Source of the DNA: an uncultured Phycisphaerales bacterium
Lineage (GTDB): Bacteria > Planctomycetota > Phycisphaerae > WQYP01
Direction: 5' to 3'
Assembly: GCA_903845195.1 (NCBI GenBank)
Contig: CAIMWO010000087.1
Coordinates: 1-64,000, forward strand
Length of the DNA stretch: 64,000 nucleotides
This document shows, in pieces, positions 1 to 64,000 of this stretch (within the stretch, counting starts at the first letter, position 1; the number at the start of each line of letters is the position of its first letter). The notes below the pieces were generated by a model, which was given only the letters and a program-made list of their open reading frames with translations, ran no database searches and was not told the DNA's origin. A program made the translations under genes and the position numbers.

Positions 1-151
1 TCCAGCTCCGTGAGCGTGCAATTCTCCGCATGAGGTTGTGGCGGCCTCCGTGCCATGCACAGAGTTCACCATATTCTTCGCGATTGCGCAAGTGTATAAC
101 GCGGAAAACTTTTGGCAGATGCTCTAATTCTGACAAATTTTCTGACAAACT

Positions 152-195
152 ACCGGGAAAACACCGGGAAATGACCGGGAGGCGACCGGGAACCT
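152..195 (+). repeat. four 11-bp direct repeats (ACCGGGA units)
   Basis: Four consecutive 11-bp units each begin ACCGGGA (152, 163, 174, 185) with variable last bases. A second pair of TCTGACAAA words, at 129 and 141, lies just upstream. Spacing close to one helical turn puts all copies on one face of the DNA, as in iteron or integrase arm-site arrays. The 11-bp period does not fit codons, so a protein repeat is unlikely. Confidence 0.7.
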
Positions 196-268
196 TTGGC
201 GCGCAACTCCAGTCAGCAGCGATAATAGCCTGTGTTTTCAAGGGTTTTAGTGAAGTGCCTGGGTACCA

Positions 269-309
269 TCACACCCGTAAGGTCGCAGGTTCGAGCCCTG
301 CAACGCCCA
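269..309 (+). tRNA. tRNA-Val(CAC) 3' half, probable attachment-site remnant
   Basis: From the anticodon loop to the discriminator base this reads as a tRNA 3' half: U33 followed by anticodon CAC, the 3' anticodon strand CCGTA, a 5-nt variable loop, a perfect T-stem (GCAGG at 285-289 with CCTGC at 297-301) around a TTCGAGC loop, then acceptor AACGCCC and discriminator A309. The 5' half (an acceptor strand GGGCGTT, the D-arm and the 5' anticodon strand) is absent upstream. That is what remains when an element integrates at a tRNA 3' end. It is not an intact tRNA gene; CCA is not encoded. Confidence 0.75.
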
Positions 310-396
310 ATTTCCTTAGCATGTTATTTGCGATGTTCTGAAAGAGCGAGGTGAAGCCGCCGGGCTGTGGGTTTCGCGTTTTTGCGGGGCCGCAAC

Positions 397-1134
397 TTAC
401 CGGCCGAGGGTGTCGGGGGCCATGTCTTCGAGTTTGAAATCTTCGCGGCGGGTGATTTTTTCGAGTTTGCCGTCGCGGATCCAGCAGACGCGGTTGGAAC
501 TGGCGAGCATTTTGTGGTCGTGGGTGGAGCAAATGATGGTGACGCCGTCGTCGCTGTTGAGTTTTTTGAGGATTTCGATGATCTCGGTGCCGGTGCGTGT
601 GTCGAGGTTGCCGGTGGGTTCGTCGGCGAGGATGACGTCGGGAGTGTTGGCCAGGGCGCGGGCGATGGCGACGCGTTGCTGCTGGCCGCCGGAGAGTTCG
701 AAGGGCTTGTGATCGAGGCGTTCTCCGAGGCCGACCTTGGTGAGGACCTGTGCGGCTTTTTCGTGGGCCTCGCGCTTGGGGACGCCGGAGAACATGATCG
801 GTAGCATGACGTTCTGGACGGCGGACATGACCTGGACGAGATTGTAGGTTTGAAAGATGTAGCCGATCTTGTTGCAACGGATCCAGGATTGCTGGGATTC
901 GGAGAGGTCGAAGAGCGATTGGCCTTCGAAGAAGACGCGGCCTTCGGTGGGCATATCGAGTGCGCCGATCTGGTTGAAGAAGGTGGATTTTCCGGAGCCG
1001 GAGGGGCCCATGATGGAGATGAACTCGCTGCGATGGATTTCGAGGCTGATGCCTTTAAGCGCCCAGACTTCCTCGTTGCCCATGCGATAACGCTTCTTGA
1101 CGTTGTCGGCTTGAATGATGATGTCGTCGGCCAT
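397..1134 (-). CDS. ABC transporter ATP-binding protein (MacB/LolD type), copy 1
   Basis: A 245-residue nucleotide-binding subunit of the MacB/LolD/FtsE class, which powers FtsX-type permeases. Seen: Walker [10 protein letters not shown] at 43-51, Q-loop Gln95, signature LSGGQQQ at 147-153, Walker B with DEPTGNLD from 171, and H-loop His205. I chose the ATG at 1134 (protein begins MADD) because GGAG sits 5 bases upstream; an in-frame TTG at 1158 overlaps the previous gene's stop and is less likely. It is the last gene of the seven-gene operon and close to the ATPase at 1565-2344, with the PqqD-like gene between them. Its permease is either the FtsX protein at 2356 or the giant fusion at 5532; sequence alone does not say which. 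Confidence 0.93.
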
Positions 1135-1154
1135 AGCGACTCCGGAATAGGGAC

Positions 1155-1562
1155 TCAATGTCCCGGTTGGTAATTCTCAATCTGCAGGAGAATCATGTTG
1201 CGTAGCATGAGGGTGCGGGTGAATTTGAGGACGGCGGTACGGGCCTCTTCGGTGGAGCATTTGAAGTGGGTAGCGAAGGCGTCAGCGATGTTGTCGAGGT
1301 TTTTGGTTCCGTCTACCTGTCGCCAGTAGAAGCTGCCGCAGGCGTCGAGATTGAGCCGGGCGGAGTATTTGAAGCCGACCATGCGGCTGATGCGGCGTGT
1401 GAGGGAGCCTTTGGGCTGGATTCTGCGGCGAAGCTGGATGAGGCCGAGATTGTCGGCGCCGTGATCGATGTCGCCGGGAATCAAGGGGATCGCCGCCAGG
1501 GGATTGCGCGCGGGGATCGCGGCGCTGGGCGGAATCGGTTTTTGGCGGCGGGTCAGACGCAT
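1155..1562 (-). CDS. PqqD-like small protein between two ABC ATPases
   Basis: The 135-residue product has a core at about 66-128 that reads like the PqqD superfamily: ARLNLDACGSFYWRQVDG, then a THF/EEA helix pair and a final helix with LML and MILLQ. PqqD proteins are winged-helix peptide-binding domains, usually RiPP recognition elements that hand a precursor peptide to a radical-SAM enzyme. The first 60 residues are an Arg/Pro-rich extension that I do not recognise. The gene starts 2 bp after the upstream ATPase stop and sits inside a transporter operon with no radical-SAM gene or obvious precursor. Its role may be to recognise a peptide for export or sensing. The PqqD fold is likely; the function is unknown. 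Confidence 0.75.
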   Translation of the reverse strand: MRLTRRQKPIPPSAAIPARNPLAAIPLIPGDIDHGADNLGLIQLRRRIQPKGSLTRRISRMVGFKYSARLNLDACGSFYWRQVDGTKNLDNIADAFATHFKCSTEEARTAVLKFTRTLMLRNMILLQIENYQPGH

Positions 1563-1564
1563 GG

Positions 1565-2344
1565 TCAGTGCACCTCGCCTTTGGAGAAGTCGATTTCGGA
1601 GGGGTGTGCGGTTTTGACGATGACGCCGTCGGCGATCCAGACGATGCGGTCGGATTTTTGGAGCATTTTGAGGTCATGGGTGGCGGAGACGATGGTGACG
1701 TTGAGTTCGACCTTGAGTTTGGCGAGGAGGTCGATCATTTCTTCGCCGGTGCGGAGGTCGAGGTTGGCGGTGGGTTCATCGGCGAGGATGATTTCAGGGG
1801 AGTTGGCCAGAGCGCGGGCGATGGCGCAGCGTTGCTGCTGGCCACCGGAGAGTTCAGCGGGTTTGTGTAGTGCGCGATGGCCGAGGCCGACGAGTTTGAG
1901 GATGTGCAGTCCCTTGTCGCGGGCTTCCTCGCTTTCGAGGCCGGCGAAGGCCATGGGGAGGGTGACGTTTTCGAGGCAGGTCATGACCTGGATGAGGTTG
2001 TAGGACTGAAAGATGTAGCCGATGGTGCGGCAGCGGAGCCAGGCGAGTTCGTTGTGATCGAGCTGGGCGACGTCGACCTGGTTGATGTAGACCTTGCCGG
2101 AGCTTGGTTTGGAGAGTCCGCCGATGGCGTTGAAGAGGGTGGATTTTCCGGAGCCAGACGGACCCATGATGGAAAGGTATTCGCCTTGGAAGATATCGAG
2201 GGTGGCGCCGCGGAGGGCATGGACTTCCTGGGTGCCCATGCGGTAGACCTTTTTGACATCGACGGCGCGAATGATGGTGCGGCGTTGTCCGGCCGCAGGT
2301 TCGGCGAAGAGGTCAGCGAGTTTTTCTTGAGCGGTCAGAGACAT
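1565..2344 (-). CDS. ABC transporter ATP-binding protein (MacB/LolD type), copy 2
   Basis: A 259-residue ATPase, paralogous to the one at 397-1134. Seen: Walker [10 protein letters not shown] at 61-69, Q-loop Gln113, signature LSGGQQQ at 165-171, Walker B ending DE at 189-190 with PTANLD after it, and H-loop His223. It has about 20 more N-terminal residues than copy 1. The ATG at 2344 is preceded by AGGTG at good spacing; a longer in-frame extension upstream would run into the permease gene and is rejected. It starts 11 bp after the FtsX permease stop, so it is the most natural ATPase partner for that permease. Confidence 0.93.
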   Translation of the reverse strand: MSLTAQEKLADLFAEPAAGQRRTIIRAVDVKKVYRMGTQEVHALRGATLDIFQGEYLSIMGPSGSGKSTLFNAIGGLSKPSSGKVYINQVDVAQLDHNELAWLRCRTIGYIFQSYNLIQVMTCLENVTLPMAFAGLESEEARDKGLHILKLVGLGHRALHKPAELSGGQQQRCAIARALANSPEIILADEPTANLDLRTGEEMIDLLAKLKVELNVTIVSATHDLKMLQKSDRIVWIADGVIVKTAHPSEIDFSKGEVH

Positions 2345-2355
2345 CAGACACCTGA

Positions 2356-3402
2356 TTAAATATTGGATCGCAGAGCGGCGGCCGGCACCATGCGCGAGGC
2401 GAAGCGTGCGGGGTAGACCGCGGCGACCATGGAGAGCAAAACGCCGACGACGAGGGAAAACAACCCGTAAATTCCCAGCGTTCCCCAGGAGAGCGATGAG
2501 AACACCATTCCGAAGCCGTAACTCGAGGAGTAGAGGAGGACGGGGAAAAGGATGCCGAAGGCGACGCCGAGGAGTGCGCCCATGGTGCCGATGAGGGTGG
2601 ATTCGATGAGGAAGAGGCGGCGGATGAAGCTGGAGAGTGCGCCGAGGCATTTCATGGTGCCGATTTCGCGGAAGCGTTCGGTGACGCTCATGAGCATGGA
2701 GTTGGAGATGCCAATGACGGTGACCAGGAGGGAGACGACGATGATCCAGATGGAGCGGGCGCGTTCGCGTTTTTCAGCGGCGGCAAGGCTGACTTTTTCA
2801 TCGGCGCGGAGTTCGCGGCTGAGGGTGACGAGGGTGCCGCCGGCGAAGGTCTGGGTGGCCGAGGTGTTGGGGCGCGTGATGGCGATGACTTTCTGACGGG
2901 CGGGGGCCAGAACGGCGGACCAATCGACGGCTGAGGAATCGCCATCGCCGACGACGATCACGGCGCTGGCGTCTTTGGCGACAGCGGGCAGATCGACGAC
3001 GTCGGCGTCTTTGGGCGCTGGGAGCGATTTGTTCAACAGGGTCCACTGAAGCCGCGTCAGGCCCTGCTCGCGAATCGTCTGCAGGAAGCGGGTTTCCAGC
3101 GGGTTCAAGGGGCCGGCCTGGATGACGCCGAGGGTGCGTTCGTGGAGCGGGCCGGTATCGGCGGTGAGGAAGCTGAGCATGCGAACGAGTTCGGTGCGGG
3201 TTTTTTCTTCATCGCTGACGCCCTGGGTGACGAGCTGCGTCGTGAGAATCGACATAAGGAAGGCAATGCCCAGCGCCACACCGAGGATCGTGACAATCGA
3301 TCGGCCCAGGCGGATGCGGATGCCTTGGAGTACGACCTCCAAAGCGACCGAGACGGGCAGGGAGACCTGCTCGTGGATGGTTTGGTGTTGCGGAGTTGTC
3401 AT
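2356..3402 (-). CDS. FtsX/MacB-type ABC permease
   Basis: A 348-residue inner-membrane permease with the MacB/FtsX plan: TM1 at about 35-58, a periplasmic loop of about 150 residues, then three TM segments at about 217-240, 268-292 and 308-332. The motif TERFREIGTMKCLGA after TM2 is the family's conserved cytoplasmic coupling region. Such permeases with a LolD-like ATPase drive extrusion or mechanotransmission (lipoprotein release, peptide or toxin export) rather than classic import. The start is uncertain: ATG 3402 lacks a clear Shine-Dalgarno, and an in-frame TTG at 3423 has AGAGG too close. It lies between the OPT transporter (30 bp) and the ATPase (11 bp). Confidence 0.88.
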   Translation of the reverse strand: MTTPQHQTIHEQVSLPVSVALEVVLQGIRIRLGRSIVTILGVALGIAFLMSILTTQLVTQGVSDEEKTRTELVRMLSFLTADTGPLHERTLGVIQAGPLNPLETRFLQTIREQGLTRLQWTLLNKSLPAPKDADVVDLPAVAKDASAVIVVGDGDSSAVDWSAVLAPARQKVIAITRPNTSATQTFAGGTLVTLSRELRADEKVSLAAAEKRERARSIWIIVVSLLVTVIGISNSMLMSVTERFREIGTMKCLGALSSFIRRLFLIESTLIGTMGALLGVAFGILFPVLLYSSSYGFGMVFSSLSWGTLGIYGLFSLVVGVLLSMVAAVYPARFASRMVPAAALRSNI

Positions 3403-3432
3403 GGGACGCGTATCCAGTTTCAAATCCTCTGG

Positions 3433-5535
3433 TTAGAAGGGAGCGCTGGAAATAGCGCTCTGAATGAACCGCATGGCGATGGTGCTCATGCCGATAAGGC
3501 CGACGCCGGTGAAATAGCCGGCGCAGATTGTGGGCACCATGCGCAGAAAATTATCCGCGCCGAATTTTTTACCGAAGTAATAGCGGCCGATCAGCGCCCC
3601 AGCGAGCTCAAATATGATGGTGTGCGGCATACCTCCGCAGCCGCGGATCATGCCGTAGACCAGCATGACCGGCAATCCGAACATGTTAAGCACTGCGAAT
3701 GCGACGATGGTCACGGAGAAGCCGGTGCCGATCACAGTGGGGTGGATCGCCTGCATGAACTGGCTGTCCTTGATGTCGGCGGCGCGCTGGCCCGGCTGGC
3801 TGTAGGTGGAGGAATAGAGCAGGGCCATGTTTTTGGACTGGAGGGTCCACTGGACCTGGGCGGCGGGGAAGGCGGAGGAGGGGATGGGATCGGAGGCCCA
3901 GATGAAACCCCAGAAGACGAAGGAGAGGATGAAGCTGGTGGGGATGACGACGAGGTCGGTCTTGAGGAGGGACATGAAGTTGACGCCGGTGAGTTCGTTG
4001 ACGCGGAACTGCTGGGCCATGCCGCCGTAGTTTTCGATGGGGATGGGGGCCAGCCAGATGCCGACGCCTTTGGCACCGGAGAAGATGAAGGCGGTTTCGC
4101 GGACGAAGGGGATATCGACGCTTTGGCCGGAGATGCCGAGGAGTCGAGCGTTGACGTAGGAGATGAAGGGGTTGTAGATGAAGGCGAAGATGACGAGGAA
4201 GACGCGGAGCGTCGTATTCGGTGGCAGCAGGTAGTGGCAGAGGATGATGGTGGCGGTGGAGGCGAGGACGTAGCCGACGAGGCTGATCCAGAGGGGGAAA
4301 TCGCCGCGGCCCTTTTTGGGAGTGGCCCAGAGGTCTTTACGTTTTTCGGTGGAGAGGGTGTTTTTGCGGGAGCGGTTTTCCGCGAGGCGTTTGCGGACAT
4401 CGCGGATGGTTTGGAAGATCGAAACCGCGGCGATGCCCAGGCCGGTGCCGATGCCGAAGGAAATCCAGAAATCGACGCCATTGGCGAAGCTGGTGTTGAT
4501 GGTATCCATGCCGGGCTGCCAGCGTGTGAGTACGCCGTAGTGATGGAGCACCGGATTGAAAACCATCGTGGCGACAATGGCGATCGTGGTTCCGATCACG
4601 GCCCAGAAGGGAATGATCATGCCGATCAGGATGATGCCGGGATCGATAACCAAACCCGTGGGGGTTGCGGGGAGCACACCCTGGGTGATGTTGGTGGCGT
4701 CAAACCAGGGCTGGGGGAGGATGAAGATGGGCTTGTCGAAGAGCAGGCCGGTGATGGCCGGCACGCCGACCTGCAGCGCGCCAAAAAGTACGCCGAAGAA
4801 TACGCCCAGGGTAAACAATCGCCAGCGGTCGGACTTTTTGCGGAGGCCGGGCTTTTGTGCGACGAGGTCTTCTTCGTTGGCGGGTTTGGCGGGTTCATCC
4901 GCCTCGGCCATGGCCATGGCGCCCTGGGCGCTGATGGGGGCCATCGGGAAGGGAAGCTGTTCGATGTCGGAGGTGAGGCGGAAGAAGAAGTAGCCGAGGG
5001 TCCATTTGTTGATGAAGCCGATGACCGTCATCGCCGCCAGCAGGCCGATGGGGACGAGCCAGTCGGGATGGAAGAGGTTGCGTGAGACGATGGCGGGGCT
5101 ATCGGGGGAGGGGCTCCACCATGTGGGGAAGGCGCCGCGGAGGCCGGCATCGCGGACGGCGTCGCTGGTGACGAAGAAGGCGCGGAAGACGAAGCCTGCG
5201 AATGCGCCGCCGCCGGCCATCGCGCCGGCGGCCCAGAGGAGTACGACGAGCTCCTGTTTGCTGGGATTTTTCATGCTGCGGCGCATGATTTCGGCGAAGA
5301 GGATCACGGTGACCCACTGGGCGGCTGCGCCCATGCCGCCACCGGTCATGAGGCCGAGGTAGATGGACCCGGGCATCATGATCAGGCCGCAGAAGATGAC
5401 GCCGGCGACGGTGCTCCAGCCGAAGCCATCCTTGAACTCGGTGGGGGTTTCGAGCAGGTTGCGGTATTGGGCGAGCTCGGCGTCACCGAGGCTGAGTTTG
5501 GGTTTCTGTGCAACTGTTTCGGTGGTGGTGCTCAT
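3433..5535 (-). CDS. OPT family oligopeptide/metal-chelate transporter
   Basis: A 700-residue polytopic protein with about 14-16 hydrophobic segments. It carries the PFPMAPISAQGA stretch and the Gly-rich re-entrant type segments I associate with the OPT (oligopeptide transporter) superfamily. It also has a charged cytoplasmic loop at roughly 215-240 (EADEPAKPANEEDL). OPT proteins import small peptides or peptide-like metal chelates by proton coupling. Its ATG overlaps the stop of the 1717-residue gene in an ATGA, so the two are translationally coupled. Family assignment is from memory of motifs; the substrate is not readable from sequence. A peptide substrate fits the PqqD and peptidase-like neighbours. 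Confidence 0.78.
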   Translation of the reverse strand: MSTTTETVAQKPKLSLGDAELAQYRNLLETPTEFKDGFGWSTVAGVIFCGLIMMPGSIYLGLMTGGGMGAAAQWVTVILFAEIMRRSMKNPSKQELVVLLWAAGAMAGGGAFAGFVFRAFFVTSDAVRDAGLRGAFPTWWSPSPDSPAIVSRNLFHPDWLVPIGLLAAMTVIGFINKWTLGYFFFRLTSDIEQLPFPMAPISAQGAMAMAEADEPAKPANEEDLVAQKPGLRKKSDRWRLFTLGVFFGVLFGALQVGVPAITGLLFDKPIFILPQPWFDATNITQGVLPATPTGLVIDPGIILIGMIIPFWAVIGTTIAIVATMVFNPVLHHYGVLTRWQPGMDTINTSFANGVDFWISFGIGTGLGIAAVSIFQTIRDVRKRLAENRSRKNTLSTEKRKDLWATPKKGRGDFPLWISLVGYVLASTATIILCHYLLPPNTTLRVFLVIFAFIYNPFISYVNARLLGISGQSVDIPFVRETAFIFSGAKGVGIWLAPIPIENYGGMAQQFRVNELTGVNFMSLLKTDLVVIPTSFILSFVFWGFIWASDPIPSSAFPAAQVQWTLQSKNMALLYSSTYSQPGQRAADIKDSQFMQAIHPTVIGTGFSVTIVAFAVLNMFGLPVMLVYGMIRGCGGMPHTIIFELAGALIGRYYFGKKFGADNFLRMVPTICAGYFTGVGLIGMSTIAMRFIQSAISSAPF

Positions 5536-8500
5536 GCGACCTCCGCGGCAACATCAGTCGGTGCAGACATAACGGCCGTTTCAATTTGTTGGCGTGCCGC
5601 GTCGAAAAGACGTCCGCGTTCTTCGGGGCTTACGGCGCGCCAGTAGAGGAAATTCTTGCGAACCAGGCCGACGAAGCCTTCATTGAGGCGCATCCAGCTT
5701 TCGCGGGTGCCGGACAGGCGCGTGAGCTGGAGGCGGGCGATAAACTCGCCGGTTTCAGGATCGGTGGGCATACGGATGATGAGCTCCTGCGAGACGCCGA
5801 GGTCGAAGGGTTTGAGCCAGATGGTGGTGCGGATTTCGGGGATGAGGCCGGCGGAATCTTCGGTGGCGGCAAATTCGGGCTTGCCGGCGTGGAAGGTGCC
5901 GGTGCCGCCTTCGCCGTGATCCATGAAGATGCGGTTGAAAAATTCCAGCACGGCGATGCGATCTTTGCGGTCGAAGGTGAACGGAAGGGCGAAGGCGATA
6001 GCATCATCCTGGGCGGGCGGCAACGACCAGCCCTGGTCGTCCGCGGGGGTGGCGATTCTGCCGGCGGAACGCGCCGGGAAATATGTGGAGACGAACACGG
6101 CCACGGCCACGGCGATCGAGGCGAAGATCGTGTTGATGTTGGTAAAGGTCATCCGCATGCCGCCGGTCCACTGGTAACCGGTGACGGCTTCGAGTTCGGT
6201 CAAGGTTCTGCCGAGGCCCTGGCTGAGCAGGAAGCCCAGCACGGCGCCGACGACTGCGTAGACGAACGCCTCGGCGAAGAACATGAAGAAGACGTAACGG
6301 GGAGCGATGCCGACGGCGTTGTAGACGAAGATTTCATCCTTGCGCTCATAGACGCTGCCGCGCATCGTATTGAGCACCGTCAGTGCGGCGACCAGCAGCG
6401 GCACGAGCAAACCGGCCAGGCCGGCGAAGCTGGTGGCGCGGGCGAGTTGCCCGATGTACGCGATGCCATCGAGGCCGTAGTACGTTTCATTGCCGCTCTG
6501 TTCCAGTTGGGTATTGATGGCGGATTTGGCGTCCTTGTAGCCGAGGGCATTGAACTCCACCGCCACCGACGTCAGACGCGCCCCGGCATGGGCGGAGGAA
6601 AGCGTATCGAACGGACGGCTGGCGGCGAGAATGACGCGTTCGGGGGAAAGCTGCGGATCGTTCAGCGAGGCCAGCAACGAGCTGCCGGCCACCCGGGGAG
6701 TGGCGATGGCTTCGGCGTCGAAGGGCAGGAGATTGCGGCCGTCGAGATCGCGTGCCTCGGCCAGCGACGCGCCGGCGAAAATGCCCCAGACACTGCACAA
6801 TTTGCCGCAGACTTTGACCGTCGGCAGACCCGCGTTTACATCGCGAACGTTCAGCCCCAGATTGCCCGCCATCGATTCCGGCAACATGATGAGGATCGGA
6901 TCTTTCGTCGACATTTTTTCCGGCGGCGGCGGGAACCAGCCCCGATTGGTCAGCAGCTTGATCTTCTCCTGCAGCGGTTCACGGTTGGACAGAACCAGCA
7001 TCGAGTTGGCGATCACTTTTCTCGAGATGGCCATCGCGTCGGGCTGGGTGGCGGCTTGCGCGGCCGGGTCGTAAACGATATCGAGCTGCGGGTTATAGAC
7101 GACCTGATCCCACGTCCGTTCCCCGACATACATGGTCCGCGGCGCCACGGTATACATGTGTGCGTACTTGTTCTGCAACGCAAAGAAGTCGCCTTCGCCG
7201 ATGGGATAAAAGCTGTCGGGCTTGAGCAGGAATCCCTGGTAGGGCGCCTTGCCGACGGCCACGGCCTTTTCCTTCAAATCGCTGGTGACGCTGGTGAAGC
7301 AGATCATGGCGAACGTGATCAGCACCAGGGTGGCGCAGGTCAGTCCGGTACGCACCTTGCGGCGATGCATGTTGTTGAGGCCCAGCATGAAGGCGGTGCC
7401 GATGACGCCGAAGGTGTTGATTTCGGCGGCGGTCACCTTGCCGCGCTGCTTGCGGAGCTCATCGAGGTTTTCCTGGAACTTGCCGAAGAAGAGCATCGTG
7501 ATGCCGGCGGAAATCAGGAGGATCACAAATCCCAGGAGGATCATCAGAGACGAGCGGATCATCTCAAAGGCCGGATGCAGGAGCTTGAGCAGGGCGAAGA
7601 CGACCAGGATCACCATCGCCTGGGTGATGATCTGCTTGCGTACATCGGCAAAGCCGAAGACCAGTTTCTCGAAGAAGAACGCGAACGGCACGAGGAGCCC
7701 GAGGTACCAGAGCACGCCGATGACGGCCTCTGAAATGGCCCCGCGGAGCACCGGGTGATTCAGCGTCGAGTAGGTCACCGATTCCTGCGACAGCAGGGTG
7801 CGCTGGTGCTGGCTGATGCCGGGCTGCGTCGAGGCTTCCAGGCTTTCATGCGCCCGCTTCTCAAAGGCGACGACGCGCTCGTCGGCCATGTGGTGACGTT
7901 CTTGAAGTTCGAGGCGGCGATCGTCCACCTGCAGCATGGCGGAGGCCACGCGCTGGGGTATGTCGCGTATGAGCAATGAATCGGCGGCCAGGTAGCCGGG
8001 GCCGTCGATTTCCTTGTGCGGATCGAGCGGGTAATGCGTGGCGGCGATCGATTCGGTGCCCAGAAGAAATGCGCGGGTGGCCTGGGTGGAGGGGCTGTCG
8101 GCAGCGCCGGCCTTCAATTCCACGTAGAGGAACAGCTCGGGCTCGACGAAGGTGAGGCTTCCCTCTTCACCGCGGTATTTGTAGAAGCGGCTGAGGTCGG
8201 CCAGGCCGTCGCGCACAATCAGATCGACAGCGCCGTAAGCGGTGAGGGTCTGGGGATTGATGAGGTCGAGGATACCAACAGGTGCGGCGCGAAATACCAC
8301 GACGTTTACACTCAGTGCGCTGGTGCCCCATTGGCTGAAGTTATTGGACTTGTAGACGGATTGGCCGATGGACCCGTCATCCTTCATGTAACGGATGACG
8401 CCGTTGGGGCCGTAGCCGGCGATTTCCGGGGAGTAGGGCCAAACGACGTCGGTGGCCCAGAGGGGGCGTGAATAACGGCCATAGGGATCGGTGATGTCCA

Positions 8501-10685
8501 TCATTTGAGGCAGGTAGCCGAACTGCTGGAACACCTGGTACTGGGGTTTGGGGGCGAAGAGGGCGCCGGCGAGGGGGTAGTTGGGGACGACTGATTTACC
8601 GACCCCGGCGACGTATACGCAACCGTTGAAGGTTTTTGCGCCGGCCTTGAGGGGCAATTCAAACCAGCCGTTGCCGTGGGCCAGCCACAACATGGTTTCG
8701 CCCGCGACATGAAGGGAGTGTTGCATGGTGCCGAGGTCGCGCATGAAGGGTTTGGAGATGGGCGAATTTTTGAGTTCGTAGGCCGAGGTGCGATCGGTGT
8801 TGATCAGGCTTACCGACGGATACGAGAGGCGGTTCCAATAAGTCGTCGAAGTGTTGAGATCGGGAACACGCGACGCAATCTTGCTGCTGTGCTTGGCGTC
8901 GTTAATCGATTCATACCGAAAGGCGGCGAAGTCAGCGGCGGAGCCCTCTTTGTCGGCATCGGCGCGGAGGCGATTGGTGCGGCGGAGCAGGGCGTTGTTG
9001 AACAAGGGGTACTGAACGTAGGCGCCCTCTTCGACACCCGGCCCCATGAAGACGGTCATCGACTCAGAGGGCGTCTTGCTCGGCTCCGTCGGCAGAATCT
9101 GCGGCGCGACTACCACCACGGTGGAGTATTGATGAATCGCATCGTGGATGGCTAGCGCCTGGCGCGACCGGCCCAGTTCCGCTTCGTGGAACGCATGCAA
9201 GGTCCCGAACCGGTCCACGCAGCGCTTGATCAGGTCGGCCTCGGTGATGAAGGTTGCGGAGGTGGCGACCAGTTTTCCCAGCGGATAGCCGCCGACCGCC
9301 AGCGCCTCGTCGTAGCCGGCCTTCATCTTCATGTAGGCCAGGAACTCGGGCGATTCGAGATTGCTGTCCATGCGCTTGAGGAACTCGATCTTCGCCTGCA
9401 GTTGCGCTTCGGTGCGCTCCAGCAGTATGGTGTTCATCACGTAGCGGAACTGCTCTTCAAAAAAGTTTCGCTCATCCTTCTTGAGACCCGCCACGAGTGA
9501 CTCGGTGGCCGCGGCATCATGCAGGAAGCGGGAATCGGCGCACAGGCGGATGATCGCGTCCAACTGCGCCAGGCGCAGCTGGTTCTCATCGCGTTCCTTG
9601 ACCAGTGCTTTCCGCGCCGGTGCGGGATCATGGGCCGAGCCGAGGATGGACAAGAGCCGTGCTGAGGAGTCCTGAGCGGCGACCTGCCCGCCGGTGGCGA
9701 TGAAGACCACGTCCCGCCGCAGGTGCGCTTTGTAGCTTTTGAGTCCATCCAGCATCGCCAGTTGGGTGGCCGCGGGGACGGCCGAGAGTTCGCCGGGCGC
9801 CAGGTCAGGCAGAATCGACGGCGCATCATATTCTGCCGGGATGATCAGTGCGGAGGGATCTGTCTTGTCGGCCACGCCGGCGCGAAGTATGCCCACCAGG
9901 ATCGGGTTGCGGATCTTCCGGTATTCCGTCCGCACCCGCAGCGTGACGGGTTCGTCGAGGTGATCGAAAATCCCCGGCGCGGCCACCACGCGGACATAGT
10001 TCATCGGCAGCGATCCGACGGCCAGGCTCTTGCGCCAGTTGATCTTGTCGAGGCCGTCGCGGCTGGAAACGATCATCGCCTTGAAGCCGACCTGTGCATA
10101 CTTGGCCCACAGCACGCCAAACGCCTTCGGCTGCTTCATCGCGTCGATCAGGGCGATGCAGTCGTCAAATTTGGGCCGGGTGTTCAGCAGTTCGTCGGTG
10201 ACCAGCACCAGCTTTCCCGCGAGGCCCTCGGCGGGCGTATTCATCGGTTGAATGTAATTGGGGAAATAGGGGAACAGTTCGACATTCGAGAGCGGCTTTC
10301 CGTCGGCGCCGAGAATCTGCCGCTCCAGCGTCCACGGCGCCACGGTTTGATTCTCATACTCGAGGAGTTCCAGGCCGGCATCGCGATAGGCCTGGCGGAT
10401 GTAGTCGGCAGTCTTGTAGAAGCCGTCCTGGCCGATGAAACGCGAACCCATCCCGATGATGTCCTGTTGGTGCGCCGCCACCTGCGCCGGCGCCACAGCC
10501 CCGCGCATTACCGCGGGATCATAGGACTCGTCGGCGGACCCCGTGGGCAGGGGCGGGCGTGGTGCAAACAGGGTCACGTAAAAGCACATGGCCAGCAGCA
10601 ATAGCGCAGCGAAGATGGCCGCCACGCCCAGGCGCTGTAGAAGGCTCACCGGCCTGTGATTCACTCGATCACCCGCTGTAGACAT
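5532..10685 (-). CDS. giant M28-peptidase-like (degenerate) / FtsX permease fusion
   Basis: The 1717-residue protein starts with an N-terminal TM (about 15-37), then an ectodomain whose opening (HQQDIIGMGSRFIGQDG and an amphipathic helix) matches the start of M28 Zn-aminopeptidase folds. Where active M28 enzymes have AHYDS, an Asp and a Glu-Glu pair, this protein has AEYDA near 286, no matching Asp, and GGQVAAQ near 328, so the metal site looks lost. A long predicted extracytoplasmic part with helical segments follows, then a TM block (about 980-1075). After that comes an FtsX-type core: TM near 1110-1130, a large loop, then TMs near 1415-1490 and 1512-1535 with RGSVYERKDEIFVYNAVG as coupling motif. 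A cytoplasmic tail of about 170 residues ends it. The ATG at 10685 overlaps the upstream gene by 17 bp. Confidence 0.8.
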   Translation of the reverse strand: MSTAGDRVNHRPVSLLQRLGVAAIFAALLLLAMCFYVTLFAPRPPLPTGSADESYDPAVMRGAVAPAQVAAHQQDIIGMGSRFIGQDGFYKTADYIRQAYRDAGLELLEYENQTVAPWTLERQILGADGKPLSNVELFPYFPNYIQPMNTPAEGLAGKLVLVTDELLNTRPKFDDCIALIDAMKQPKAFGVLWAKYAQVGFKAMIVSSRDGLDKINWRKSLAVGSLPMNYVRVVAAPGIFDHLDEPVTLRVRTEYRKIRNPILVGILRAGVADKTDPSALIIPAEYDAPSILPDLAPGELSAVPAATQLAMLDGLKSYKAHLRRDVVFIATGGQVAAQDSSARLLSILGSAHDPAPARKALVKERDENQLRLAQLDAIIRLCADSRFLHDAAATESLVAGLKKDERNFFEEQFRYVMNTILLERTEAQLQAKIEFLKRMDSNLESPEFLAYMKMKAGYDEALAVGGYPLGKLVATSATFITEADLIKRCVDRFGTLHAFHEAELGRSRQALAIHDAIHQYSTVVVVAPQILPTEPSKTPSESMTVFMGPGVEEGAYVQYPLFNNALLRRTNRLRADADKEGSAADFAAFRYESINDAKHSSKIASRVPDLNTSTTYWNRLSYPSVSLINTDRTSAYELKNSPISKPFMRDLGTMQHSLHVAGETMLWLAHGNGWFELPLKAGAKTFNGCVYVAGVGKSVVPNYPLAGALFAPKPQYQVFQQFGYLPQMMDITDPYGRYSRPLWATDVVWPYSPEIAGYGPNGVIRYMKDDGSIGQSVYKSNNFSQWGTSALSVNVVVFRAAPVGILDLINPQTLTAYGAVDLIVRDGLADLSRFYKYRGEEGSLTFVEPELFLYVELKAGAADSPSTQATRAFLLGTESIAATHYPLDPHKEIDGPGYLAADSLLIRDIPQRVASAMLQVDDRRLELQERHHMADERVVAFEKRAHESLEASTQPGISQHQRTLLSQESVTYSTLNHPVLRGAISEAVIGVLWYLGLLVPFAFFFEKLVFGFADVRKQIITQAMVILVVFALLKLLHPAFEMIRSSLMILLGFVILLISAGITMLFFGKFQENLDELRKQRGKVTAAEINTFGVIGTAFMLGLNNMHRRKVRTGLTCATLVLITFAMICFTSVTSDLKEKAVAVGKAPYQGFLLKPDSFYPIGEGDFFALQNKYAHMYTVAPRTMYVGERTWDQVVYNPQLDIVYDPAAQAATQPDAMAISRKVIANSMLVLSNREPLQEKIKLLTNRGWFPPPPEKMSTKDPILIMLPESMAGNLGLNVRDVNAGLPTVKVCGKLCSVWGIFAGASLAEARDLDGRNLLPFDAEAIATPRVAGSSLLASLNDPQLSPERVILAASRPFDTLSSAHAGARLTSVAVEFNALGYKDAKSAINTQLEQSGNETYYGLDGIAYIGQLARATSFAGLAGLLVPLLVAALTVLNTMRGSVYERKDEIFVYNAVGIAPRYVFFMFFAEAFVYAVVGAVLGFLLSQGLGRTLTELEAVTGYQWTGGMRMTFTNINTIFASIAVAVAVFVSTYFPARSAGRIATPADDQGWSLPPAQDDAIAFALPFTFDRKDRIAVLEFFNRIFMDHGEGGTGTFHAGKPEFAATEDSAGLIPEIRTTIWLKPFDLGVSQELIIRMPTDPETGEFIARLQLTRLSGTRESWMRLNEGFVGLVRKNFLYWRAVSPEERGRLFDAARQQIETAVMSAPTDVAAEVA

Positions 10686-13290
10686 CTGCCATGCCCATCG
10701 CTCGGAAATAGGTGGCCAATGCCACCGAAATAAACTCGCCGGAAAGTGCTCCGACTAACAAACCTATTGCGAACGGTTGTAACTTGTTGCGGATCGTCGC
10801 CGCACCGCCAAACCACAGTACGAACCAGCGTACGAGCAAGGCGACCAGCGCGCTGCCCCACAGCTTGGCCCCAAAATACGGAGATGCGCTGACGACGAAT
10901 CCGATCGGATGGAACCAGAACCAGGAAAACATCTGCCGCATGGCCGTCAGGATCACCGTGACGATTGCGGAATACCCGTAGGCGTACCACGTCGGATCGA
11001 TGTGGTGCGCCGCGCCGGCGGGTCCGGCGTTCAATACATTGGCATGTTGCGCCTGGTCCATCAGCGCGTTGAACGGCTGGAAATTCCAGGCCTTCGAATC
11101 AAACGCCCAGCCGTACTTGATCGTATCGCCACCCAAGGCATACGCATTGGACAGGAACGCCCAGCCACCCAGAAACAATCCGCCCAGCATCGCCAGGACG
11201 AGCGTGGTGGTGATATGCGAGGGGCGCACGCGCCAGCGCCGGCCCAGTTCGATCATTTCCATCTGTCCGCCCGGGATCAGAAAGAACGTCGTCGGACCCA
11301 TGAAGAACGTGACGACATAACAGAAGAACATCGCCTGCGGCCCAAAGACGGGGATGCCGCCGGTCACGGTCAGTATGAGTGCGAGATTGAACACGGCAAA
11401 CTCGCTCCAAGGCGTTCCGCACTCGGTGCGTAATTTCGAGCTGACCATTCCGATCAATACGATCCCGGCCAGGAAGGTCAGAATGCCCAGGACCGAGATT
11501 CCCACCCAATGCGCCCAGATCCCACCGAATCCAAAACATGCCGCCAGCAGTAACAGTGACGTGCGATAACTGAAGAGTTCGCCGTTGGATGCCGCCTTGT
11601 CGTTGAAGAGCGCGGCCTTAAGTACGCGCCCGATATAGCGCCAACTCAACGCCATGATCATGAGGCCGTACGCGACATAGGATCCCAGCATCTGTTCATT
11701 TCCGAGCGGGAAATTGGGCGTCGTGTCCCACCCGTACTTGTGCCCGATCCAATATTGCGTCCGAAATACCCAGAATCCCAGGATAATGCTGAACAGCACG
11801 TTCAGTTCCATGAACAGGCACAGGCTGATGAAGAACATGTTCAGATCGAAGTTGACGTCGAACATCGTGCCCCATGTGCCGCTGGTGAAGAACTCGTTCA
11901 TGCGGTGCGTGACGGTCACGTCCGGAATCACCGGATTCACGTGCCGCCAGATCTTCCCCAGGGTCCACAGGAGGCCGATCGCTCCTCCGGCCCACATCCA
12001 GCCGTTTTTCCAGATCGGGGCGGAGGCGCCGGGAGCGTCGGGATCGGGTCCCAGAAGCAACTGGGTCACCCGGGCCATGGGCATCAGGTACCGCTCACTA
12101 TCCATCCATTGCTGGCGCATCAGCGCATTGACCGCCAGGAACGCCACCATGATCAGGATCAGAAACGATGACCACACCGCCGCGGGCATGAGCCAGTCGC
12201 GCAGGGGAATGTACCCGGCAATGACAAACTTCAGCCCGGACCAACTCACCATGTTGTCCGGCTTGACCACCACGCCCGCCCGTGCCGCCTCCGGGAGCTT
12301 CGCGTAGTTGCTTTCGCGGACAATCACGCGGCCCTTGTAGATCCCTTCGAGCGTCGAGACGTTCATCAATTTTGCATCGGCGATCTCGAGGCGACCTATG
12401 CCGCTGAGCCCCAGTTCCACATCGACATATTTCTCGAGCGTTCCCGGGAATTTCGTCCCGTAGGCCCCCAGCCGCTGAAATCCCTTCTGGTGCAACGCGG
12501 TGACCCGCGGACCGGATTCGGAACTGAATATCTCCTGGAACTTGCTACCGCCGTCTTCGTAGACCCGGCAGTAATACTTCGACCCCGGCGCCAGCTCCGT
12601 GGCCCGCGCCAATACGCTGAACAGGTACGGCTCGCTGCGGACGATTCCGGCCTCGGTGCCATCCCGCGGCACCACCGGAACCCGCAGTCGTACGGCCGAA
12701 ACCTCGTCCGACCGCGTGTTTGCCATGACCGGCAGATTTTCCGTTTTTTCCGCCTCATATTCGACGGGCTGCCAGACGACATTTCCCCGGATGCCCGGCC
12801 GGAGCAAATCGGCGTTGTTAAGCTCTCCCGCCAGCAGATTTTCACCGTGCGGCCAGAGTCGATCGTTGAATGCGTCCAGCTTGTCCCACGTTTCCGTGCT
12901 CCGCGGAATCGTCCCCGTGATGGCGATAAACCGATGCCAGAAGCCCTGCGTCATCAGCGGCGCGGAGACCAGCATTGCGTAAATGACGCAGAGGAGTTCG
13001 GGGCGGCTGAGAATCCGCAGGCGGGCCATCGACCAGGAAATCCCCACCACTCCCAGCAATACCAGGGCGATCCACATCGCGGGCAACGCCAGCGTCTCTT
13101 CCGCCAGCGGGAGGCTGAAACTCAGGACCACCTCGCCGTACTGAATCAGCATCGACAGCAGCATCATTGCGAAGATGGCGGCCGCCGCCGATTTGAGGGT
13201 GATGCCGGCGCGCCATGTGGCACCCGGGCGTATATCGGCCCCGTCCTCTGACGAACGGGCTTGTGATTCTTGCTCTTTCTGTGCCTGCAT
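10669..13290 (-). CDS. large polytopic membrane protein (DUF6785/DUF6784-like)
   Basis: An 873-residue protein and first gene of the operon. TM segments lie at about 35-57 and 67-90. An extracytoplasmic region follows at about 130-350, with beta-type sequence and repeated Tyr/Val stretches, and then at least ten TM helices. The C-terminal part contains GPTTFFLIPGGQMEMIELGRRWRV. From memory this resembles the DUF6785/DUF6784 proteins common in Planctomycetota and Lentisphaerota, which look distantly like OPT transporters. No enzymatic motif is seen. The ATG at 13290 follows about 360 bp without genes, and the next gene overlaps its 3' end by 17 bp, which argues for a shared transcript. Substrate and role are unknown. 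Confidence 0.7.
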   Translation of the reverse strand: MQAQKEQESQARSSEDGADIRPGATWRAGITLKSAAAAIFAMMLLSMLIQYGEVVLSFSLPLAEETLALPAMWIALVLLGVVGISWSMARLRILSRPELLCVIYAMLVSAPLMTQGFWHRFIAITGTIPRSTETWDKLDAFNDRLWPHGENLLAGELNNADLLRPGIRGNVVWQPVEYEAEKTENLPVMANTRSDEVSAVRLRVPVVPRDGTEAGIVRSEPYLFSVLARATELAPGSKYYCRVYEDGGSKFQEIFSSESGPRVTALHQKGFQRLGAYGTKFPGTLEKYVDVELGLSGIGRLEIADAKLMNVSTLEGIYKGRVIVRESNYAKLPEAARAGVVVKPDNMVSWSGLKFVIAGYIPLRDWLMPAAVWSSFLILIMVAFLAVNALMRQQWMDSERYLMPMARVTQLLLGPDPDAPGASAPIWKNGWMWAGGAIGLLWTLGKIWRHVNPVIPDVTVTHRMNEFFTSGTWGTMFDVNFDLNMFFISLCLFMELNVLFSIILGFWVFRTQYWIGHKYGWDTTPNFPLGNEQMLGSYVAYGLMIMALSWRYIGRVLKAALFNDKAASNGELFSYRTSLLLLAACFGFGGIWAHWVGISVLGILTFLAGIVLIGMVSSKLRTECGTPWSEFAVFNLALILTVTGGIPVFGPQAMFFCYVVTFFMGPTTFFLIPGGQMEMIELGRRWRVRPSHITTTLVLAMLGGLFLGGWAFLSNAYALGGDTIKYGWAFDSKAWNFQPFNALMDQAQHANVLNAGPAGAAHHIDPTWYAYGYSAIVTVILTAMRQMFSWFWFHPIGFVVSASPYFGAKLWGSALVALLVRWFVLWFGGAATIRNKLQPFAIGLLVGALSGEFISVALATYFRAMGMADVYSG

Positions 13291-13652
13291 GAAGTATCCC
13301 GTTCGTCCTGCTTCAGAAGTCTCCCGAGCGTTGGCCCGGCGGCTTCCGTTATCGCGGCCAGCCGTGTGGCGATGCCCCTCCCCATGATCGCCGACTCACC
13401 GACGAGGACGACCGCCTGAACCGTGGTTTACAGCCATGGTTTACTGATACTTATGCGGCATTTCGCGTCACCGGTCAAGTGCTGCGATAAACGATTGGAA
13501 CCCCTCGTTTATTGCGTTTGCGATTACTGATTTTTCTACATTTTCAGGGGTCACGGCCGGATGCGATGACCGCGTGCAATGGCGTTGCCGTTTTGCTGGC
13601 GGAAATTCCATTGGCAGGTGATTCGATCTGATTCCCGGGCAAAAAACCGGAG
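13291..13652. promoter_or_regulatory. 362-bp gap upstream of the envelope operon, with direct repeat
   Basis: No gene is visible. It separates the corrinoid gene string from the envelope operon (both minus strand) and so should hold the operon's promoter. Two copies of CCRTGGTTTAC at 13421-13431 and 13434-13444 (13-bp period) look like a tandem operator. An A/T-richer patch at 13480-13545 is the other candidate. I could not fix a convincing -35/-10 pair. Confidence 0.4.
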
Positions 13653-14549
13653 TTATTGCGCCTTTCGCGCGGTAATGGATCGAGCGATCGCGGAAATATG
13701 CAGCGGCGTGGTCCCGCAGCACCCACCGAGGATCCGCACGCCCGCGTCAAGAAGCATCGGGACGACTTGTCCCATCTCCTCCGGCGTGGCGGATCGCCGA
13801 TCGCCGGCCCCGGGGGAACCGGCATTGGGCTGCAGAATCACCGCCACGGGACCTGCTGCCGCAACGAGTTGCCGCGCCAGTTCCACATATTCCGGCAACG
13901 ACAGCGATGTGCCGCAATTCGCCCCCAGCGCATCGACGCCGGCGTCGCGCATCGTCTGGGCAATCTGCCCGACCGTCGCCCCCGTCATCGTGCGGAACGA
14001 TCCGTCGCCGATTTTGGAAAACGCAAAGGTCGTCAGCACCGGCCAGTCGGCCACGCGGCGCGCCACGCGTACCGCTACCGTCGCTTCGCCCGGGTCCGCC
14101 ATCGTCTCGATCAAGATGCCATCGGCGCCGCCTTCGTGCAAGGCTGCAATCTGTTCTGAAAATATGGCCTCAAGTTCGGGTTCTGTCACGGTTCCGACCG
14201 GCTCGAGGAAATCTCCGAACGGCCCGACATCGCCCAGCACGATGGCATCCGGGCCAGCTCCGGCGCGCGCCGCCTGGGCGCCGGCGATGTTGATTTCCCG
14301 CACTTTGGCGTCAAGCCCGTGGCGTTCGAGCATGGAGCGCGTGGCGCCGAAGGTGTTGGTCGTCACCATGTCCGAGCCGGCGTTGAAATAGTCGCGGTGA
14401 ATGGCCTGGACCCGGTCGGCATGATCGATGCACCAGCGATCGGAGCATTCACCCGGGGCGAGGCCGCGGGCGAGCAATTGCGTGCCCATCGCTCCGTCGC
14501 ACAACAGCGTTCCTTCACGCAATCTCTGCAGAAAATCAGCGCGTTTCAT
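13653..14549 (-). CDS. homocysteine S-methyltransferase (BHMT/MetH N-domain type)
   Basis: A 298-residue Pfam S-methyl_trans-like protein. The N-terminal DGAMGTQL and TNTFGA motifs are seen, and the Zn/thiol-binding cysteines are intact: Cys212 in GANCGTS and Cys277-Cys278 in GGCCGTTP. It is the size of a stand-alone MetH homocysteine domain, without a methyltetrahydrofolate or cobalamin domain. With the corrinoid protein at 18099, it could form a split methionine synthase in which methyl-Co(III) passes its methyl group to homocysteine or another thiol. ATG 14549 has AAGGGG 6 bases upstream; longer in-frame extensions run through the preceding UroD gene and are rejected. Confidence 0.88.
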   Translation of the reverse strand: MKRADFLQRLREGTLLCDGAMGTQLLARGLAPGECSDRWCIDHADRVQAIHRDYFNAGSDMVTTNTFGATRSMLERHGLDAKVREINIAGAQAARAGAGPDAIVLGDVGPFGDFLEPVGTVTEPELEAIFSEQIAALHEGGADGILIETMADPGEATVAVRVARRVADWPVLTTFAFSKIGDGSFRTMTGATVGQIAQTMRDAGVDALGANCGTSLSLPEYVELARQLVAAAGPVAVILQPNAGSPGAGDRRSATPEEMGQVVPMLLDAGVRILGGCCGTTPLHISAIARSITARKAQ

Positions 14550-14569
14550 CGCAACCCCTTCGACTCTTA

Positions 14570-15628
14570 TCACACGGAACAGTTTAACATGGTATCGACT
14601 TTGGCCTTGATCCGGCACTCGCATCCGGTGACGGAGAGCACATCGCACTCGCTGCCCAGGATCAGGGGATGCCCGGTACGGCACATGTTCGTGATGAGTT
14701 CCCGCGTCATCTGAATGACATTCTCCTCCGTCACTTTCGTATCGGAGTAGAAACTCTTGGTGGGGAGATTGCCGTAGAGCACGACGTTGTCCGGCACAAT
14801 TAGCGCATCTTCCCAGAGTTTTCGCGAACTGCCCAGCGAGAGCATGACCGGATCGAGCGAGGCGAAATCGCGCAGCATCTGATTGGTGATCTCGCCGCAG
14901 CAATGGAAGATCAGGTCGACGCCCGCATCGCCGAGTTGCTTGCGGATGCGGCGATTGGGCTGCATCACCAATCGTTCCCAGACGTCGCTTCCGGTTTCGA
15001 GTTGTTTGGGCGAAATATAGGCCACGTTGGCGGCCGGTTCTGCGAGCACGATGGCCTTTGCCCCCGCTTCGATCTGGCGGGCCAGCGACCGATGGATGAT
15101 CATCTCCGCCAGTGCCAGGGCCCGTTCGACGTTCTGCACTTCGGGGTCTTCCTCCGCCGTGGTTCCCGCACCCAACATATAGACCGGCGTGATCGGGTCC
15201 GCCAGCAGCTTCGTCATCAGCGAGAACGGCCCGATGCACATGCCCGAAGAGACCAGCGACCGATCCGTTGCCACGATCTTGATGGCATCGACATGCGCCT
15301 GCGATCGCACATCCAGCGGCCCCTTCAGCCGGCTTTCGACGATTGACAACGTCTCCGCAGCAATCGAGTCGGGAAAGTGAAATTCCGCAGCCTGGGCATA
15401 CGGAATCCCCAACAGCCCCAGCAGCGACGCCTTTTCCAGCGTCAAATCCATCAACGGAATCGCCAGCGGCGTCTGATAGCGCGTCGCCGCTTCCGCGACC
15501 ACGGCTCCCAGCCGCCGGCCGTCGAGACGTATGGCGTCATGGTCTGGTTTTTCATGCAGGACCAGATCCGTCCCGATCGGCATGCGCAGTCCGCGCGCCG
15601 CCAAATCCAGGTAGTACTGCCGCTTCAT
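14570..15628 (-). CDS. UroD-family methyltransferase with intact HxCG zinc motif
   Basis: A 352-residue TIM-barrel protein of the uroporphyrinogen decarboxylase superfamily, the branch containing MtaA/MtbA methylcobamide:thiol methyltransferases. HCCG at 242-245 supplies a His-x-Cys pair, and Cys328 in GSECDV is well placed as third zinc ligand, so this copy can plausibly activate a thiol acceptor. The start MKRQYYL at 15628 is preceded by AAAGGTG at 5-bp spacing. It begins 4 bp after the stop of the next UroD gene and ends 20 bp before the homocysteine methyltransferase start. It is unlikely to be heme-pathway HemE given neighbours and zinc residues. Confidence 0.85.
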   Translation of the reverse strand: MKRQYYLDLAARGLRMPIGTDLVLHEKPDHDAIRLDGRRLGAVVAEAATRYQTPLAIPLMDLTLEKASLLGLLGIPYAQAAEFHFPDSIAAETLSIVESRLKGPLDVRSQAHVDAIKIVATDRSLVSSGMCIGPFSLMTKLLADPITPVYMLGAGTTAEEDPEVQNVERALALAEMIIHRSLARQIEAGAKAIVLAEPAANVAYISPKQLETGSDVWERLVMQPNRRIRKQLGDAGVDLIFHCCGEITNQMLRDFASLDPVMLSLGSSRKLWEDALIVPDNVVLYGNLPTKSFYSDTKVTEENVIQMTRELITNMCRTGHPLILGSECDVLSVTGCECRIKAKVDTMLNCSV

Positions 15629-15632
15629 TCTG

Positions 15633-16814
15633 TCACCTTTGTACCGCATGTCCCGCGCACTGCGGCGGGCAAATCTGTCCAATGGGTTTCAAATTCACCC
15701 CGTGTCCCCACACCTCCCGGACGCAGTGCAGGTAATACATATAATTTTCCAGCGGCACATCCGGCGGAACGCGGTGGTCGGCAAAGCCGATGAAGCCGCC
15801 CTCTTCCACCAGCGGGGCAAGCCGGAGCACTTCGGCCCGAATGGCTTCCTTGCTCCTGGCCATGATGTGCTTGTCGAAACCGCCCATCATCAGTAATTGT
15901 TTGCCGTACTGTTTGCGGAACTTCACCGGATCGGCGCCCCAGGTTCCGATTTCAATGGGGAACATGCAGTTGACGCCTGCGTCGAGCCAGAGGGGCAGAA
16001 GGTCATCGATTTTTCCGTCGCAATCGACCCAGATAATGTCCACGCCGTGGCTGCGTAGGAGGCCCGTGATGCGTTTGTAGTGCGGAACGAGGAACTGTTT
16101 GAAATGCGCGGGGGATAACAGCGGTCCGCCGTTGTAGCACATATCTTCCCAGATGCTGCAGCCGTCGAAGACGCCGCCGGTGCGCAAGACGCGCGTCAGC
16201 GATGCGACGATGCAATCGGCGACGGTGGTGACCATTTCTTCAAACCACGCTGGATCGTCGTAGACGACGTAGCTGATCGCTTCCATGCCCATCCAGTCGC
16301 GGAGCCAGCCGAAGAGGCTTCCACCCCACAATGTCGCCGGCTTCGCCCGCCCGTTATCGCGCCAGATTCGTTTGGCCTGGTCCCAATCCTGCGGGTAGCG
16401 GCGGGGGTCGTCGGGATCCAGCCGCCACTGGTAATGCTCTTTCCAGCTTTGCCGATCGACGAGCAGATGTCCTTCATGCATGGGGATCGACGACATGTGT
16501 TTTTTGCGCAGCACGCGGACGCCGTCGCCCTGTTGCACGACTTCATGATCGCCGCGATCTTCGATCACCTTGTATTCGAAGCCCGGGCAGAGCCCCACGT
16601 TGAACCCCGGCCCGCCGCTGTATTCGTCCATGCCAAAAAATTCATTGGCCGACGTGCCATCATAATTCTTATAGATCACGCGCTGGGGTAATCCCTGATT
16701 GTGCCATTCGTCGATGGTTTCCGACCAGAAGCCGAAGTCGCAGATGGGCGAGCGATCGCGGGGAAGGTAGTGCATCGTTGCGAGAAAGCGTTGACGTTCA
16801 TTCATGACGTTCAT
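15633..16814 (-). CDS. UroD-family protein, zinc motif altered (VDCDG)
   Basis: A 393-residue UroD-superfamily protein. The position matching HxCG reads VDCDG in DIIWVDCDGKIDD, so the His is gone and an Asp-rich pocket replaces it. Such proteins occur in multiples in Planctomycetota and are usually annotated only as uroporphyrinogen decarboxylase family. Genomic context with a corrinoid shuttle suggests a methyl donor:corrinoid methyltransferase or an accessory protein. ATG 16814 has AGGAG 11 bases upstream; ATG 16805 is an alternative. It is followed after 4 bp by the HCCG-bearing paralogue. Confidence 0.8.
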   Translation of the reverse strand: MNVMNERQRFLATMHYLPRDRSPICDFGFWSETIDEWHNQGLPQRVIYKNYDGTSANEFFGMDEYSGGPGFNVGLCPGFEYKVIEDRGDHEVVQQGDGVRVLRKKHMSSIPMHEGHLLVDRQSWKEHYQWRLDPDDPRRYPQDWDQAKRIWRDNGRAKPATLWGGSLFGWLRDWMGMEAISYVVYDDPAWFEEMVTTVADCIVASLTRVLRTGGVFDGCSIWEDMCYNGGPLLSPAHFKQFLVPHYKRITGLLRSHGVDIIWVDCDGKIDDLLPLWLDAGVNCMFPIEIGTWGADPVKFRKQYGKQLLMMGGFDKHIMARSKEAIRAEVLRLAPLVEEGGFIGFADHRVPPDVPLENYMYYLHCVREVWGHGVNLKPIGQICPPQCAGHAVQR

Positions 16815-16956
16815 GATATTAAAAACTCCTGACACCGCCGAATCCAGCATACTTCTGGAACCGCTCGCTGCCATCCATCCCGCTGCCAAACCCCTATATT
16901 ATCCTGCTGCGACACGTCCTCTGAATTGCCCCGTTGTTTGATTCTCTGCTTTTTGC

Positions 16957-18045
16957 TCAATACTTTCCGTAGCGTTTCACCAGGTCGATGATGAACTGAT
17001 ACGTTTCCCAACTGACCTGCGGCGGGACCGAATGGTCGGAATGATACGCGTAGCCGCGCGTCTTTTTTCCCGCCTCCAGTTTCGCACGAATTTCTTCCTC
17101 GATGACGGCTCGATCATTCGTTGCGTACTTCATCACATTGCAGTTGCCGAACATCGCCAGTTGCTGGCCGTACTTCGGGCACAACGTGCGGATATCCATA
17201 TTGGCTTTAGCTTCCAGCGGTTGGATGCAATCGAAGCCGGCCTCGACGTAGAGGTCCATGACGCCGTTGATGTCGCCATCGGTGTGATAGATGAACTTCA
17301 TATTGTGGGCGTGGGCCCACATGGCCAGGCGTTTGTGGTCCGGCCAGATCAATTCACGATAGGTCGCCGGCGAGCACATGGTGGCGTGGTTGTACGCCAT
17401 GTCGCCGTAGGTCCAGAGTCCGTCAAAGTGCACGCCCTCGGCGACGATCGCATCCAGATTCCGCAGCATGACGTCGGTGCAGGTGACCGAGACATCGCGA
17501 ATCCACTCGGGATATTCCATCATGCCCATGAGTGTGATTTCATCGCCCATCATGGTGCGGGTCTGTTCGAAGGATTCGACGCCCGCCACGTAGGCCCACT
17601 GTCCCAGCTCGCGTGCGCGGCGAAAGGCGCGTTTGGCGGCATGTACATCCACCTGTAACCCGGTGTTCAGCAGCGCCGGCTTGTAGACCTGTTCCCATTT
17701 TTCCCGGCTGTCGCAATCGAACCCGAGATGCTCGGGCGTGCCGCTCTTGTTCTTCCAGTACCGCGCCAGCTTTCCATGTTCGTCGCGCACGACACGCGTC
17801 GAGGCGTCCTGCTGGATCGTGCGCCCCTGGCCGCGAAACGGCGACGGCCACATCCAGGTCACCTGCCCAAAGTCGCTCTCCAACAGGTCCAGCACGTCGC
17901 TCTGCTCCCCGCTGAGGCCCTCTTCCTGCCAGCGCGTGATCGTTTCCGGCCAGAAGCTCTCGTGCCGCGGGATCCGGTCCTGATCCTGGCGCGCAAACAT
18001 CCGATTGACGCGCTCCCGCCCCGTCAGACTGCCCTGCGTCGTCAT
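16957..18045 (-). CDS. UroD-family protein, zinc motif altered (HTDGD)
   Basis: A 362-residue UroD-superfamily protein. The zinc-motif position reads FIYHTDGDING, keeping the His but with Asp where Cys is expected. In methanogenic and acetogenic demethylation systems, substrate-specific MT1 components and MT2 components both come from related barrels, so this could handle a methoxylated or methylated substrate; that is inference. A well-conserved core ends with HSDHSVPPQVSWETY, a family-typical closing motif. Start ATG 18045 lacks a strong Shine-Dalgarno. It lies 53 bp downstream of the corrinoid protein gene. Confidence 0.8.
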   Translation of the reverse strand: MTTQGSLTGRERVNRMFARQDQDRIPRHESFWPETITRWQEEGLSGEQSDVLDLLESDFGQVTWMWPSPFRGQGRTIQQDASTRVVRDEHGKLARYWKNKSGTPEHLGFDCDSREKWEQVYKPALLNTGLQVDVHAAKRAFRRARELGQWAYVAGVESFEQTRTMMGDEITLMGMMEYPEWIRDVSVTCTDVMLRNLDAIVAEGVHFDGLWTYGDMAYNHATMCSPATYRELIWPDHKRLAMWAHAHNMKFIYHTDGDINGVMDLYVEAGFDCIQPLEAKANMDIRTLCPKYGQQLAMFGNCNVMKYATNDRAVIEEEIRAKLEAGKKTRGYAYHSDHSVPPQVSWETYQFIIDLVKRYGKY

Positions 18046-18098
18046 TGGTTATTCCAATCTATTTTCGTTCGAAGCACTTTCGCGCGATGCGTGCGATT

Positions 18099-18728
18099 TC
18101 AAGCCGCCAGCAGCTTACGCACCAGGTCCACCGCTCCGGCAGCATCGGGCGAGAAGCCGTCGGCGCCGATTTCCTTGGCGAAATCCTGCGTGATCGGGGC
18201 GCCGCCCACGACCACTTTCAGCGATCCCAGGCCCGCGTCCTTGATCGCCTTGACCGTGGCCTGCATCGCCGGCATCGTCGTCGTCAGCAGCGAGGACAAG
18301 CCCACCACCTGCGCCCGATGTTCCTTGACTGCGGCAATGAATTTCTCGGCGGGTACATTCGTGCCCAGGTCCACCACCTGGAAATTCGCCCCGCGCCACA
18401 TCATGGCCACCAGGTTCTTGCCGATGTCGTGCAAATCCCCCTGTACCGCACCGATCACCGCGATATATTCCGGCTTGATCCCCGCCTTCACCAGCATCGG
18501 TTCCAGCAGCGCCATCGCTTCCTTCATCGCGCGCGAGGCGATCAGCATCTCCGGCACGAAGACTTCATTCCGCTGGAATCGCCGGCCGACTTCATCCATC
18601 CCGGCCACCAGCGCATCTAGAACCTGCCGCGCCGGCACCTGTGCGTCGATCGCCGCCTGGGTCAAACGTTTGGCTTCCGCGCGATTTCCCTTGATGATGA
18701 CCTGAGTCAGTTCCTGCAACTCCGCCAT
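18099..18728 (-). CDS. corrinoid (cobalamin-binding) methyl-carrier protein
   Basis: A 209-residue protein with the two-domain plan of MtaC/MtmC/MtbC: an N-terminal four-helix cap (about 1-85) and a Rossmann B12-binding domain. The DxHxxG cofactor motif is present as Asp98-His100-Gly103 (GDLHDIGKN), followed by GLSSLL and GGAP signatures. It carries a methyl group on cobalt between a donor-side and an acceptor-side methyltransferase. It is the first gene of the minus-strand corrinoid set, with GGAG 8 bases before ATG 18728 and a good promoter candidate at 18767-18795. Family assignment is firm; the methyl donor is unknown. Confidence 0.93.
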   Translation of the reverse strand: MAELQELTQVIIKGNRAEAKRLTQAAIDAQVPARQVLDALVAGMDEVGRRFQRNEVFVPEMLIASRAMKEAMALLEPMLVKAGIKPEYIAVIGAVQGDLHDIGKNLVAMMWRGANFQVVDLGTNVPAEKFIAAVKEHRAQVVGLSSLLTTTMPAMQATVKAIKDAGLGSLKVVVGGAPITQDFAKEIGADGFSPDAAGAVDLVRKLLAA

Positions 18729-18766
18729 GGCTGGACTCCAAGCAAAATACGCAAATTGAGAATATG

Positions 18767-18795
18767 ATCTTATTATCCAGATATGCTATTGTAAA
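18767..18795 (-). promoter_or_regulatory. sigma70-like promoter of the corrinoid operon
   Basis: On the minus strand TTTACA (18790-18795) and TAAGAT (18767-18772) are separated by exactly 17 bp, ending 38 bp before the corrinoid-protein ATG. Five of six -35 bases and four of six -10 bases match the consensus. The AT-rich patch stands out in a GC-rich context. Confidence 0.5.
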
Positions 18796-18898
18796 GTCGA
18801 GGTGACGCCGATCCCTTTTCAGGGATTGCACGCTCGTGCCATTTGATCACTTGTTCCTCCGATGATTTGGCCCCGCAAGAACGTGGAGTTTTTGACCA

Positions 18899-19681
18899 AT
18901 GCCCAATCATTCTTCCGTTCCTCCTCCCATTGCCATCATTCTTTGTGCCGTCATGGAGGATGAAATTCGCATTCTCGCACAAGGGATGCCGCACATCGTG
19001 GCCATCCACCCGCTCGAACAGGGCCTGCACAATACGCCGCAATTGCTCAGTCAGCGCCTGCAGGAAGCCGTCGGCCACCTCGAATCCACGACCAACGCCC
19101 AAGCCATTACTTTGGTCTACGGCCTCTGTTCCCGCGGCACCGAAAACGTCACCACGCGCCGCGCCCAACTCATCGTCCCCCGCGCCCACGACTGCATCAC
19201 CCTGCTGCTGGGCTCCAAAGAGCGTTATGCACAGTACGTCCAGCAGAATCCCGGCACCTACTGGTATTCCCCGGGCTGGAACCGCCATCACTCGCCTCCC
19301 GGTGAGGAACGCTATCAGAAATATCTCGCCGAATATCGTAAGAAGTTTTCCGAAGAAGACGCCCAGTTCCTCATGGAAACCGAGCAGGCCTGGTTTTCCG
19401 AATATAAACTCGCAGCCTACGTCGATCTGGGCCTGACCCCTGAAACCGACGTCCAGGCAGATATAGCCTACACGCGGAAATGCGCCGACTGGCTTAAATG
19501 GTCGTTCGACCGTCAGCGTGGCGATCCGCAATTGCTCCGCGACCTTCTCACCGGCCCGTGGGATGATGAACGTTTCCTCGTGCTCAATCCCGGCGAGTTC
19601 CTGAAAATGACCGCCGATGAAAAAATCATGGCACGCGTGCCCCTCACCGTCCGCGGCAATCCGGTTGAGGCTGAACCATGA
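18899..19681 (+). CDS. DUF1638 protein, corrinoid-locus partner
   Basis: A 260-residue protein with the DUF1638 hallmarks YGLCSRG (near 74-80) and PRAHDCITLLLGS (near 94-106), and a further conserved W/Y-rich middle. DUF1638 proteins accompany corrinoid methyltransferases and the RamA/RACo-type activators; a role in methyl transfer or corrinoid handling is assumed but not proven. The conserved Cys and His could bind a metal. Divergent from the corrinoid protein across about 170 bp, and it overlaps the following activator gene by 4 bp (ATGA), so the two are translationally coupled. Confidence 0.85.
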   Translation: MPNHSSVPPPIAIILCAVMEDEIRILAQGMPHIVAIHPLEQGLHNTPQLLSQRLQEAVGHLESTTNAQAITLVYGLCSRGTENVTTRRAQLIVPRAHDCITLLLGSKERYAQYVQQNPGTYWYSPGWNRHHSPPGEERYQKYLAEYRKKFSEEDAQFLMETEQAWFSEYKLAAYVDLGLTPETDVQADIAYTRKCADWLKWSFDRQRGDPQLLRDLLTGPWDDERFLVLNPGEFLKMTADEKIMARVPLTVRGNPVEAEP

Positions 19682-21312
19682 AGAAGTTCAGCCTCCACAT
19701 CCGCACGCCGGAGGCCGAAAAGACCCTCCACGCGCCTCAGCACGGCGCCGGGTCGCTGGCCGACATCCTGCGCCGGCACGCCCTTCCACTCAATACCCGA
19801 TGCGGTCAGCGTGGGCTGTGTGAAGCGTGCATCGTCGAGCTTACCCACGGCACGGTTCATCATCTCCGCACCCATGCCGTGCTTTCGGCGGAAGGTCAGC
19901 CGCTGTCGATACGCGCCTGTGAATATGGGCCCGCGGGCGATCTTCATCTGAATCTTCCGCGGCGTTCTCTTCTGACCTATTCGCCGCAGGTTCTCGATGC
20001 GTACGCCATCCGCGTCACGCATGCCAATGACCCGCTCCTGGCCGCCCGCTGGGGCATTGCGGTGGACGTCGGCACGACGACGGTTGTGGCGATGCTGGTG
20101 GATCTTGAAACCTGCAAAGTTGCGGCCCGGGCCAGTGCGTTTAACGCGCAGATGCACCTGGGGGACGATGTCGTGACGCGGATCACGCTCTGTATGAATC
20201 AGGCGAGCGCGTTGCGAGAACTTCAGACGGCGCTGGTGGAACAGACGCTGGCGCCGCTGGTGCAGGAAATCCTCACCGCATCGGGCGCCAAGGATGCGGA
20301 CGTGGGCGGCTTCGTCATCGCCGGTAACACCACGATGCTGCACATTCTTGCCGGGGTCGATCCGACATCCCTGGGTATCGCACCTTTTACGCCGACATTT
20401 ATCGAACACCGCGTCCTTCGCCCCGGCGATCTGCTTGGCGGATGGGGCGAGCGTTTTCCAGGGGCTGCGGTCCATCTACTTCCTGGCGCTGCGGCCTACA
20501 TCGGCTCGGACATCATTGCGGGACTGATCGCCACCGGCATGGCTTACGATCCGACGACGGATTTGCTCGTGGACGTCGGCACCAACGGCGAAATTGTCCT
20601 GCGCCACGACGGCCGCCTCATCGGTTGTGCGACCGCGGCCGGGCCCGCGTTCGAGGGTGCGCGTCTTACTTCGGGCATGCGGGCGGGCGATGGCGCTATT
20701 TCTGCGATTACGCTCCATCCTGACACCGGCCGCCACGATCTCTCTTGGATCGGCCAGGACCGCGGAGTCTTTCCCGCCGGCCTCTGCGGTTCGGCGTACA
20801 TCGACTTCCTCGCCGAAGCCCGCCGCACTGGACTGCTTTCGGCCACCGGCCGCTTCCAGCGCGACGTCGGTCTGCGTGAAAGCTGGCTCGAAAATAACGG
20901 CGCGCTTCCCGGATACCGTCTGGCCTTCAGCCAGGGACGCCGGCAAATCGCGGTCCACGAGTGCGATGTCGCTTCGCTCCTCTCCGCCAAAGCCGCCATT
21001 CATGCGGGCATCCAGATGCTGCTCGATCACGTTCAGCTTCGACCCGCCGACGTTCGCCACGTCTACCTCGCCGGCGGCTTCGGCACTCACATGAACGCCC
21101 AAAACGCCCTCGGCATCGGTCTCCTCCCCGCCTTCACTGCCGATCAGATCGTCCCCGTCGGCAATTCTTCTCTCGCCGGCGCTTACCTCGCTCTCACCGA
21201 TAAATCGCTTCTGGCGGACATGCAGCGCACCGCGCGCTCGCTGGAAATTCTTGAACTCAACCTCGTCCCCGCATTCCAGGATGCCTACATCGATGCGCTC
21301 AGCCTGCCGTGA
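19678..21312 (+). CDS. corrinoid reductive activator (2Fe-2S ferredoxin + ASKHA, DUF4445)
   Basis: A 544-residue RACo-like protein. The N-terminal ferredoxin domain shows Cys42, Cys48, Cys51 and Cys81 (C-x5-C-x2-C...C), ligands of a plant-type 2Fe-2S cluster. A linker leads to an ASKHA ATPase domain beginning WGIAVDVGTTTVVAML near 125, with later DVGTNGEI and AGGFG motifs. These enzymes use ATP to re-reduce cobalt from the inactive Co(II) to the Co(I) state of the carrier protein. Its presence strongly supports a working corrinoid methyl-transfer cycle. Start ATG 19678 overlaps the DUF1638 stop. Confidence 0.9.
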   Translation: MKKFSLHIRTPEAEKTLHAPQHGAGSLADILRRHALPLNTRCGQRGLCEACIVELTHGTVHHLRTHAVLSAEGQPLSIRACEYGPAGDLHLNLPRRSLLTYSPQVLDAYAIRVTHANDPLLAARWGIAVDVGTTTVVAMLVDLETCKVAARASAFNAQMHLGDDVVTRITLCMNQASALRELQTALVEQTLAPLVQEILTASGAKDADVGGFVIAGNTTMLHILAGVDPTSLGIAPFTPTFIEHRVLRPGDLLGGWGERFPGAAVHLLPGAAAYIGSDIIAGLIATGMAYDPTTDLLVDVGTNGEIVLRHDGRLIGCATAAGPAFEGARLTSGMRAGDGAISAITLHPDTGRHDLSWIGQDRGVFPAGLCGSAYIDFLAEARRTGLLSATGRFQRDVGLRESWLENNGALPGYRLAFSQGRRQIAVHECDVASLLSAKAAIHAGIQMLLDHVQLRPADVRHVYLAGGFGTHMNAQNALGIGLLPAFTADQIVPVGNSSLAGAYLALTDKSLLADMQRTARSLEILELNLVPAFQDAYIDALSLP

Positions 21313-21323
21313 TCCCCGGCTGC

Positions 21324-21374
21324 TAGTAAAGATCTCTTGACCAGCATCAATCGTTAGTCAAGAGATCCTTACTA
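21324..21374 (+). terminator. 18-bp inverted repeat downstream of the activator gene
   Basis: Arms at 21324-21341 and 21357-21374 pair at 17 of 18 positions around a 15-nt loop. It lies right after the activator stop codon and before the decarboxylase gene. The right arm is not followed by a T-run, so it may be a factor-dependent terminator, an mRNA-protecting hairpin or a mobile repeat. Confidence 0.6.
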
Positions 21375-21390
21375 CACATCGTGGTGACAC

Positions 21391-22110
21391 ATGCCTTTAC
21401 ACCCGCAGCACAACTTGGGACACTTTCAACCTATGAAAAATGCACCGCCACAATTCTTCCTCTCCCTCTATGGCTGGACCTTCTGGGTCCCTATTGCGCT
21501 CGTCGGAACGCTCAGCATCGTTGTGCTGGCGATCCTTCCCGGCCTTGCGTGGTGGGCGCTTGTTCCCGGAGTGCTTACGTTTGCCGGGCTGGCGTTTTTC
21601 CGGGATTTCAATCGTACCATCCCCGCCGGGCCCGGCATCATGGTTGCACCGGCCGACGGAAAACTCAGCGAGATCACCCACCTCGACCACTATGCCCCCT
21701 TCAATGGGCCGGCGCTTAAGGTGGGAATTTTTTTGAGCGTGTTGGATGTCCACGTCAACCGCTCGCCGTGCGCGGGGACGGTTCTTTGGACGCGCTATGA
21801 GGAAGGATTATTTCTCGACGCCCGCCACCCCGATTGCTCCGCCAAAAATCAGAGCCACACCATCTGCCTCGGCACATCGCCGGACAAACCTGTCGCCGTC
21901 GTCAAACAAATCGTCGGCGCCATCGCCCGCCGCATCATCGCCCCCGTGGAAAAAGGCGACACCCTGGTGCGCGGAGAGCGTTTCGGCATGATCGCCTTCG
22001 GCAGCCGCACGGAACTGTATGTTCCCGCCGGCGAAAACTGGCGCGTCGCCCACCCCCTCGGCACCCACCTCAAAGGCGGCAGCGACATCCTGCTGCAAAA
22101 ATTAAGTTGA
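21391..22110 (+). CDS. psd: phosphatidylserine decarboxylase proenzyme
   Basis: A 239-residue protein of the short Psd/archaetidylserine decarboxylase type. Two TM segments (about 33-70) precede the catalytic region with APADGK at 86-91 and VHVNRSP at 120-126. The self-cleavage site is G204-S205 in GMIAFGSRTELYVP, which yields the pyruvoyl prosthetic group. It makes phosphatidylethanolamine in the inner membrane. I kept the ATG at 21391 because GGTG lies just upstream; an ATG at 21433 would remove 14 poorly conserved residues and is possible. No phosphatidylserine synthase gene is adjacent in this window. Confidence 0.88.
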   Translation: MPLHPQHNLGHFQPMKNAPPQFFLSLYGWTFWVPIALVGTLSIVVLAILPGLAWWALVPGVLTFAGLAFFRDFNRTIPAGPGIMVAPADGKLSEITHLDHYAPFNGPALKVGIFLSVLDVHVNRSPCAGTVLWTRYEEGLFLDARHPDCSAKNQSHTICLGTSPDKPVAVVKQIVGAIARRIIAPVEKGDTLVRGERFGMIAFGSRTELYVPAGENWRVAHPLGTHLKGGSDILLQKLS

Positions 22111-22124
22111 AAGAATTGGGGAGC

Positions 22125-22189
22125 GGTCAGTGGTCAACTGGCCCAGTCAAAACAAGCGTCAACTCGCCACTGACCACTGGCCACTGACC
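22125..22189. repeat. heptamer repeats forming an inverted repeat between convergent genes
   Basis: Left arm GGTCAGTGGTCA and right arm with three CCACTGR units form a hairpin (GGTCAGTGG at 22125-22133 pairs with CCACTGACC at 22181-22189). Each side is itself built of 7-bp units. It lies between the convergent psd and anti-sigma genes and could terminate both. Confidence 0.6.
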
Positions 22190-22196
22190 ATGCATC

Positions 22197-24173
22197 TCAC
22201 TTCGCCTGCTGTGACCGATTCATCTGCACATCGCTGCTATTGATCTGCTGCGAGGCCGCCGGCAAGCCCGGCGCCTCCATCAGGATCACGCATTCCACCC
22301 ACTGGTCTGCGGCTGGTGAAGCCTCCTGCGTCTTCCGCTGGACATCGCCCCCGCTCCGCTCGTCTTTTTGAACTGCAAGTTGCTGCGTGACCGTGGTTGC
22401 ATCCGCCGGCCCGTTCACTTCGCTCCGGGCTTCTTTGGCGTGCTTCTGGCTCGATCTCGCCGGCCCCGACTGTGTTGCCGCCGCGATCTTCGGCGAGCTT
22501 GAAGGACTCTCCGCCTGCACGGCCGGTGCGGGTGGTGGCGTCGTCGGCACAGGTGCTCCAGCCGTGCTGCCGGCCTCGCCGCTCGGCTTAAATGCCTTGT
22601 AGGTCAATGAATCCGCGGTCTTTGATTCCCCCGCGGCCTTGTTCGGCAGATCATCCCTCTCTTTGCCGCCGCCGCTGCCACCCTTGGCAATCGCTGCCTT
22701 CTGCCCAGACCGGGACGCCAATTGATCGGCATCGTTAAAGCCGGCGTTCCTGATCACATAGGCATTGGTGCCGCGTGTGATCGAATGCACCTGAAAATTC
22801 GCCGCCAGTTGATTGAGCTGATCCGGCCGCAGCAGCACCCGGTAAGGCGCGTGGCTGGCGGCGAACGATTGGCTCCGATCGATGGCCTGCGCGATATCCT
22901 TGGATCTGTCCGTTCTTTTTGCGTCGGCTTTCCCGTGTGTGGTCTCTGCCAGCTGCTTCTCCATCTGGGTGCCGGCTTTTTCGTTATCTGCAATCTGATC
23001 CTGCAGCTCAAAAGCACGCGCCTTCGGATCGTACACCTGGAATTCTGTCTCCGTGCGCAGGTTCGAGGCTACATTGCTCTGCACACCGGTGTTCGAGGCC
23101 ACCTGTTGTTGCCGCAGATTTCCTTGCCCGCTGTTGTTCAGCGTCTGATTATCGTAGTTCGAGTTCGAATTCAGAGTATTTCCCGTGTTATTTCCGTAGC
23201 CGCTATCTTGCGAAAGCGCCCCGCCCGCCACCGTGGTATTTCCCGAATAGCTGTTCTCTGCCGGCGCTTTGTTCAACTGAGTTCCACCTGCCATTTTGCC
23301 GGCAGTGCCCCCGACGCCCAGCGCTGCCCGCTCCCGCGCCGCATCTCCCTCCCGCGACGCCAGCAGCGCCTGTTGCGGTGAAGCCGCCGGATCTTCCGTC
23401 ATGAATTGCCGCAGCATCGTTTGCAGCCGTTGCGGATCCACGTTGTCTCGCGCCACCAGTGTCACCAGCACCGGCGCCCCTTGCGCAAATCGCCGCTGCG
23501 TCGCCTGTACGGCCTCCAGCGCCACCTGCGGCGAATCCGCCGGGCTGAACCCGTTTCGCAGCGCCACATCAAATGTCTGGCCCGCCGCCTCCTGATTCCG
23601 TGCCACTTCCTCCCCAAGCTTCGCACTGGGCGCCAGCGTCACTGTGCCGCGCGCGGCCGCGCCGTCGGCCAAATCCGTCAGCACCTGCGCCTCCTTCAAC
23701 GCCCGCGCATCGCCGACTTTGCTGATTTCAACGGGTGCTGGTGGCGTTATCGCCGGTAGTTTTTTTGATGCATCTTCACCGACGGCCACCTGCCGATGCC
23801 AGGCGTTGTCCGACTGCAGCACGGCCTGCAAGATGAAGTAGGAGAAGCACCCCAGCACCAGCGCCAGGCCTGCGGCGATCGCGCCCTTGGTCTGCCACCA
23901 CTGCCGATGCGGATGCTCCAGGTTCTCCATGCCGTTGAGCAGGCTGCCCCGTTCCACCGCCTCCATGATGCGTGCCTGTAGATCCGCCGGCGCCGCCGGC
24001 TTGGGCAACGAACGCATGGCCTGGCGGTCGGCGATCATCCCCATGACCTTCACCGACAACTTGGGATCGCCGTTGGCCAGGAATACCTCCAGCCGCGCCG
24101 CGTCTGCTGGCGGCAAAACGCCGTCGACATATTCGGCTATGCGTTGCTCAAGTTCTTCCTGGTCGTCTTTCAT
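22197..24173 (-). CDS. long membrane anti-sigma factor
   Basis: A 658-residue protein directly downstream of an ECF sigma gene (62-bp gap). The N-terminal about 90 residues (EQRIAEYVDGVLPPADAARLE, then ADRQAMRSLP) look like a cytoplasmic anti-sigma helical domain, with a single TM at about 97-119. The periplasmic part of over 500 residues is unusually long for the class, with an Asn/Gln/Ser/Gly-rich tract in the middle (around 300-365) and Ala/Pro-rich low complexity later. No zinc-finger HxxxCxxC is seen, so it is probably a zinc-free type. It likely sequesters the sigma factor until an envelope signal acts. Confidence 0.72.
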   Translation of the reverse strand: MKDDQEELEQRIAEYVDGVLPPADAARLEVFLANGDPKLSVKVMGMIADRQAMRSLPKPAAPADLQARIMEAVERGSLLNGMENLEHPHRQWWQTKGAIAAGLALVLGCFSYFILQAVLQSDNAWHRQVAVGEDASKKLPAITPPAPVEISKVGDARALKEAQVLTDLADGAAARGTVTLAPSAKLGEEVARNQEAAGQTFDVALRNGFSPADSPQVALEAVQATQRRFAQGAPVLVTLVARDNVDPQRLQTMLRQFMTEDPAASPQQALLASREGDAARERAALGVGGTAGKMAGGTQLNKAPAENSYSGNTTVAGGALSQDSGYGNNTGNTLNSNSNYDNQTLNNSGQGNLRQQQVASNTGVQSNVASNLRTETEFQVYDPKARAFELQDQIADNEKAGTQMEKQLAETTHGKADAKRTDRSKDIAQAIDRSQSFAASHAPYRVLLRPDQLNQLAANFQVHSITRGTNAYVIRNAGFNDADQLASRSGQKAAIAKGGSGGGKERDDLPNKAAGESKTADSLTYKAFKPSGEAGSTAGAPVPTTPPPAPAVQAESPSSSPKIAAATQSGPARSSQKHAKEARSEVNGPADATTVTQQLAVQKDERSGGDVQRKTQEASPAADQWVECVILMEAPGLPAASQQINSSDVQMNRSQQAK

Positions 24174-24235
24174 CTCACACTCAAATCCACTTTGCTTCTT
24201 CCAGTTTCTGGCTTCTTAACTCTTCTTTCTCGTAC

Positions 24236-24949
24236 TCACTCTGCCACGGTCAGCGCCTCGCGTAATGCGGAGCGCGCCCTGAACAATCGCGACTTGATCG
24301 TGCCCACCGGCACTTCCATGATTTCCGCGATCTGCTCGTAGTCGCAATCCTCAATATCCCGCAAAACAATCACGGCCCGGAAATCCGGATCCAGCTTCTG
24401 CAGCGCCGCCACCAGGCGTTCATGTTCCAGCCGCATCTCCGCGGCCGCGGCCGGATCGCTTTCCGTGTGCTGCGCCAACTGGCGCCGCAGCGCTGCCGCC
24501 TGCTGGTTCACGGCATGTTCCTCATGGCGGCTCGGATCGCCGTCGAGGCTCAGCGTCATGCGATAGACGCCGGCCCGCCGATGGCTGATCGCCAGATTCA
24601 CCGCGATCCGGAATAGCCAGGTGTACAACGCAGACTTGCCTTCGAATCGCGACACATTCTGCATCGCCTTGACGAACGTCTCCTGGACGAGGTCGGCGGC
24701 ATCTTCCGGATGTCCGACGATGCGGAACACCGCGGCATACAACCGGTCCTGGTAGCGCTGCACCAACTGCTCCATCGATGCCCAATTGCCGCGGCGCAAC
24801 TGCGCCAGCGCCTGCTGGTCTTCGATGGCCATGGACGTCGTCATCGGACGCGCTGCCGCGCCGGCCGTCAATTCATTGTGGACCGGCCGCCCGGCATCGC
24901 TGTCGGATCCGACCGTTGCTCCATTGCTCGTCGCCAGCGGATGTTCCAC
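24236..24949 (-). CDS. ECF RNA polymerase sigma factor
   Basis: A 237-residue sigma-70 family ECF protein. Region 2 spans about 58-126, with DAADLVQETFVKAMQNVSRF and YTWLFRIAVN. Region 4 spans about 175-235, with LPxDFR-like RAVIVLRDIEDCDYEQIAEIM and the helix VPVGTIKSRLFRARSALREAL. About 40 N-terminal residues precede region 2. The start is a GTG at 24949 with GGAAGGG 5 bases upstream; internal ATGs are alternatives. It is co-transcribed with the anti-sigma gene after it. Its regulon cannot be read here; a self-regulating promoter in 24950-25236 is likely. Confidence 0.92.
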   Translation of the reverse strand: MEHPLATSNGATVGSDSDAGRPVHNELTAGAAARPMTTSMAIEDQQALAQLRRGNWASMEQLVQRYQDRLYAAVFRIVGHPEDAADLVQETFVKAMQNVSRFEGKSALYTWLFRIAVNLAISHRRAGVYRMTLSLDGDPSRHEEHAVNQQAAALRRQLAQHTESDPAAAAEMRLEHERLVAALQKLDPDFRAVIVLRDIEDCDYEQIAEIMEVPVGTIKSRLFRARSALREALTVAE

Positions 24950-25121
24950 TGTGCCCTTCCTTCGACGCTAGAGAAGCCTGGTAGTTCCCTGAAAAACAAG
25001 AATCCCAACACCCCACCCCCTAAATAGTTGCCGACCACGCCTTTCCATTACGCTTCTCTATGATTCCTCATCATTGTGACAGTTTGCGCGCGAAAAGAAA
25101 AGTTTGGAGCACCGGCAAGTT

Positions 25122-25153
25122 GAAACGCGAAGTTCGAAACGCGAAACATGAAA
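25122..25153. repeat. short GAAACGCGAA repeat in intergenic DNA
   Basis: GAAACGCGAA occurs twice 15 bp apart, followed by a degenerate copy. The 287-bp gap 24950-25236 shows no gene; beyond the sigma factor's expected promoter I see only this repeat. Confidence 0.45.
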
Positions 25154-25236
25154 TTTGCGGCATTGGCCGCTGCCCGCGCCGCCCCCGCCCAATATGCACA
25201 TCTGGCAACTGCCAATTTACCCAGTTTCCCCTTCCC

Positions 25237-25560
25237 TCAATTTTCTCCCATCATCGCCAGATGCACGCGCTGCAAATCCGCAGCCCCGGGCAGTACCTGC
25301 ATCACCTGGGCCCGGCGCATCGAACGCTTCGCCAGCACACCTCGCGTGCCATCCGACACCACGCACTTCACCCGCTGACCTGCCGACAGCCGCACAGTCG
25401 TCGGCATCTCGACGCACATGGCCTCGGCGCCATCCATTCCCACCGCGGCACCCATCGTTCGCAGCACCCCCACGTGATACCGATTCGTCAGCAGGTCCAG
25501 CAACTTCACCAACGTCATCTCGTGTCCGTCGACTCGCATCGGCTCAAGAGCGCGTACCAT
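25237..25560 (-). CDS. small conserved-looking protein, function unknown
   Basis: A 107-residue predicted soluble protein with no TM or signal peptide. I judge it real because a strong Shine-Dalgarno (AAGGAA, 6 bases before ATG 25560) is present and codon use matches the strand. The middle, MPTTVRLSAGQRVKCVVSDGTRGVLAKRS, is strand-rich and rich in Val and Arg, loosely PilZ-like, but the diagnostic RxxxR/D-x-S-xxG pattern is not clear. It is divergent from the secreted protein at 25825 and not in an operon. Confidence 0.55.
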   Translation of the reverse strand: MVRALEPMRVDGHEMTLVKLLDLLTNRYHVGVLRTMGAAVGMDGAEAMCVEMPTTVRLSAGQRVKCVVSDGTRGVLAKRSMRRAQVMQVLPGAADLQRVHLAMMGEN

Positions 25561-25777
25561 GCGTCGTTCCTTCCATGAACGTCACTGCTTGTGGCAGACC
25601 AAACAAAAACACTCCGCCACGATTCGCTCTTCATCGACCAGCCCCCACGCCATTCCTCCACAAATTATCGGAGCCCGCACCTACGTCTTATAACCCCGCC
25701 GTTTCCGCCCGGGAAACCGCGCATCCGTACCCCTCGCGCCCGCAGTACTCGCGACTACTGGGAATCTGTAACTTTGC

Positions 25778-25783
25778 TATACT
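25778..25783 (+). promoter_or_regulatory. extended -10 promoter (TGCTATACT)
   Basis: TATACT preceded by TGC forms an extended -10 motif 41 bp before ATG 25825. The same 9-mer TGCTATACT lies upstream of the ECF T gene (TATACT at 35468-35473), suggesting a common housekeeping promoter form. The -35 region is weak, as extended -10 promoters allow. The rest of 25561-25777 shows nothing else. Confidence 0.5.
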
Positions 25784-25824
25784 TTCGCGGGATTTCCCAC
25801 TCGTTGCACCTGTTGGAGGTCACA

Positions 25825-27009
25825 ATGATCTGCAAATCGTCTCTGGTTTCGCTCGTGGTGCTGTGGTCCAGTCTCTTCTGCGGCGCGGCGCTGGCCGAGG
25901 ATTCAGCGGGCAGCATTCCCGAAGAAAAACTGACAACCCTCGCCGTCCAGTTGCCCGCCACCTCCATCGAGATCGGCGGCACCCGCCTGGCGCTGGCGGC
26001 GGGCGAGTACCACTACAACCTCTACCTTCCCAAGGGCTACAACGACGATCCGCAGCGGCAATTCCCGGTACTATTTAAGATGAGCTCGGTCGGCGACGCA
26101 AAGATGGAGGGGTTCGAAGCACGACTGAAACGCGATAAAATCATATTCATCGGGTTAGTGGAAGCCAAGAACGGCGAATGGCCGCCGATTTTGGCCAACT
26201 TCATCGCGGCGCACGATGATGCAATGAAGCGTTTCCGCATTGCCGAGGGTTTTCGTTTTGCGACGGGCGCTTCGGGCGGGGCGAGGGCATCCTCCTGTTT
26301 CACGTATTTGCGCCCGGGCTTCGCGGGGTTGTTGTTCCAGGCTGCCGGAACGGGGATCGCGGGTCTGGAGGCGTTCACGCGCACGCCCACGCTCTGCGCA
26401 TTCGCCACATTCGGCTATACGGATTCGAATACGAACGAAGCCGCGCAGATTGCGGGCGGATTACCCGCGTATACTCCGCGGCGCATCATCACATTTAACG
26501 GCGGGCATACCGGAGCGCCGGAGGCGGAGATGAATGAGGCCTTCGACTTCATGGAGACCTGGGCCTACACGCGTTCGCCCGCGGTCGAGAAGCGGAAGCC
26601 GATGTACGTCCAGCGTTTCAAGGATCTGATGGAATTGGCTGCCGGTGCCGAGGGGATGAAGAAATACGAATTTCTCGAGGCGGCCCAGGCCCACGCCAAG
26701 GCGCGCCGCCTGTCCGAGGACAAGAACCTGGCCGGCGATGTCACCATCGTATCCATGACGCTCAAGGACCTCGCCAAGGATGAAAAAATCGTCAAGGAAC
26801 TCGCGGCCCGCAAAGCTTATTCTGACGCCCGCGAAATCGAGGACACGCACTGGTATACGCTGGTCAAGCCGGACGCCTCGTTCCGCAACTTTCTGCGCCA
26901 GGCCGGCAAGAAATACGAGACGATCGGCACCCAGTTCTCCGGCACTCTCTATGGCGACAAAGCGGCCGAACGCGGCAAATGGATGACGGCGATTCCTGAC
27001 GCGAAATGA
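25825..27009 (+). CDS. secreted protein, alpha/beta-hydrolase-like (PEP-CTERM absent)
   Basis: A 394-residue protein with a clear signal peptide (MICKSSLVSLVVLWSSLFCGAALA, cleavage near 24). The next 250 residues read like an esterase/polyhydroxybutyrate depolymerase-type alpha/beta fold: strands with FPVLFKMSSV, then FATGASGGARASSC, where GASGG may be the nucleophile elbow (Ser), and late ITFNGGHTGAP, which could place a catalytic His. A helical C-terminal third follows. Start ATG 25825 has GGAGG at ideal spacing. Catalytic assignment is inference; no neighbour explains its role. Confidence 0.6.
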   Translation: MICKSSLVSLVVLWSSLFCGAALAEDSAGSIPEEKLTTLAVQLPATSIEIGGTRLALAAGEYHYNLYLPKGYNDDPQRQFPVLFKMSSVGDAKMEGFEARLKRDKIIFIGLVEAKNGEWPPILANFIAAHDDAMKRFRIAEGFRFATGASGGARASSCFTYLRPGFAGLLFQAAGTGIAGLEAFTRTPTLCAFATFGYTDSNTNEAAQIAGGLPAYTPRRIITFNGGHTGAPEAEMNEAFDFMETWAYTRSPAVEKRKPMYVQRFKDLMELAAGAEGMKKYEFLEAAQAHAKARRLSEDKNLAGDVTIVSMTLKDLAKDEKIVKELAARKAYSDAREIEDTHWYTLVKPDASFRNFLRQAGKKYETIGTQFSGTLYGDKAAERGKWMTAIPDAK

Positions 27010-27011
27010 CG

Positions 27012-27539
27012 TTACTCGTCAATACGTGTGGGGATCAGTTGGCAGATGCGCTCGGCCACCTGCTGGGGCGCAAGCTGTGATACATCCACCCGCGCATCCG
27101 CTGCGGCTTCATAGAGCGGTGACCGTTTCGCCAGCAGCGTGCGCACTTCCTCAATCCCCCCCGCGCTGGTGAGGTTCGGCCGATTGGCCGAGGTCGCCGC
27201 ATCGGTCGCGATCCGTGTGTGGAGTGTCGCGGCATCCGCCTCCAGCCAGATCACATTTCCGTTGCTCTTCATCGCCGCCACATTCTCCGCCCGCAGCACC
27301 GCCCCGCCTCCCGCGGCAATCACCTGATTGTCATTGGCGCACGCCGCCGCGATCGCCGCCGCTTCGCGCTGCCGGAATCCCGCTTCCCCCTCGCGTGCAA
27401 AAATATCTTTGATAATCAGACCCGCACGCTGCACGATCAGTTCGTCGGTATCGACGAACGCCCGGCCCAGCTTCTGCGCCAGCAGCTTTCCGACGGCGGT
27501 CTTGCCCGATCCGCGATACCCGATCAGCACGATATTCAT
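27012..27539 (-). CDS. aroK: shikimate kinase
   Basis: A 175-residue NMP-kinase-fold enzyme that phosphorylates shikimate at the 3-OH in aromatic amino-acid synthesis. Walker A GYRGSGKT lies at 7-14. The shikimate-binding Asp in VDTDELI, FRQREA with the binding Arg, GGGAVL and the lid segment with RPNL are all seen. Length is typical. ATG 27539 opens a perfect family N-terminus (MNIVLIGYRG); the in-frame upstream extension is not conserved. It is convergent with the secreted protein, whose stop is 2 bp away. Other shikimate-pathway genes are not in the window. Confidence 0.95.
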   Translation of the reverse strand: MNIVLIGYRGSGKTAVGKLLAQKLGRAFVDTDELIVQRAGLIIKDIFAREGEAGFRQREAAAIAAACANDNQVIAAGGGAVLRAENVAAMKSNGNVIWLEADAATLHTRIATDAATSANRPNLTSAGGIEEVRTLLAKRSPLYEAAADARVDVSQLAPQQVAERICQLIPTRIDE

Positions 27540-27754
27540 GTCCGGCAGTATATCGCCTGAAAGAAAAAAGTAGCCACCGACAATCACTCGGCCGCCCAAT
27601 TTCCGTCGGCGTTCCTCCGCGTTCATCGGCGGTTCCCCGTCCGTCGTGTCGTCGCGTCGTCGTGGTTTGAGAATTTTCCGCGAACCTTTTCCCACCCGCG
27701 CCAGTATCAAGATCAGCACCTCTTGCATATCCGCCTCTCTCACGGAGGTCCGCC

Positions 27755-28990
27755 ATGACCGCCACTTTCGCGCCCGCCAGTCCCCGACCCAACCCCGCTC
27801 CCGAAGGCTTCCTCAACTTCATCCTCGATCACAATCCCCTCTATCTCCTCTCGGCCCTCTCCATGCTGCTGGGCTACTACCTCCTCGTCCAAGGCGTCGG
27901 CGCCCGCGCCGGCGAGATCGGAAAAATGGTCGGCCTGCTCGTCACCGTCAACATCTACGAACTTCTCCTGATCGGCCTGGGGCTCTTCCTCTTCCTCCGC
28001 CGCGGGCTGCGACGCGATGCCCGCCTGCTGCTCATCCTTCAATCGCTTTTTCTCGCCGACGCCACCTTCATGATCTCCGAAACCGTCTCCATCGGTCCCC
28101 GCGCCGGCGCGGTCGTCGATCTGGTCCTGCTCATCCTGGCTCTGGCGAAAATGACGCTCGTCTTCCGCGTTCTGCGGCTGGAGCTCTCCTTCCGTTCCTT
28201 CACGCTGATTGTCCTGCAACTGGCCATCCTCTTCACACTCCCCATCTATCTGCGTCATATCTCCATCGACGGCACACTCCCCGGCCTGCCCTTCTACGGC
28301 TTCTGGTGGCTCGCACTTCTTCTGCCACTCATGCAGGATCTCCTCTCCCGCTTCTTTCCCGCGACTCCTCTCGCCCGCGCCGCCGAACGCGCTCCCGAAA
28401 TCCGCCGCGTCTATTTCATTGTCCCGTTCATCTCGCTCCTGGCTCACCTTGGGATGCTCCACTGGGTTTTTCGTGCGGACTTTTTTGCAGCCAATCTCGT
28501 CCCGGTTCTCCTGGGCCTGGCCGTTGCGCTCCTGGCCGTCAAACCATCGCCGCTCGTGCCGCTGCCGCAGATTCGCTTCCTTCAGGTAGCATTCTGCCTC
28601 GTGGCCATTCTTCTTTCGCTGGGCAACCCGCGGGAACTGGCGATTCACATTCCCGGCCTCGGGCATCAGATCATGCCGCTGATCGTCACACTCCTGGCCA
28701 CCCCGCTGATCTTCACGTACATCTTCGCGCTCCGCGCACTGCCTATCGTCGCCGCCACGCTCGCCCTCGTCGCCCTGGTCTACCTCTGCGGCCCCTCTGC
28801 CGCCGCCGTCACCGATTTCGTCACCCGTCTCTGGAAACACATCGCCGATTTCTGCGACGCCCTCATCCCGCGGACCAGTACCGCCTGGGGCATCCTCGCT
28901 ATCCTCTCTTCCTTCGTCCTGCTGGCCCTCGGCGCTCTCATTAGCCTCTTCCGCCCACGCGGCCAAATCGCAGCCATACATAATGATTGA
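27755..28990 (+). CDS. polytopic membrane protein, unknown
   Basis: A 411-residue protein with about 11-12 hydrophobic helices and very short loops, and a soluble first 20 residues. No transporter or enzyme motif is recognised; the evenly spaced helices and few charges resemble uncharacterised planctomycete integral membrane proteins. GGAGG lies ideally before ATG 27755. It stands alone, divergent from aroK across 215 bp. Function unknown. Confidence 0.75.
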   Translation: MTATFAPASPRPNPAPEGFLNFILDHNPLYLLSALSMLLGYYLLVQGVGARAGEIGKMVGLLVTVNIYELLLIGLGLFLFLRRGLRRDARLLLILQSLFLADATFMISETVSIGPRAGAVVDLVLLILALAKMTLVFRVLRLELSFRSFTLIVLQLAILFTLPIYLRHISIDGTLPGLPFYGFWWLALLLPLMQDLLSRFFPATPLARAAERAPEIRRVYFIVPFISLLAHLGMLHWVFRADFFAANLVPVLLGLAVALLAVKPSPLVPLPQIRFLQVAFCLVAILLSLGNPRELAIHIPGLGHQIMPLIVTLLATPLIFTYIFALRALPIVAATLALVALVYLCGPSAAAVTDFVTRLWKHIADFCDALIPRTSTAWGILAILSSFVLLALGALISLFRPRGQIAAIHND

Positions 28991-29171
28991 ACGATCTGTT
29001 TTCTCCGGGATATTTGTGTCATATTTGCGAACGCCACCCCACCCAACGTCCGAGAACATTCGGTCTTCTCAGATTTTTCTCATTCATTATCGGTTCTGCT
29101 CAGGTCCCCTAACCCACTAGCCGATAACTCACTCTGTCCCGTGGTTTCATTAGGGAAAGTGAGGAAGGTCC

Positions 29172-30080
29172 ATGCGTACCAACGCCCGTCAGTTCGTCCC
29201 CGCAGCGCTACTCGTACTGGCCGTCGCATCCGCCGCTCAGGCCGCCCCGGCTTTTACCGTCGCTTTCAACGATCCCGGCAGCGCCCATAGCGCGTACTAT
29301 TCCGATATCCAGTCCAATCTCCTGGCCGCCGCCAACACCTGGGCCGATGTCCTCCCCGGCTCCGGCACCATCGACATCATGGTCGATTTCACCAACCAGC
29401 CCACGCTCTCGGCCAGTTCCGCCGCTTCCCAATACGTCCACACCACCGGCGGCATCTCCGTCTACGAAATGGGCGCCATCTACGAACGCCAAACCGGCAT
29501 CGACCCCAACGGCGCCACCCCCGATGTCTACCTTCACATCGGCACCAGTTTCCTCGCCAACTCCCTCTGGTTCGATCCCCATCCCGTCAACCGCTTCGAG
29601 ACCGTTCCCGCCAATCAAGTCGACGCCGTCTCCGCCTTCCTCCACGAACTCGGCCACGCGTGGGCTTTCTCCGGCTGGCGCGATCCCTCCACCGGTGCGC
29701 TCGCCACATCCTATGAGTCCACGTTCGATGAACACGTCATCAATGTCGGCGGCGTCCTCTACTTCACCGGCGCCAACGCCGACGCCTTCTACGGCGGCGA
29801 TGTCCCCCTCACTGCCGGCAATTTCATGCACTTCGGAAATTCCGTCGCCTCCGGCCTGCCCGGTTCCGATCTCCTCACCGACCTCATGAACGGCGTGAAC
29901 TTTCTCGACAGCACCCGCTATTACATCTCCCCACTCGACCTCGCGGCCTTGCAGGACATGGGCATCACCATCGGCGCTCCCGGGGGCGATGTCCCCCCGT
30001 CCGCCGTTCCCGAACCCGCTTCCCTGGCTTTCCTTGCCGCCGGCGCGCTGGTGCTCCTGGCCCGCCGTCGTCGCGCTTAA
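29172..30080 (+). CDS. PEP-CTERM protein with HELGH zincin motif
   Basis: A 302-residue secreted protein. A signal peptide ends near residue 24 (ASAAQA). The C-terminus has the full PEP-CTERM signal: VPEPASLAFLAAGALVL then RRRRA, for exosortase sorting to the cell surface. HELGH at 158-162 is a zinc metalloprotease motif, without the nearby third His of metzincins; a more distant ligand would be needed. The region before it (IDIMVDF and a beta-rich fold) fits a reprolysin-like zincin. GAGGAAGG precedes ATG 29172. It is monocistronic and convergent with the deaminase. Proteolytic activity is inferred. Confidence 0.82.
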   Translation: MRTNARQFVPAALLVLAVASAAQAAPAFTVAFNDPGSAHSAYYSDIQSNLLAAANTWADVLPGSGTIDIMVDFTNQPTLSASSAASQYVHTTGGISVYEMGAIYERQTGIDPNGATPDVYLHIGTSFLANSLWFDPHPVNRFETVPANQVDAVSAFLHELGHAWAFSGWRDPSTGALATSYESTFDEHVINVGGVLYFTGANADAFYGGDVPLTAGNFMHFGNSVASGLPGSDLLTDLMNGVNFLDSTRYYISPLDLAALQDMGITIGAPGGDVPPSAVPEPASLAFLAAGALVLLARRRRA

Positions 30081-30086
30081 GGCCCA

Positions 30087-31304
30087 TCACCCCTCGAACA
30101 TCATCCCTGCGGCCTTGAGCGCCGCATGAATCTCCGCCACGTGGCCCGCATCGCGCGTCTCCACCACCAGCGACACGCGGGCCAGCGCCACATCGGCGGG
30201 GCCAAAATGCCGATCGTGCGTCACTTCCTTGATGCTTCCGCCCGTTTCGCCGATGACGGCCAGTACCTTGGCGAGGGTCCCGGGCCGATCCGGAATATGC
30301 ACGGTAATCCGCGCCAGGCGCCCATCGGCCGCCATGCCGCGGTCGATGATCCGCGCCACCAGCGTCATATCAATGTTTCCGCCGCACAACACCAGCACGA
30401 TTTTCTTGCCTTCCAAGCCGCGCAGGCCCAGCGCCTCGCGGTGCATCATTGCCGCCAGCCCCACGGCTCCTGCACCCTCCACCACCATCTTCTCAAGTTC
30501 CAGCAACCGCAGCACGGCCTTGGCGATCTGCGTCTCATCCACCAACGCCACTTCATCCACCACACGCTGCGCGATCGCAAAACATTCGTGTCCGCACTCT
30601 GCCACGTTCAAGCCATCGGCCAGCGATGGCTGCGTTGCCACGCGAATCACCCGTCCCGCCTCGAGGCTTCGCTTCAACGTCGGCGCGTGCAGCGATTCCA
30701 CCCCGATGACTTTCACCTGGGGCCGCAGCGCCTTGATCGCCGTGCCCACTCCCGCGATCAACCCGCCCCCGCCCACCGGCACCACCACCGCCTCCACCCC
30801 GGGCACATCTTCCAGAATCTCCAGTCCCATCGTCCCCTGGCCCGCAATGACCTCCACATCATCAAACGCCGGCACAAACGTCAGCCCGCGCTCCGCCGCC
30901 AATCGCTCCGCCTCGGCCCGCGCCTCATCAAAACTCTCGCCATGCAAGATCACCGTCGCCCCAAAACCCCGGCAATTACTCACCTTCACAATTGGCGCCC
31001 ACTTGGGCATCACCACCGTCACCGGCACCCGCAGCAGCCCCCCGTGATATGCCAGCCCCAGCGCATGATTTCCCGCGCTGGCCGCGATCACCCCGGTATT
31101 CTTCCGCTGGGCCGACAACTGCAACAACTTGTTCCGCGCCCCACGCTCCTTGAAACTCCCCGTCATCTGCAGATGATCCAGTTTGCAATACACCTCCGCC
31201 CCGCACAGCTTCGACAGCGACAGCGAATACGGACACGGGCTGTGATAAATCGCCCCGACCATCCGCTCCTTCGCCCCCCGAATCATCTCCAGTGTCACAC
31301 TCAT
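30087..31304 (-). CDS. ilvA: threonine ammonia-lyase (biosynthetic/ACT type)
   Basis: A 405-residue PLP enzyme that deaminates threonine to 2-oxobutanoate for isoleucine synthesis. The Schiff-base Lys52 sits in SFKERGARNKL; SAGNHALG and the phosphate-binding VGGGGLIAG are present. A single ACT domain at about 325-403 (ARITVHIPDRPGTLAKVL) suggests allosteric control, as in the TdcB/short IlvA class with one regulatory domain. AGGAG lies 6 bases before ATG 31304. Its 3' end is only 6 bp from the convergent PEP-CTERM gene, with no hairpin between them. Confidence 0.93.
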   Translation of the reverse strand: MSVTLEMIRGAKERMVGAIYHSPCPYSLSLSKLCGAEVYCKLDHLQMTGSFKERGARNKLLQLSAQRKNTGVIAASAGNHALGLAYHGGLLRVPVTVVMPKWAPIVKVSNCRGFGATVILHGESFDEARAEAERLAAERGLTFVPAFDDVEVIAGQGTMGLEILEDVPGVEAVVVPVGGGGLIAGVGTAIKALRPQVKVIGVESLHAPTLKRSLEAGRVIRVATQPSLADGLNVAECGHECFAIAQRVVDEVALVDETQIAKAVLRLLELEKMVVEGAGAVGLAAMMHREALGLRGLEGKKIVLVLCGGNIDMTLVARIIDRGMAADGRLARITVHIPDRPGTLAKVLAVIGETGGSIKEVTHDRHFGPADVALARVSLVVETRDAGHVAEIHAALKAAGMMFEG

Positions 31305-31471
31305 CCGAACTCCTTCAAACCTTCGTCCCGCGATAATCGCAGAGTGTCAATCCTCATCCCACAACTTGCAAGCGCATGCCCCCATACCTCATAACCCTTA
31401 TCCCATAACTCCCCCGTGTATTCCGCCTTCCTCGCGCTTACAATACTCCACGTTCTCATGGGGATTCGTGG

Positions 31472-32614
31472 ATGAGCCAGCAGTCAGAAAACGCCCAGCC
31501 TCTCAAGGTCGATGTGTCGGAATCCTCCGGCGCCATGACCATCAACCTCGCCGGCCGCCTCGACGCCGCCGCACTCCCCGACGCCTGGACGCGAACCGTC
31601 GTCCCCGCCGCCAAATCTCACCCCGCCAGGATTCTCCTCGAGGTGAAGAATCTCGACTTCTTCGACGGCTCCGGACTCGGCCTCTTCGCCGAACTCCGCC
31701 GCATCGCCGCCACCTCCGGCGGCACCCTCGAATTCTCCGGCCTCGACAAAGACCAAAAACGCCTCGTCGATATGTCCCTCCTCAAAGACCCCGCCGCACC
31801 CATGCTCGAAAACAAGAAACCCGCCAGCCTCCCCGCCTTCGTCGGACTCATGGCCTGGACCATCCTCAAAGATCAATACCAACTCATCGCCTACGTCGGC
31901 GAACTCTCCCTCGCCTTCCTCTGGGCTCTCACTCACCCGCACCGCCTCCGCAAGCGCGAAATCCTCATCATCGCCGAAAAGGCCGGCGTCAATGCACTCC
32001 CCGTCATCAGCCTCCTCGGCCTGCTCGTCGGCATGATCCTCGCCTACCAGATGGCCGATCCCCTCCGCCGCTACGCCGCCGAATCCCTCATCCCCACCAT
32101 CGTCAGCTTCGCCCTCATCCGCGAACTCGGTCCCCTCATCACCGCCATCATCATCGCCGGACGCTCCGGCTCCGCCTTCGCCGCCGAAATCGGCACCATG
32201 AAAGTTACCGAGGAACTCGCCGCCCTCAAAACCCTCGGACTCGAACCCGTCCGCTTCCTCGCCGTCCCACGCGTCCTCGCCGCGCTCCTCGTCACCCCGC
32301 TTCTCACCCTCTACAACCTCCTTCTCGGCCTTGTCGGCGCCTGCCTCGTCATGGTATCCATGGGCTACTCTGTCACCTATTTCGTCAAAACCGTCAACGA
32401 GTCCATCAAGCTCCACGACTTCCTCGGCGGCATCTTCAAGTCCCTCGTCTTTGCCCTCATCATCGCCGGCGTTGGCTGCCTTCGCGGACAACAAACCAAG
32501 TCTGGCCCCGGCGCCGTCGGTGACTCCACCACCCGCGCCGTCGTCGCCGGCATCGTCCTGACCATCGTCGCCGACGCCATAATCGGCGTGATCTACTATT
32601 ACCTCGGTATCTGA
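31472..32614 (+). CDS. mlaE: MlaE-family permease with N-terminal STAS domain
   Basis: A 380-residue fusion. Residues about 10-105 are a STAS domain (INLAGRLDAAALPDAW, then LLEVKNLDFFDGSGLGLF), equivalent to E. coli MlaB. Residues about 125-380 form the MlaE permease with five or six TM helices and the conserved VSFALIRELGPLITAIIIAGRSGSAF-like coupling region. It acts with MlaF and MlaD in inner-membrane phospholipid transport to or from the outer membrane. First gene of a four-gene operon. Confidence 0.92.
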   Translation: MSQQSENAQPLKVDVSESSGAMTINLAGRLDAAALPDAWTRTVVPAAKSHPARILLEVKNLDFFDGSGLGLFAELRRIAATSGGTLEFSGLDKDQKRLVDMSLLKDPAAPMLENKKPASLPAFVGLMAWTILKDQYQLIAYVGELSLAFLWALTHPHRLRKREILIIAEKAGVNALPVISLLGLLVGMILAYQMADPLRRYAAESLIPTIVSFALIRELGPLITAIIIAGRSGSAFAAEIGTMKVTEELAALKTLGLEPVRFLAVPRVLAALLVTPLLTLYNLLLGLVGACLVMVSMGYSVTYFVKTVNESIKLHDFLGGIFKSLVFALIIAGVGCLRGQQTKSGPGAVGDSTTRAVVAGIVLTIVADAIIGVIYYYLGI

Positions 32615-32641
32615 TCCCTAACCCGATGACTGATTGAATCC

Positions 32642-33433
32642 ATGAACTATGAACCCGCGAAAAACTCCTCCCGCCCGCTCATCGAAGTCCGCGACCTCCG
32701 CGCCGCCTACAACGGCCAAACGGTCCTCGACAAGATATCCTTCGACATCCACGCCGGCGAAATCTTCGTCATCGCCGGCGGCTCCGGCTCCGGAAAATCC
32801 ACCGTCCTCAAACATATCATCGACCTCTACACACCCGCCGGCGGCAGCATCCTTATCGACGGTGAAAATCTCCACGACGCCACCGGCCCCGCTCGCCTCA
32901 AGATCCTCCGCAAGTTCGGCGTCGCCTTCCAGGGTGGCGCACTCTTCGGCGACCGCTCCGTCCTCGAAAACATCCGCCTCCCCATGGAAGAATTCACCGA
33001 CCTCTCCACCGGCCAGATGAACATGATGGCTCTCGCCAAACTCAAAATGGTCAACCTCGAAGACGCCGCCGCCAAACTCCCCTCCGAGCTTTCCGGCGGC
33101 ATGCAGAAACGCGCTGCCATCGCCCGCGCCATCGCCCTCGATCCTCCCCTCGTCTTCCTCGATGAACCCTCATCCGGCCTCGACCCCATCGCCTCGGCCG
33201 ACCTCGACCAACTTGTCCTCGACCTCAATGCCCTCCTCCACACCACCTTCATCGTCGTCAACCACGAACTCCCCAGCATCTTCGCTATCGCCGACCGCGT
33301 CCTCGTTCTGGACGCCCAGAAGAAAACCATGGTCGCCCTCGACGCCCCCGAAAATCTCCGCGATCATAGCGACAACCCCTGGGTCCGCGCCTTCTTCAAC
33401 CGCGAACCCACTCATCAAGGAACAAAAAAATGA
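32642..33433 (+). CDS. mlaF: MlaF-type ABC ATP-binding protein
   Basis: A 263-residue ATPase of the Mla/MCE lipid transporter. Walker A GGSGSGKST is at 46-54, with GVAFQGGALF as Q-loop (typical of MlaF), signature LSGGMQKR from 150, Walker B VFLDEPSSGLDP near 171-182 and H-loop in VNHELPS. ATG 32642 is 27 bp after the permease stop. Energises lipid movement by the STAS-MlaE/MlaD complex. Confidence 0.94.
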   Translation: MNYEPAKNSSRPLIEVRDLRAAYNGQTVLDKISFDIHAGEIFVIAGGSGSGKSTVLKHIIDLYTPAGGSILIDGENLHDATGPARLKILRKFGVAFQGGALFGDRSVLENIRLPMEEFTDLSTGQMNMMALAKLKMVNLEDAAAKLPSELSGGMQKRAAIARAIALDPPLVFLDEPSSGLDPIASADLDQLVLDLNALLHTTFIVVNHELPSIFAIADRVLVLDAQKKTMVALDAPENLRDHSDNPWVRAFFNREPTHQGTKK

Positions 33434-33484
33434 CCCAACAAAGGATTACTTCAACACCCCTTTGTGTTCATCTAGATCCGTCGT

Positions 33485-33509
33485 CTTGGTGCCTTGGTGT
33501 CTTGGTGGT
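33485..33509 (+). repeat. CTTGGTGY octamer repeat, copy 1
   Basis: Three consecutive 8-bp units of CTTGGTG plus one variable base, in the gap between mlaF and mlaD. The same block recurs at 37097-37121, 37514-37538 (shuffled units) and 62509-62533. Confidence 0.8.
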
Positions 33510-33539
33510 AAAAACAACGCGTTCCTCCCGGAGGTCCCC

Positions 33540-34664
33540 ATGAGCTCCGAATCCGGCTACTTCCGTCTCGGCCTCTTCATCCTCGTCGGCGTCGGTCTCC
33601 TCGCCGCCGGCATCGTCGTCTTCGGCGTCACCGACTTCGGCCGCCAGTCCTTCATCGTCGAAACCGTCACCCTCGAATCCGTCCAGGGACTCGACCCCGG
33701 CGCTCCCGTCAAATTCCGCGGCGTACAGATGGGCCGCGTCCGCAAAATCTCCCTCGCCGTCGCCACCTATGGCGAAGAAGTCTTCACCAAGAACCACCAG
33801 CTCGGAAACGCCGTCATCCTCGAACTCGCTCTCGATCCCAAGGCCATCCCCATCACGACCAGCGCCACCCGCGTGGATCGCCTTCAAAACGCCGTCGACA
33901 ACGGCCTCCGCGCACGTATCGCCTCCTCCAGCCTCACCGGCCCCCCTTACGTCGAACTGGTCTTCATCAAAGATTCCAAGCCCATCGATCTCGCCTGGAC
34001 CCCCTCGCATCCCTACATCCCCTCCGCCCAGGGCACCATCACCCAGTTCGTGGAAGCCGCCGGCGAAATCCTCGAGTCCATCCGCAAGGCCAACGTCGGT
34101 GAAATCCTCACCCACGCCGGACTCTTCATCGACGACGCACGCACCACCCTCAAACAAATCGACATCGCCGAAGTCCGCACCCACGCTCTCGCCCTCATCG
34201 ATGAATTACGCGACACCAACAAACGCCTCCGTACCGTCCTCGAGAATCCCGCCATCGATCAAATACTCAAGGATGGCTCCGAAACCGTCGCCTCGGCCAA
34301 GAAAACCATCCAGTCCCCGGAACTGCAGAAATTCCTCGCCGACCTCCCCGTCATCTCCGCTCGCCTCCGCACCTCCTCCGAACACCTTGATGCCCTCCTC
34401 AGCGACGATAAACTCAACAAGTCCCTCGAAAATCTCGGCAAGGCTTCCGACAGCGCCGCGTCCACCCTCGCCGATCTCCGCCGCCTCATCCGCAACGTCA
34501 ACACCATGCTCAATTCCCAGCAGCAGAATCTCAACTCCGTCGTGACCAATCTCCGCGACACCCTCGAAAACACCGCCGGCATCACCGAAGAAGCCAAACA
34601 AAACCCCGCCCGTCTCCTCTTCGGCCAACCGCCACGCCCCATCAATCCGGGAGAAAAAAAATGA
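33540..34664 (+). CDS. mlaD: MlaD/MCE-domain substrate-binding protein
   Basis: A 374-residue protein. One TM at about 8-29 anchors it in the inner membrane. An MCE domain follows (VQGLDPGAPVKFRGVQMGRV), then a long helical region (about 150-345) that could form a coiled tube across the periplasm, much longer than E. coli MlaD and closer to PqiB/LetB-type or mycobacterial MCE proteins in length. Start at 33540 has CGGAGG at ideal spacing; the longer upstream frame crosses mlaF and is rejected. Carries lipids between membranes. Confidence 0.9.
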   Translation: MSSESGYFRLGLFILVGVGLLAAGIVVFGVTDFGRQSFIVETVTLESVQGLDPGAPVKFRGVQMGRVRKISLAVATYGEEVFTKNHQLGNAVILELALDPKAIPITTSATRVDRLQNAVDNGLRARIASSSLTGPPYVELVFIKDSKPIDLAWTPSHPYIPSAQGTITQFVEAAGEILESIRKANVGEILTHAGLFIDDARTTLKQIDIAEVRTHALALIDELRDTNKRLRTVLENPAIDQILKDGSETVASAKKTIQSPELQKFLADLPVISARLRTSSEHLDALLSDDKLNKSLENLGKASDSAASTLADLRRLIRNVNTMLNSQQQNLNSVVTNLRDTLENTAGITEEAKQNPARLLFGQPPRPINPGEKK

Positions 34665-35389
34665 ACACCACCCCATTTCGTCATTCGTCATTCATCGCTC
34701 GTCATTATCTCGTCGCTCTCCTTCTGACTACCCTCGCGGGCTGCGGTCTCTCCCAGCGCCCGCCTGAACGCGCCTTCTTCGCCATCGACCCCGGCCACCC
34801 CGCCACCGTTGCTACCACCACCGCTCCCTCCACCGCGCCCGCCACTTCCATCGCCCCCTCCGACCTTACCCTCCGCGTCCTCGCCGCCCGCGTCGCCAAG
34901 CCCTATGACTCCCAATCCTTTGTCTACAAGCTCGCCCCCAATCAATTCCAATCCGACTACTACAACGGCTTCATCGCCCCGCCCGACCGCATGCTCGCCG
35001 GCGCGCTCATCGAATGGCTCAACCACTCCGGCGCCGTCAAATATGCCGTCGGCAGCGCCAGCTCGCTCGACACCCGCTACTCCCTCGAATTGACCGTCCC
35101 CGCCCTCTACGCCGATTACACCAACCCCAAATCCCCCAAGGCCATCATCGAAATCCGCGCCTTCCTCTTCCACGAAGGATCTTCCGGCACGCAAATCCTC
35201 CTGCAAAATCTTTACCAGGAATCCGAACCCATCGAAGCCCCACCCGCAGGGGCCAGCAGTGGAGGGGTCGTCAATGGCAGCGCTGCCGCCGCGAACAACA
35301 CCCCCGCCAACATCGCCGCCGCCTATAGCCGCGCCTATCAGAAAATCCTGACCCGCCTGACCGACGACCTCCAAAAACTCACCCCCTAA
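34661..35389 (+). CDS. ABC transport auxiliary lipoprotein (PqiC/DUF330-like)
   Basis: A 242-residue lipoprotein: lipobox LTTLAGC near residues 23-29, then a Pro/Thr/Ala linker and an alpha/beta domain with repeated strands (LRVLAARVAKPYDSQSFVYK; RYSLELTVPALYADY). This matches the outer-membrane-anchored auxiliary component of MCE transport systems. Its ATG overlaps the mlaD stop (ATGA). Heptamer-like TCGTCAT repeats lie inside the signal-peptide codons (34677-34706). It completes the cassette; no MlaA or MlaC is present. Confidence 0.82.
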   Translation: MNTTPFRHSSFIARHYLVALLLTTLAGCGLSQRPPERAFFAIDPGHPATVATTTAPSTAPATSIAPSDLTLRVLAARVAKPYDSQSFVYKLAPNQFQSDYYNGFIAPPDRMLAGALIEWLNHSGAVKYAVGSASSLDTRYSLELTVPALYADYTNPKSPKAIIEIRAFLFHEGSSGTQILLQNLYQESEPIEAPPAGASSGGVVNGSAAAANNTPANIAAAYSRAYQKILTRLTDDLQKLTP

Positions 35390-35413
35390 CCCCCACTCAG
35401 AAACTCGAACCTT

Positions 35414-35427
35414 GGTCATTGGTCATT
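35414..35427 (+). repeat. GGTCATT heptamer repeat (two units)
   Basis: Two GGTCATT units followed by CCCCCTCGCCCGCC, the same C-rich tail that follows the eight-unit array at 47971-48025. This gap (35390-35509) also contains the TGCTATACT promoter element at 35465-35473 ahead of the ECF genes. Confidence 0.65.
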
Positions 35428-35509
35428 CCCCCTCGCCCGCCCTGACGAATCGCTCCACAACATCTGCTATACTCCCCTCCCTGCAGCCCTCGACCTTCTG
35501 GAACCTCCT

Positions 35510-36127
35510 ATGGACGCTCCGCACAACCCAACTCCCACCAATCCCTCCCGTTTTTCCGCCTCCCTCAAATTCACCGCTGCCATCCTCCTGATCCTCGCCA
35601 CCCTCGCCGTCCCCGCGCGGTTCGCCCTCTGGCTCCTCATCCCCTTGGTCATCCTCTGCCTTCTCGTCCTCCTCTCGCGCATCCCACTAAAACCTTTCCT
35701 CAAACGTCTCCTGCTCGTCGAGCCCGTCCTCGTCGGCATCGCCGCATTTTCCCTGCTTCAACCCGGCGGTGGGGGGGTAGGGGGGGGGCAGTTGTTCACA
35801 CTCCTCCTCCTTCGCAGCACCCTCTGCGTCATCATCATGCTCCTCCTCGCCCACACCACGCCCTTCCACCAGATCGTCACCATCCTCCGCAAGCTCCGCG
35901 TCCCCGGCCTGCTCGTCACCACGCTCTGGCTCATGCACCGCTACCTGAACGTCCTGCTCGAAGAATCCCAGCGCATGCGCCGCGCCCGCCGCTGCCGCAC
36001 CTTCGTCCCTCACCGCAGCCACCTCTGGCACACCCTTTCCACCGTCGCCGGCCAACTCTTCATCCGCTCCACCAGCCGCGCCCAACGCGTCTACGACGCC
36101 ATGTGCGCCCGAGGTTGGAACGAATGA
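35510..36127 (+). CDS. ECF transporter transmembrane T component (CbiQ/EcfT)
   Basis: A 205-residue membrane protein of the CbiQ family with about 4-5 TM helices. The coupling helices are near the end, with the Ala-Arg-Gly type motif AMCARGW, and RRARRCRTF before. It would transmit ATP hydrolysis from the A subunit to a vitamin- or metal-binding S component. A long G-tract in the DNA (35767-35788) encodes GGGGVGGGQ in a loop, which looks like an insertion. ATGA overlap with the next gene. Confidence 0.85.
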   Translation: MDAPHNPTPTNPSRFSASLKFTAAILLILATLAVPARFALWLLIPLVILCLLVLLSRIPLKPFLKRLLLVEPVLVGIAAFSLLQPGGGGVGGGQLFTLLLLRSTLCVIIMLLLAHTTPFHQIVTILRKLRVPGLLVTTLWLMHRYLNVLLEESQRMRRARRCRTFVPHRSHLWHTLSTVAGQLFIRSTSRAQRVYDAMCARGWNE

Positions 36128-36915
36128 CCCCCGCCCTCGAAATAAACAACCTCACCTACCGCTACCCCGACGGCCACCTCGCCCTCGACGCCGTCTCGTT
36201 CTCTCTCACCCCCGGCGAATGCGTCGGTCTCATCGGCCCCAACGGCGCCGGAAAGTCCACCCTCCTCCTCCACCTCAACGGCGTCCTCCCCGCCGATCTC
36301 CCGCGCACGGATTCCCCCATCGTCCGCGTCGCCGGCCTCGACCTCTCACCCAAAAATCTCCACGAAATCCGCCGCCACGTCGGATTGCTCTTTCAAGACC
36401 CCGACGATCAGCTCTTCTGCCCCACCGTCTTCGATGACGTCGCCTTCGGCCCCCGCCAACTCGACCTGACCGAAAACGAAGTCGCCGCCCGCGTCGCCCA
36501 GGCCCTCCACGACGTCGGCCTCATCGGCTTCGAAGACCGCGCCCCGTCGCGCCTCAGCACCGGCGAAAAACGCCGCGCCTGCCTCGCCGGCGTCCTCGCC
36601 TGCCAACCCTCCATCCTCGTCCTCGATGAGCCCACCAGCGGCCTCGATCCCCGCGGCCGCCGCGAACTCAAAACCCTCCTCCGCTCCATCCCCGTCACCA
36701 AGATCATCGCCACCCACGATCTCGAATTGGTCGTCGAACTCTGCCCCCGCACGCTCCTGCTCGATCGCGGCCGCATCGTCGCCGACTCACCCACCGTCCC
36801 CCTCCTCTCCGACGAACCCCGCATGCTCGACCACGGCCTCGAACGTCCCCACATCCTCCTCCACCCCCACCCCCACTCCCAACTCCCCTTCCTCCCCGCC
36901 ATCAAAGACCAATGA
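36124..36915 (+). CDS. ECF transporter ATP-binding A component (CbiO/EcfA)
   Basis: A 263-residue ATPase: Walker A GPNGAGKST at 38-46, LLFQDPDDQLFCPTVFDDVAFGP (the ECF-typical Q-loop), signature LSTGEK at 144-149, Walker B ILVLDEPTSGLDP near 164-176, H-loop in IATHDLE. A His/Pro-rich tail ends the protein. It overlaps the T-component stop by 4 bp. Only one A subunit is encoded, so it probably works as a homodimer. No S component (CbiM, BioY, ThiT type) is adjacent, so substrate identity is open. Confidence 0.92.
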   Translation: MTPALEINNLTYRYPDGHLALDAVSFSLTPGECVGLIGPNGAGKSTLLLHLNGVLPADLPRTDSPIVRVAGLDLSPKNLHEIRRHVGLLFQDPDDQLFCPTVFDDVAFGPRQLDLTENEVAARVAQALHDVGLIGFEDRAPSRLSTGEKRRACLAGVLACQPSILVLDEPTSGLDPRGRRELKTLLRSIPVTKIIATHDLELVVELCPRTLLLDRGRIVADSPTVPLLSDEPRMLDHGLERPHILLHPHPHSQLPFLPAIKDQ

Positions 36916-36947
36916 TCCCCCACAGCGCCGTCTATCGATGCCCACTC

Positions 36948-36984
36948 CAGAGCCGTGCGGCTCCGCCGCCGGCCCAATCGCCTC
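36948..36984. repeat. dispersed hairpin repeat, copy 1
   Basis: A 37-bp block matching 42175-42211 at 35 positions. Its first part, AGAGCCG-TG-CGGCTCY, is a 6-7-bp hairpin. It lies 32 bp after the ECF A gene and may act as a terminator; lack of a T-run makes that uncertain. Confidence 0.7.
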
Positions 36985-37096
36985 GCATCATCTTGTGAGG
37001 CGCACCTTTCCAAAATACATAAGGTCATCCCGCTTCGTTCCGTTCATTCAGTCACGACATCATTGGCACGTGATTCGTCATCCAGATCCCCTCTTC

Positions 37097-37121
37097 CTTG
37101 GTGCCTTGGTGTCTTGGTGGT
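37097..37121 (+). repeat. CTTGGTGY octamer repeat, copy 2
   Basis: Identical to the block at 33485-33509, 25 bp upstream of rnpA. A TACAAT -10-like word follows at 37134-37139, only 6 bp before the rnpA ATG, so the transcript may have almost no leader. Confidence 0.75.
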
Positions 37122-37145
37122 AAGAAAACCGGTTACAATACGCTG

Positions 37146-37499
37146 ATGCCCAACCCCGCCGCCAAGATCCCCCGCTTCCGTCTCACGCGCTCCCAGCGTC
37201 TCCGCGGCCGCCCGCGCTTCGACGAAATCTTCACCACCGGCCAGCGCCGCATCGCCCACCCCCTCGACGTCCGCTCCATCCGCCGTCCCGATATCGGCCC
37301 AACCAAAATCGGCATCTCCATCGGCCGCCGCTGCGGCAACGCCGTCCAACGCAACCTCGTCAAACGCCGTATCCGCGAAGCCTTCCGCCTCCTCCAGCAC
37401 GACCTCCCCCCCGGCCTCGACTGCCTCATCGTCATCAAACCCCACCACCCCCTCACGCTCATCGAATACCAATCCCGCCTCCGCCAACTCCTCCGCTAA
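37146..37499 (+). CDS. rnpA: ribonuclease P protein component
   Basis: A 117-residue basic protein that binds RNase P RNA and helps process tRNA 5' ends. The family signature [18 protein letters not shown] is intact, preceded by [10 protein letters not shown]-terminal [20 protein letters not shown] is also typical. Start chosen at 37146. rpmH, yidD and yidC, which usually flank rnpA, are absent: the neighbours are the ECF A gene and, convergent, hflX. Confidence 0.95.
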
Positions 37500-37513
37500 T
37501 AATAATAAAGAAC

Positions 37514-37538
37514 CTTGGTGTCTTGGCGCCTTGGTGGT
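37514..37538 (+). repeat. CTTGGTGY octamer repeat, copy 3 (rearranged)
   Basis: Same family as 33485-33509, but with units in the order CTTGGTGT, CTTGGCGC, CTTGGTGG. It fills the 58-bp gap between the convergent rnpA and hflX stops. Confidence 0.75.
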
Positions 37539-37557
37539 GAATAAACCCCGTGCAATC

Positions 37558-39054
37558 TCACTCCCCCGTCAGCTTCCGTTTGCCAATCGTCAATCCCGTC
37601 CGCGTCTTCGGCCGCACGCCGTTGTTTGAAACGCCCAGCGACTCCACCTTGGCCCCCTCCGGTTTGTCATCCATGAATCCCTCCGGAATCAGTTCGCAGA
37701 TCGGCTTGGTCCGGCAGCGCCACCCCTTGGAGGCCTTGCTCGCCGAACTCTTCAGTACCCGCGCACTGGGCACGTTGTTCGCCAACTGATCCATGATCCG
37801 CTGCGAAATGTCCACCGTCAGTTTCACTTCCCCCGGCTCGCTGTCGTAATCCCGCTCCAGCACTTCGGTAAACTTCTCGACGAACGTAATCCCCTTCGAA
37901 TCCCGCAACGGCACGCTGATCTTCGCCTTCAGGGACCGCCCCAGCATCTGATCCCGCACCACCTCCGCCAGTTGCACCACCCCGTCGCCGCGCTTCGCCG
38001 AGGCCGCCAGCGCATCGGGAAACATGCTCTTCCAGAACGACAGCACATCCTTGTCTTCGATCGCGTCGATCTTGTTGAGCACCAGCAGCGCCGGCAAATC
38101 CGGGCAGCCGATATCCGTCAGTACCTTCACCACCGTCTTGAGCTGCAACTGCGCATGCGGATGCGACACATCCAGCATCAACAGCAGCATGTCCGCATGC
38201 GTGGCCTCTTCCAGCGTCGCCTTGAACGATGCCACCAGATGGTGCGGCAGATCGCGTACGAACCCGACGGTATCGCTGATCAGCGCGCTGTGCGCCCCGC
38301 CCAGATGCCACCGCCGCGTCTTCGTATCCAGCGTCGCAAACAGCTTGTCCTCGACAAACGTATGATCCCCCGTCAGCGTGTTGAACATCGTGCTCTTGCC
38401 CGCGTTGGTGTAGCCCACCAGCGAGATCGTGAAGTGCTGCCGCTTCCGCTCCTTCACCTCGCGGCTCTTGCGTTCCTGCACGTCGTGGATGCGGTTCTTC
38501 AGATCCGACACCCGGTCGCGAATGATGCGCCGGTCAGTTTCCAACTGCATTTCACCCGGCCCGCGCGCCCCCACGCCCGCCCCCGCCCCCGAGCCGATGC
38601 GCTCCAAATGGCTCCACATGTGCCGCAGCCGCGGATACGTGTATTCCAACTGCGCCAGCGCCACCTGCAATTGCGCCTCATGCGTCCGCGCCCGCGTGGC
38701 AAAAATATCCAGGATCAATTCGCTGCGGTCCAGAATTTTCGCGTCGATGATCTCTTCCAGGTCCCGCAACTGGTTCGGCGACATGTCGTGATCGAAAATC
38801 ACCACGTCCGCCTTGTGCAGCGAAACGATCATCTTGATCTCTTCCGCCTTCCCCGCCCCGATGAACGTGCCCGGATCAATCTTCGCCCGGTTCTGCACCA
38901 CGCGCTCGACCACCTCCGCCCCCGCCGTCTTGGCCAGGCTCGCCAGCTCCCCCAGCGGATCCCGCGGATCCGCCGACGAATCCGGAAGAATCACTCCTAC
39001 CAAAACCGCTTTCTCCGACCGTACCGACAGCTCTATTCGTTTATCCTGCTCCAA
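37558..39054 (-). CDS. hflX: ribosome-associated GTPase HflX
   Basis: A 498-residue protein. The HflX N-terminal domain and glycine-rich linker (GSGAGAGVGARGPGEMQLETDRR, near 154-176) precede a coiled helix and the GTPase domain: G1 GYTNAGKST from 214, G3 DTVG at 261-264, G4 NKID at 327-330. A C-terminal domain and a tail of about 80 residues (basic, KASKGWRCRTKP) make it longer than E. coli HflX. It splits stalled ribosomes. Start is probably TTG at 39054, with AAGGTG 7 bases upstream. Confidence 0.94.
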   Translation of the reverse strand: MEQDKRIELSVRSEKAVLVGVILPDSSADPRDPLGELASLAKTAGAEVVERVVQNRAKIDPGTFIGAGKAEEIKMIVSLHKADVVIFDHDMSPNQLRDLEEIIDAKILDRSELILDIFATRARTHEAQLQVALAQLEYTYPRLRHMWSHLERIGSGAGAGVGARGPGEMQLETDRRIIRDRVSDLKNRIHDVQERKSREVKERKRQHFTISLVGYTNAGKSTMFNTLTGDHTFVEDKLFATLDTKTRRWHLGGAHSALISDTVGFVRDLPHHLVASFKATLEEATHADMLLLMLDVSHPHAQLQLKTVVKVLTDIGCPDLPALLVLNKIDAIEDKDVLSFWKSMFPDALAASAKRGDGVVQLAEVVRDQMLGRSLKAKISVPLRDSKGITFVEKFTEVLERDYDSEPGEVKLTVDISQRIMDQLANNVPSARVLKSSASKASKGWRCRTKPICELIPEGFMDDKPEGAKVESLGVSNNGVRPKTRTGLTIGKRKLTGE

Positions 39055-39145
39055 GCGCCATCACCTTAAAATCAATATTTGAGAAACTGCACCAACGCGC
39101 CGTGCATTATAGAGGACCCGCGCCGCCGGCGATAATCACCTGCAC

Positions 39146-39319
39146 TCAGGCCGTCTGGCGGCCCAGCAGAAAATAGAGCAGCATCCCCAGCAGCGGCAGC
39201 AGCAGGATCACCAGGATCCACAGAACCTTGTAGCCACCAGAACCGCTGCCGGTGAGCACCAGATAAATCGCATAAATGTCCAACGCCAAAATGAGCAACC
39301 CAATTAGGCTCGGAAACAT
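39146..39319 (-). CDS. 57-residue PLDc_N-type membrane protein
   Basis: A very short protein with two TM helices (MFPSLIGLLILALDIYAIYL and VLWILVILLLPLLGMLLYFLLG). The arrangement with DIYAIYLVLTGSG and the closing LPLLGMLLYFLLGR matches the phospholipase D N-terminal (PLDc_N) two-helix domain occurring alone. GGGAGGAAGG before ATG 39319 is a strong ribosome site, supporting translation. It is 91 bp upstream of hflX on the same strand. Function unknown. Confidence 0.8.
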   Translation of the reverse strand: MFPSLIGLLILALDIYAIYLVLTGSGSGGYKVLWILVILLLPLLGMLLYFLLGRQTA

Positions 39320-39426
39320 GACCTTCCTCCCTTGTGACCATGGCGAATCTCTATCCGATCCTAGGCCGCCGAAGGAGGATCCTCCATTCCTACTTATATT
39401 CACCGCCCGCCTGACCGCGCCGCTTC

Positions 39427-40371
39427 TTACGGCAACTTCTCCCCCCGCGCCGCCACGTAAATCCGGTACCAATCCTCGCGCGTCAACTCCACATCGTCCG
39501 CCTTCACCGCGTCCTTGATGTTCGCCGGATTCGCACTCCCCACGATCGGCACAATCTTCGACGGATGCTTCAGCAGCCACGCCAGCGCCATCACCGTCCG
39601 CGACACGCCATACTTCGCCGCGATCTCATCGACCATCTTCTGTATCGCCAGCAAATGCTCCCGCCGCGGATGCTTATCCCACACCGTTGCCCCCGCACCG
39701 AGCCACCCGCCCGCCAGCGGACTCCACGACAGCGGCGTAATCCCGCGCTCAATGCACTGATCCAGCGTCCCATCCACAAAGCAATCCAGCCGCCCCAGAT
39801 GGATCTCCACCTGGTTCACCACCAGCGCCTCGGGCAGCGCACTCTGCAGGCAACTCACAAAGCTCGGCGAAAAATTGCTCACGCCGAAATACCGCACCTT
39901 CCCCGCCTTCTTCAAAATCGCAAACGCCTCCGCGATCTCCGGCGGATTCATCAGAATGTCCGGCCGATGCAACTGGTAAATATCGATCCTCTCAATCCCC
40001 AGCCGCTTCAACGACTGATCGCAACTCCACAAAATGTGCTGCTTCGAAAAATCAAACCGGTGCGGCGTGCCCGCCGGATCATCCGGAAACCGAATCCCGC
40101 ATTTCGTCGCGATCAGGTGCGGCGTCCGCTTCAGCGACGGCGTATCACCCACGATGTCCCCAAACAACTGCTCGCACATCCCCCGGCAATAAATGTCCGC
40201 ATGATCGAACAGCGTGTACCCCGCCTCAAACGCCGCCAGCACCGCCAGCCGCGCCCGCTCGCGCTTCGCCGCATCGATCGCTTTCGGGTCCCACGTATCC
40301 GGCAACCGCATGCACCCGTACGCCAGCCGCGTCGTCACCAGTTCCGTCTTGCCGATCTTCTGCGTCTTCAT
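39427..40371 (-). CDS. aldo/keto reductase
   Basis: A 314-residue NADPH-dependent TIM-barrel oxidoreductase of the YdhF-like branch. The catalytic set is visible: Asp and Tyr in FDHADIY, Lys in ATKCGIR, His in QLHRPD. The coenzyme-binding end includes GSANPANIKDA. GAGG lies 4 bases before ATG 40371. Substrate unknown; no metabolic partner nearby. Confidence 0.92.
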   Translation of the reverse strand: MKTQKIGKTELVTTRLAYGCMRLPDTWDPKAIDAAKRERARLAVLAAFEAGYTLFDHADIYCRGMCEQLFGDIVGDTPSLKRTPHLIATKCGIRFPDDPAGTPHRFDFSKQHILWSCDQSLKRLGIERIDIYQLHRPDILMNPPEIAEAFAILKKAGKVRYFGVSNFSPSFVSCLQSALPEALVVNQVEIHLGRLDCFVDGTLDQCIERGITPLSWSPLAGGWLGAGATVWDKHPRREHLLAIQKMVDEIAAKYGVSRTVMALAWLLKHPSKIVPIVGSANPANIKDAVKADDVELTREDWYRIYVAARGEKLP

Positions 40372-40546
40372 CGCGCCTCGCTCCTGTGAACAACATCCTC
40401 AATCCATCCGACATTCTCGGACCCGCCGCATCATACTCGCCCCAACCCGCACGGTTAACCCCGCCGCACATCCCCACTCTTAAGTGCCGCGCCGAAGGTT
40501 CCGATAGTTCTATGTAACACGGTCTGTTAGTGCGGAGAAACCCTCC

Positions 40547-41095
40547 ATGACCCTCCAGGGCCAACTATTGATTGCTACCTCCTCTCGCTCGCGCTCCCGC
40601 CGCGCGCCCCGCGCCTTCACCACCATCGAAGTCCTCATCACCGTCCTCATCCTCGGCATCGTCGCCGCCATCTCCTTCGACGTCATCGCTGACACCGAAG
40701 CCGCCTCCCGCGCCGACCGCGCCGCCCGCGAAAGCCTCGTCGCCCTCCGTCACGCACGCTCCCTCGCCATGACCACCGGCAACATCTCCGGCGTCGAATT
40801 CGATACTACCCTCAAGAAAATCCGCGTCTTCACCTTCATCAATGGCACGCAAACCTGGGTCACCAATGCCCTCTCCGGCGGCAACCCCAGCAACTACCAG
40901 ATTGACCTGGCCAACGATCGTGAAGTCCTCAATGTCACCCTGACCCCCAGCATCCCCACCGATGCCACTAACCCCTACGACATCACCTACAACACCCTCG
41001 GCGCCACCAAGAATACCGGCACCGTCAAATTCACCTACGGTCGCGGCACCCGAGTCCTGACCATCCTCTCCCTGGCCGATCCCACGTTGAACTAA
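40547..41095 (+). CDS. type II/IV pseudopilin (GspH-like)
   Basis: A 182-residue prepilin-like protein. An N-terminal basic leader of about 22 residues precedes FTTIEVLITVLILGIVAAIS, where Glu is the conserved +5 residue; the residue before the cleavage point is Ala rather than the usual Gly. The C-terminal part is beta-rich, fitting a minor pseudopilin. First of three consecutive pseudopilin genes, 11 bp before the next. Confidence 0.85.
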   Translation: MTLQGQLLIATSSRSRSRRAPRAFTTIEVLITVLILGIVAAISFDVIADTEAASRADRAARESLVALRHARSLAMTTGNISGVEFDTTLKKIRVFTFINGTQTWVTNALSGGNPSNYQIDLANDREVLNVTLTPSIPTDATNPYDITYNTLGATKNTGTVKFTYGRGTRVLTILSLADPTLN

Positions 41096-41106
41096 TCGAG
41101 GAGACT

Positions 41107-41523
41107 ATGCGGATTACCGCCCGACATTCTGCCTTCACCCTCATTGAAGCCGTCGTCATGATGGTCATCGTCTCCCTCGTCGCCGTCGCGGTCGGCGTCG
41201 GCCTCCAGTCCACCGCCCGCATGCCCGAAGCCACCGACCGCTCTCTGGCTGTCTGGGCCGAGCTCAATAGCGAACTCGACAACTGGCACGCCGCCGCCTG
41301 GAGCGTCTCGCCCTGGCCCGGCGCGCTCCCCTACAACCCCACTCCCGATACCGTCACGATCAAAGTCGGCGGCCAAAACATCGTCTGCAGTCGCACCATC
41401 ACCGTCCAAAACTGGGACCCCAACAACCTGACCAGCAATGCCAGCCCTCAGTCCGACTTTGCCCGCGTCCAGATCACCATCAACGGTCAAACCGGTTCCT
41501 TCTTCACCTGCAAACCGCTCTAA
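41107..41523 (+). CDS. pseudopilin (GspI-like)
   Basis: A 138-residue protein with a short leader (MRITARHSA) and the prepilin helix FTLIEAVVMMVIVSLVAV. Again Ala sits at -1. Small size and position between GspH-like and GspJ-like proteins suggest a GspI role in a minor pseudopilin tip complex. No secretin, ATPase or peptidase gene is present in the window, so the export machine must be encoded elsewhere. Confidence 0.85.
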   Translation: MRITARHSAFTLIEAVVMMVIVSLVAVAVGVGLQSTARMPEATDRSLAVWAELNSELDNWHAAAWSVSPWPGALPYNPTPDTVTIKVGGQNIVCSRTITVQNWDPNNLTSNASPQSDFARVQITINGQTGSFFTCKPL

Positions 41524-41540
41524 ACGCCTTTGGAGATGTC

Positions 41541-42071
41541 ATGCAACGCCCCGCGCCCCAATCCTCCGCCCCCTCGTTCCGGACCGCCCCGGCCCGCGCG
41601 CGGCACGCTTTCACCCTGCTGGAACTCATCATCGCGCTGCTCATCTTTACCATCATTTCGACTGCCGTCTGCGTCCTGACCGTCGGCGCCATGAACACCG
41701 ACCGCTTCCTCCGCTCCGCCAATACCGCGCAGGCCGAAGCCGAAATCGCCATGCGCCGCATCGTTCATAACCTCCAGACCGCTCAGACCGGCTCCATTGC
41801 CATCGGCACCGGCACCACCATCCAGCTCATCACCCAGCCGGATTCCACCAGCGGCTACCCCTCCGGCGCCACCATCACCTATTCCGTCAACGCCTCAAAA
41901 CAGCTCATCGAAAATGACCCCCGCCTCAATGGCAACAACGTCCTCGCCAACAACGTCTCCACCTTTACCATCGCCTACGTCACCGGTTTTGCCGACCTCT
42001 ATCAGGTCGACCTCGTCATCAACAGCCAACCCATCACCGAACGCCACTTCAAAGTCTACAACCGCAATTAG
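41541..42071 (+). CDS. pseudopilin (GspJ-like)
   Basis: A 176-residue protein with leader up to RARHA, then FTLLELIIALLIFTIISTAVCV. The later part (AEAEIAMRRIVHNLQTAQTG) matches the helix-beta linker of GspJ-type minor pseudopilins. Transcribed with the two preceding genes; spacing is 17 bp. It is convergent with the PilX-like LamG protein across the repeat-filled gap. Confidence 0.85.
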   Translation: MQRPAPQSSAPSFRTAPARARHAFTLLELIIALLIFTIISTAVCVLTVGAMNTDRFLRSANTAQAEAEIAMRRIVHNLQTAQTGSIAIGTGTTIQLITQPDSTSGYPSGATITYSVNASKQLIENDPRLNGNNVLANNVSTFTIAYVTGFADLYQVDLVINSQPITERHFKVYNRN

Positions 42072-42174
42072 CCATCCCACCCACACGAATCAATCCATCA
42101 CGTGTAGCCGCGAGCCGCCAGGCGAGCACTCGCTCACTCAGTAGACGTCTGTTTCATATTCCATAGTATTGCTT

Positions 42175-42211
42175 CAGAGCCGTGCGGCTCTGCCGCCGGC
42201 CCAATCACCTC
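42175..42211. repeat. dispersed hairpin repeat, copy 2
   Basis: Second copy of the block at 36948-36984 (two differences in 37). Here AGAGCCG-TG-CGGCTCT is a perfect 7-bp hairpin. It follows the pseudopilin operon by about 100 bp, again in a post-operon position. Confidence 0.7.
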
Positions 42212-42336
42212 CTCGCCCATTGAACAGGCCCGCCGCCACCCCACCACTCCGCCCCAACCCCCTAACACTCCAGCGCTAACCACCGTAATTTAGCTACAAA
42301 TGAACCGCTTCTCTTCCCACCCCTTTGTGTTCATTC

Positions 42337-42468
42337 GGCTTTGTTGAAACCCTCATAGAATACAGAAACTGACTGAGATTGGGCACTATCGAATCCGCGA
42401 AAATACGGGTATCTCAACGGAATTGGGCACCCTAAGAATCGCCCAAACACGAGGGTTTCAACAAAGCC
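42337..42468. mobile_element. 132-bp MITE with 18-bp perfect terminal inverted repeats
   Basis: The ends GGCTTTGTTGAAACCCTC (42337-42354) and its exact reverse complement (42451-42468) bound a non-coding core. The 9-bp word TGTTCATTC directly flanks both ends (42328-42336 and 42469-42477) as a target duplication. The first 12 bases match, from memory, the ends of IS903-group IS5-family elements, which also make 9-bp duplications. So this is a miniature element presumably moved by such a transposase in trans. The rest of the 42072-42569 gap holds the hairpin repeat at 42175 and no gene. Confidence 0.85.
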
Positions 42469-42569
42469 TGTTCATTCGTGTTCATTTGTGGCTAATTTAT
42501 CTTCGTCGTCCGCGCGAGAGTGCGGATTTCTCATTGCACCGAGGGATCGATATGTCGACGACCTCAACC

Positions 42570-44327
42570 CTACGGCGTTTTCGCGCCAAAATTCGTGTAG
42601 TACAGCGGCTGCGATATCGGCGTCGTCGCCGAGCGCGGATCGAACCACGGAATCCCGCCCACCGTGATCGACGTGCCGTTGCTGGAGTTGTCGGTGACGT
42701 TGCCGTTGACCACCACCAACCCGTTAATGGTCGAGTCCCGGTGCGTCCAGGTGGTCCCCACGTACAACCCGCCGTTGATCGTCAGCGTCCCGCCGGTTTG
42801 CGACACGCTTCCCTGCACCACGATATACGCCGGGAATCCATTCGATCCGTACGACGCGTTCTTGGTCAGCGTCAGGTTGCCGGTAATCAAGATCGTCCCG
42901 CCGGATTGACTCGTGTCGATGAGCGGATCCGTCACGTTCCCCGTGATGTAGTACAGATTCACATGGTTATCCAGATACCCGAACGAAAACGATTGATTCG
43001 AACCCCCGGTGTAGGTATTCACCGCTTCCGCCTGCATCGCCGCATAGTTGATCGTCGGCACATTGTTGGTCACCTTCGTCGGCGTGCTCGGCGTTCCCTG
43101 GATCGTGATGTAATGCGACGCGTCCGAGTACGTCCCGCCATAATTCACCACCCCCGTCACCTTCGAAGTCGCCACCCCAGACACGTTCCCCTTCACCTGC
43201 AGATCCCCGTTAATCGTTTCCTTGTTCATCGGCACATTCCCGCCTGCCGTCAGCGCCGGCGCCACCGGCGGCAGCGGCGTCGGTATCGAACAGACCACAT
43301 CCGCCGCCCCGCTGGGCGCATAAGCATACGATGTGCCCTGCCGCGCCGTCGTCACCGTGATTTGTACCGAGTTGTCCGCCAGCGCCTTGATCTCCTGATC
43401 GCTCAGCGCCCGCGAGTACACACGCACATCGTTGATCGTGCCGTTGAAGTAGCGTGTGTTCGAGCCATTCCACGGCTCGCGCCCCATCCGGAAATTCCCC
43501 AGCGTGCTTCCCAGGGCATTCGCCGGCACGTTGTCCAGCTCGCGGTCGAGTATGCCGTTCACGTACGTCTTGATCGTGCTTTGTTCCTTGTTATACACCC
43601 CGGCCACGTGGTACCAGATCCCCATCGTCAGAATCGTTCCCCCGCTCACCGTGCGGTTGAGTGTCTCCGAGTTTTGCGAGTTGCGGACCTCGTATTCCAC
43701 CTTCGTTCCGTAGATCGACATCTTGTATCCGCCCGCCACGCCGTCCTGGTTGCCGCCCACCTTCTGATCCTGGTCCGCCGAATTCATCTTGATCCATGCC
43801 GCCATCGTGTTGCTGGTGGTGATGTTCGTCGACGGCTTGTTGCCCGCGTCCACGTAGCCCGAAACCCCGTCGAATACCAGACCATTCGTAAACCGGCCCA
43901 TCGTCGTCCAGCTCACTCCGCCGATCAGCGTCCCCGTATTCCCGTTGCCCGACGCGTCCACCGTCGTCGATCCCGACCCTTCTTTCATCGGCCACCACAA
44001 ATTCGCCGCCGCCCCCGCATCCACGCAGGTCAACGCATACGTGTAGTTGTTGGACCCGATCGTAATCGTCGGCAACGTCCCCGGCGCCACCGCCTGCCGC
44101 CACGAGTTGTCGTGCTTGAATTTCCACACCGCCACCTGCGCTACCGATTCGGCCGCCACCTGCGCCTGATCCCGCTGCGTGCTCATCCCCGCGTTCTGCG
44201 CCTGCACCGCCCCCGCCCACGAAATCATCAACACCAGACCCGTCAGGATCACCGACACCAGCACCATCAGCGCCATCGCCGATCCCCGCTCATGCCGCCG
44301 CCGATAATGATGCGATTTGCGTTCCAT
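42570..44327 (-). CDS. PilX-like pilus assembly protein with LamG domain
   Basis: A 585-residue protein. The N-terminal RRHERGSAMALMVLVSVILTGLVLMISW is a PilX_N-type helix (type IV pilus minor component). A concanavalin-like LamG domain (about 110-270) starts at AANLWWPMKEGSGSTTVDASGNGNTGTL and includes TMAAWIKMNSADQ and INDVRVYSRALSDQEI. The C-terminal half is a beta-repeat region rich in GxVxx strands (GNVTDPLID; GNLTLTKNA). ATG 44327 has AAGG 7 bases upstream. Probably surface exposed and adhesive; it opposes the pseudopilin genes in direction. Confidence 0.8.
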   Translation of the reverse strand: MERKSHHYRRRHERGSAMALMVLVSVILTGLVLMISWAGAVQAQNAGMSTQRDQAQVAAESVAQVAVWKFKHDNSWRQAVAPGTLPTITIGSNNYTYALTCVDAGAAANLWWPMKEGSGSTTVDASGNGNTGTLIGGVSWTTMGRFTNGLVFDGVSGYVDAGNKPSTNITTSNTMAAWIKMNSADQDQKVGGNQDGVAGGYKMSIYGTKVEYEVRNSQNSETLNRTVSGGTILTMGIWYHVAGVYNKEQSTIKTYVNGILDRELDNVPANALGSTLGNFRMGREPWNGSNTRYFNGTINDVRVYSRALSDQEIKALADNSVQITVTTARQGTSYAYAPSGAADVVCSIPTPLPPVAPALTAGGNVPMNKETINGDLQVKGNVSGVATSKVTGVVNYGGTYSDASHYITIQGTPSTPTKVTNNVPTINYAAMQAEAVNTYTGGSNQSFSFGYLDNHVNLYYITGNVTDPLIDTSQSGGTILITGNLTLTKNASYGSNGFPAYIVVQGSVSQTGGTLTINGGLYVGTTWTHRDSTINGLVVVNGNVTDNSSNGTSITVGGIPWFDPRSATTPISQPLYYTNFGAKTP

Positions 44328-44501
44328 TTTCAAACCTTCCGCTTCTCAGTGGCTGTTCTGACACATCATCATTTCATCGCCCAAAACCCCACCCGACTTA
44401 ACCCCCATCCCCACCTCCCCGCGCAAGAAAAATGGCCCGCCACCCGGCGAGCCCTTCATACGGAGTCGGAATGCACTTAATGCACGCGCGGCCCCCTTTC
44501 T

Positions 44502-44529
44502 TTCATCGTTCATCGTTCTACGTTCATCA
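44502..44529. repeat. TTCATCG heptamer repeat (four units)
   Basis: Four 7-bp units (two exact TTCATCG, two with substitutions) in the 240-bp gap between the reductase stop and the PilX-like start. No other feature is seen in 44328-44568. Confidence 0.7.
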
Positions 44530-44568
44530 TTTTCCCCCCGCCAGCGCATGAATTACGTAAAAAGCGAA

Positions 44569-46302
44569 TCACGCCACCTCCGCCATCTCCGCAATCGTCA
44601 GCCACTTTCCCAACTGCTCCGGCGTATGCCGGCTGACAAACTGCCGGAACGTTTCTTCCGCATCCACCCGGTTCGCCTTGTACGCCTCGACCAGCTGCTT
44701 GATCGCCTTCTGCACGTAATCCGCCGGCACCTTCTTAAGCGCAAGCGTCGCAAAATGCTGATCCGCACCCAGCGCCCCGCCCACCAGCACGTTGTATGCC
44801 TCGGTCCCGCGCACGCCCCGGAAATTGCACACCACGCCCATCAATCCGATGTCCGCAATCTGGTACTGCGCGCAACTGTTCGGGCATCCCGTCACGCTCA
44901 CAAAGATCGGCGAATCGATCTCGCATTCCTCTTCCAGAAATTTCAGAATCCTCGCCGCACGCGATTTCGTCTCCACGATCGCCAGGTTGCAGAACTGCGT
45001 CCCCGTGCACGACACCAGGTTCGTCCGCCACAGCGGCGCGTGCGGAGTCAGCCCCACTGCGCTTAACTCCTTCACGAGCCGCTCGACGTTCTCCACCGGC
45101 ACATTCACCAAAATTAGATTCTGCTTGTTCGACAGCCGGATCTCAGCCTTGCCCTTGGCGCCGAATTGCTCCGCCAGCGTCGCCGCCGCCAGCATCTGCT
45201 CGCACGTCAGCCGACCGCGCTCCACCGGCACGCCCACGTAATGCAGCCCCGGCTGCTTCTGCGGACCTGTCCCCATGTGATCCGTATGCGGCGCCTGCGG
45301 CGGACCCGTCAGCGAATCATCATGCTCCAACGCAAACCCGATGTCCGCCTCCAGCGCATCGCGGAATTTCTGCCAACCCCAATCCGCCACCAAAAACTTC
45401 ATCCGCGCCCGCGTCCGCTTCTCGCGATAACCCTGGTCGCGGAAAATATGCGCAATCCCGCGGCACACCGCCGTCAACTGCTCCTCGCGCACAAACACCC
45501 GCAGGCTCTGCGCAAAGTGCGGCGTCGTCGATAACCCGCCGCCCACCACCACTCCGTATCCCGTTTCCTCTTTGCCCGTCGCAGGGTTCTTCCGCTTCAC
45601 CCCGTAAATTCCGATGTCATTGATCTGCGGCTGATGGCAGTTCAAATGGCAACCCGCCGCCGCCGTCTTGAACTTCCGCGGAAAATTCGAAAACTCCTTG
45701 TTCCCATCCAGGAACATCTGGTTCACCGCCTTCACCGCCGCCGTCGCATCGATCGTCTCGGCCGCCAGCAGCCCCGACATCGGGCACCCAACCACGTTCC
45801 GTGGCGTGTCTCCGCACGCAAACTTGCTGACCAGTCCCACTTTCTCCAGCCGCGGCAAAATATCCGCGAAGCTATCGATGGTCAGCCAGTGTATTTGAAT
45901 GCACTGCCGCGTCGTGATGTCCCCAAACCCGCGCCCGTACTGCTTGCTGATCGCCGAAATCTCCCGCAACTGCGCCGGGTTCAAAATCCCGTTCGGCACC
46001 CGTATCCGCAGCATGAAATAACCATTGTTCGGCAACTGCTGGTAGATCCCATACCACCGCATCCGCACAAAATCCTCTTCCGGGATCGCCGCCTGCCGCG
46101 CCGCCGCACCCAATTCCTCCGCCCGCCCTCCCGACTGCAAAAACGCCTCCGCCTTGCTCGCCTCCAAAGCCGGTGCATCCGCCTTCCCATAGCGAAAAAT
46201 ATCATCCCAGATATCCACCCCATCCTTGGCCAGCTTGATCGCCTCGACCTTGTTGAGCTTCTTGCCTTCCGGTGTCGTAATCGTCCCCTGCTCGGCAGCC
46301 AT
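44569..46302 (-). CDS. ferredoxin-type nitrite/sulfite reductase (siroheme)
   Basis: A 577-residue assimilatory reductase. The siroheme/4Fe-4S ligands are complete: Cys432 and Cys438 in CTGTQFC, Cys473 and Cys477 in GCPNSC. Two repeats of the ferredoxin-like reductase fold are present, with TTRQCIQIHW (siroheme-binding Arg) in the first. It reduces nitrite or sulfite with six electrons from ferredoxin. The two amt-PII pairs about 6 kb away favour nitrite, but substrate is not certain. ATG 46302 has GGGAG 9-11 bases upstream; a TTG at 46329 is an alternative. Confidence 0.88.
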   Translation of the reverse strand: MAAEQGTITTPEGKKLNKVEAIKLAKDGVDIWDDIFRYGKADAPALEASKAEAFLQSGGRAEELGAAARQAAIPEEDFVRMRWYGIYQQLPNNGYFMLRIRVPNGILNPAQLREISAISKQYGRGFGDITTRQCIQIHWLTIDSFADILPRLEKVGLVSKFACGDTPRNVVGCPMSGLLAAETIDATAAVKAVNQMFLDGNKEFSNFPRKFKTAAAGCHLNCHQPQINDIGIYGVKRKNPATGKEETGYGVVVGGGLSTTPHFAQSLRVFVREEQLTAVCRGIAHIFRDQGYREKRTRARMKFLVADWGWQKFRDALEADIGFALEHDDSLTGPPQAPHTDHMGTGPQKQPGLHYVGVPVERGRLTCEQMLAAATLAEQFGAKGKAEIRLSNKQNLILVNVPVENVERLVKELSAVGLTPHAPLWRTNLVSCTGTQFCNLAIVETKSRAARILKFLEEECEIDSPIFVSVTGCPNSCAQYQIADIGLMGVVCNFRGVRGTEAYNVLVGGALGADQHFATLALKKVPADYVQKAIKQLVEAYKANRVDAEETFRQFVSRHTPEQLGKWLTIAEMAEVA

Positions 46303-46367
46303 GACCCATTTCTCCCGGCAATCATTCAATTGCCTATCAACTTAGTATGAATACGCACAAGCCTCGA

Positions 46368-46396
46368 ATCATAGGGACTATCTGCATCAATTACAA
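46368..46396 (-). promoter_or_regulatory. sigma70-like promoter of the nitrite/sulfite reductase gene
   Basis: On the minus strand TTGTAA (46391-46396) and TATGAT (46368-46373) are spaced 17 bp, 66 bp before the ATG. The surrounding 46320-46450 is AT-rich and contains ACTTAG and CTAAGT words about 100 bp apart that could be operator halves. The remainder of 46303-46587 shows no gene. Confidence 0.5.
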
Positions 46397-46587
46397 GCGA
46401 TCTGAAGCATCAATCCATTAACTCATATAAACTAAGTAGGAAATCACATCCGGGCGGCAGGCCGGCTCCCTAATCACGAACCCCTCCCCCGGTACTCTCC
46501 CCTTAACCCTCACCCCGCTCCATCCGATAAATACTTCAGAGAAGTACCCCAGCGCCCAATTTCCCCCCATGCGGAGGCATGCCGCTC

Positions 46588-47169
46588 ATGGCTCGATCCA
46601 AAGATGTTCTCACCACCGGCGAAGTCGCCAAGATCTGCAAGGTCGCGCCGCGCACCGTCACCAAGTGGTTCGACTCCGGCCAGCTCCGCGGCTACAAAAT
46701 CCCCGGCTCCAAAGACCGCCGCATCCCCATCAGCCAACTCCTGCGCTTCATGAAAAACAACAACATGCCCCTCGAAGGCATGATCCACTTCACCAAGACC
46801 CGCGTCCTCATCGTCGATGATGAAGCCGACATCACCGATACCCTCCGCGACCTGCTCAACCGCGAAACCAATTATGAAGCCTCCGTCGCCACCAGCGGCT
46901 TCGAGGCCGGCATCGCCGCCGAACACATCAAACCCCACGTCATCCTCCTCGACATCCACCTCGGCGAAATCAGCGGCCGGGAAGTCTGCAAAACCGTCCG
47001 CACCAACCCCGACCTCCAGATGACCAAAGTCATCGCCATGAGCGGCCAGCTCTCCGATGCCGACGCCGCCGCCCTCCTCCACCAGGGCTTCGACGGCTAC
47101 CTCAAAAAACCCTTCCACATCCAGCAAGTCATCCAAACCATCGAAGACGCCGTCGCCCTCGTCTACTGA
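46588..47169 (+). CDS. BldC/MerR-type HTH fused to a receiver domain
   Basis: A 193-residue regulator. Residues about 5-57 are an excisionase/BldC-like winged HTH (LTTGEVAKICKVAPRTVTKWFDSGQLRGYKIPGSKDRRIP). Residues about 72-190 are a CheY-like receiver: acidic pair Asp77-Asp78, phospho-acceptor Asp122 in ILLDIHLGE, and GYLKKPF with the conserved Lys. This HTH-first order is the reverse of ordinary response regulators. ATG 46588 is chosen because GGAGG is 10 bases upstream; 46579 is too close to it. Divergent from the reductase gene, which it may control. No kinase is adjacent. Confidence 0.88.
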   Translation: MARSKDVLTTGEVAKICKVAPRTVTKWFDSGQLRGYKIPGSKDRRIPISQLLRFMKNNNMPLEGMIHFTKTRVLIVDDEADITDTLRDLLNRETNYEASVATSGFEAGIAAEHIKPHVILLDIHLGEISGREVCKTVRTNPDLQMTKVIAMSGQLSDADAAALLHQGFDGYLKKPFHIQQVIQTIEDAVALVY

Positions 47170-47224
47170 GGATTCTTCATCTCTCATTTTTCAGTGCTCA
47201 TCGTCGAACCATGAAGAGATGAAC

Positions 47225-47248
47225 TTGGTCATTGGTCCTTGGTCATTG
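47225..47248 (+). repeat. TTGGTCA heptamer repeat (degenerate)
   Basis: Three units of the TTGGTCA word, one with a substitution, in the 149-bp gap after the HTH-receiver gene. Same word as at 35414 and 47971. Confidence 0.6.
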
Positions 47249-47318
47249 TGTCATTTCCAATTGCATCCCCGCCTCCACACGTCATAATCACCTTGTCTGA
47301 ACAACACCGGAGACCACC

Positions 47319-47963
47319 ATGGACGCCCCCACGCTCTCCTATCTCGGTCCCTCCCGCGGCCTCCCGCGTTCCACCGACCTCTTCGCCGCCAAATTCCTCC
47401 GCGTCTGTGCCTGGTTTCTCTTCATCTTTTGCTTCTTCCTCGCGATCGCCCTGACGGACCAATACCTGCTCGTCCCTCACTTCCGTTCACGATTCGTCGC
47501 CCAAAGCAGTGGTTACGCCCTCTACCGAGACTACGTTGATCACTATTCCTTCGCGTGGCGGCGGCTCGTTTTTGTCCTCCCGCTGGTGACCATGCCCGCG
47601 GTGTTGGGTGTTCTCTATCTCTATTTCGCCCGCCGCCTCCGCCGCAACCACGATCGCACCGCCATGCGCGTCGCCTTTCTACTGGCGGTTTTGCATACGC
47701 TCGCTGCTGCAGTCTGCGTGCTGGGCTTTCTGGTGATCGGCAGCGGCGGCGTCTGGGCTGATGGCCTTTCCTTCCGTGCCATCCTCCAGTTCATCGTCTG
47801 CCTGATGGCCGTGCTCATGGTCCCCGGCATGATCTGGACCTGCGTCCGCCTCATGGACGCCCTCTCCCGCCGCGGCTCCTCCGCTCATACCGCCACTCCC
47901 AAAACCGACCCCGCCCCCACCTCGCCATCTCCCCCCGCCGAATCACCACCCGTCGAAACTTGA
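47319..47963 (+). CDS. four-TM membrane protein, unknown
   Basis: A 214-residue protein with TM segments at about 28-50, 78-100, 118-140 and 148-170, and a Pro/Ser/Thr-rich C-terminal tail of about 30 residues. GGAG lies 6 bases before ATG 47319. No motif recognised. Its stop codon lies 7 bp before the heptamer array at 47971. Confidence 0.7.
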   Translation: MDAPTLSYLGPSRGLPRSTDLFAAKFLRVCAWFLFIFCFFLAIALTDQYLLVPHFRSRFVAQSSGYALYRDYVDHYSFAWRRLVFVLPLVTMPAVLGVLYLYFARRLRRNHDRTAMRVAFLLAVLHTLAAAVCVLGFLVIGSGGVWADGLSFRAILQFIVCLMAVLMVPGMIWTCVRLMDALSRRGSSAHTATPKTDPAPTSPSPPAESPPVET

Positions 47964-47970
47964 AAATTGC

Positions 47971-48025
47971 GTCATTGGTCATTGGTCATTGGTCATTGGT
48001 CATTGGTCATTGGTCATTGGTCATT
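47971..48025 (+). repeat. GTCATTG heptamer tandem array (about 7.9 perfect copies)
   Basis: Fifty-five bases of exact 7-bp repeats without one mismatch, immediately after a membrane-protein stop and 66 bp before the lipoprotein start. Perfect identity suggests recent expansion or active slippage, so copy number could vary between strains. It is the longest member of the short-tandem-repeat set in this window. Confidence 0.95.
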
Positions 48026-48091
48026 CCCCCCACATCTTCCCTCGCCCGCCGTTCTCGGTTACAACCATCGCTGGTTTCGGGAGGAACACGC

Positions 48092-49018
48092 ATGTCCCGC
48101 CGCTTGAATGACGTCACTACACTCTGCATCTCGCTCTTCGTCGCGCTCAGCCTCACCGGCTGCTGCGGCACGCAACGCAAACTCCCCGATTTCGTCATGC
48201 CCGCCGTCACCCTCGAAGAACAAGTCGCCGCCGTCAACGGCCTGGCCCATGCCGTCCCCAAACTCGCCGCCCGTGGCAGCGTCTACATTTCCTGGAAAGA
48301 CGACAAAGGCAAACACTCCGAATCCGCCGACGCCTCCCTCCGCATTCTCCAACGCTACGGCCCCGACGCCCTGGCCAACCACGGCCCGGACATCGTCCTC
48401 TTCGGCCGCGTCGCCGGGCAGGAAGTCTTCCAGGTCGGCAAAAACCCGCAGAAATACTGGTTCCTCGTCCGCCTCGACAACAAGACCGCCTGGGTCGGCG
48501 ACACCGCCCACGCCACCTCCGTCATCGATCCCCGCGATCCCTCCACCCAGCGCACGCCCCTCCGTGCCGATGTCCTCACCGACCTCCTCGGCATCACCGA
48601 AATCGCCCCCACCGATGTCGCCGTCCAGCGTTATAACGATGATCCCTACTCCCCCCAGGTCGAACTGCTCCTGCTGGCCAAAACCCCCTCCGGCCAGCAA
48701 TACATCCAACGCTCCATCGCCATCGACCGCACCACCGGACACGTCGCCAAGATCACCATCTTCACCATCGACGGCCAGCCCGCCATCACCTCCATCCTCT
48801 CCGATTATCGCGACGCCCCATACCGCGACGGCAACGTCTACCACGCCGAGTCCGTCCCGCCCCAGCTTCCTTACAAAGCCGTGATCACCTACACCGCCCA
48901 GAAAGCGTCCGTGGAACTCCATTTCGATGACGTCAGCATTCCCACCAAATTCCCCGCGATCCTCTTTGATACCCCCGACTTCCCGGCCGAAGGCCTGAAA
49001 GTCGTCCCCGCCGATTGA
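48092..49018 (+). CDS. lipoprotein, unknown function
   Basis: A 308-residue lipoprotein: lipobox SLTGC near 20-24 followed by a second Cys. The mature part is beta-rich with repeated amphipathic strands (GSVYISWKDDKG; DIVLFGRVAGQEVFQVG; QKYWFLVRLDNKTAWVG), a lipid-binding half-barrel pattern seen in LolA/LolB/LppX-like proteins. GGGAGG precedes ATG 48092, and frames starting upstream pass through the repeat array and are rejected. Function inferred only from fold impression. Confidence 0.65.
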   Translation: MSRRLNDVTTLCISLFVALSLTGCCGTQRKLPDFVMPAVTLEEQVAAVNGLAHAVPKLAARGSVYISWKDDKGKHSESADASLRILQRYGPDALANHGPDIVLFGRVAGQEVFQVGKNPQKYWFLVRLDNKTAWVGDTAHATSVIDPRDPSTQRTPLRADVLTDLLGITEIAPTDVAVQRYNDDPYSPQVELLLLAKTPSGQQYIQRSIAIDRTTGHVAKITIFTIDGQPAITSILSDYRDAPYRDGNVYHAESVPPQLPYKAVITYTAQKASVELHFDDVSIPTKFPAILFDTPDFPAEGLKVVPAD

Positions 49019-49022
49019 GCCT

Positions 49023-50030
49023 TTATTTTCCCGCCCGCTCCGCATATTCGTGGAACAGCCGCAAATATAACCGGTAATCCGCCAGGGACACCCCCGGCGG
49101 CGTTTGATGATCGACACTGATAATCAGCCCGCCGGTCTTCGCGACGGGCAGCAATCGCTCAAACTCGGCCCGAATCGCCGCCTCACCCCGATGCATCACC
49201 AACTTGTCACAACATCCGATGAACACCGCGCGTGGATGCCGCTGGCGAAGCAGCGCCACATCCACCCCCGCCTGACGTTCCAGCGGCAGAATGCCCGCCA
49301 GCCCCGCCGCCTCAAACCACGGCCACGCCGTCGTGATGTCGCCATCCGAATCGACAATCGCTGATATGCCGCGCCGCTTCAACTCCGGAATCACCCGCTG
49401 ATAGTACGGCAACAGAAACTCGTCAAAGAGCTCCCGCGAAAGCATCGGCCCGTGGTTGTAACTCATGTCCTCCGCGAAGGTCATGAAATCCGGCGTGCAC
49501 ACCGAGCAAATCGCCTCCGTGCAACGCAACATCCATTCGGCCAGGTCCGCATTGATGCGATGGATCAATTCCGGCTGGTCGTAGAAACCCAGCATGTGCC
49601 CTTCGATGCCCATCAGCCACCGTGGCATCCAGAAGAATCCTTCCACCGTGAACCACAGGATCGCCTCTCCCCGCGCCTGCACCTCCGCCCACCGCTTCCA
49701 TTTTTCCAGATCAACCGCCGGCCACCGCCACAGATACTTGCGAATCCGCTCGTAGTCCGCCAGCGTTTCAATGACCGGTGCCCCGTGGGCCGGCGGCACT
49801 GGACATCCCGTCCCCCGCGGATAAAGCCAATCCTGATAATGCAGATCCTGGCCAAAATAACGCTGCACGACTACCCCGTCCGCAGCATGGTGGATCGGAC
49901 CAAAGTCCGGCAGCCCTTCCTTGCGCCAGCGGGTCAGCGTCTGATCCCACCACATCGCCCATTCGATGATCGGCAGGCGGTCAAACGGCTCGAAATTGAT
50001 GACAGCGCGAAATCGCTCCCGGGTGTTCAT
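49023..50030 (-). CDS. UroD-family protein, zinc motif lost (VDSDG)
   Basis: A 335-residue UroD-superfamily protein, the fourth in the window and 31 kb from the others. The zinc position reads AIVDSDGDITT, with neither His nor Cys. The typical SYNHGPMLS core and the closing VDHQTPPGVSLADY motif are kept. It ends 4 bp from the convergent lipoprotein gene. Lack of metal ligands suggests a donor-side or non-catalytic role. ATG 50030 is preferred to TTG 50039. Confidence 0.8.
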   Translation of the reverse strand: MNTRERFRAVINFEPFDRLPIIEWAMWWDQTLTRWRKEGLPDFGPIHHAADGVVVQRYFGQDLHYQDWLYPRGTGCPVPPAHGAPVIETLADYERIRKYLWRWPAVDLEKWKRWAEVQARGEAILWFTVEGFFWMPRWLMGIEGHMLGFYDQPELIHRINADLAEWMLRCTEAICSVCTPDFMTFAEDMSYNHGPMLSRELFDEFLLPYYQRVIPELKRRGISAIVDSDGDITTAWPWFEAAGLAGILPLERQAGVDVALLRQRHPRAVFIGCCDKLVMHRGEAAIRAEFERLLPVAKTGGLIISVDHQTPPGVSLADYRLYLRLFHEYAERAGK

Positions 50031-50266
50031 GCCGCACAATGTACCTCATCACGGTCGCTTTTTCTTGAACGCGACAGCCAAAAACTTGTACGTTTTCGCC
50101 ATGCCCCCGCGGTTTTCGCCCGCTTGCCTGCAGCCCGGACTCCCGAATCGCCGATCCCTCACTCCTCGAATGGAAAAACCTCGACTTTTCTCCCGCTTCC
50201 TGCCAAACTATATGGTCATCGACCGCCGTGGGGGCGGCCACCCCAATTTCAGCCAGGAGCGTTGTC

Positions 50267-51430
50267 ATGCGCCATCATATCCGAACCTGCTCTCTCGCCA
50301 CCCTCGCCATTCTGGCCCTGCTCACCTGCGCATCGCTTTGCCCGGCCGCCGCGCCCAAGGTCGGCGAGAAACCCAAATTCTCGTTTAAAACCATCGATGG
50401 CAAACTCATCACGCCCGATACCCTCAAAGGCCGCATCGTGGTCTTCGACTTCTGGGCCACCTGGTGCGGTCCCTGCATGCACGAAGCGCCGCACATGGTC
50501 AAACTCAACGCCGAATACGCCCCCAAAGGTGTCCAGATCATCGGCATTTCGATGGACCAAGACGCCGCCACCGCGACCAAAACTGCCAAAGAACACGGCC
50601 TCGTCTGGCCGCAAGTGTGGGATGGCTCAGGTTGGCACAGCACGCCGGCCACCGCCTGGGATGTCCACGCTATTCCACAAGTTTTCGTTCTCTCGCCCGA
50701 TGGTGTGCTTCTCAAGGATTGTGATCCGACCGAGCTCGACGGCGTTTTGGCAGAAATCGTGAAGAAATATCCCACGGCTGGTCCTCTGCGTGCCCGAGCC
50801 ACCGACGTGCTCAAAGAAGCTTCAAAAATCCTCGCCGATACCAAGGATCCCGATAACGCCCTCGCCAAACTCGCGGACATCCCCGACGGCGTCAAGCCCG
50901 ACAGCGCCCTCACCGAAGCCGCCCAATCGTTCATGAATAACCTGGATGATGACAAGGCCCGCGCCGCTCTGGCCGCCAATACTTCCGCCGCCAAGACGCT
51001 CGATGCCCTCGGCGCCAAGCCGCCCGCACCCAAGGTCGCCGTGGCCGCCGCAGCCGACGCTAAGCCTGCCGGCATCCCGCCGCAGGTGCTCGACGCGCGC
51101 CTCGCCGCCGCGGAAAAAGAACGCGCCGCCGGCCTCGACCTCGATGCCTACCCCAAGTACAAGTGGATCGCCGAAAAGGCCCCCGATTCACCTCAGGCCG
51201 AAGCCGCCGCCAAACAAGTGGCCATCTACGAAGCAGATACCGCATTCCTTGCTCGTCAGGCCAAGGCCAAGCACGAACAGGAAGCCGCAGCGCTACTCTG
51301 GGAAGCCAACGGCCAGGAAAATAATGGCAGGGTCGACGCCGCCAAAGCCACCTATAAGAAGATCGTCACCAACTACAAAGATACTCCGTCGGCTGGTGAT
51401 GCCGCCAAGGCCCTGGCCCGCTTGCGGTAG
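50267..51430 (+). CDS. TlpA/ResA-like thioredoxin-domain protein
   Basis: A 387-residue exported protein. A signal peptide (to about 29) is followed by a TlpA-like thioredoxin domain (about 30-175) with redox motif WCGPC (Cys67, Cys70) and cis-Pro in AIPQVFVL. The C-terminal 200 residues are Ala/Lys-rich and helical, with a TPR-like end (YKKIVTNYKDTPSAGDAAKALARL). Such proteins reduce or shuffle disulfides in the periplasm; the tail may scaffold partners. AGGAG lies 8 bases before ATG 50267. Confidence 0.85.
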   Translation: MRHHIRTCSLATLAILALLTCASLCPAAAPKVGEKPKFSFKTIDGKLITPDTLKGRIVVFDFWATWCGPCMHEAPHMVKLNAEYAPKGVQIIGISMDQDAATATKTAKEHGLVWPQVWDGSGWHSTPATAWDVHAIPQVFVLSPDGVLLKDCDPTELDGVLAEIVKKYPTAGPLRARATDVLKEASKILADTKDPDNALAKLADIPDGVKPDSALTEAAQSFMNNLDDDKARAALAANTSAAKTLDALGAKPPAPKVAVAAAADAKPAGIPPQVLDARLAAAEKERAAGLDLDAYPKYKWIAEKAPDSPQAEAAAKQVAIYEADTAFLARQAKAKHEQEAAALLWEANGQENNGRVDAAKATYKKIVTNYKDTPSAGDAAKALARLR

Positions 51431-51758
51431 CGGGATCCGAAAATCACGTGCAGCTTTCCTAATTGCGATATGACTAAAGATCGCGCACCACGGTTCGCAA
51501 ACTGGGCGCATCGCCAGTCTACGCCCGCCCAATGCCTACAAAATAAGCGGCATGCCACCAGTCGCATCGCTTGCGAAAATGATTTAGGCATCACAAAAAC
51601 ATTCCCTAAAAACTTTTGTTCCATGGACTTGCAGATCAATCCGCCTCCCTCTGCTTGCCCTCTTCTTCGCATTGGTATGCACTTTGTCAGTCATCTATCA
51701 GAACTCTCAGGTCTTGGCGGGCCTGCGAGCAGTTGTAATGGAAAAAGAGGAAACGAAT
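51431..51758 (+). promoter_or_regulatory. leader region of amt copy 1
   Basis: 328 bp without a gene. It should hold the nitrogen-responsive promoter. I looked for a sigma54 GG-N10-GC pair and did not find a convincing one. Contains a TGCCTACAAAATAAG stretch similar to TGCCTAAAATAAG upstream of amt copy 2, and the hairpin described at 51704-51729. Confidence 0.45.
51704..51729 (+). ncRNA. conserved leader hairpin upstream of amt copy 1
   Basis: Stem CTCTCAGG (51704-51711) pairs with CCTGCGAG (51722-51729) with one mismatch, around the loop TCTTGGCGGG. The amt copy 2 leader carries the same 10-nt loop on a different, perfectly paired stem (54064-54087). Both end 27-29 bases before the start codon. 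Compensatory stem changes with an invariant loop argue for a cis-acting RNA element. Confidence 0.65.
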
Positions 51759-53219
51759 ATGCGAAATCATCGAGGGTCGCCTCGCGCACTATCGGCGCGC
51801 ATCGGCACGGTTGTGGCATTGTTGGTTCTCGGCGGCCTGACGGTCACTGCCCGGGCAGAGTCGGCTCCGCCGACCGCCGCTCCGGTCTTTGATACCGGGG
51901 CCACCGCATGGATGCTTATCAGCTCCGCGCTGGTCATGCTGATGGTCCCTGGCTTGGCGCTCTTCTACGCCGGCATGGTCCGTCGTAAAAACGTCCTCGG
52001 CACCATGATGCACTCCATGGCCGCACTCGGCATCATCGGCATCGAATGGGTCGTCATTGGCTATGCCATGGCGTTTGGAAAATCGCAGCACGGCCTCGTC
52101 GGCTGGGATCCCTCCAAGGTTCTGCTTTGGGGCCTCACGCCGGATTCGGCCTACGTCAACGGCAATGGAATCGCCATCCCTGAGTACGTCTTCATGATGT
52201 TCCAGGGCATGTTCGCCATCATTACCCCGGCGCTTATCGCCGGTGCTTTCGCAGAACGCGTGAAGTTCAGCAGCTATGCCGTCTTCACGCTCTTCTGGGG
52301 CCTGCTGGTCTATAACCCCTTGGCCCACTGGGTCTGGGGCGGCGGCTGGCTCGGTGCCGGTGAGGGCAACATCGGCGCGCTGGACTTTGCCGGCGGCACG
52401 GTCGTTCACGTCTCCGCGGGCGTCAGCGCCCTGGTGATGGCGATCTACCTCGGCAAGCGCATCGGCTATCCGCAGAGCGTGCTGCAGCCGAACTCGCTCG
52501 TCCTGACGTTCCTGGGTGCCGGGCTGCTCTGGTTCGGATGGTTTGGCTTTAACGGTGGCTCGGCCATCGCCGCAGATAAGTTTGCCGCCCTGGCCTTCAC
52601 CAATACCCAGATCGCCGCCGCTGCCGGCGCGCTGGCCTGGATGCTGGCCGAATGGTTCAAGCATGGACGCCCGACCACCCTCGGCGTGGCTTCCGGACTC
52701 GTCGCCGGACTCGTGGCGATTACCCCCGCCAGCGGCTTCGTTTCGCCGCCGGCGTCCATCGTCATCGGCGCGCTCGCCGGTGTGATTTGCTATGCCGCCG
52801 TGCTCGTCAAAGGCAAGCTCGGCTATGACGACTCGCTCGACGCCTTCGGCGTGCACGGCGTCGGAGGATTCCTCGGCGCTCTGCTCACCGGCGTCTTCGC
52901 CAGCAAAATTTTCGGCGGCTCCACAGGGCCCGTCGATGGAAATTATGCCCAGATCGGTCGCCAGGCCATCGCCGCCGTCTCGGCTGCCGCCTACGCCGGT
53001 ATCGGCACGCTCGTCCTGATCTTCGTCATCGACAAGGTCATGGGCTTCCGCGTCAACCGGACGACCGAAATCGAAGGCGTCGACGTCGCCATCCATGGCG
53101 AACAAGGCTGGATGCTCGACCAGACGCCCGCCCCGACTGCCGAACTGCCTGGTACGTCCATGACCGGAGACAGTATTGATTTGCCGGCCCGCAAACGCCA
53201 GACCGCCAGCACCCATTGA
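51759..53219 (+). CDS. amt: ammonium transporter, copy 1
   Basis: A 486-residue Amt/Rh channel. A signal-like N-terminal segment (to about residue 35) precedes 11 TM helices. The pore His motifs DFAGGTVVHVSAG and AFGVHGVGGFLGALLTG are present, as is the AERVKFSSY gate region. A cytoplasmic tail of about 60 residues would contact PII. ATG 51759 follows AGAGGAAACGAAT, the same ribosome site as copy 2. It is followed 232 bp later by a PII gene. Confidence 0.95.
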   Translation: MRNHRGSPRALSARIGTVVALLVLGGLTVTARAESAPPTAAPVFDTGATAWMLISSALVMLMVPGLALFYAGMVRRKNVLGTMMHSMAALGIIGIEWVVIGYAMAFGKSQHGLVGWDPSKVLLWGLTPDSAYVNGNGIAIPEYVFMMFQGMFAIITPALIAGAFAERVKFSSYAVFTLFWGLLVYNPLAHWVWGGGWLGAGEGNIGALDFAGGTVVHVSAGVSALVMAIYLGKRIGYPQSVLQPNSLVLTFLGAGLLWFGWFGFNGGSAIAADKFAALAFTNTQIAAAAGALAWMLAEWFKHGRPTTLGVASGLVAGLVAITPASGFVSPPASIVIGALAGVICYAAVLVKGKLGYDDSLDAFGVHGVGGFLGALLTGVFASKIFGGSTGPVDGNYAQIGRQAIAAVSAAAYAGIGTLVLIFVIDKVMGFRVNRTTEIEGVDVAIHGEQGWMLDQTPAPTAELPGTSMTGDSIDLPARKRQTASTH

Positions 53220-53451
53220 TTCACACTCGGCCGGCGCGACGATCCATCAGGCCGCCGGACCTCGCAAGCTAAGTCACGCTTCCGAGCTCCGGCGCCTGAT
53301 TTAAGAGGCTCTAAAGTTACCTCCTCCAAGAACCTTTCGACCGCCTATTGGTTGACTGTGGATGGGGTTTTTTTAGAAGCTTTAAAGAGTATCCCCGCGT
53401 CGTCCGTGTGGACGGCATGCACTGGTTCTAAGTCCCCTGAGGAGTTGGTTC

Positions 53452-61934: not shown

Positions 61935-62144
61935 ATGCTTTCCCTTACGATTCGTGCAACCCTGGCAGTCTTGGTGATCGGCGTCGCAACCACCGCCGCG
62001 CATGCCGACGTCACTCCCCTCGTTTCATCTTGGAACTTGCTCGGCGGATTCCTCGCCTCCCCGGCCGTCCCCGAACCCACCACTCTCGCCATCCTCGGCG
62101 TCGCCGGCACCGCCCTTCTCCTGCGCCGCAACCGCAGCAAATAA
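61935..62144 (+). CDS. 69-residue PEP-CTERM protein
   Basis: A minimal exosortase substrate. Signal peptide (to about ATTAAHA), a mature stretch of only about 20 residues, then the sorting signal VPEPTTLAILGVAGTALLL with RRNRSK. AAGGAG lies 8 bases before ATG 61935. After signal removal and exosortase cleavage, almost no protein would remain, so it may be a peptide, a decoy or a spacer-like cell-surface component. It stands alone. Confidence 0.8.
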   Translation: MLSLTIRATLAVLVIGVATTAAHADVTPLVSSWNLLGGFLASPAVPEPTTLAILGVAGTALLLRRNRSK

Positions 62145-62336
62145 CTCGATTCGCCGGCCGCCCAACTGCAGACCCGCCCGCCCCGCAGATTCCGCGCGCC
62201 AGCTCATCACGACGCGCTGGCCTGAGTTCCCTGCAACCTATCCGCCCTACGCGGGCCTCCCCGCGCCCCCCAAGCCCATGCCTTACATGGCATGCGGCGC
62301 ACCCAGCGCCCCCTTGCGCGCACATTCATCACCCCT

Positions 62337-62372
62337 TTCACTATTCACTCTTCCTCAATTCACTATTCACTC
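62337..62372. repeat. TTCACTA heptamer repeat overlapping the mutY 3' end
   Basis: Units TTCACTA, TTCACTC and TTCCTCAA, then TTCACTA and TTCACTC, covering the mutY stop codon (62363-62365). The repeat thus sets the last residues of MutY. Confidence 0.7.
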
Positions 62373-63592
62373 CGTCCCATCCCCGCCGCTTCCGCCACCC
62401 GCCCCACAATCCGCGCCATCGGCAACCCCTCGCCCCCCGGCCACGTCACCCATCGCATCGCCACATATCCATTCATCATATTCATTTTCTTCCCCGTCGT
62501 CCCACGTTCTTGGTGCCTTGGTGTCTTGGTGGTGACCTCCACCACCGCAACTTCCAACTCAAACCGCCGATGCGTCAATTGATGTATAACACTCCCCGCC
62601 CGCCGCACCGATTTGGCTGGCATTCCCAGAACTTTCAGCATGGCCCGCGCCGCCGTAGCAGCGCGTTTTGTGTTTGATGTTTTATGTTTTATGTTTCCTT
62701 CCCCAACCACCGGAAATTCCCACATCGCCTCCCACAACCCGCCCATCGCCCGCTGCCCCAGCAGCACCTCCACTTCTCGAACCTTCTTGCTTCCTGCTTC
62801 TTTATTCTTTCTTCTCAAGACAACCACCGCCACTCCTCTAACCACCGGCGTCTCGCCCTTCTTCCCCTTCACTGGCAATTCCATCTGCCGCCCTTCCGCC
62901 GCCGCCCTGCAAAACGCCCGCACCGGGCACTCCCCACATCGCGGCCGGCTCGGTAGGGGGGTGCAAACCGTCGCCCCCAACTCCATCAACGCCTGGTTCA
63001 AATCCCCATGCCGCCGCGTTCCGGCCCCCTGCATTTCCTGATGAATGCGCTCGCCCAACTCCCAGAAAAACTCGGTGTTTTTCGCCTCCGCAACGTCCTT
63101 TTCATAGCCCGTCAGACGCGAGAGCACCCGCATCACGTTTCCATCCACCACCACGGCCGGAAAATCAAACGCAATCGACGCCACCGCAGCCGCTGTATAA
63201 CGTCCCACGCCCGGCAATTCGCGCAATCCCTCCGGCGTCCGCGGAAACTGCCCGCCGCAATCCTTCACTACTTGCTGTGCCGCCAGATGCAAATGCTTCG
63301 CCCGCCGGTAATACCCCAACCCCGCCCACAGCGACAGAACCTCCTGCAGATCAGCTTGCGCCAACGTGAGAACGGTCGGAAATCGCTCCAAGAACCTATA
63401 ATAATAGGGTTTTACTGTCTCCACCTGCGTCTGCTGAAGCATCGTTTCGCTCAACCAGATCCGGTACGGCTCTTTCGTCTCCCGCCACGGCATCTCCCGC
63501 CGCGCAACGTCGTACCACCCCAATAGCTTGTGGGGTAACTCCTTTATAGGACGCAACATGCGATATTTGGATGGCGCTAATTCTGCACTCAT
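62363..63592 (-). CDS. mutY: A/G-specific adenine glycosylase with repeat insertions
   Basis: A 409-residue base-excision repair enzyme that removes A opposite 8-oxoG. Catalytic Glu49 sits in SETMLQQTQV, the HhH motif LPGVGRYTAAAVAS precedes Asp150, and the 4Fe-4S cysteines are Cys210, Cys219, Cys222 and Cys228. The first spacing is C-x8-C instead of the usual C-x6-C, and the extra residues come from a G/C-run. The C-terminal NUDIX-like domain contains three stretches that are translations of repeats: KNKEAGSKK, NIKHKTSNTK and [12 protein letters not shown] 63592 has no ribosome site, and a TATGAT word ends 10 bp upstream, so leaderless expression is possible. Confidence 0.92.
   Translation of the reverse strand: MSAELAPSKYRMLRPIKELPHKLLGWYDVARREMPWRETKEPYRIWLSETMLQQTQVETVKPYYYRFLERFPTVLTLAQADLQEVLSLWAGLGYYRRAKHLHLAAQQVVKDCGGQFPRTPEGLRELPGVGRYTAAAVASIAFDFPAVVVDGNVMRVLSRLTGYEKDVAEAKNTEFFWELGERIHQEMQGAGTRRHGDLNQALMELGATVCTPLPSRPRCGECPVRAFCRAAAEGRQMELPVKGKKGETPVVRGVAVVVLRRKNKEAGSKKVREVEVLLGQRAMGGLWEAMWEFPVVGEGNIKHKTSNTKRAATAARAMLKVLGMPAKSVRRAGSVIHQLTHRRFELEVAVVEVTTKTPRHQERGTTGKKMNMMNGYVAMRWVTWPGGEGLPMARIVGRVAEAAGMGRSE
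62509..62533 (+). repeat. CTTGGTGY octamer repeat inside mutY
   Basis: Identical to the intergenic blocks at 33485 and 37097, here read in-frame as TTKTPRHQ in MutY. See the findings. Confidence 0.85.
62665..62696 (+). repeat. TTTTATG heptamer repeat inside mutY
   Basis: GATG followed by two exact TTTTATG units and flanking partial copies. The reverse strand is read as NIKHKTSNTK in MutY. It is A/T-rich, against a GC-rich gene. Confidence 0.8.
62782..62815 (+). repeat. CTTCTT/CTTCCTG-type repeat inside mutY
   Basis: Units related to CTTCTTG, CTTCCTG and CTTCTTT in tandem, read on the reverse strand as KNKEAGSKKVRE in MutY. Periodicity is close to 7 bp but imperfect. Confidence 0.6.
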
Positions 63593-63862
63593 GGCAATAC
63601 CATCATAACAGCCCTGTCAATCCGCCCTAAATTCAGGAAATACCGATATTTGCATCTCCTGAACCCCCGCCGAGACAGGCCGGATAGAAGTACCTATACC
63701 CCCGAAGAAAGTTCGCGCCTACAATCCCTAGTGGTAAAAAATTTGTAAAACCACAAGTATCGTGATGACTTGGGGTTAAGTTGTGGAAAAGCTGTCTGTC
63801 AAGATTTAGTGAAGACCATCGTTGACACTACCAGATATAGTGGTATCTTTGGCAAATCGCTC
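63593..63862. promoter_or_regulatory. regulatory region at the right edge
   Basis: 270 bp with no gene. It contains a GTGGT...ACCAC inverted pair (63732-63755), a single DnaA-box-like TGTGGAAAA (63782-63790), and the promoter at 63822-63849. Too few DnaA boxes to claim an origin. Confidence 0.45.
63822..63849 (+). promoter_or_regulatory. strong sigma70-like promoter with palindromic operator
   Basis: Perfect -35 TTGACA (63822-63827), 16-bp spacer, -10 TATCTT (63844-63849). The palindrome TACCA-7-TGGTA (63829-63845) fills the spacer and touches the -10, the classic place for a repressor. It drives the partial frame at 63863 or a longer one beyond the window. Confidence 0.65.
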
Positions 63863-64000
63863 ATGGATGGGGCTGATTACACCCGAATAAACGTCTGGCC
63901 GATCGGACAGGAGTCCATTCGCCAGTGTGAATGGGTCATAAAGCGTTTGAAATGCTGTTCCCAAACGCAAGACCGCGACGTGGGTGAAATTGTGGGTGAG
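63863..64000 (+). CDS. partial reading frame at right edge
   Basis: An ATG at 63863 opens 46 codons without a stop to the window end, with MDGADYTRINVWPIGQ at the start and several Cys (ECCSQ-like region) later. It begins 14 bp after the -10, too close for a normal leader, so a downstream start or leaderless mRNA is possible. Not recognised; could be the first part of a phage or replication gene, but that is a guess. Confidence 0.3.
   Translation, partial: MDGADYTRINVWPIGQESIRQCEWVIKRLKCCSQTQDRDVGEIVGE

Follow-up and report, generated by a model that had tools for sequence, protein, structure and literature searches.

In a 64,000-nucleotide stretch of a contig from an uncultured Phycisphaerales bacterium (hereafter, the window), seven minus-strand genes at positions 397 to 13290 appear to encode a Type VII ABC machine (i.e., one of the LolCDE/MacB/FtsEX class). 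The class of the machine is well supported. The fuller reading, in which a dead peptidase would be the receptor, OPT-fold proteins the partners, and a peptide-, lipopeptide-, or lipoprotein-like molecule of the envelope the substrate, has in our judgment an even chance of being correct. The proposal of the earlier note that these genes form one envelope system is supported: the genes are clustered in related genomes, a point on which that proposal had been staked.

All seven open reading frames lie where they were first described, and their positions agree with the tight packing reported then. A DUF6785/DUF6784 membrane protein of 873 amino acids (10669 to 13290; PF20581, E = 6.3e-52; PF20580, E = 5.4e-15) overlaps by 17 bp the gene for a giant permease of 1717 amino acids (5532 to 10685), which overlaps by 4 bp the gene for an OPT-like polytopic protein of 700 amino acids (3433 to 5535). 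After gaps of 9 and 11 bp follow a second FtsX-type permease (355 amino acids; 2356 to 3423; PF02687, E = 6.4e-16) and a LolD/MacB-type ATPase (1565 to 2344), the frame of which is open up to position 2650. A gap of 2 bp leads to a PqqD-like small protein (135 amino acids; 1155 to 1562; PF05402, 30.6 bits with a cut-off of 23.4), and one of 23 bp leads to a second LolD/MacB-type ATPase (397 to 1131); an alternative TTG start at 1158 would turn this last gap into a 4-bp overlap. The window starts at base 1 of the contig, and the region past the last gene lies outside the sequence. Pfam confirmed ABC domains in two genes, FtsX domains in two genes, and PqqD, DUF6785, and DUF6784. Promoter and terminator scans returned site counts not above those of shuffled sequences, so the ends of the operon cannot be placed; Rfam yielded a single match, far below the gathering score.

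The giant permease was delineated using its open reading frame, Pfam, a profile search, hydropathy, AF2 modeling, and fold searches. It comprises, in order, a first transmembrane (TM) helix, a PA/M28-like ectodomain, a further periplasmic beta region, three TM helices, an FtsX/MacB-type core, and a cytoplasmic C-terminal domain. The ectodomain (approximately residues 50 to 680; 8646 to 10538) was modeled with a pLDDT of 90.2 and contains a helical insert (approximately residues 355 to 517). The M28-like label first given to this protein is borne out by the profile search, in which the giant matched the YwaD aminopeptidase (E = 6.7e-25), and by the predicted structure, which VIA aligned to 6hc7 (Z = 26.7; rmsd, 5.6; 374 residues aligned) and 1amp (Z = 25.1; rmsd, 3.0; 277 residues aligned); single-sequence Pfam searches made no M28 assignment in the giant. 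The VIA matches listed for the N-terminal half cover residues 48 to 684, and the beta region (approximately residues 684 to 900) lies beyond them. At the zinc-ligand and base positions, where H, D, E, E, and H are needed, the window giant carries E285, S301, Q334 (the base), V335, and N640. Forty giants were scored column by column at four of the five metal positions (the fifth, the D179 position, was outside the scoring): none of the four ligands is kept in 36, one is kept in 3, and two are kept in the giant of locus L072. The mapping of these positions depends partly on the residue numbers assumed for the ligands. As modeled and aligned, the ectodomain keeps the PA/M28 aminopeptidase fold but not the zinc ligands. 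Nicastrin, which has also lost its zinc ligands, and nicalin are dead relatives of the M28 peptidases.

The core of the giant (approximately residues 1090 to 1545; 6051 to 7418) is of the FtsX/LolC/MacB type (PF02687, E = 3e-12), with VIA Z scores of 13 to 16 against HrtB, YtrF, MacB, and LolC. The alignments include those to HrtB (7w7c; Z = 16.2; rmsd, 3.2; 159 residues aligned), MacB (5gko; Z = 15.1; 343 residues; rmsd, 18.3, with domains shifted), and LolC (9rld; Z = 14.9; 338 residues; rmsd, 15.0, with domains shifted), and MacB_PCD scores above its Pfam cut-off in the giant of locus L145. The Type VII trait of a four-TM FtsX-type core with a periplasmic domain past the first helix is present, as indicated by PF02687 in both permeases, VIA, and hydropathy. 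The C-terminal alpha/beta domain in the AF2 model (approximately residues 1562 to 1717; 5535 to 6002) weakly matches the METTL16 VCR (6m1u; Z = 7.7; rmsd, 2.8; 103 residues aligned). The small FtsX has 355 amino acids here, and members of the other subfamily have approximately 205 to 285 amino acids and almost no ectodomain. Both ATPases, recognized by Pfam, NCBIfam, and motifs, possess intact Walker A, signature, and Walker B motifs, and the one at 397 to 1131 has an intact H-loop as well. Their best NCBIfam models are LolD, MacB, DarD, and FtsE, with LolD nearest for both; however, both miss the LolD cut-off of 307.75 bits (242.5 and 218.1 bits). The lolCE cut-off (362.45) is likewise missed by the small FtsX (40), and that of the curated MacB model for fused ATPase-permeases (966) is missed with 221.3 bits or less.

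The C-terminal half of the giant also resembles a PADLOC model, CARF_m8--CARF_LolE_TM (PDLC01991; 810 positions), which reportedly derives from Makarova and colleagues in 2020. This model matches residues 976 to 1573 of the window giant (E = 1e-34; profile positions 63 to 581, i.e., the TM/LolE part), the small FtsX (E = 8.3e-11), and five of five further giants (E = 1.4e-35 to 2.8e-64). Two of these matches (L107 and L119) run to profile position 681 to 690, so the cytoplasmic C-terminal domain is covered; the giant is also matched by a longer sister model, one that contains a beta-galactosidase part. The TM/LolE part of PDLC01991 is of one family with the C-terminal half of the giant, and the model, given its length, probably has no room for the PA/M28 half.

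As for the OPT label of the earlier note, the window protein has no OPT match by Pfam or NCBIfam, and PF03169 matches 2 of the 31 aligned members of its family (best E = 5e-7). When aligned with hhalign, the OPT-like and DUF6785 families match each other (probability, 90; E = 1.5e-6), suggesting that DUF6785 is distantly related to OPT; neither profile has a match in the PDB. The PqqD assignment extends to the family, since PF05402 matches 17 of the 18 aligned members at an E value of 0.01 or better.

Relatives of the giant occur in records titled with eleven phylum-level groups, many little-studied bacteria among them, with up to five giant matches per genome; a metagenome-assembled genome titled Chthonomonas calidirosea (L107) is one of those with the system. 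At the cut-offs used, giants, OPT-like genes, and PqqD-like genes number exactly two each in the source genome, and either operon holds one of every kind; the second copy of the system is deeply divergent and located on another contig. All seven families recur in the window's order in four loci of other genomes (L053, L056, L058, and L061), which argues that the arrangement exceeds chance, and six of the seven are found in four more (L050, L054, L057, and L059). Among 38 well-flanked clusters defined at 70% identity, an OPT-like gene lies on the same strand within 9 kb of the giant in 34, and ATPase and FtsX genes do so in 24 each, with none seen in the other 14. No ATPase was found at L031, no FtsX in the Poribacteria loci (where the gaps at L077 and L094 were read as well), and no OPT-like gene within 9 kb at three Phycisphaeraceae loci (L072, L076, and L100). 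The giant loci without a nearby ATPase or FtsX gene suggest that the complex may vary or draw on distant genes. Of 196 Planctomycetota genomes, 25 contain the giant (E = 1e-40) and 24 the OPT-like gene (E = 1e-20); the latter is present in 24 of the 25 giant carriers and in none of the 171 noncarriers (Fisher P = 6.5e-30, a value that ignores the kinship of the genomes and the joint inheritance of neighboring genes). The OPT-like gene is the tightest partner of the giant.

We propose that the giant pairs with the small FtsX as a heterodimeric permease, which would sit on a second heterodimer made by the two ATPases, an arrangement suggested by their co-conservation and fold. The dead PA/M28 part would serve as a substrate receptor or gate, as in nicastrin, and the ATP-driven movement of the permease would act jointly with the OPT-like protein and DUF6785, which may provide membrane passage or an acceptor site. 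PqqD would be a cytoplasmic accessory. The substrate is most likely peptide-, lipopeptide-, or lipoprotein-like and would be engaged on the outer side of the inner membrane; a peptide is plausible given the dead aminopeptidase fold, the OPT-like partner, and the PqqD domain. More tentatively, the cluster may represent an undescribed hybrid, in which a Type VII mechanotransmitter with a nicastrin-like dead aminopeptidase receptor drives or gates the OPT-fold partner. If so, ATP hydrolysis would be coupled to a protein of a secondary transporter family, and the system may be the means by which many phyla handle envelope peptides or lipopeptides.

Genes surrounding the giant bear on the alternatives. 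Among 70 codirectional neighbors at 38 loci, 8 were hyp310-like by eye, and the other 62 were searched against Pfam (E = 1e-6; the matches listed comprise 70 of 85 families, and 25 of 40 in one scan). Their families are diverse and mostly housekeeping; among the matches listed, the only families shared by more than one neighbor are N_methyl prepilin-type (3), DUF1559 (2), and URO-D (2), each within one scan, and GFO/IDH/MocA oxidoreductases, which appear once in each of two scans. Two hyp310 members that were scanned have no Pfam match, hyp310 has no match in the PDB with an E value under 0.7, and a relationship between hyp310 and the C-terminal part of the giant was rejected (hhalign probability, 0.1).

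It is doubtful that the system is an accessory of lipopolysaccharide (LPS) or glycolipid transport, with the permease drawing a lipid-linked glycan out of the inner membrane and passing it to an LptC/A-like bridge in the periplasm. In six genomes of one class, including the source genome, an LptC/A-like gene directly precedes the giant (spacing, -4 to +33 bp; L009, L036, L037, L038, L042, and L043); kdsD and kdsC stand ahead of it in four, and the other two contigs start inside the LptC/A-like gene. At L031, a WecA-type transferase and an O-antigen ligase adjoin the cluster on the opposite strand. A kdsD gene near the same locus was set aside as a coincidence, as opposite-strand genes (presumably aroA- and upp-like) stand between it and the cluster. 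However, no LptC/A-like match was found near the giant in further sets of 80 and 20 loci, the adjacency being seen in the source's class only, and the LptC/A-like protein matches no Pfam or PDB profile and has only a weak LptA match (E = 0.017). LPS transport as a general function was rejected, since LptD (E = 0.001) shows no association with the giant across the 196 genomes (14 of 25 carriers versus 80 of 171 noncarriers; P = 0.40; in 86 of the 94 genomes with LptD, the match exceeds the curated cut-off). LpxC is present in 194 of the 196 genomes and hence is uninformative.

The earlier note had read the cluster as a peptide-related system, perhaps one that recognizes, exports, and recovers a single peptide. 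The general idea is plausible on the grounds given above for a peptide substrate; against it stand the kdsD-kdsC-LptC/A-like genes in one class and the lack of radical SAM families, and of RiPP families in general, in the matches listed for the 62 neighbors, a scan that covered nearby genes of ordinary length outside the window. The single-peptide scheme is a conjecture drawn from domain names. A loop of this kind, with PqqD capturing a peptide in the cytoplasm, the ABC part sending it out, and the OPT part taking it back in, draws on the same three domains and is unlikely, given the RiPP result and the missed NCBIfam cut-offs for PQQ and lasso PqqD (17.9 bits against 46 and 18.1 bits against 80, respectively). 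Seven independent transporter genes, adjacent by chance, are highly unlikely: outside the window's clade the gene order is shuffled and some loci hold the giant and OPT-like genes alone, but the set survives reordering and the OPT-like gene tracks the giant across genomes. Despite the PADLOC matches, a CARF_m8-like membrane protein of signaling or defense whose effector is the permease is very improbable, since the window match falls on the TM/LolE part, no CARF domain was found by Pfam in the giants scanned or among the matches listed in fold searches, no cas family is among the matches listed for the 62 neighbors, and no CRISPR-like array occurs within window positions 1 to 22000.

In the open-licence literature on DUF6785/DUF6784, M28-FtsX, pseudo-aminopeptidase permease, Type VII-OPT, and CARF-LolE, we found no published description of this system and no paper linking Type VII ABC systems to the OPT fold. 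If our preferred reading of a Type VII machine with a dead peptidase receptor is true, it would constitute a new Type VII system built on a dead peptidase and would tie this class to the OPT fold. It would also open a way to study DUF6785, DUF6784, and the unnamed hyp310 protein, as well as the envelopes of Planctomycetota, Verrucomicrobiota, Armatimonadota, and candidate phyla. It raises the question of whether a LolD-type ATPase can power or gate an OPT-type protein.

Compared with known OPT transporters (PF03169), the OPT-like protein is similarly polytopic, with approximately 700 amino acids, and two family members match; unlike them, the window protein lacks PF03169, and its family was found in the 196 genomes solely alongside the giant. 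The giant shares the PA/M28 fold with M28 aminopeptidases, nicastrin, and nicalin and, like nicastrin, has lost the zinc ligands; unlike them, it is fused to an ABC permease. Like LolCDE, the system would have a LolD-type ATPase and, as its permease, an FtsX-type heterodimer, and the giant core aligns to LolC; it differs in having ATPases below the LolD cut-off, an added M28-like ectodomain of >600 residues, and no LolA-type family among the matches listed for the 62 neighbors. With MacAB-TolC it shares an FtsX-type permease whose periplasmic core is like that of MacB, whereas its ATPases are on separate genes and no MacA- or TolC-type family is among those matches. Escherichia coli possesses four Type VII ABC systems, each with a periplasmic partner of its own (FtsEX-EnvC, LolCDE-LolA, MacAB-TolC, and YbbAP-TesA), the last being a known case of a Type VII permease that works with a hydrolase in the periplasm (PMC12646458). 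YbbAP-TesA resembles the present system in tying a LolD-type ATPase and an FtsX-type permease to a periplasmic hydrolase fold; TesA is separate and active (PMC12646458), whereas the M28 fold here is fused to the permease and without metal ligands, and the OPT-like partner, DUF6785, and PqqD are additional.

The minus-strand cluster at 397-13290 was read in the earlier note as a seven-gene operon, and the seven ORFs were borne out (overlaps of 17 and 4 bp; gaps of 9, 11, 2, and 23 bp). Pfam supported the labels of six of the genes at least in part, while the OPT label found no support in either Pfam (best match, E = 0.042, below the cut-off) or NCBIfam (no match). The gene order (i.e., DUF6785, the giant permease fusion [1,717 aa; 5532-10685], OPT-like, FtsX, ATPase, PqqD-like, ATPase) was found again, exactly, in four loci (L053, L056, L058, and L061); four further loci (L050, L054, L057, and L059) carry six of the seven families. 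In other loci the order is shuffled, a frequent alternative being giant, OPT, hyp310, PqqD, FtsX, ATPase. The hyp310 proteins (an unnamed family of ~300 aa with conserved tryptophans; alignment A10; e.g., L009 15612-16544 and L075 16484-17461) are encoded beside the PqqD-like gene outside the clade of the window giant.

At 70% identity, the 115 giants with a length of ≥900 aa fell into 78 clusters; 38 of these were well flanked (≥7 kb of downstream and ≥3 kb of upstream sequence). Counting partners on the same strand within 9 kb of the giant, we found an OPT-like gene in 34 of the 38 clusters, an ATPase in 24, FtsX in 24, and DUF6785 in 16; PqqD-like and hyp310 genes were present in at least 18 and at least 11, respectively, both being lower bounds from ORF calls. 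Outside the seven families, ORF calling relied on length and an in-locus codon score rather than on a gene finder. A laxer rule that favors matches (2.5 kb downstream, or OPT found) gave OPT in 65 of 73 clusters, the exceptions being L048, L052, L072, L073, L076, L097, L098, and L100. Three of these (L072, L100, and L076) are Phycisphaeraceae giants with no OPT-like gene within 9 kb.

Among 196 Planctomycetota genomes, 25 carry the giant (E = 1e-40), and as many as five matches occur in a single genome (G137, some being fragments). The OPT-like family (E = 1e-20) was detected in 24 genomes, all of them giant carriers, and in none of the 171 noncarriers (Fisher P = 6.5e-30, relatedness ignored); part of this co-occurrence stems from linked inheritance of the genes, which are adjacent. 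The sole carrier lacking an OPT-like match (G106) has four giant matches, and the one inspected (L143) runs into a contig end. A search of GTDB contigs with an alignment of eight giants revealed at least 537 relatives, of which the best 80 loci were kept. The titles in a 109-row FastTree tree, 43 rows of which bear no group, name 11 groups: Armatimonadota (24 rows), Poribacteria (20), Verrucomicrobiota (5), Planctomycetota (5), Omnitrophota (4), Lentisphaerota (3), and Kiritimatiellota, Latescibacterota, Nitrospirota, Desantisbacteria, and Myxococcota (1 each); most rows are metagenome-assembled genomes (MAGs), and misbinning of contigs may account for single rows such as a "Sorangium" MAG. 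In the tree, the window giant shares a branch with one Planctomycetota and two Lentisphaerota rows (SH-like support, 96). This branch belongs to a larger clade A (support, 99 to 100), made up mostly of PVC rows but including the Myxococcota row.

The predicted structure of giant residues 1-990 (mean pLDDT, 90.2; pTM, 0.89) contains a PA/M28 part (~50-680) that aligned with a Bacillus subtilis aminopeptidase (6hc7; Z = 26.7; RMSD, 5.6; 374 residues) and with 1amp (Z = 25.1; RMSD, 3.0; 277 residues), its M28 fold being split by a helical insert (~355-517). Nicastrin (best E = 5.9e-6) and nicalin (E = 2e-5) were further matches of the profile search. M28 positions were mapped by a HMMER alignment and what we take to be the M28 residue numbers, with four of the five ligands scored. 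In the window giant, E285, S301, V335, and N640 replace ligands H, D, E, and H, and Q334 occupies the general-base position; among 40 giants, none of the four ligands is kept in 36, one in three, and two in L072 alone. D287 is invariant (40/40) and position 334 is H in 28/40; therefore, the pocket is remodeled rather than simply decayed. An LDLSS-like strand is common to many giants from outside the clade of the window giant (alignment A2). D287, H334, and the LDLSS strand are perhaps part of a novel site for binding or catalysis in the dead M28 pocket. In a Poribacteria giant (L077 5603-12937; 2,445 aa), the Pfam cut-offs are exceeded by an M28 match and by a LysM domain at residues 160-184; LysM in this ectodomain would fit a location near peptidoglycan. 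Residues 975-1717 (pLDDT, 87.4; pTM, 0.61) matched HrtB (7w7c; Z = 16.2; RMSD, 3.2; 159 residues) and, with shifted domains, YtrF, MacB, and LolC (Z = 15 to 16; RMSD, 15 to 18). A weak match of the C-terminal domain to the METTL16 VCR (Z = 7.7) may reflect only a common arrangement.

Both ATPases retain intact Walker A, signature, and Walker B motifs, and LolD is the best-scoring model for each, below its cut-off. In clade A, the small FtsX bears an ectodomain, which is nearly absent from most others; 17 of 18 PqqD-like proteins matched PF05402. The DUF6785 and OPT-like profiles align across 440 columns (hhalign probability, 90), which suggests a remote common fold. We propose that the giant and FtsX would form a permease dimer, with the dead M28 domain as receptor and the OPT-fold proteins as passage or acceptor; ATP would move the periplasmic part in the manner known from other machines of Type VII. 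Among the open options for the substrate, we favor a peptide or lipopeptide, because the receptor has an aminopeptidase fold and its partner is OPT-like.

A second operon, paralogous to that of the window, lies on contig C79 of the same genome (G000; L009 1017-19991 to L010 523) and comprises kdsD, kdsC, an LptC/A-like gene (1,072 aa), a giant (1,682 aa), OPT-like, DUF6785, hyp310, PqqD-like, a 210-aa FtsX, a gene with a GGDEF motif (between FtsX and the ATPase), and one ATPase; tRNA-Arg(TCT) follows at L010 620-693. Its giant lies far from the window giant in the tree and groups with the genome's own family. At the cut-offs used, the genome has exactly two giants, two OPT-like genes, and two PqqD-like genes, one of each per operon. 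A third DUF6785 gene (C28:2031-3956) stands alone, the search having found no giant on that contig. The cluster could alternatively be an accessory of lipopolysaccharide/glycolipid transport, handing a lipid-linked glycan to an LptC/A-like bridge. This reading has real local support, an LptC/A-like gene adjoining the cluster in six genomes of one class, but none across the phylum, where LptD showed no association with the giant (14/25 carriers versus 80/171 noncarriers; P = 0.40).

The proposed machine looks self-contained, since the families listed for neighboring genes (25 of 40, 24 of 24, and 21 of 21 in three scans) include no radical SAM, HlyD/MacA, TolC, LolA, or Cas family. The scan covered 70 codirectional genes adjoining 38 loci (leaving out the window's own upstream genes); 8 were hyp310-like, and the other 62, compared with Pfam at E = 1e-6, gave diverse, largely housekeeping families among those listed. 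In the window, the adjoining genes (13653-21312) resemble a corrinoid methyltransferase set, which we take from the ORFs to be two UroD-type methyltransferases, a B12-binding protein, and a corrinoid activase-like ferredoxin protein; URO-D also occurred in 2 of 19 neighbors of other giants in a Pfam scan. The window starts at base 1 of contig C87, so just 396 bp are visible past the last gene. There, 42 bp (268-309, plus strand) are identical to the 3' end of an intact tRNA-Val(CAC) on contig C56 of the same genome (L147 1456-1529), beside an ORF with a presumably tyrosine-recombinase-like end. This stretch has the look of an integrated element's far attachment site, with the window genes on the chromosomal side.

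The PADLOC model CARF_m8--CARF_LolE_TM matched giant residues 976-1573 (E = 1e-34) as well as five of five other giants; therefore, the permease half is already catalogued under a CARF name. No CARF domain was found in the giant itself. A sister model that includes a beta-galactosidase part is a hint that the ectodomains may be exchangeable.

Follow-up and report, generated by a model that had tools for sequence, protein, structure and literature searches.

What is the fold of an aminopeptidase doing in front of an ABC permease, and could it still act as an enzyme? The question is raised by a protein of 1717 amino acids encoded in a 64,000-nucleotide window (the whole stretch of DNA that was analysed) from an uncultured Phycisphaerales bacterium. 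A sequence-only reading had described the first part of this protein as an M28-like ectodomain that has lost its metal site, joined to an FtsX permease. The genes of its operon overlap or stand close together:

397..1158, minus strand: LolD/MacB-type ABC ATPase, about 400 bases past the gene at 1565..2323 (LolD model, E = 3.9e-72)
1565..2323, minus strand: LolD/MacB-type ABC ATPase, a portion of the open reading frame 1565-2650 (LolD model, E = 9.5e-65)
2356..3423, minus strand: second FtsX/MacB-like permease, 355 aa
3433..5535, minus strand: 700-aa OPT-like protein with multiple transmembrane (TM) helices, overlapping the fusion gene by 4 bases
5532..10685, minus strand: 1717-aa fusion gene, an intact open reading frame
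10669..13290, minus strand: 873-aa membrane protein (DUF6785/DUF6784), overlapping the fusion gene by 17 bases

The fusion protein runs from a TM helix through the M28-like ectodomain, a beta-rich domain, three TM helices and a MacB/LolC-type FtsX permease half to a presumably cytoplasmic C-terminal domain, with these parts placed as follows:

10554..10652, minus strand: N-terminal TM helix, residues 12-44, from hydropathy
8664..10538, minus strand: M28-like fold, residues ~50-674, from profile-profile comparison, the AlphaFold model and HMMER against PDB sequences
9951..10298, minus strand: PA-like insertion within the M28 fold, residues ~130-245, located approximately by comparison with homologues
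9135..9623, minus strand: long helical, coiled-coil-like insertion, residues ~355-517, from the secondary structure of the model and a gap in the profile alignment
7473..7742, minus strand: TM helices 2-4, residues 982-1071
6033..7427, minus strand: FtsX permease half, residues 1087-1551, including a MacB-like periplasmic domain, from Pfam FtsX, Foldseek and structural superposition
5613..6029, minus strand: C-terminal domain, residues ~1553-1691, which follows the last TM helix and is presumed cytoplasmic and weakly helix-grip-like in the model

Profile-profile comparison, HMMER against PDB sequences and the predicted structure all agree on M28, as the sequence-only reading had it, and not on another fold. 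The AlphaFold model of residues ~50-674 (pLDDT 90.6, pTM 0.92) was superposed on 1amp with Z = 24.9 (3.0 Å, 276 residues), on 1cp7 with Z = 24.8 and on 6hc7 with Z = 26.4; hhalign against M28 gave a probability of 99.3% (E = 1.7e-19), and the family profile matched 2ek8 (E = 1e-22) and 6hc6 (E = 7e-18) among PDB sequences. The best-matching structures, 6hc7 and 2ek8, are of the M28+PA type, and Pfam PA was matched by 4 of the 53 family ectodomains at E ≤ 0.001, the window ectodomain not being one of them. The Pfam M28 model itself (PF04389) returned no match in the window protein even when E up to 10 was allowed, HMMER filters discarding most matches above about 0.1, nor did the window ectodomain alone (residues 1-528) match any PDB sequence at E up to 10; 29 of the 53 family ectodomains do match PF04389 at E ≤ 0.001, so the kinship is visible through the homologues. 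The range first assigned to the domain (9600-10685) holds its first half and proved too short, since the fold extends to about residue 674 and takes in the helical insertion, the PA-like insert and a second half. The helical insertion has no counterpart in 12 aligned canonical M28 domains, and elsewhere the family has kept a signature of the fold (second-shell Asp in 51/53, G298 in 48/53). Compared with the PA-bearing M28 aminopeptidases (BSAP/YwaD, 6hc6; Aneurinibacillus, 2ek8; PaAP), with which it shares the M28 fold and PA-like insert over residues ~50-674, the fusion lacks the metal ligands and the catalytic Glu, but carries the long helical insertion and a permease.

The M28 active site, which we take to consist of five co-catalytic metal ligands (H, D, E, D, H), corresponds to the following positions in the window protein:

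9822..9836, minus strand: AEYDA, residues 284-288; the first-ligand His of HxD is E285, and the second-shell Asp, D287, is retained
9771..9797, minus strand: PGELSAVPA, residues 297-305; the bridging Asp of the GADDN motif is missing, with S301 or a gap in its place
9672..9692, minus strand: GGQVAAQ, residues 332-338; the catalytic Glu is Q334 and the ligand Glu is V335
9099..9101, minus strand: Q529, where M28 has a ligand Asp (D160 in SGAP)
8766..8768, minus strand: N640, where M28 has a ligand His (H247 in SGAP)

None of the five ligands is present (0/5), and the catalytic Glu is replaced as well. Re-translation of the coordinates returned AEYDA where AHYDS is expected and GGQVAAQ at the Glu-Glu pair, both as previously read. 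The stretch at the place of the GADDN Asp (residues 295-306, LAPGELSAVPAA) is indeed without Asp, the nearby ones being D294, in the loop directly ahead of it, and D287, part of the HxD motif. Q529 and N640, two more lost ligand positions, lie outside 9600-10685. The HxD and Glu-Glu motifs were placed identically by two sequence comparisons, and a small shift of the alignment cannot restore the ligands because there is no His in residues 284-306 and no Glu in residues 325-339. In a control with 12 canonical M28 domains of same-class genomes, H, D, E, E, D and H were present in 11, 12, 12, 12, 11 and 12 of the 12, respectively. Judged by its residues, the window ectodomain is a pseudo-peptidase with the two-zinc site wholly absent, in accordance with the earlier view that it is not an active enzyme. 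The family profile also matched the membrane-tethered nicastrin (3e-9), transferrin receptor (1e-8) and nicalin (3e-7). These three are eukaryotic proteins with the M28 fold, are not known to have a working metal site and are not known to be part of an ABC permease; like such non-catalytic homologues, the fusion ectodomain keeps the fold with the metal site lost.

By its modeled fold, the C-terminal part is half of a MacB/LolC-type (type VII) ABC permease. Pfam FtsX (PF02687) matched residues 1427-1543 (E = 3e-12, 47.1 bits, cut-off 25.5), and Foldseek matched the permease half to MacB (5gko, E = 3.2e-9) and also to LolC and HrtB, which bears out the proposed fusion within one chain. Structure comparison showed a TM - periplasmic domain - 3 TM fold with a MacB-like periplasmic domain; superposition gave Z = 10.4 against 3ftj (3.8 Å, 179 residues) and Z = 16.0 against 7w7c (2.7 Å, 156 residues), and only shorter single-domain matches are firm since many longer permease alignments have an rmsd of about 15-20 Å. 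A sequence duplication of TM1-4 and TM5-8 was considered and is unsupported (hhalign probability 0.1), and a pseudo-dimer is not demonstrated because the two sets have no detectable homology. Bet v 1, DcrB and BamC were compared with the C-terminal domain, with Z of 8.2-8.6, too low for naming it, and a weak nicotianamine synthase Pfam match (E 0.03-0.2) was taken as noise. A promoter and terminator scan gave no excess above shuffles.

For the ATPase to which the permease had been supposed to connect, there are two LolD-like candidate genes in the same operon. Around the fused relatives, an ABC ATPase and a second FtsX each occurred at 22 of the 28 loci with a full neighbourhood (6/28 being without a nearby ATPase), and the OPT-like gene lay downstream of the fusion at 52 of 61 loci and was missing at 9/61; neighbours were identified by phmmer with the window proteins (E ≤ 1e-6, frames of at least 150 codons), which short or divergent ones may escape. 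Similarity of the 700-aa family to OPT oligopeptide transporters is distant: Pfam OPT (PF03169) was matched by 4 of 22 members with E no higher than 0.1, the lowest value being 3e-9, whereas the protein in the window was unmatched, and the family profile had no match among PDB sequences. Comparison of DUF6785 with the 700-aa protein (probability 72.9, E 3e-5, 113 columns) is suggestive only of a distant relationship. The source genome had no Pfam M28 match at E ≤ 0.001, and therefore offers no evident partner M28 for regulation. In its FtsX fold, MacB-like periplasmic domain and LolD-like ATPases the system resembles MacB, LolCDE and YbbAP, none of which, to our knowledge, has an M28-like ectodomain or an OPT-like partner gene.

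We lean slightly towards a type VII ABC permease with a pseudo-peptidase arm that would bind a client and be moved by ATP, by analogy with FtsEX-EnvC. We infer complex formation, the outward direction, client binding and the role of the OPT-like partner as follows. The giant permease subunit would belong to a type VII (MacB/LolCDE/FtsX-type) ABC complex, in which cytoplasmic LolD-like ATPases would drive the FtsX permeases; FtsX movement would be relayed outward to the M28-like arm, which would grip or regulate a peptide or protein client, and the OPT-like membrane protein from the adjacent gene may join the arm in client handling. In FtsEX-EnvC, as described (PMC7668044), the LytM domain of EnvC lacks catalytic residues and change is relayed via a coiled coil, so that there too a type VII ABC permease works with a coiled coil and a peptidase domain that is dead. 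EnvC, however, has an M23 (LytM) fold and is a protein in its own right, whereas here the M28 fold is in the permease's own chain. If the proposal is true, a type VII ABC machine would for a second time, beside EnvC, have a dead peptidase for its outer part, and because the fusion is a single chain, one polypeptide would suffice for a direct test of the relay.

The opposite direction, close to the first reading, would make the pseudo-peptidase a receptor, with an outside ligand (e.g., a peptide) signaling inward via the FtsX helices and altering ATPase activity or transport. A dead enzyme fold would suit binding, the OPT-like neighbour comes from a family distantly akin to oligopeptide transporters, and BceAB relatives, from systems linked to sensing, are among the fold matches of the permease. 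We nevertheless regard a receptor as doubtful: the nearest fold matches are MacB, LolCDE and FtsX, and the six-row clade of the window gene has no common residue set at the former active site. FtsEX and MacB are described as handing ATP energy outward to the periplasm, and for this reason mechanotransmission in the outward direction would be no less likely than sensing in the inward one, and in our view the likelier of the two.

The arm could also be the extraction or hand-over module of a LolCDE- or YbbAP-TesA-like exporter or extruder, taking over a lipoprotein, peptide or hydrophobic compound from the permease and carrying it across the periplasm. The operon ATPases score highest with LolD, the permease matches LolC/E and MacB, and YbbAP-TesA offers a precedent of a hydrolase docked on a similar permease (PMC12646458); the FtsX core already has a MacB-like periplasmic domain of its own, however, and we hold this role to be rather improbable.

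The loss of the metal site is not peculiar to the window gene. Once sequences with 97% identity or more had been removed, there were 103 distinct fusions, window copy included; none of the 95 that were fully readable has a complete metal site by sequence, and at most two of the five ligands are kept in any of them. None of the 97 readable relatives has the Glu-Glu pair and none of the 101 readable ones has the last His, so the loss is family-wide. The D160 position was retained in 61 of 102 readable fusions, while H85 (5/98), E131 (1/97) and E132 (2/98) were rarely kept, so decay has been uneven across the family. The 53-row alignment holds 52 of 65 ectodomain segments plus the window, with L063, L079, L084, L085, L086, L089, L096, L105, L108, L110, L113, L116 and L117 omitted as partial or redundant; another ectodomain alignment holds 50 of 63 segments plus the window. 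Among at least 105 matches 80 relatives were kept, and a later match search took no more than three candidates from each genome for scoring. We looked for a fusion whose ligands are intact and found none among the sequences examined. In two large open reading frames with H..EE (L216, L217), M28 is accompanied by M1-like domains and by PA or PDZ, with no FtsX listed at E ≤ 0.001, and another long M28-matching frame (L185) was set aside as a different protein on partial sequence only.

By record titles, the fused family occurs in Planctomycetota, Lentisphaerota, Verrucomicrobiota, Kiritimatiellota, Armatimonadota, Latescibacterota, Sumerlaeota and others, and its neighbouring genes are for the most part conserved. 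Since relatives from several phyla also lack a complete metal set, the M28-like domain is probably more a gripping or relaying part than a cutting enzyme. None of the titles listed by our literature searches, some of those lists being cut short, describes an M28-FtsX fusion. Tentatively, the fusions may represent an undescribed, widespread type VII ABC class in which an M28 fold, dead or in some members re-purposed, forms the outer arm of the permease and, together with an OPT-like protein, would use ATP to handle peptides or proteins at the cell surface.

The members that might be re-purposed have H-D-D at the places of the catalytic Glu, ligand Asp and last His (17/53 rows; 26/95 fully readable fusions), which could bind a single metal ion or form a different catalytic set. 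That the site in this part of the family is converted and not dead is very unlikely, as the window protein has Q-Q-N at these places, its clade is without H-D-D, and the sequences are related, so that the counts are not independent events. It is scarcely credible that the domain is an active M28 peptidase with ligands overlooked through misalignment, despite the Pfam M28 matches of 29 family ectodomains, given that the fold concurs with both sequence comparisons, that no usable ligand residues lie nearby in the window protein, and that the Glu-Glu pair is absent from all 97 readable members of the family. Through the same Pfam matches, automatic annotation could label many of the fusions as M28 peptidases.

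The fusion gene lies among genes that all share one strand:

10669-13290, minus strand: DUF6785 gene, upstream of the fusion gene, with a 17-base overlap
10685 to 5532, minus strand: gene for the 1717-aa fusion protein
3433-5535, minus strand: gene for a 700-aa membrane protein (OPT-like), downstream of the fusion gene, with a 4-base overlap
2356-3423, minus strand: second FtsX permease gene, 9 bases past the 700-aa membrane-protein gene
1565-2323, minus strand: ABC ATPase gene, inside a longer ORF
397-1158, minus strand: ABC ATPase gene, about 400 bases beyond the preceding ATPase gene

The ectodomain of the fusion protein has an M28 fold, supported by independent routes (profile, PDB-sequence search, and structural model). 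Aligned with 52 relatives (53 rows), it matched 12 canonical M28 domains, taken as controls from genomes of the same class, with hhalign probability 99.3-99.4% (E = 1.7e-19 to 4.5e-20). Against PDB sequences, the family profile returned the M28 enzymes 2ek8 (1e-22) and 6hc6 (7e-18), followed by nicastrin, transferrin receptor, and nicalin. When residues 1-528 of the window protein were used alone as the query, no PDB sequence was matched. The AlphaFold model (pLDDT 90.6, pTM 0.92) superposed on 1amp (Z = 24.9, 3.0 A, 276 residues), 1cp7 (Z = 24.8, 2.5 A, 250 residues), and the PA-bearing 6hc7 (Z = 26.4, 5.8 A, 380 residues). Profile and model thus agree with the sequence-only reading, which had called the ectodomain M28-like. 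Pfam M28 matched 29/53 family ectodomains (E <= 0.001), the window ectodomain not among them, and gave no match in the window fusion protein up to a limit of E = 10, HMMER filters discarding most matches above ~0.1. The window genome (94% complete) has 0 Pfam-M28 matches at E <= 0.001, versus at least one in 21 of the 31 genomes searched. Two loci from same-phylum genomes (L216:1155-5387 and L217:1695-4757) encode M1-like and M28 domains in one chain, with PA or PDZ, and both keep HxD and Glu-Glu.

The metal site is lost in the window ectodomain, as that reading had claimed. In SGAP numbering of the ligand and catalytic positions, the window reads E285 at H85, S301 or a gap at D97, Q334 at the catalytic E131, V335 at E132, Q529 at D160, and N640 at H247; all 12 controls have the canonical residue at D97, E131, E132, and H247, and 11 of them do so at each of H85 and D160. 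D97 is the least certain, the family having a one-residue deletion there, and was scored as kept if D stood at either of two columns (53 rows) or any of four (103 distinct fusions, window included). Across the 53-row alignment, the canonical residue survives in five rows at H85, in one at E131, in one at E132, in 27 at D160, and in none at H247; 20 rows keep no ligand, 28 keep one, and five keep two. Among the 103 fusions, the residue is kept in 5/98 readable sequences at H85, 1/97 at E131, 2/98 at E132, 61/102 at D160, and 0/101 at H247, with the Glu-Glu pair in 0/97 readable. The site is incomplete family-wide: the 95 fusions readable at H85, E131, E132, D160, and H247 keep at most two of the five ligands (none in 23, one in 61, two in 11). 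Because the Asp of HxD, a second-shell residue, is kept in 51/53 rows and the glycine of PGA in 48/53, the fold is maintained while the ligands drift.

Retention of D160 by more than half of the family, together with the His-Asp-Asp set described next, argues against simple decay. His-Asp-Asp occupies the places of E131, D160, and H247 in 26/95 fully readable fusions, which are not 26 events because the sequences are related, and in 17/53 rows (homologous loci L058, L059, L061, L062, L064, L065, L067, L069, L070, L072, L073, L075, L076, L078, L092, L098, and L118). Judged from sequence, this pattern may mark a converted metal site. Its carriers are chiefly Armatimonadota, Latescibacterota, and similar records and include a few planctomycete ones, and it is absent from the window's six-row clade.

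The dead M28 fold is fused to a MacB/LolC-type permease and encoded in an ATPase operon. The proposed joining to an FtsX permease is borne out by Pfam FtsX at residues 1427-1543 (E = 3e-12), and ABC ATPases are encoded in the same operon. Hydropathy places transmembrane helices at approximately 12-44, 982-1010, 1017-1044, 1046-1071, 1111-1138, 1414-1445, 1463-1492, and 1512-1539; the hydrophobic stretch 788-809 was left out of the count, being within a beta-rich part of the models. No homology was detectable between the two four-helix sets. The model of residues 691-1717 (pLDDT 86.6, pTM 0.76) matches MacB (5gko, E = 3.2e-9), LolC, and HrtB. We gave weight to the shorter alignments because many longer ones have rmsd of ~15-20 A; the firm matches are 7w7c (Z = 16.0, 2.7 A, 156 residues) and, for the periplasmic domain of MacB, 3ftj (Z = 10.4, 3.8 A, 179 residues). 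The C-terminal domain (window 5613-6029) is conserved in the family (e.g., the consensus stretch WLAPFDLGV) and helix-grip-like in the model, with no firm match.

We propose that the two permeases would pair, that the ATPases would drive them, and that motion would be transmitted outward to the M28 arm and the helical insertion. The best precedent is FtsEX-EnvC, in which a dead peptidase domain is coupled to an ABC system: the EnvC LytM domain is described there as being without catalytic residues and as reached by an ATP-driven change via FtsEX and a coiled coil (PMC7668044). In YbbAP-TesA, a hydrolase is docked onto a type VII permease (PMC12646458). The opposite direction, in which the ectodomain senses and the signal passes inward to the ATPase, as first suggested, is possible. 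The M28 fold and the OPT-like neighbor suggest a peptide or protein as the client that the arm would hold.

Dead M28 folds are already known. Type VII ABC permeases are known too, and their joining with such a fold appears to be what is new: among the matches listed, a literature search gave no paper combining the two, which is weak evidence of absence since subscription literature was thinly covered.

The family, whose relatives in named genomes are the best 80 of 105, is present in 48/392 genomes of the phylum (E <= 1e-20). An OPT-like gene lies downstream of the fusion in 52 of the 61 loci whose downstream sequence extends 1.5 kb or more; among 28 loci with a full neighborhood, an ABC ATPase occurs in 22, the small FtsX also in 22, and a DUF6785 protein resembling that of the window in 10. 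The 700-aa family is weakly OPT-like (Pfam OPT in 4/22 members, best 3e-9), and its window member and the DUF6785 protein (10669-13290) are possibly distant relatives (hhalign 72.9%, E = 3e-5, 113 columns). A quick tree places the window gene among copies from Kiritimatiellota, Sumerlaeota, Verrucomicrobiota, and Lentisphaerota records (six-row set, SH-aLRT 99) and apart from all 14 Planctomycetota-titled rows, 13 of which belong to its opposite half; either transfer or a mis-binned contig could account for this position. A second, distant copy elsewhere in the window genome (L031:4403-9451) shares 30% identity with window 5532-10685 over the matched part. Upstream, a homocysteine S-methyltransferase is encoded together with three URO-D-like proteins in a minus-strand cluster (13653-18045) that may represent a methyl-transfer pathway.
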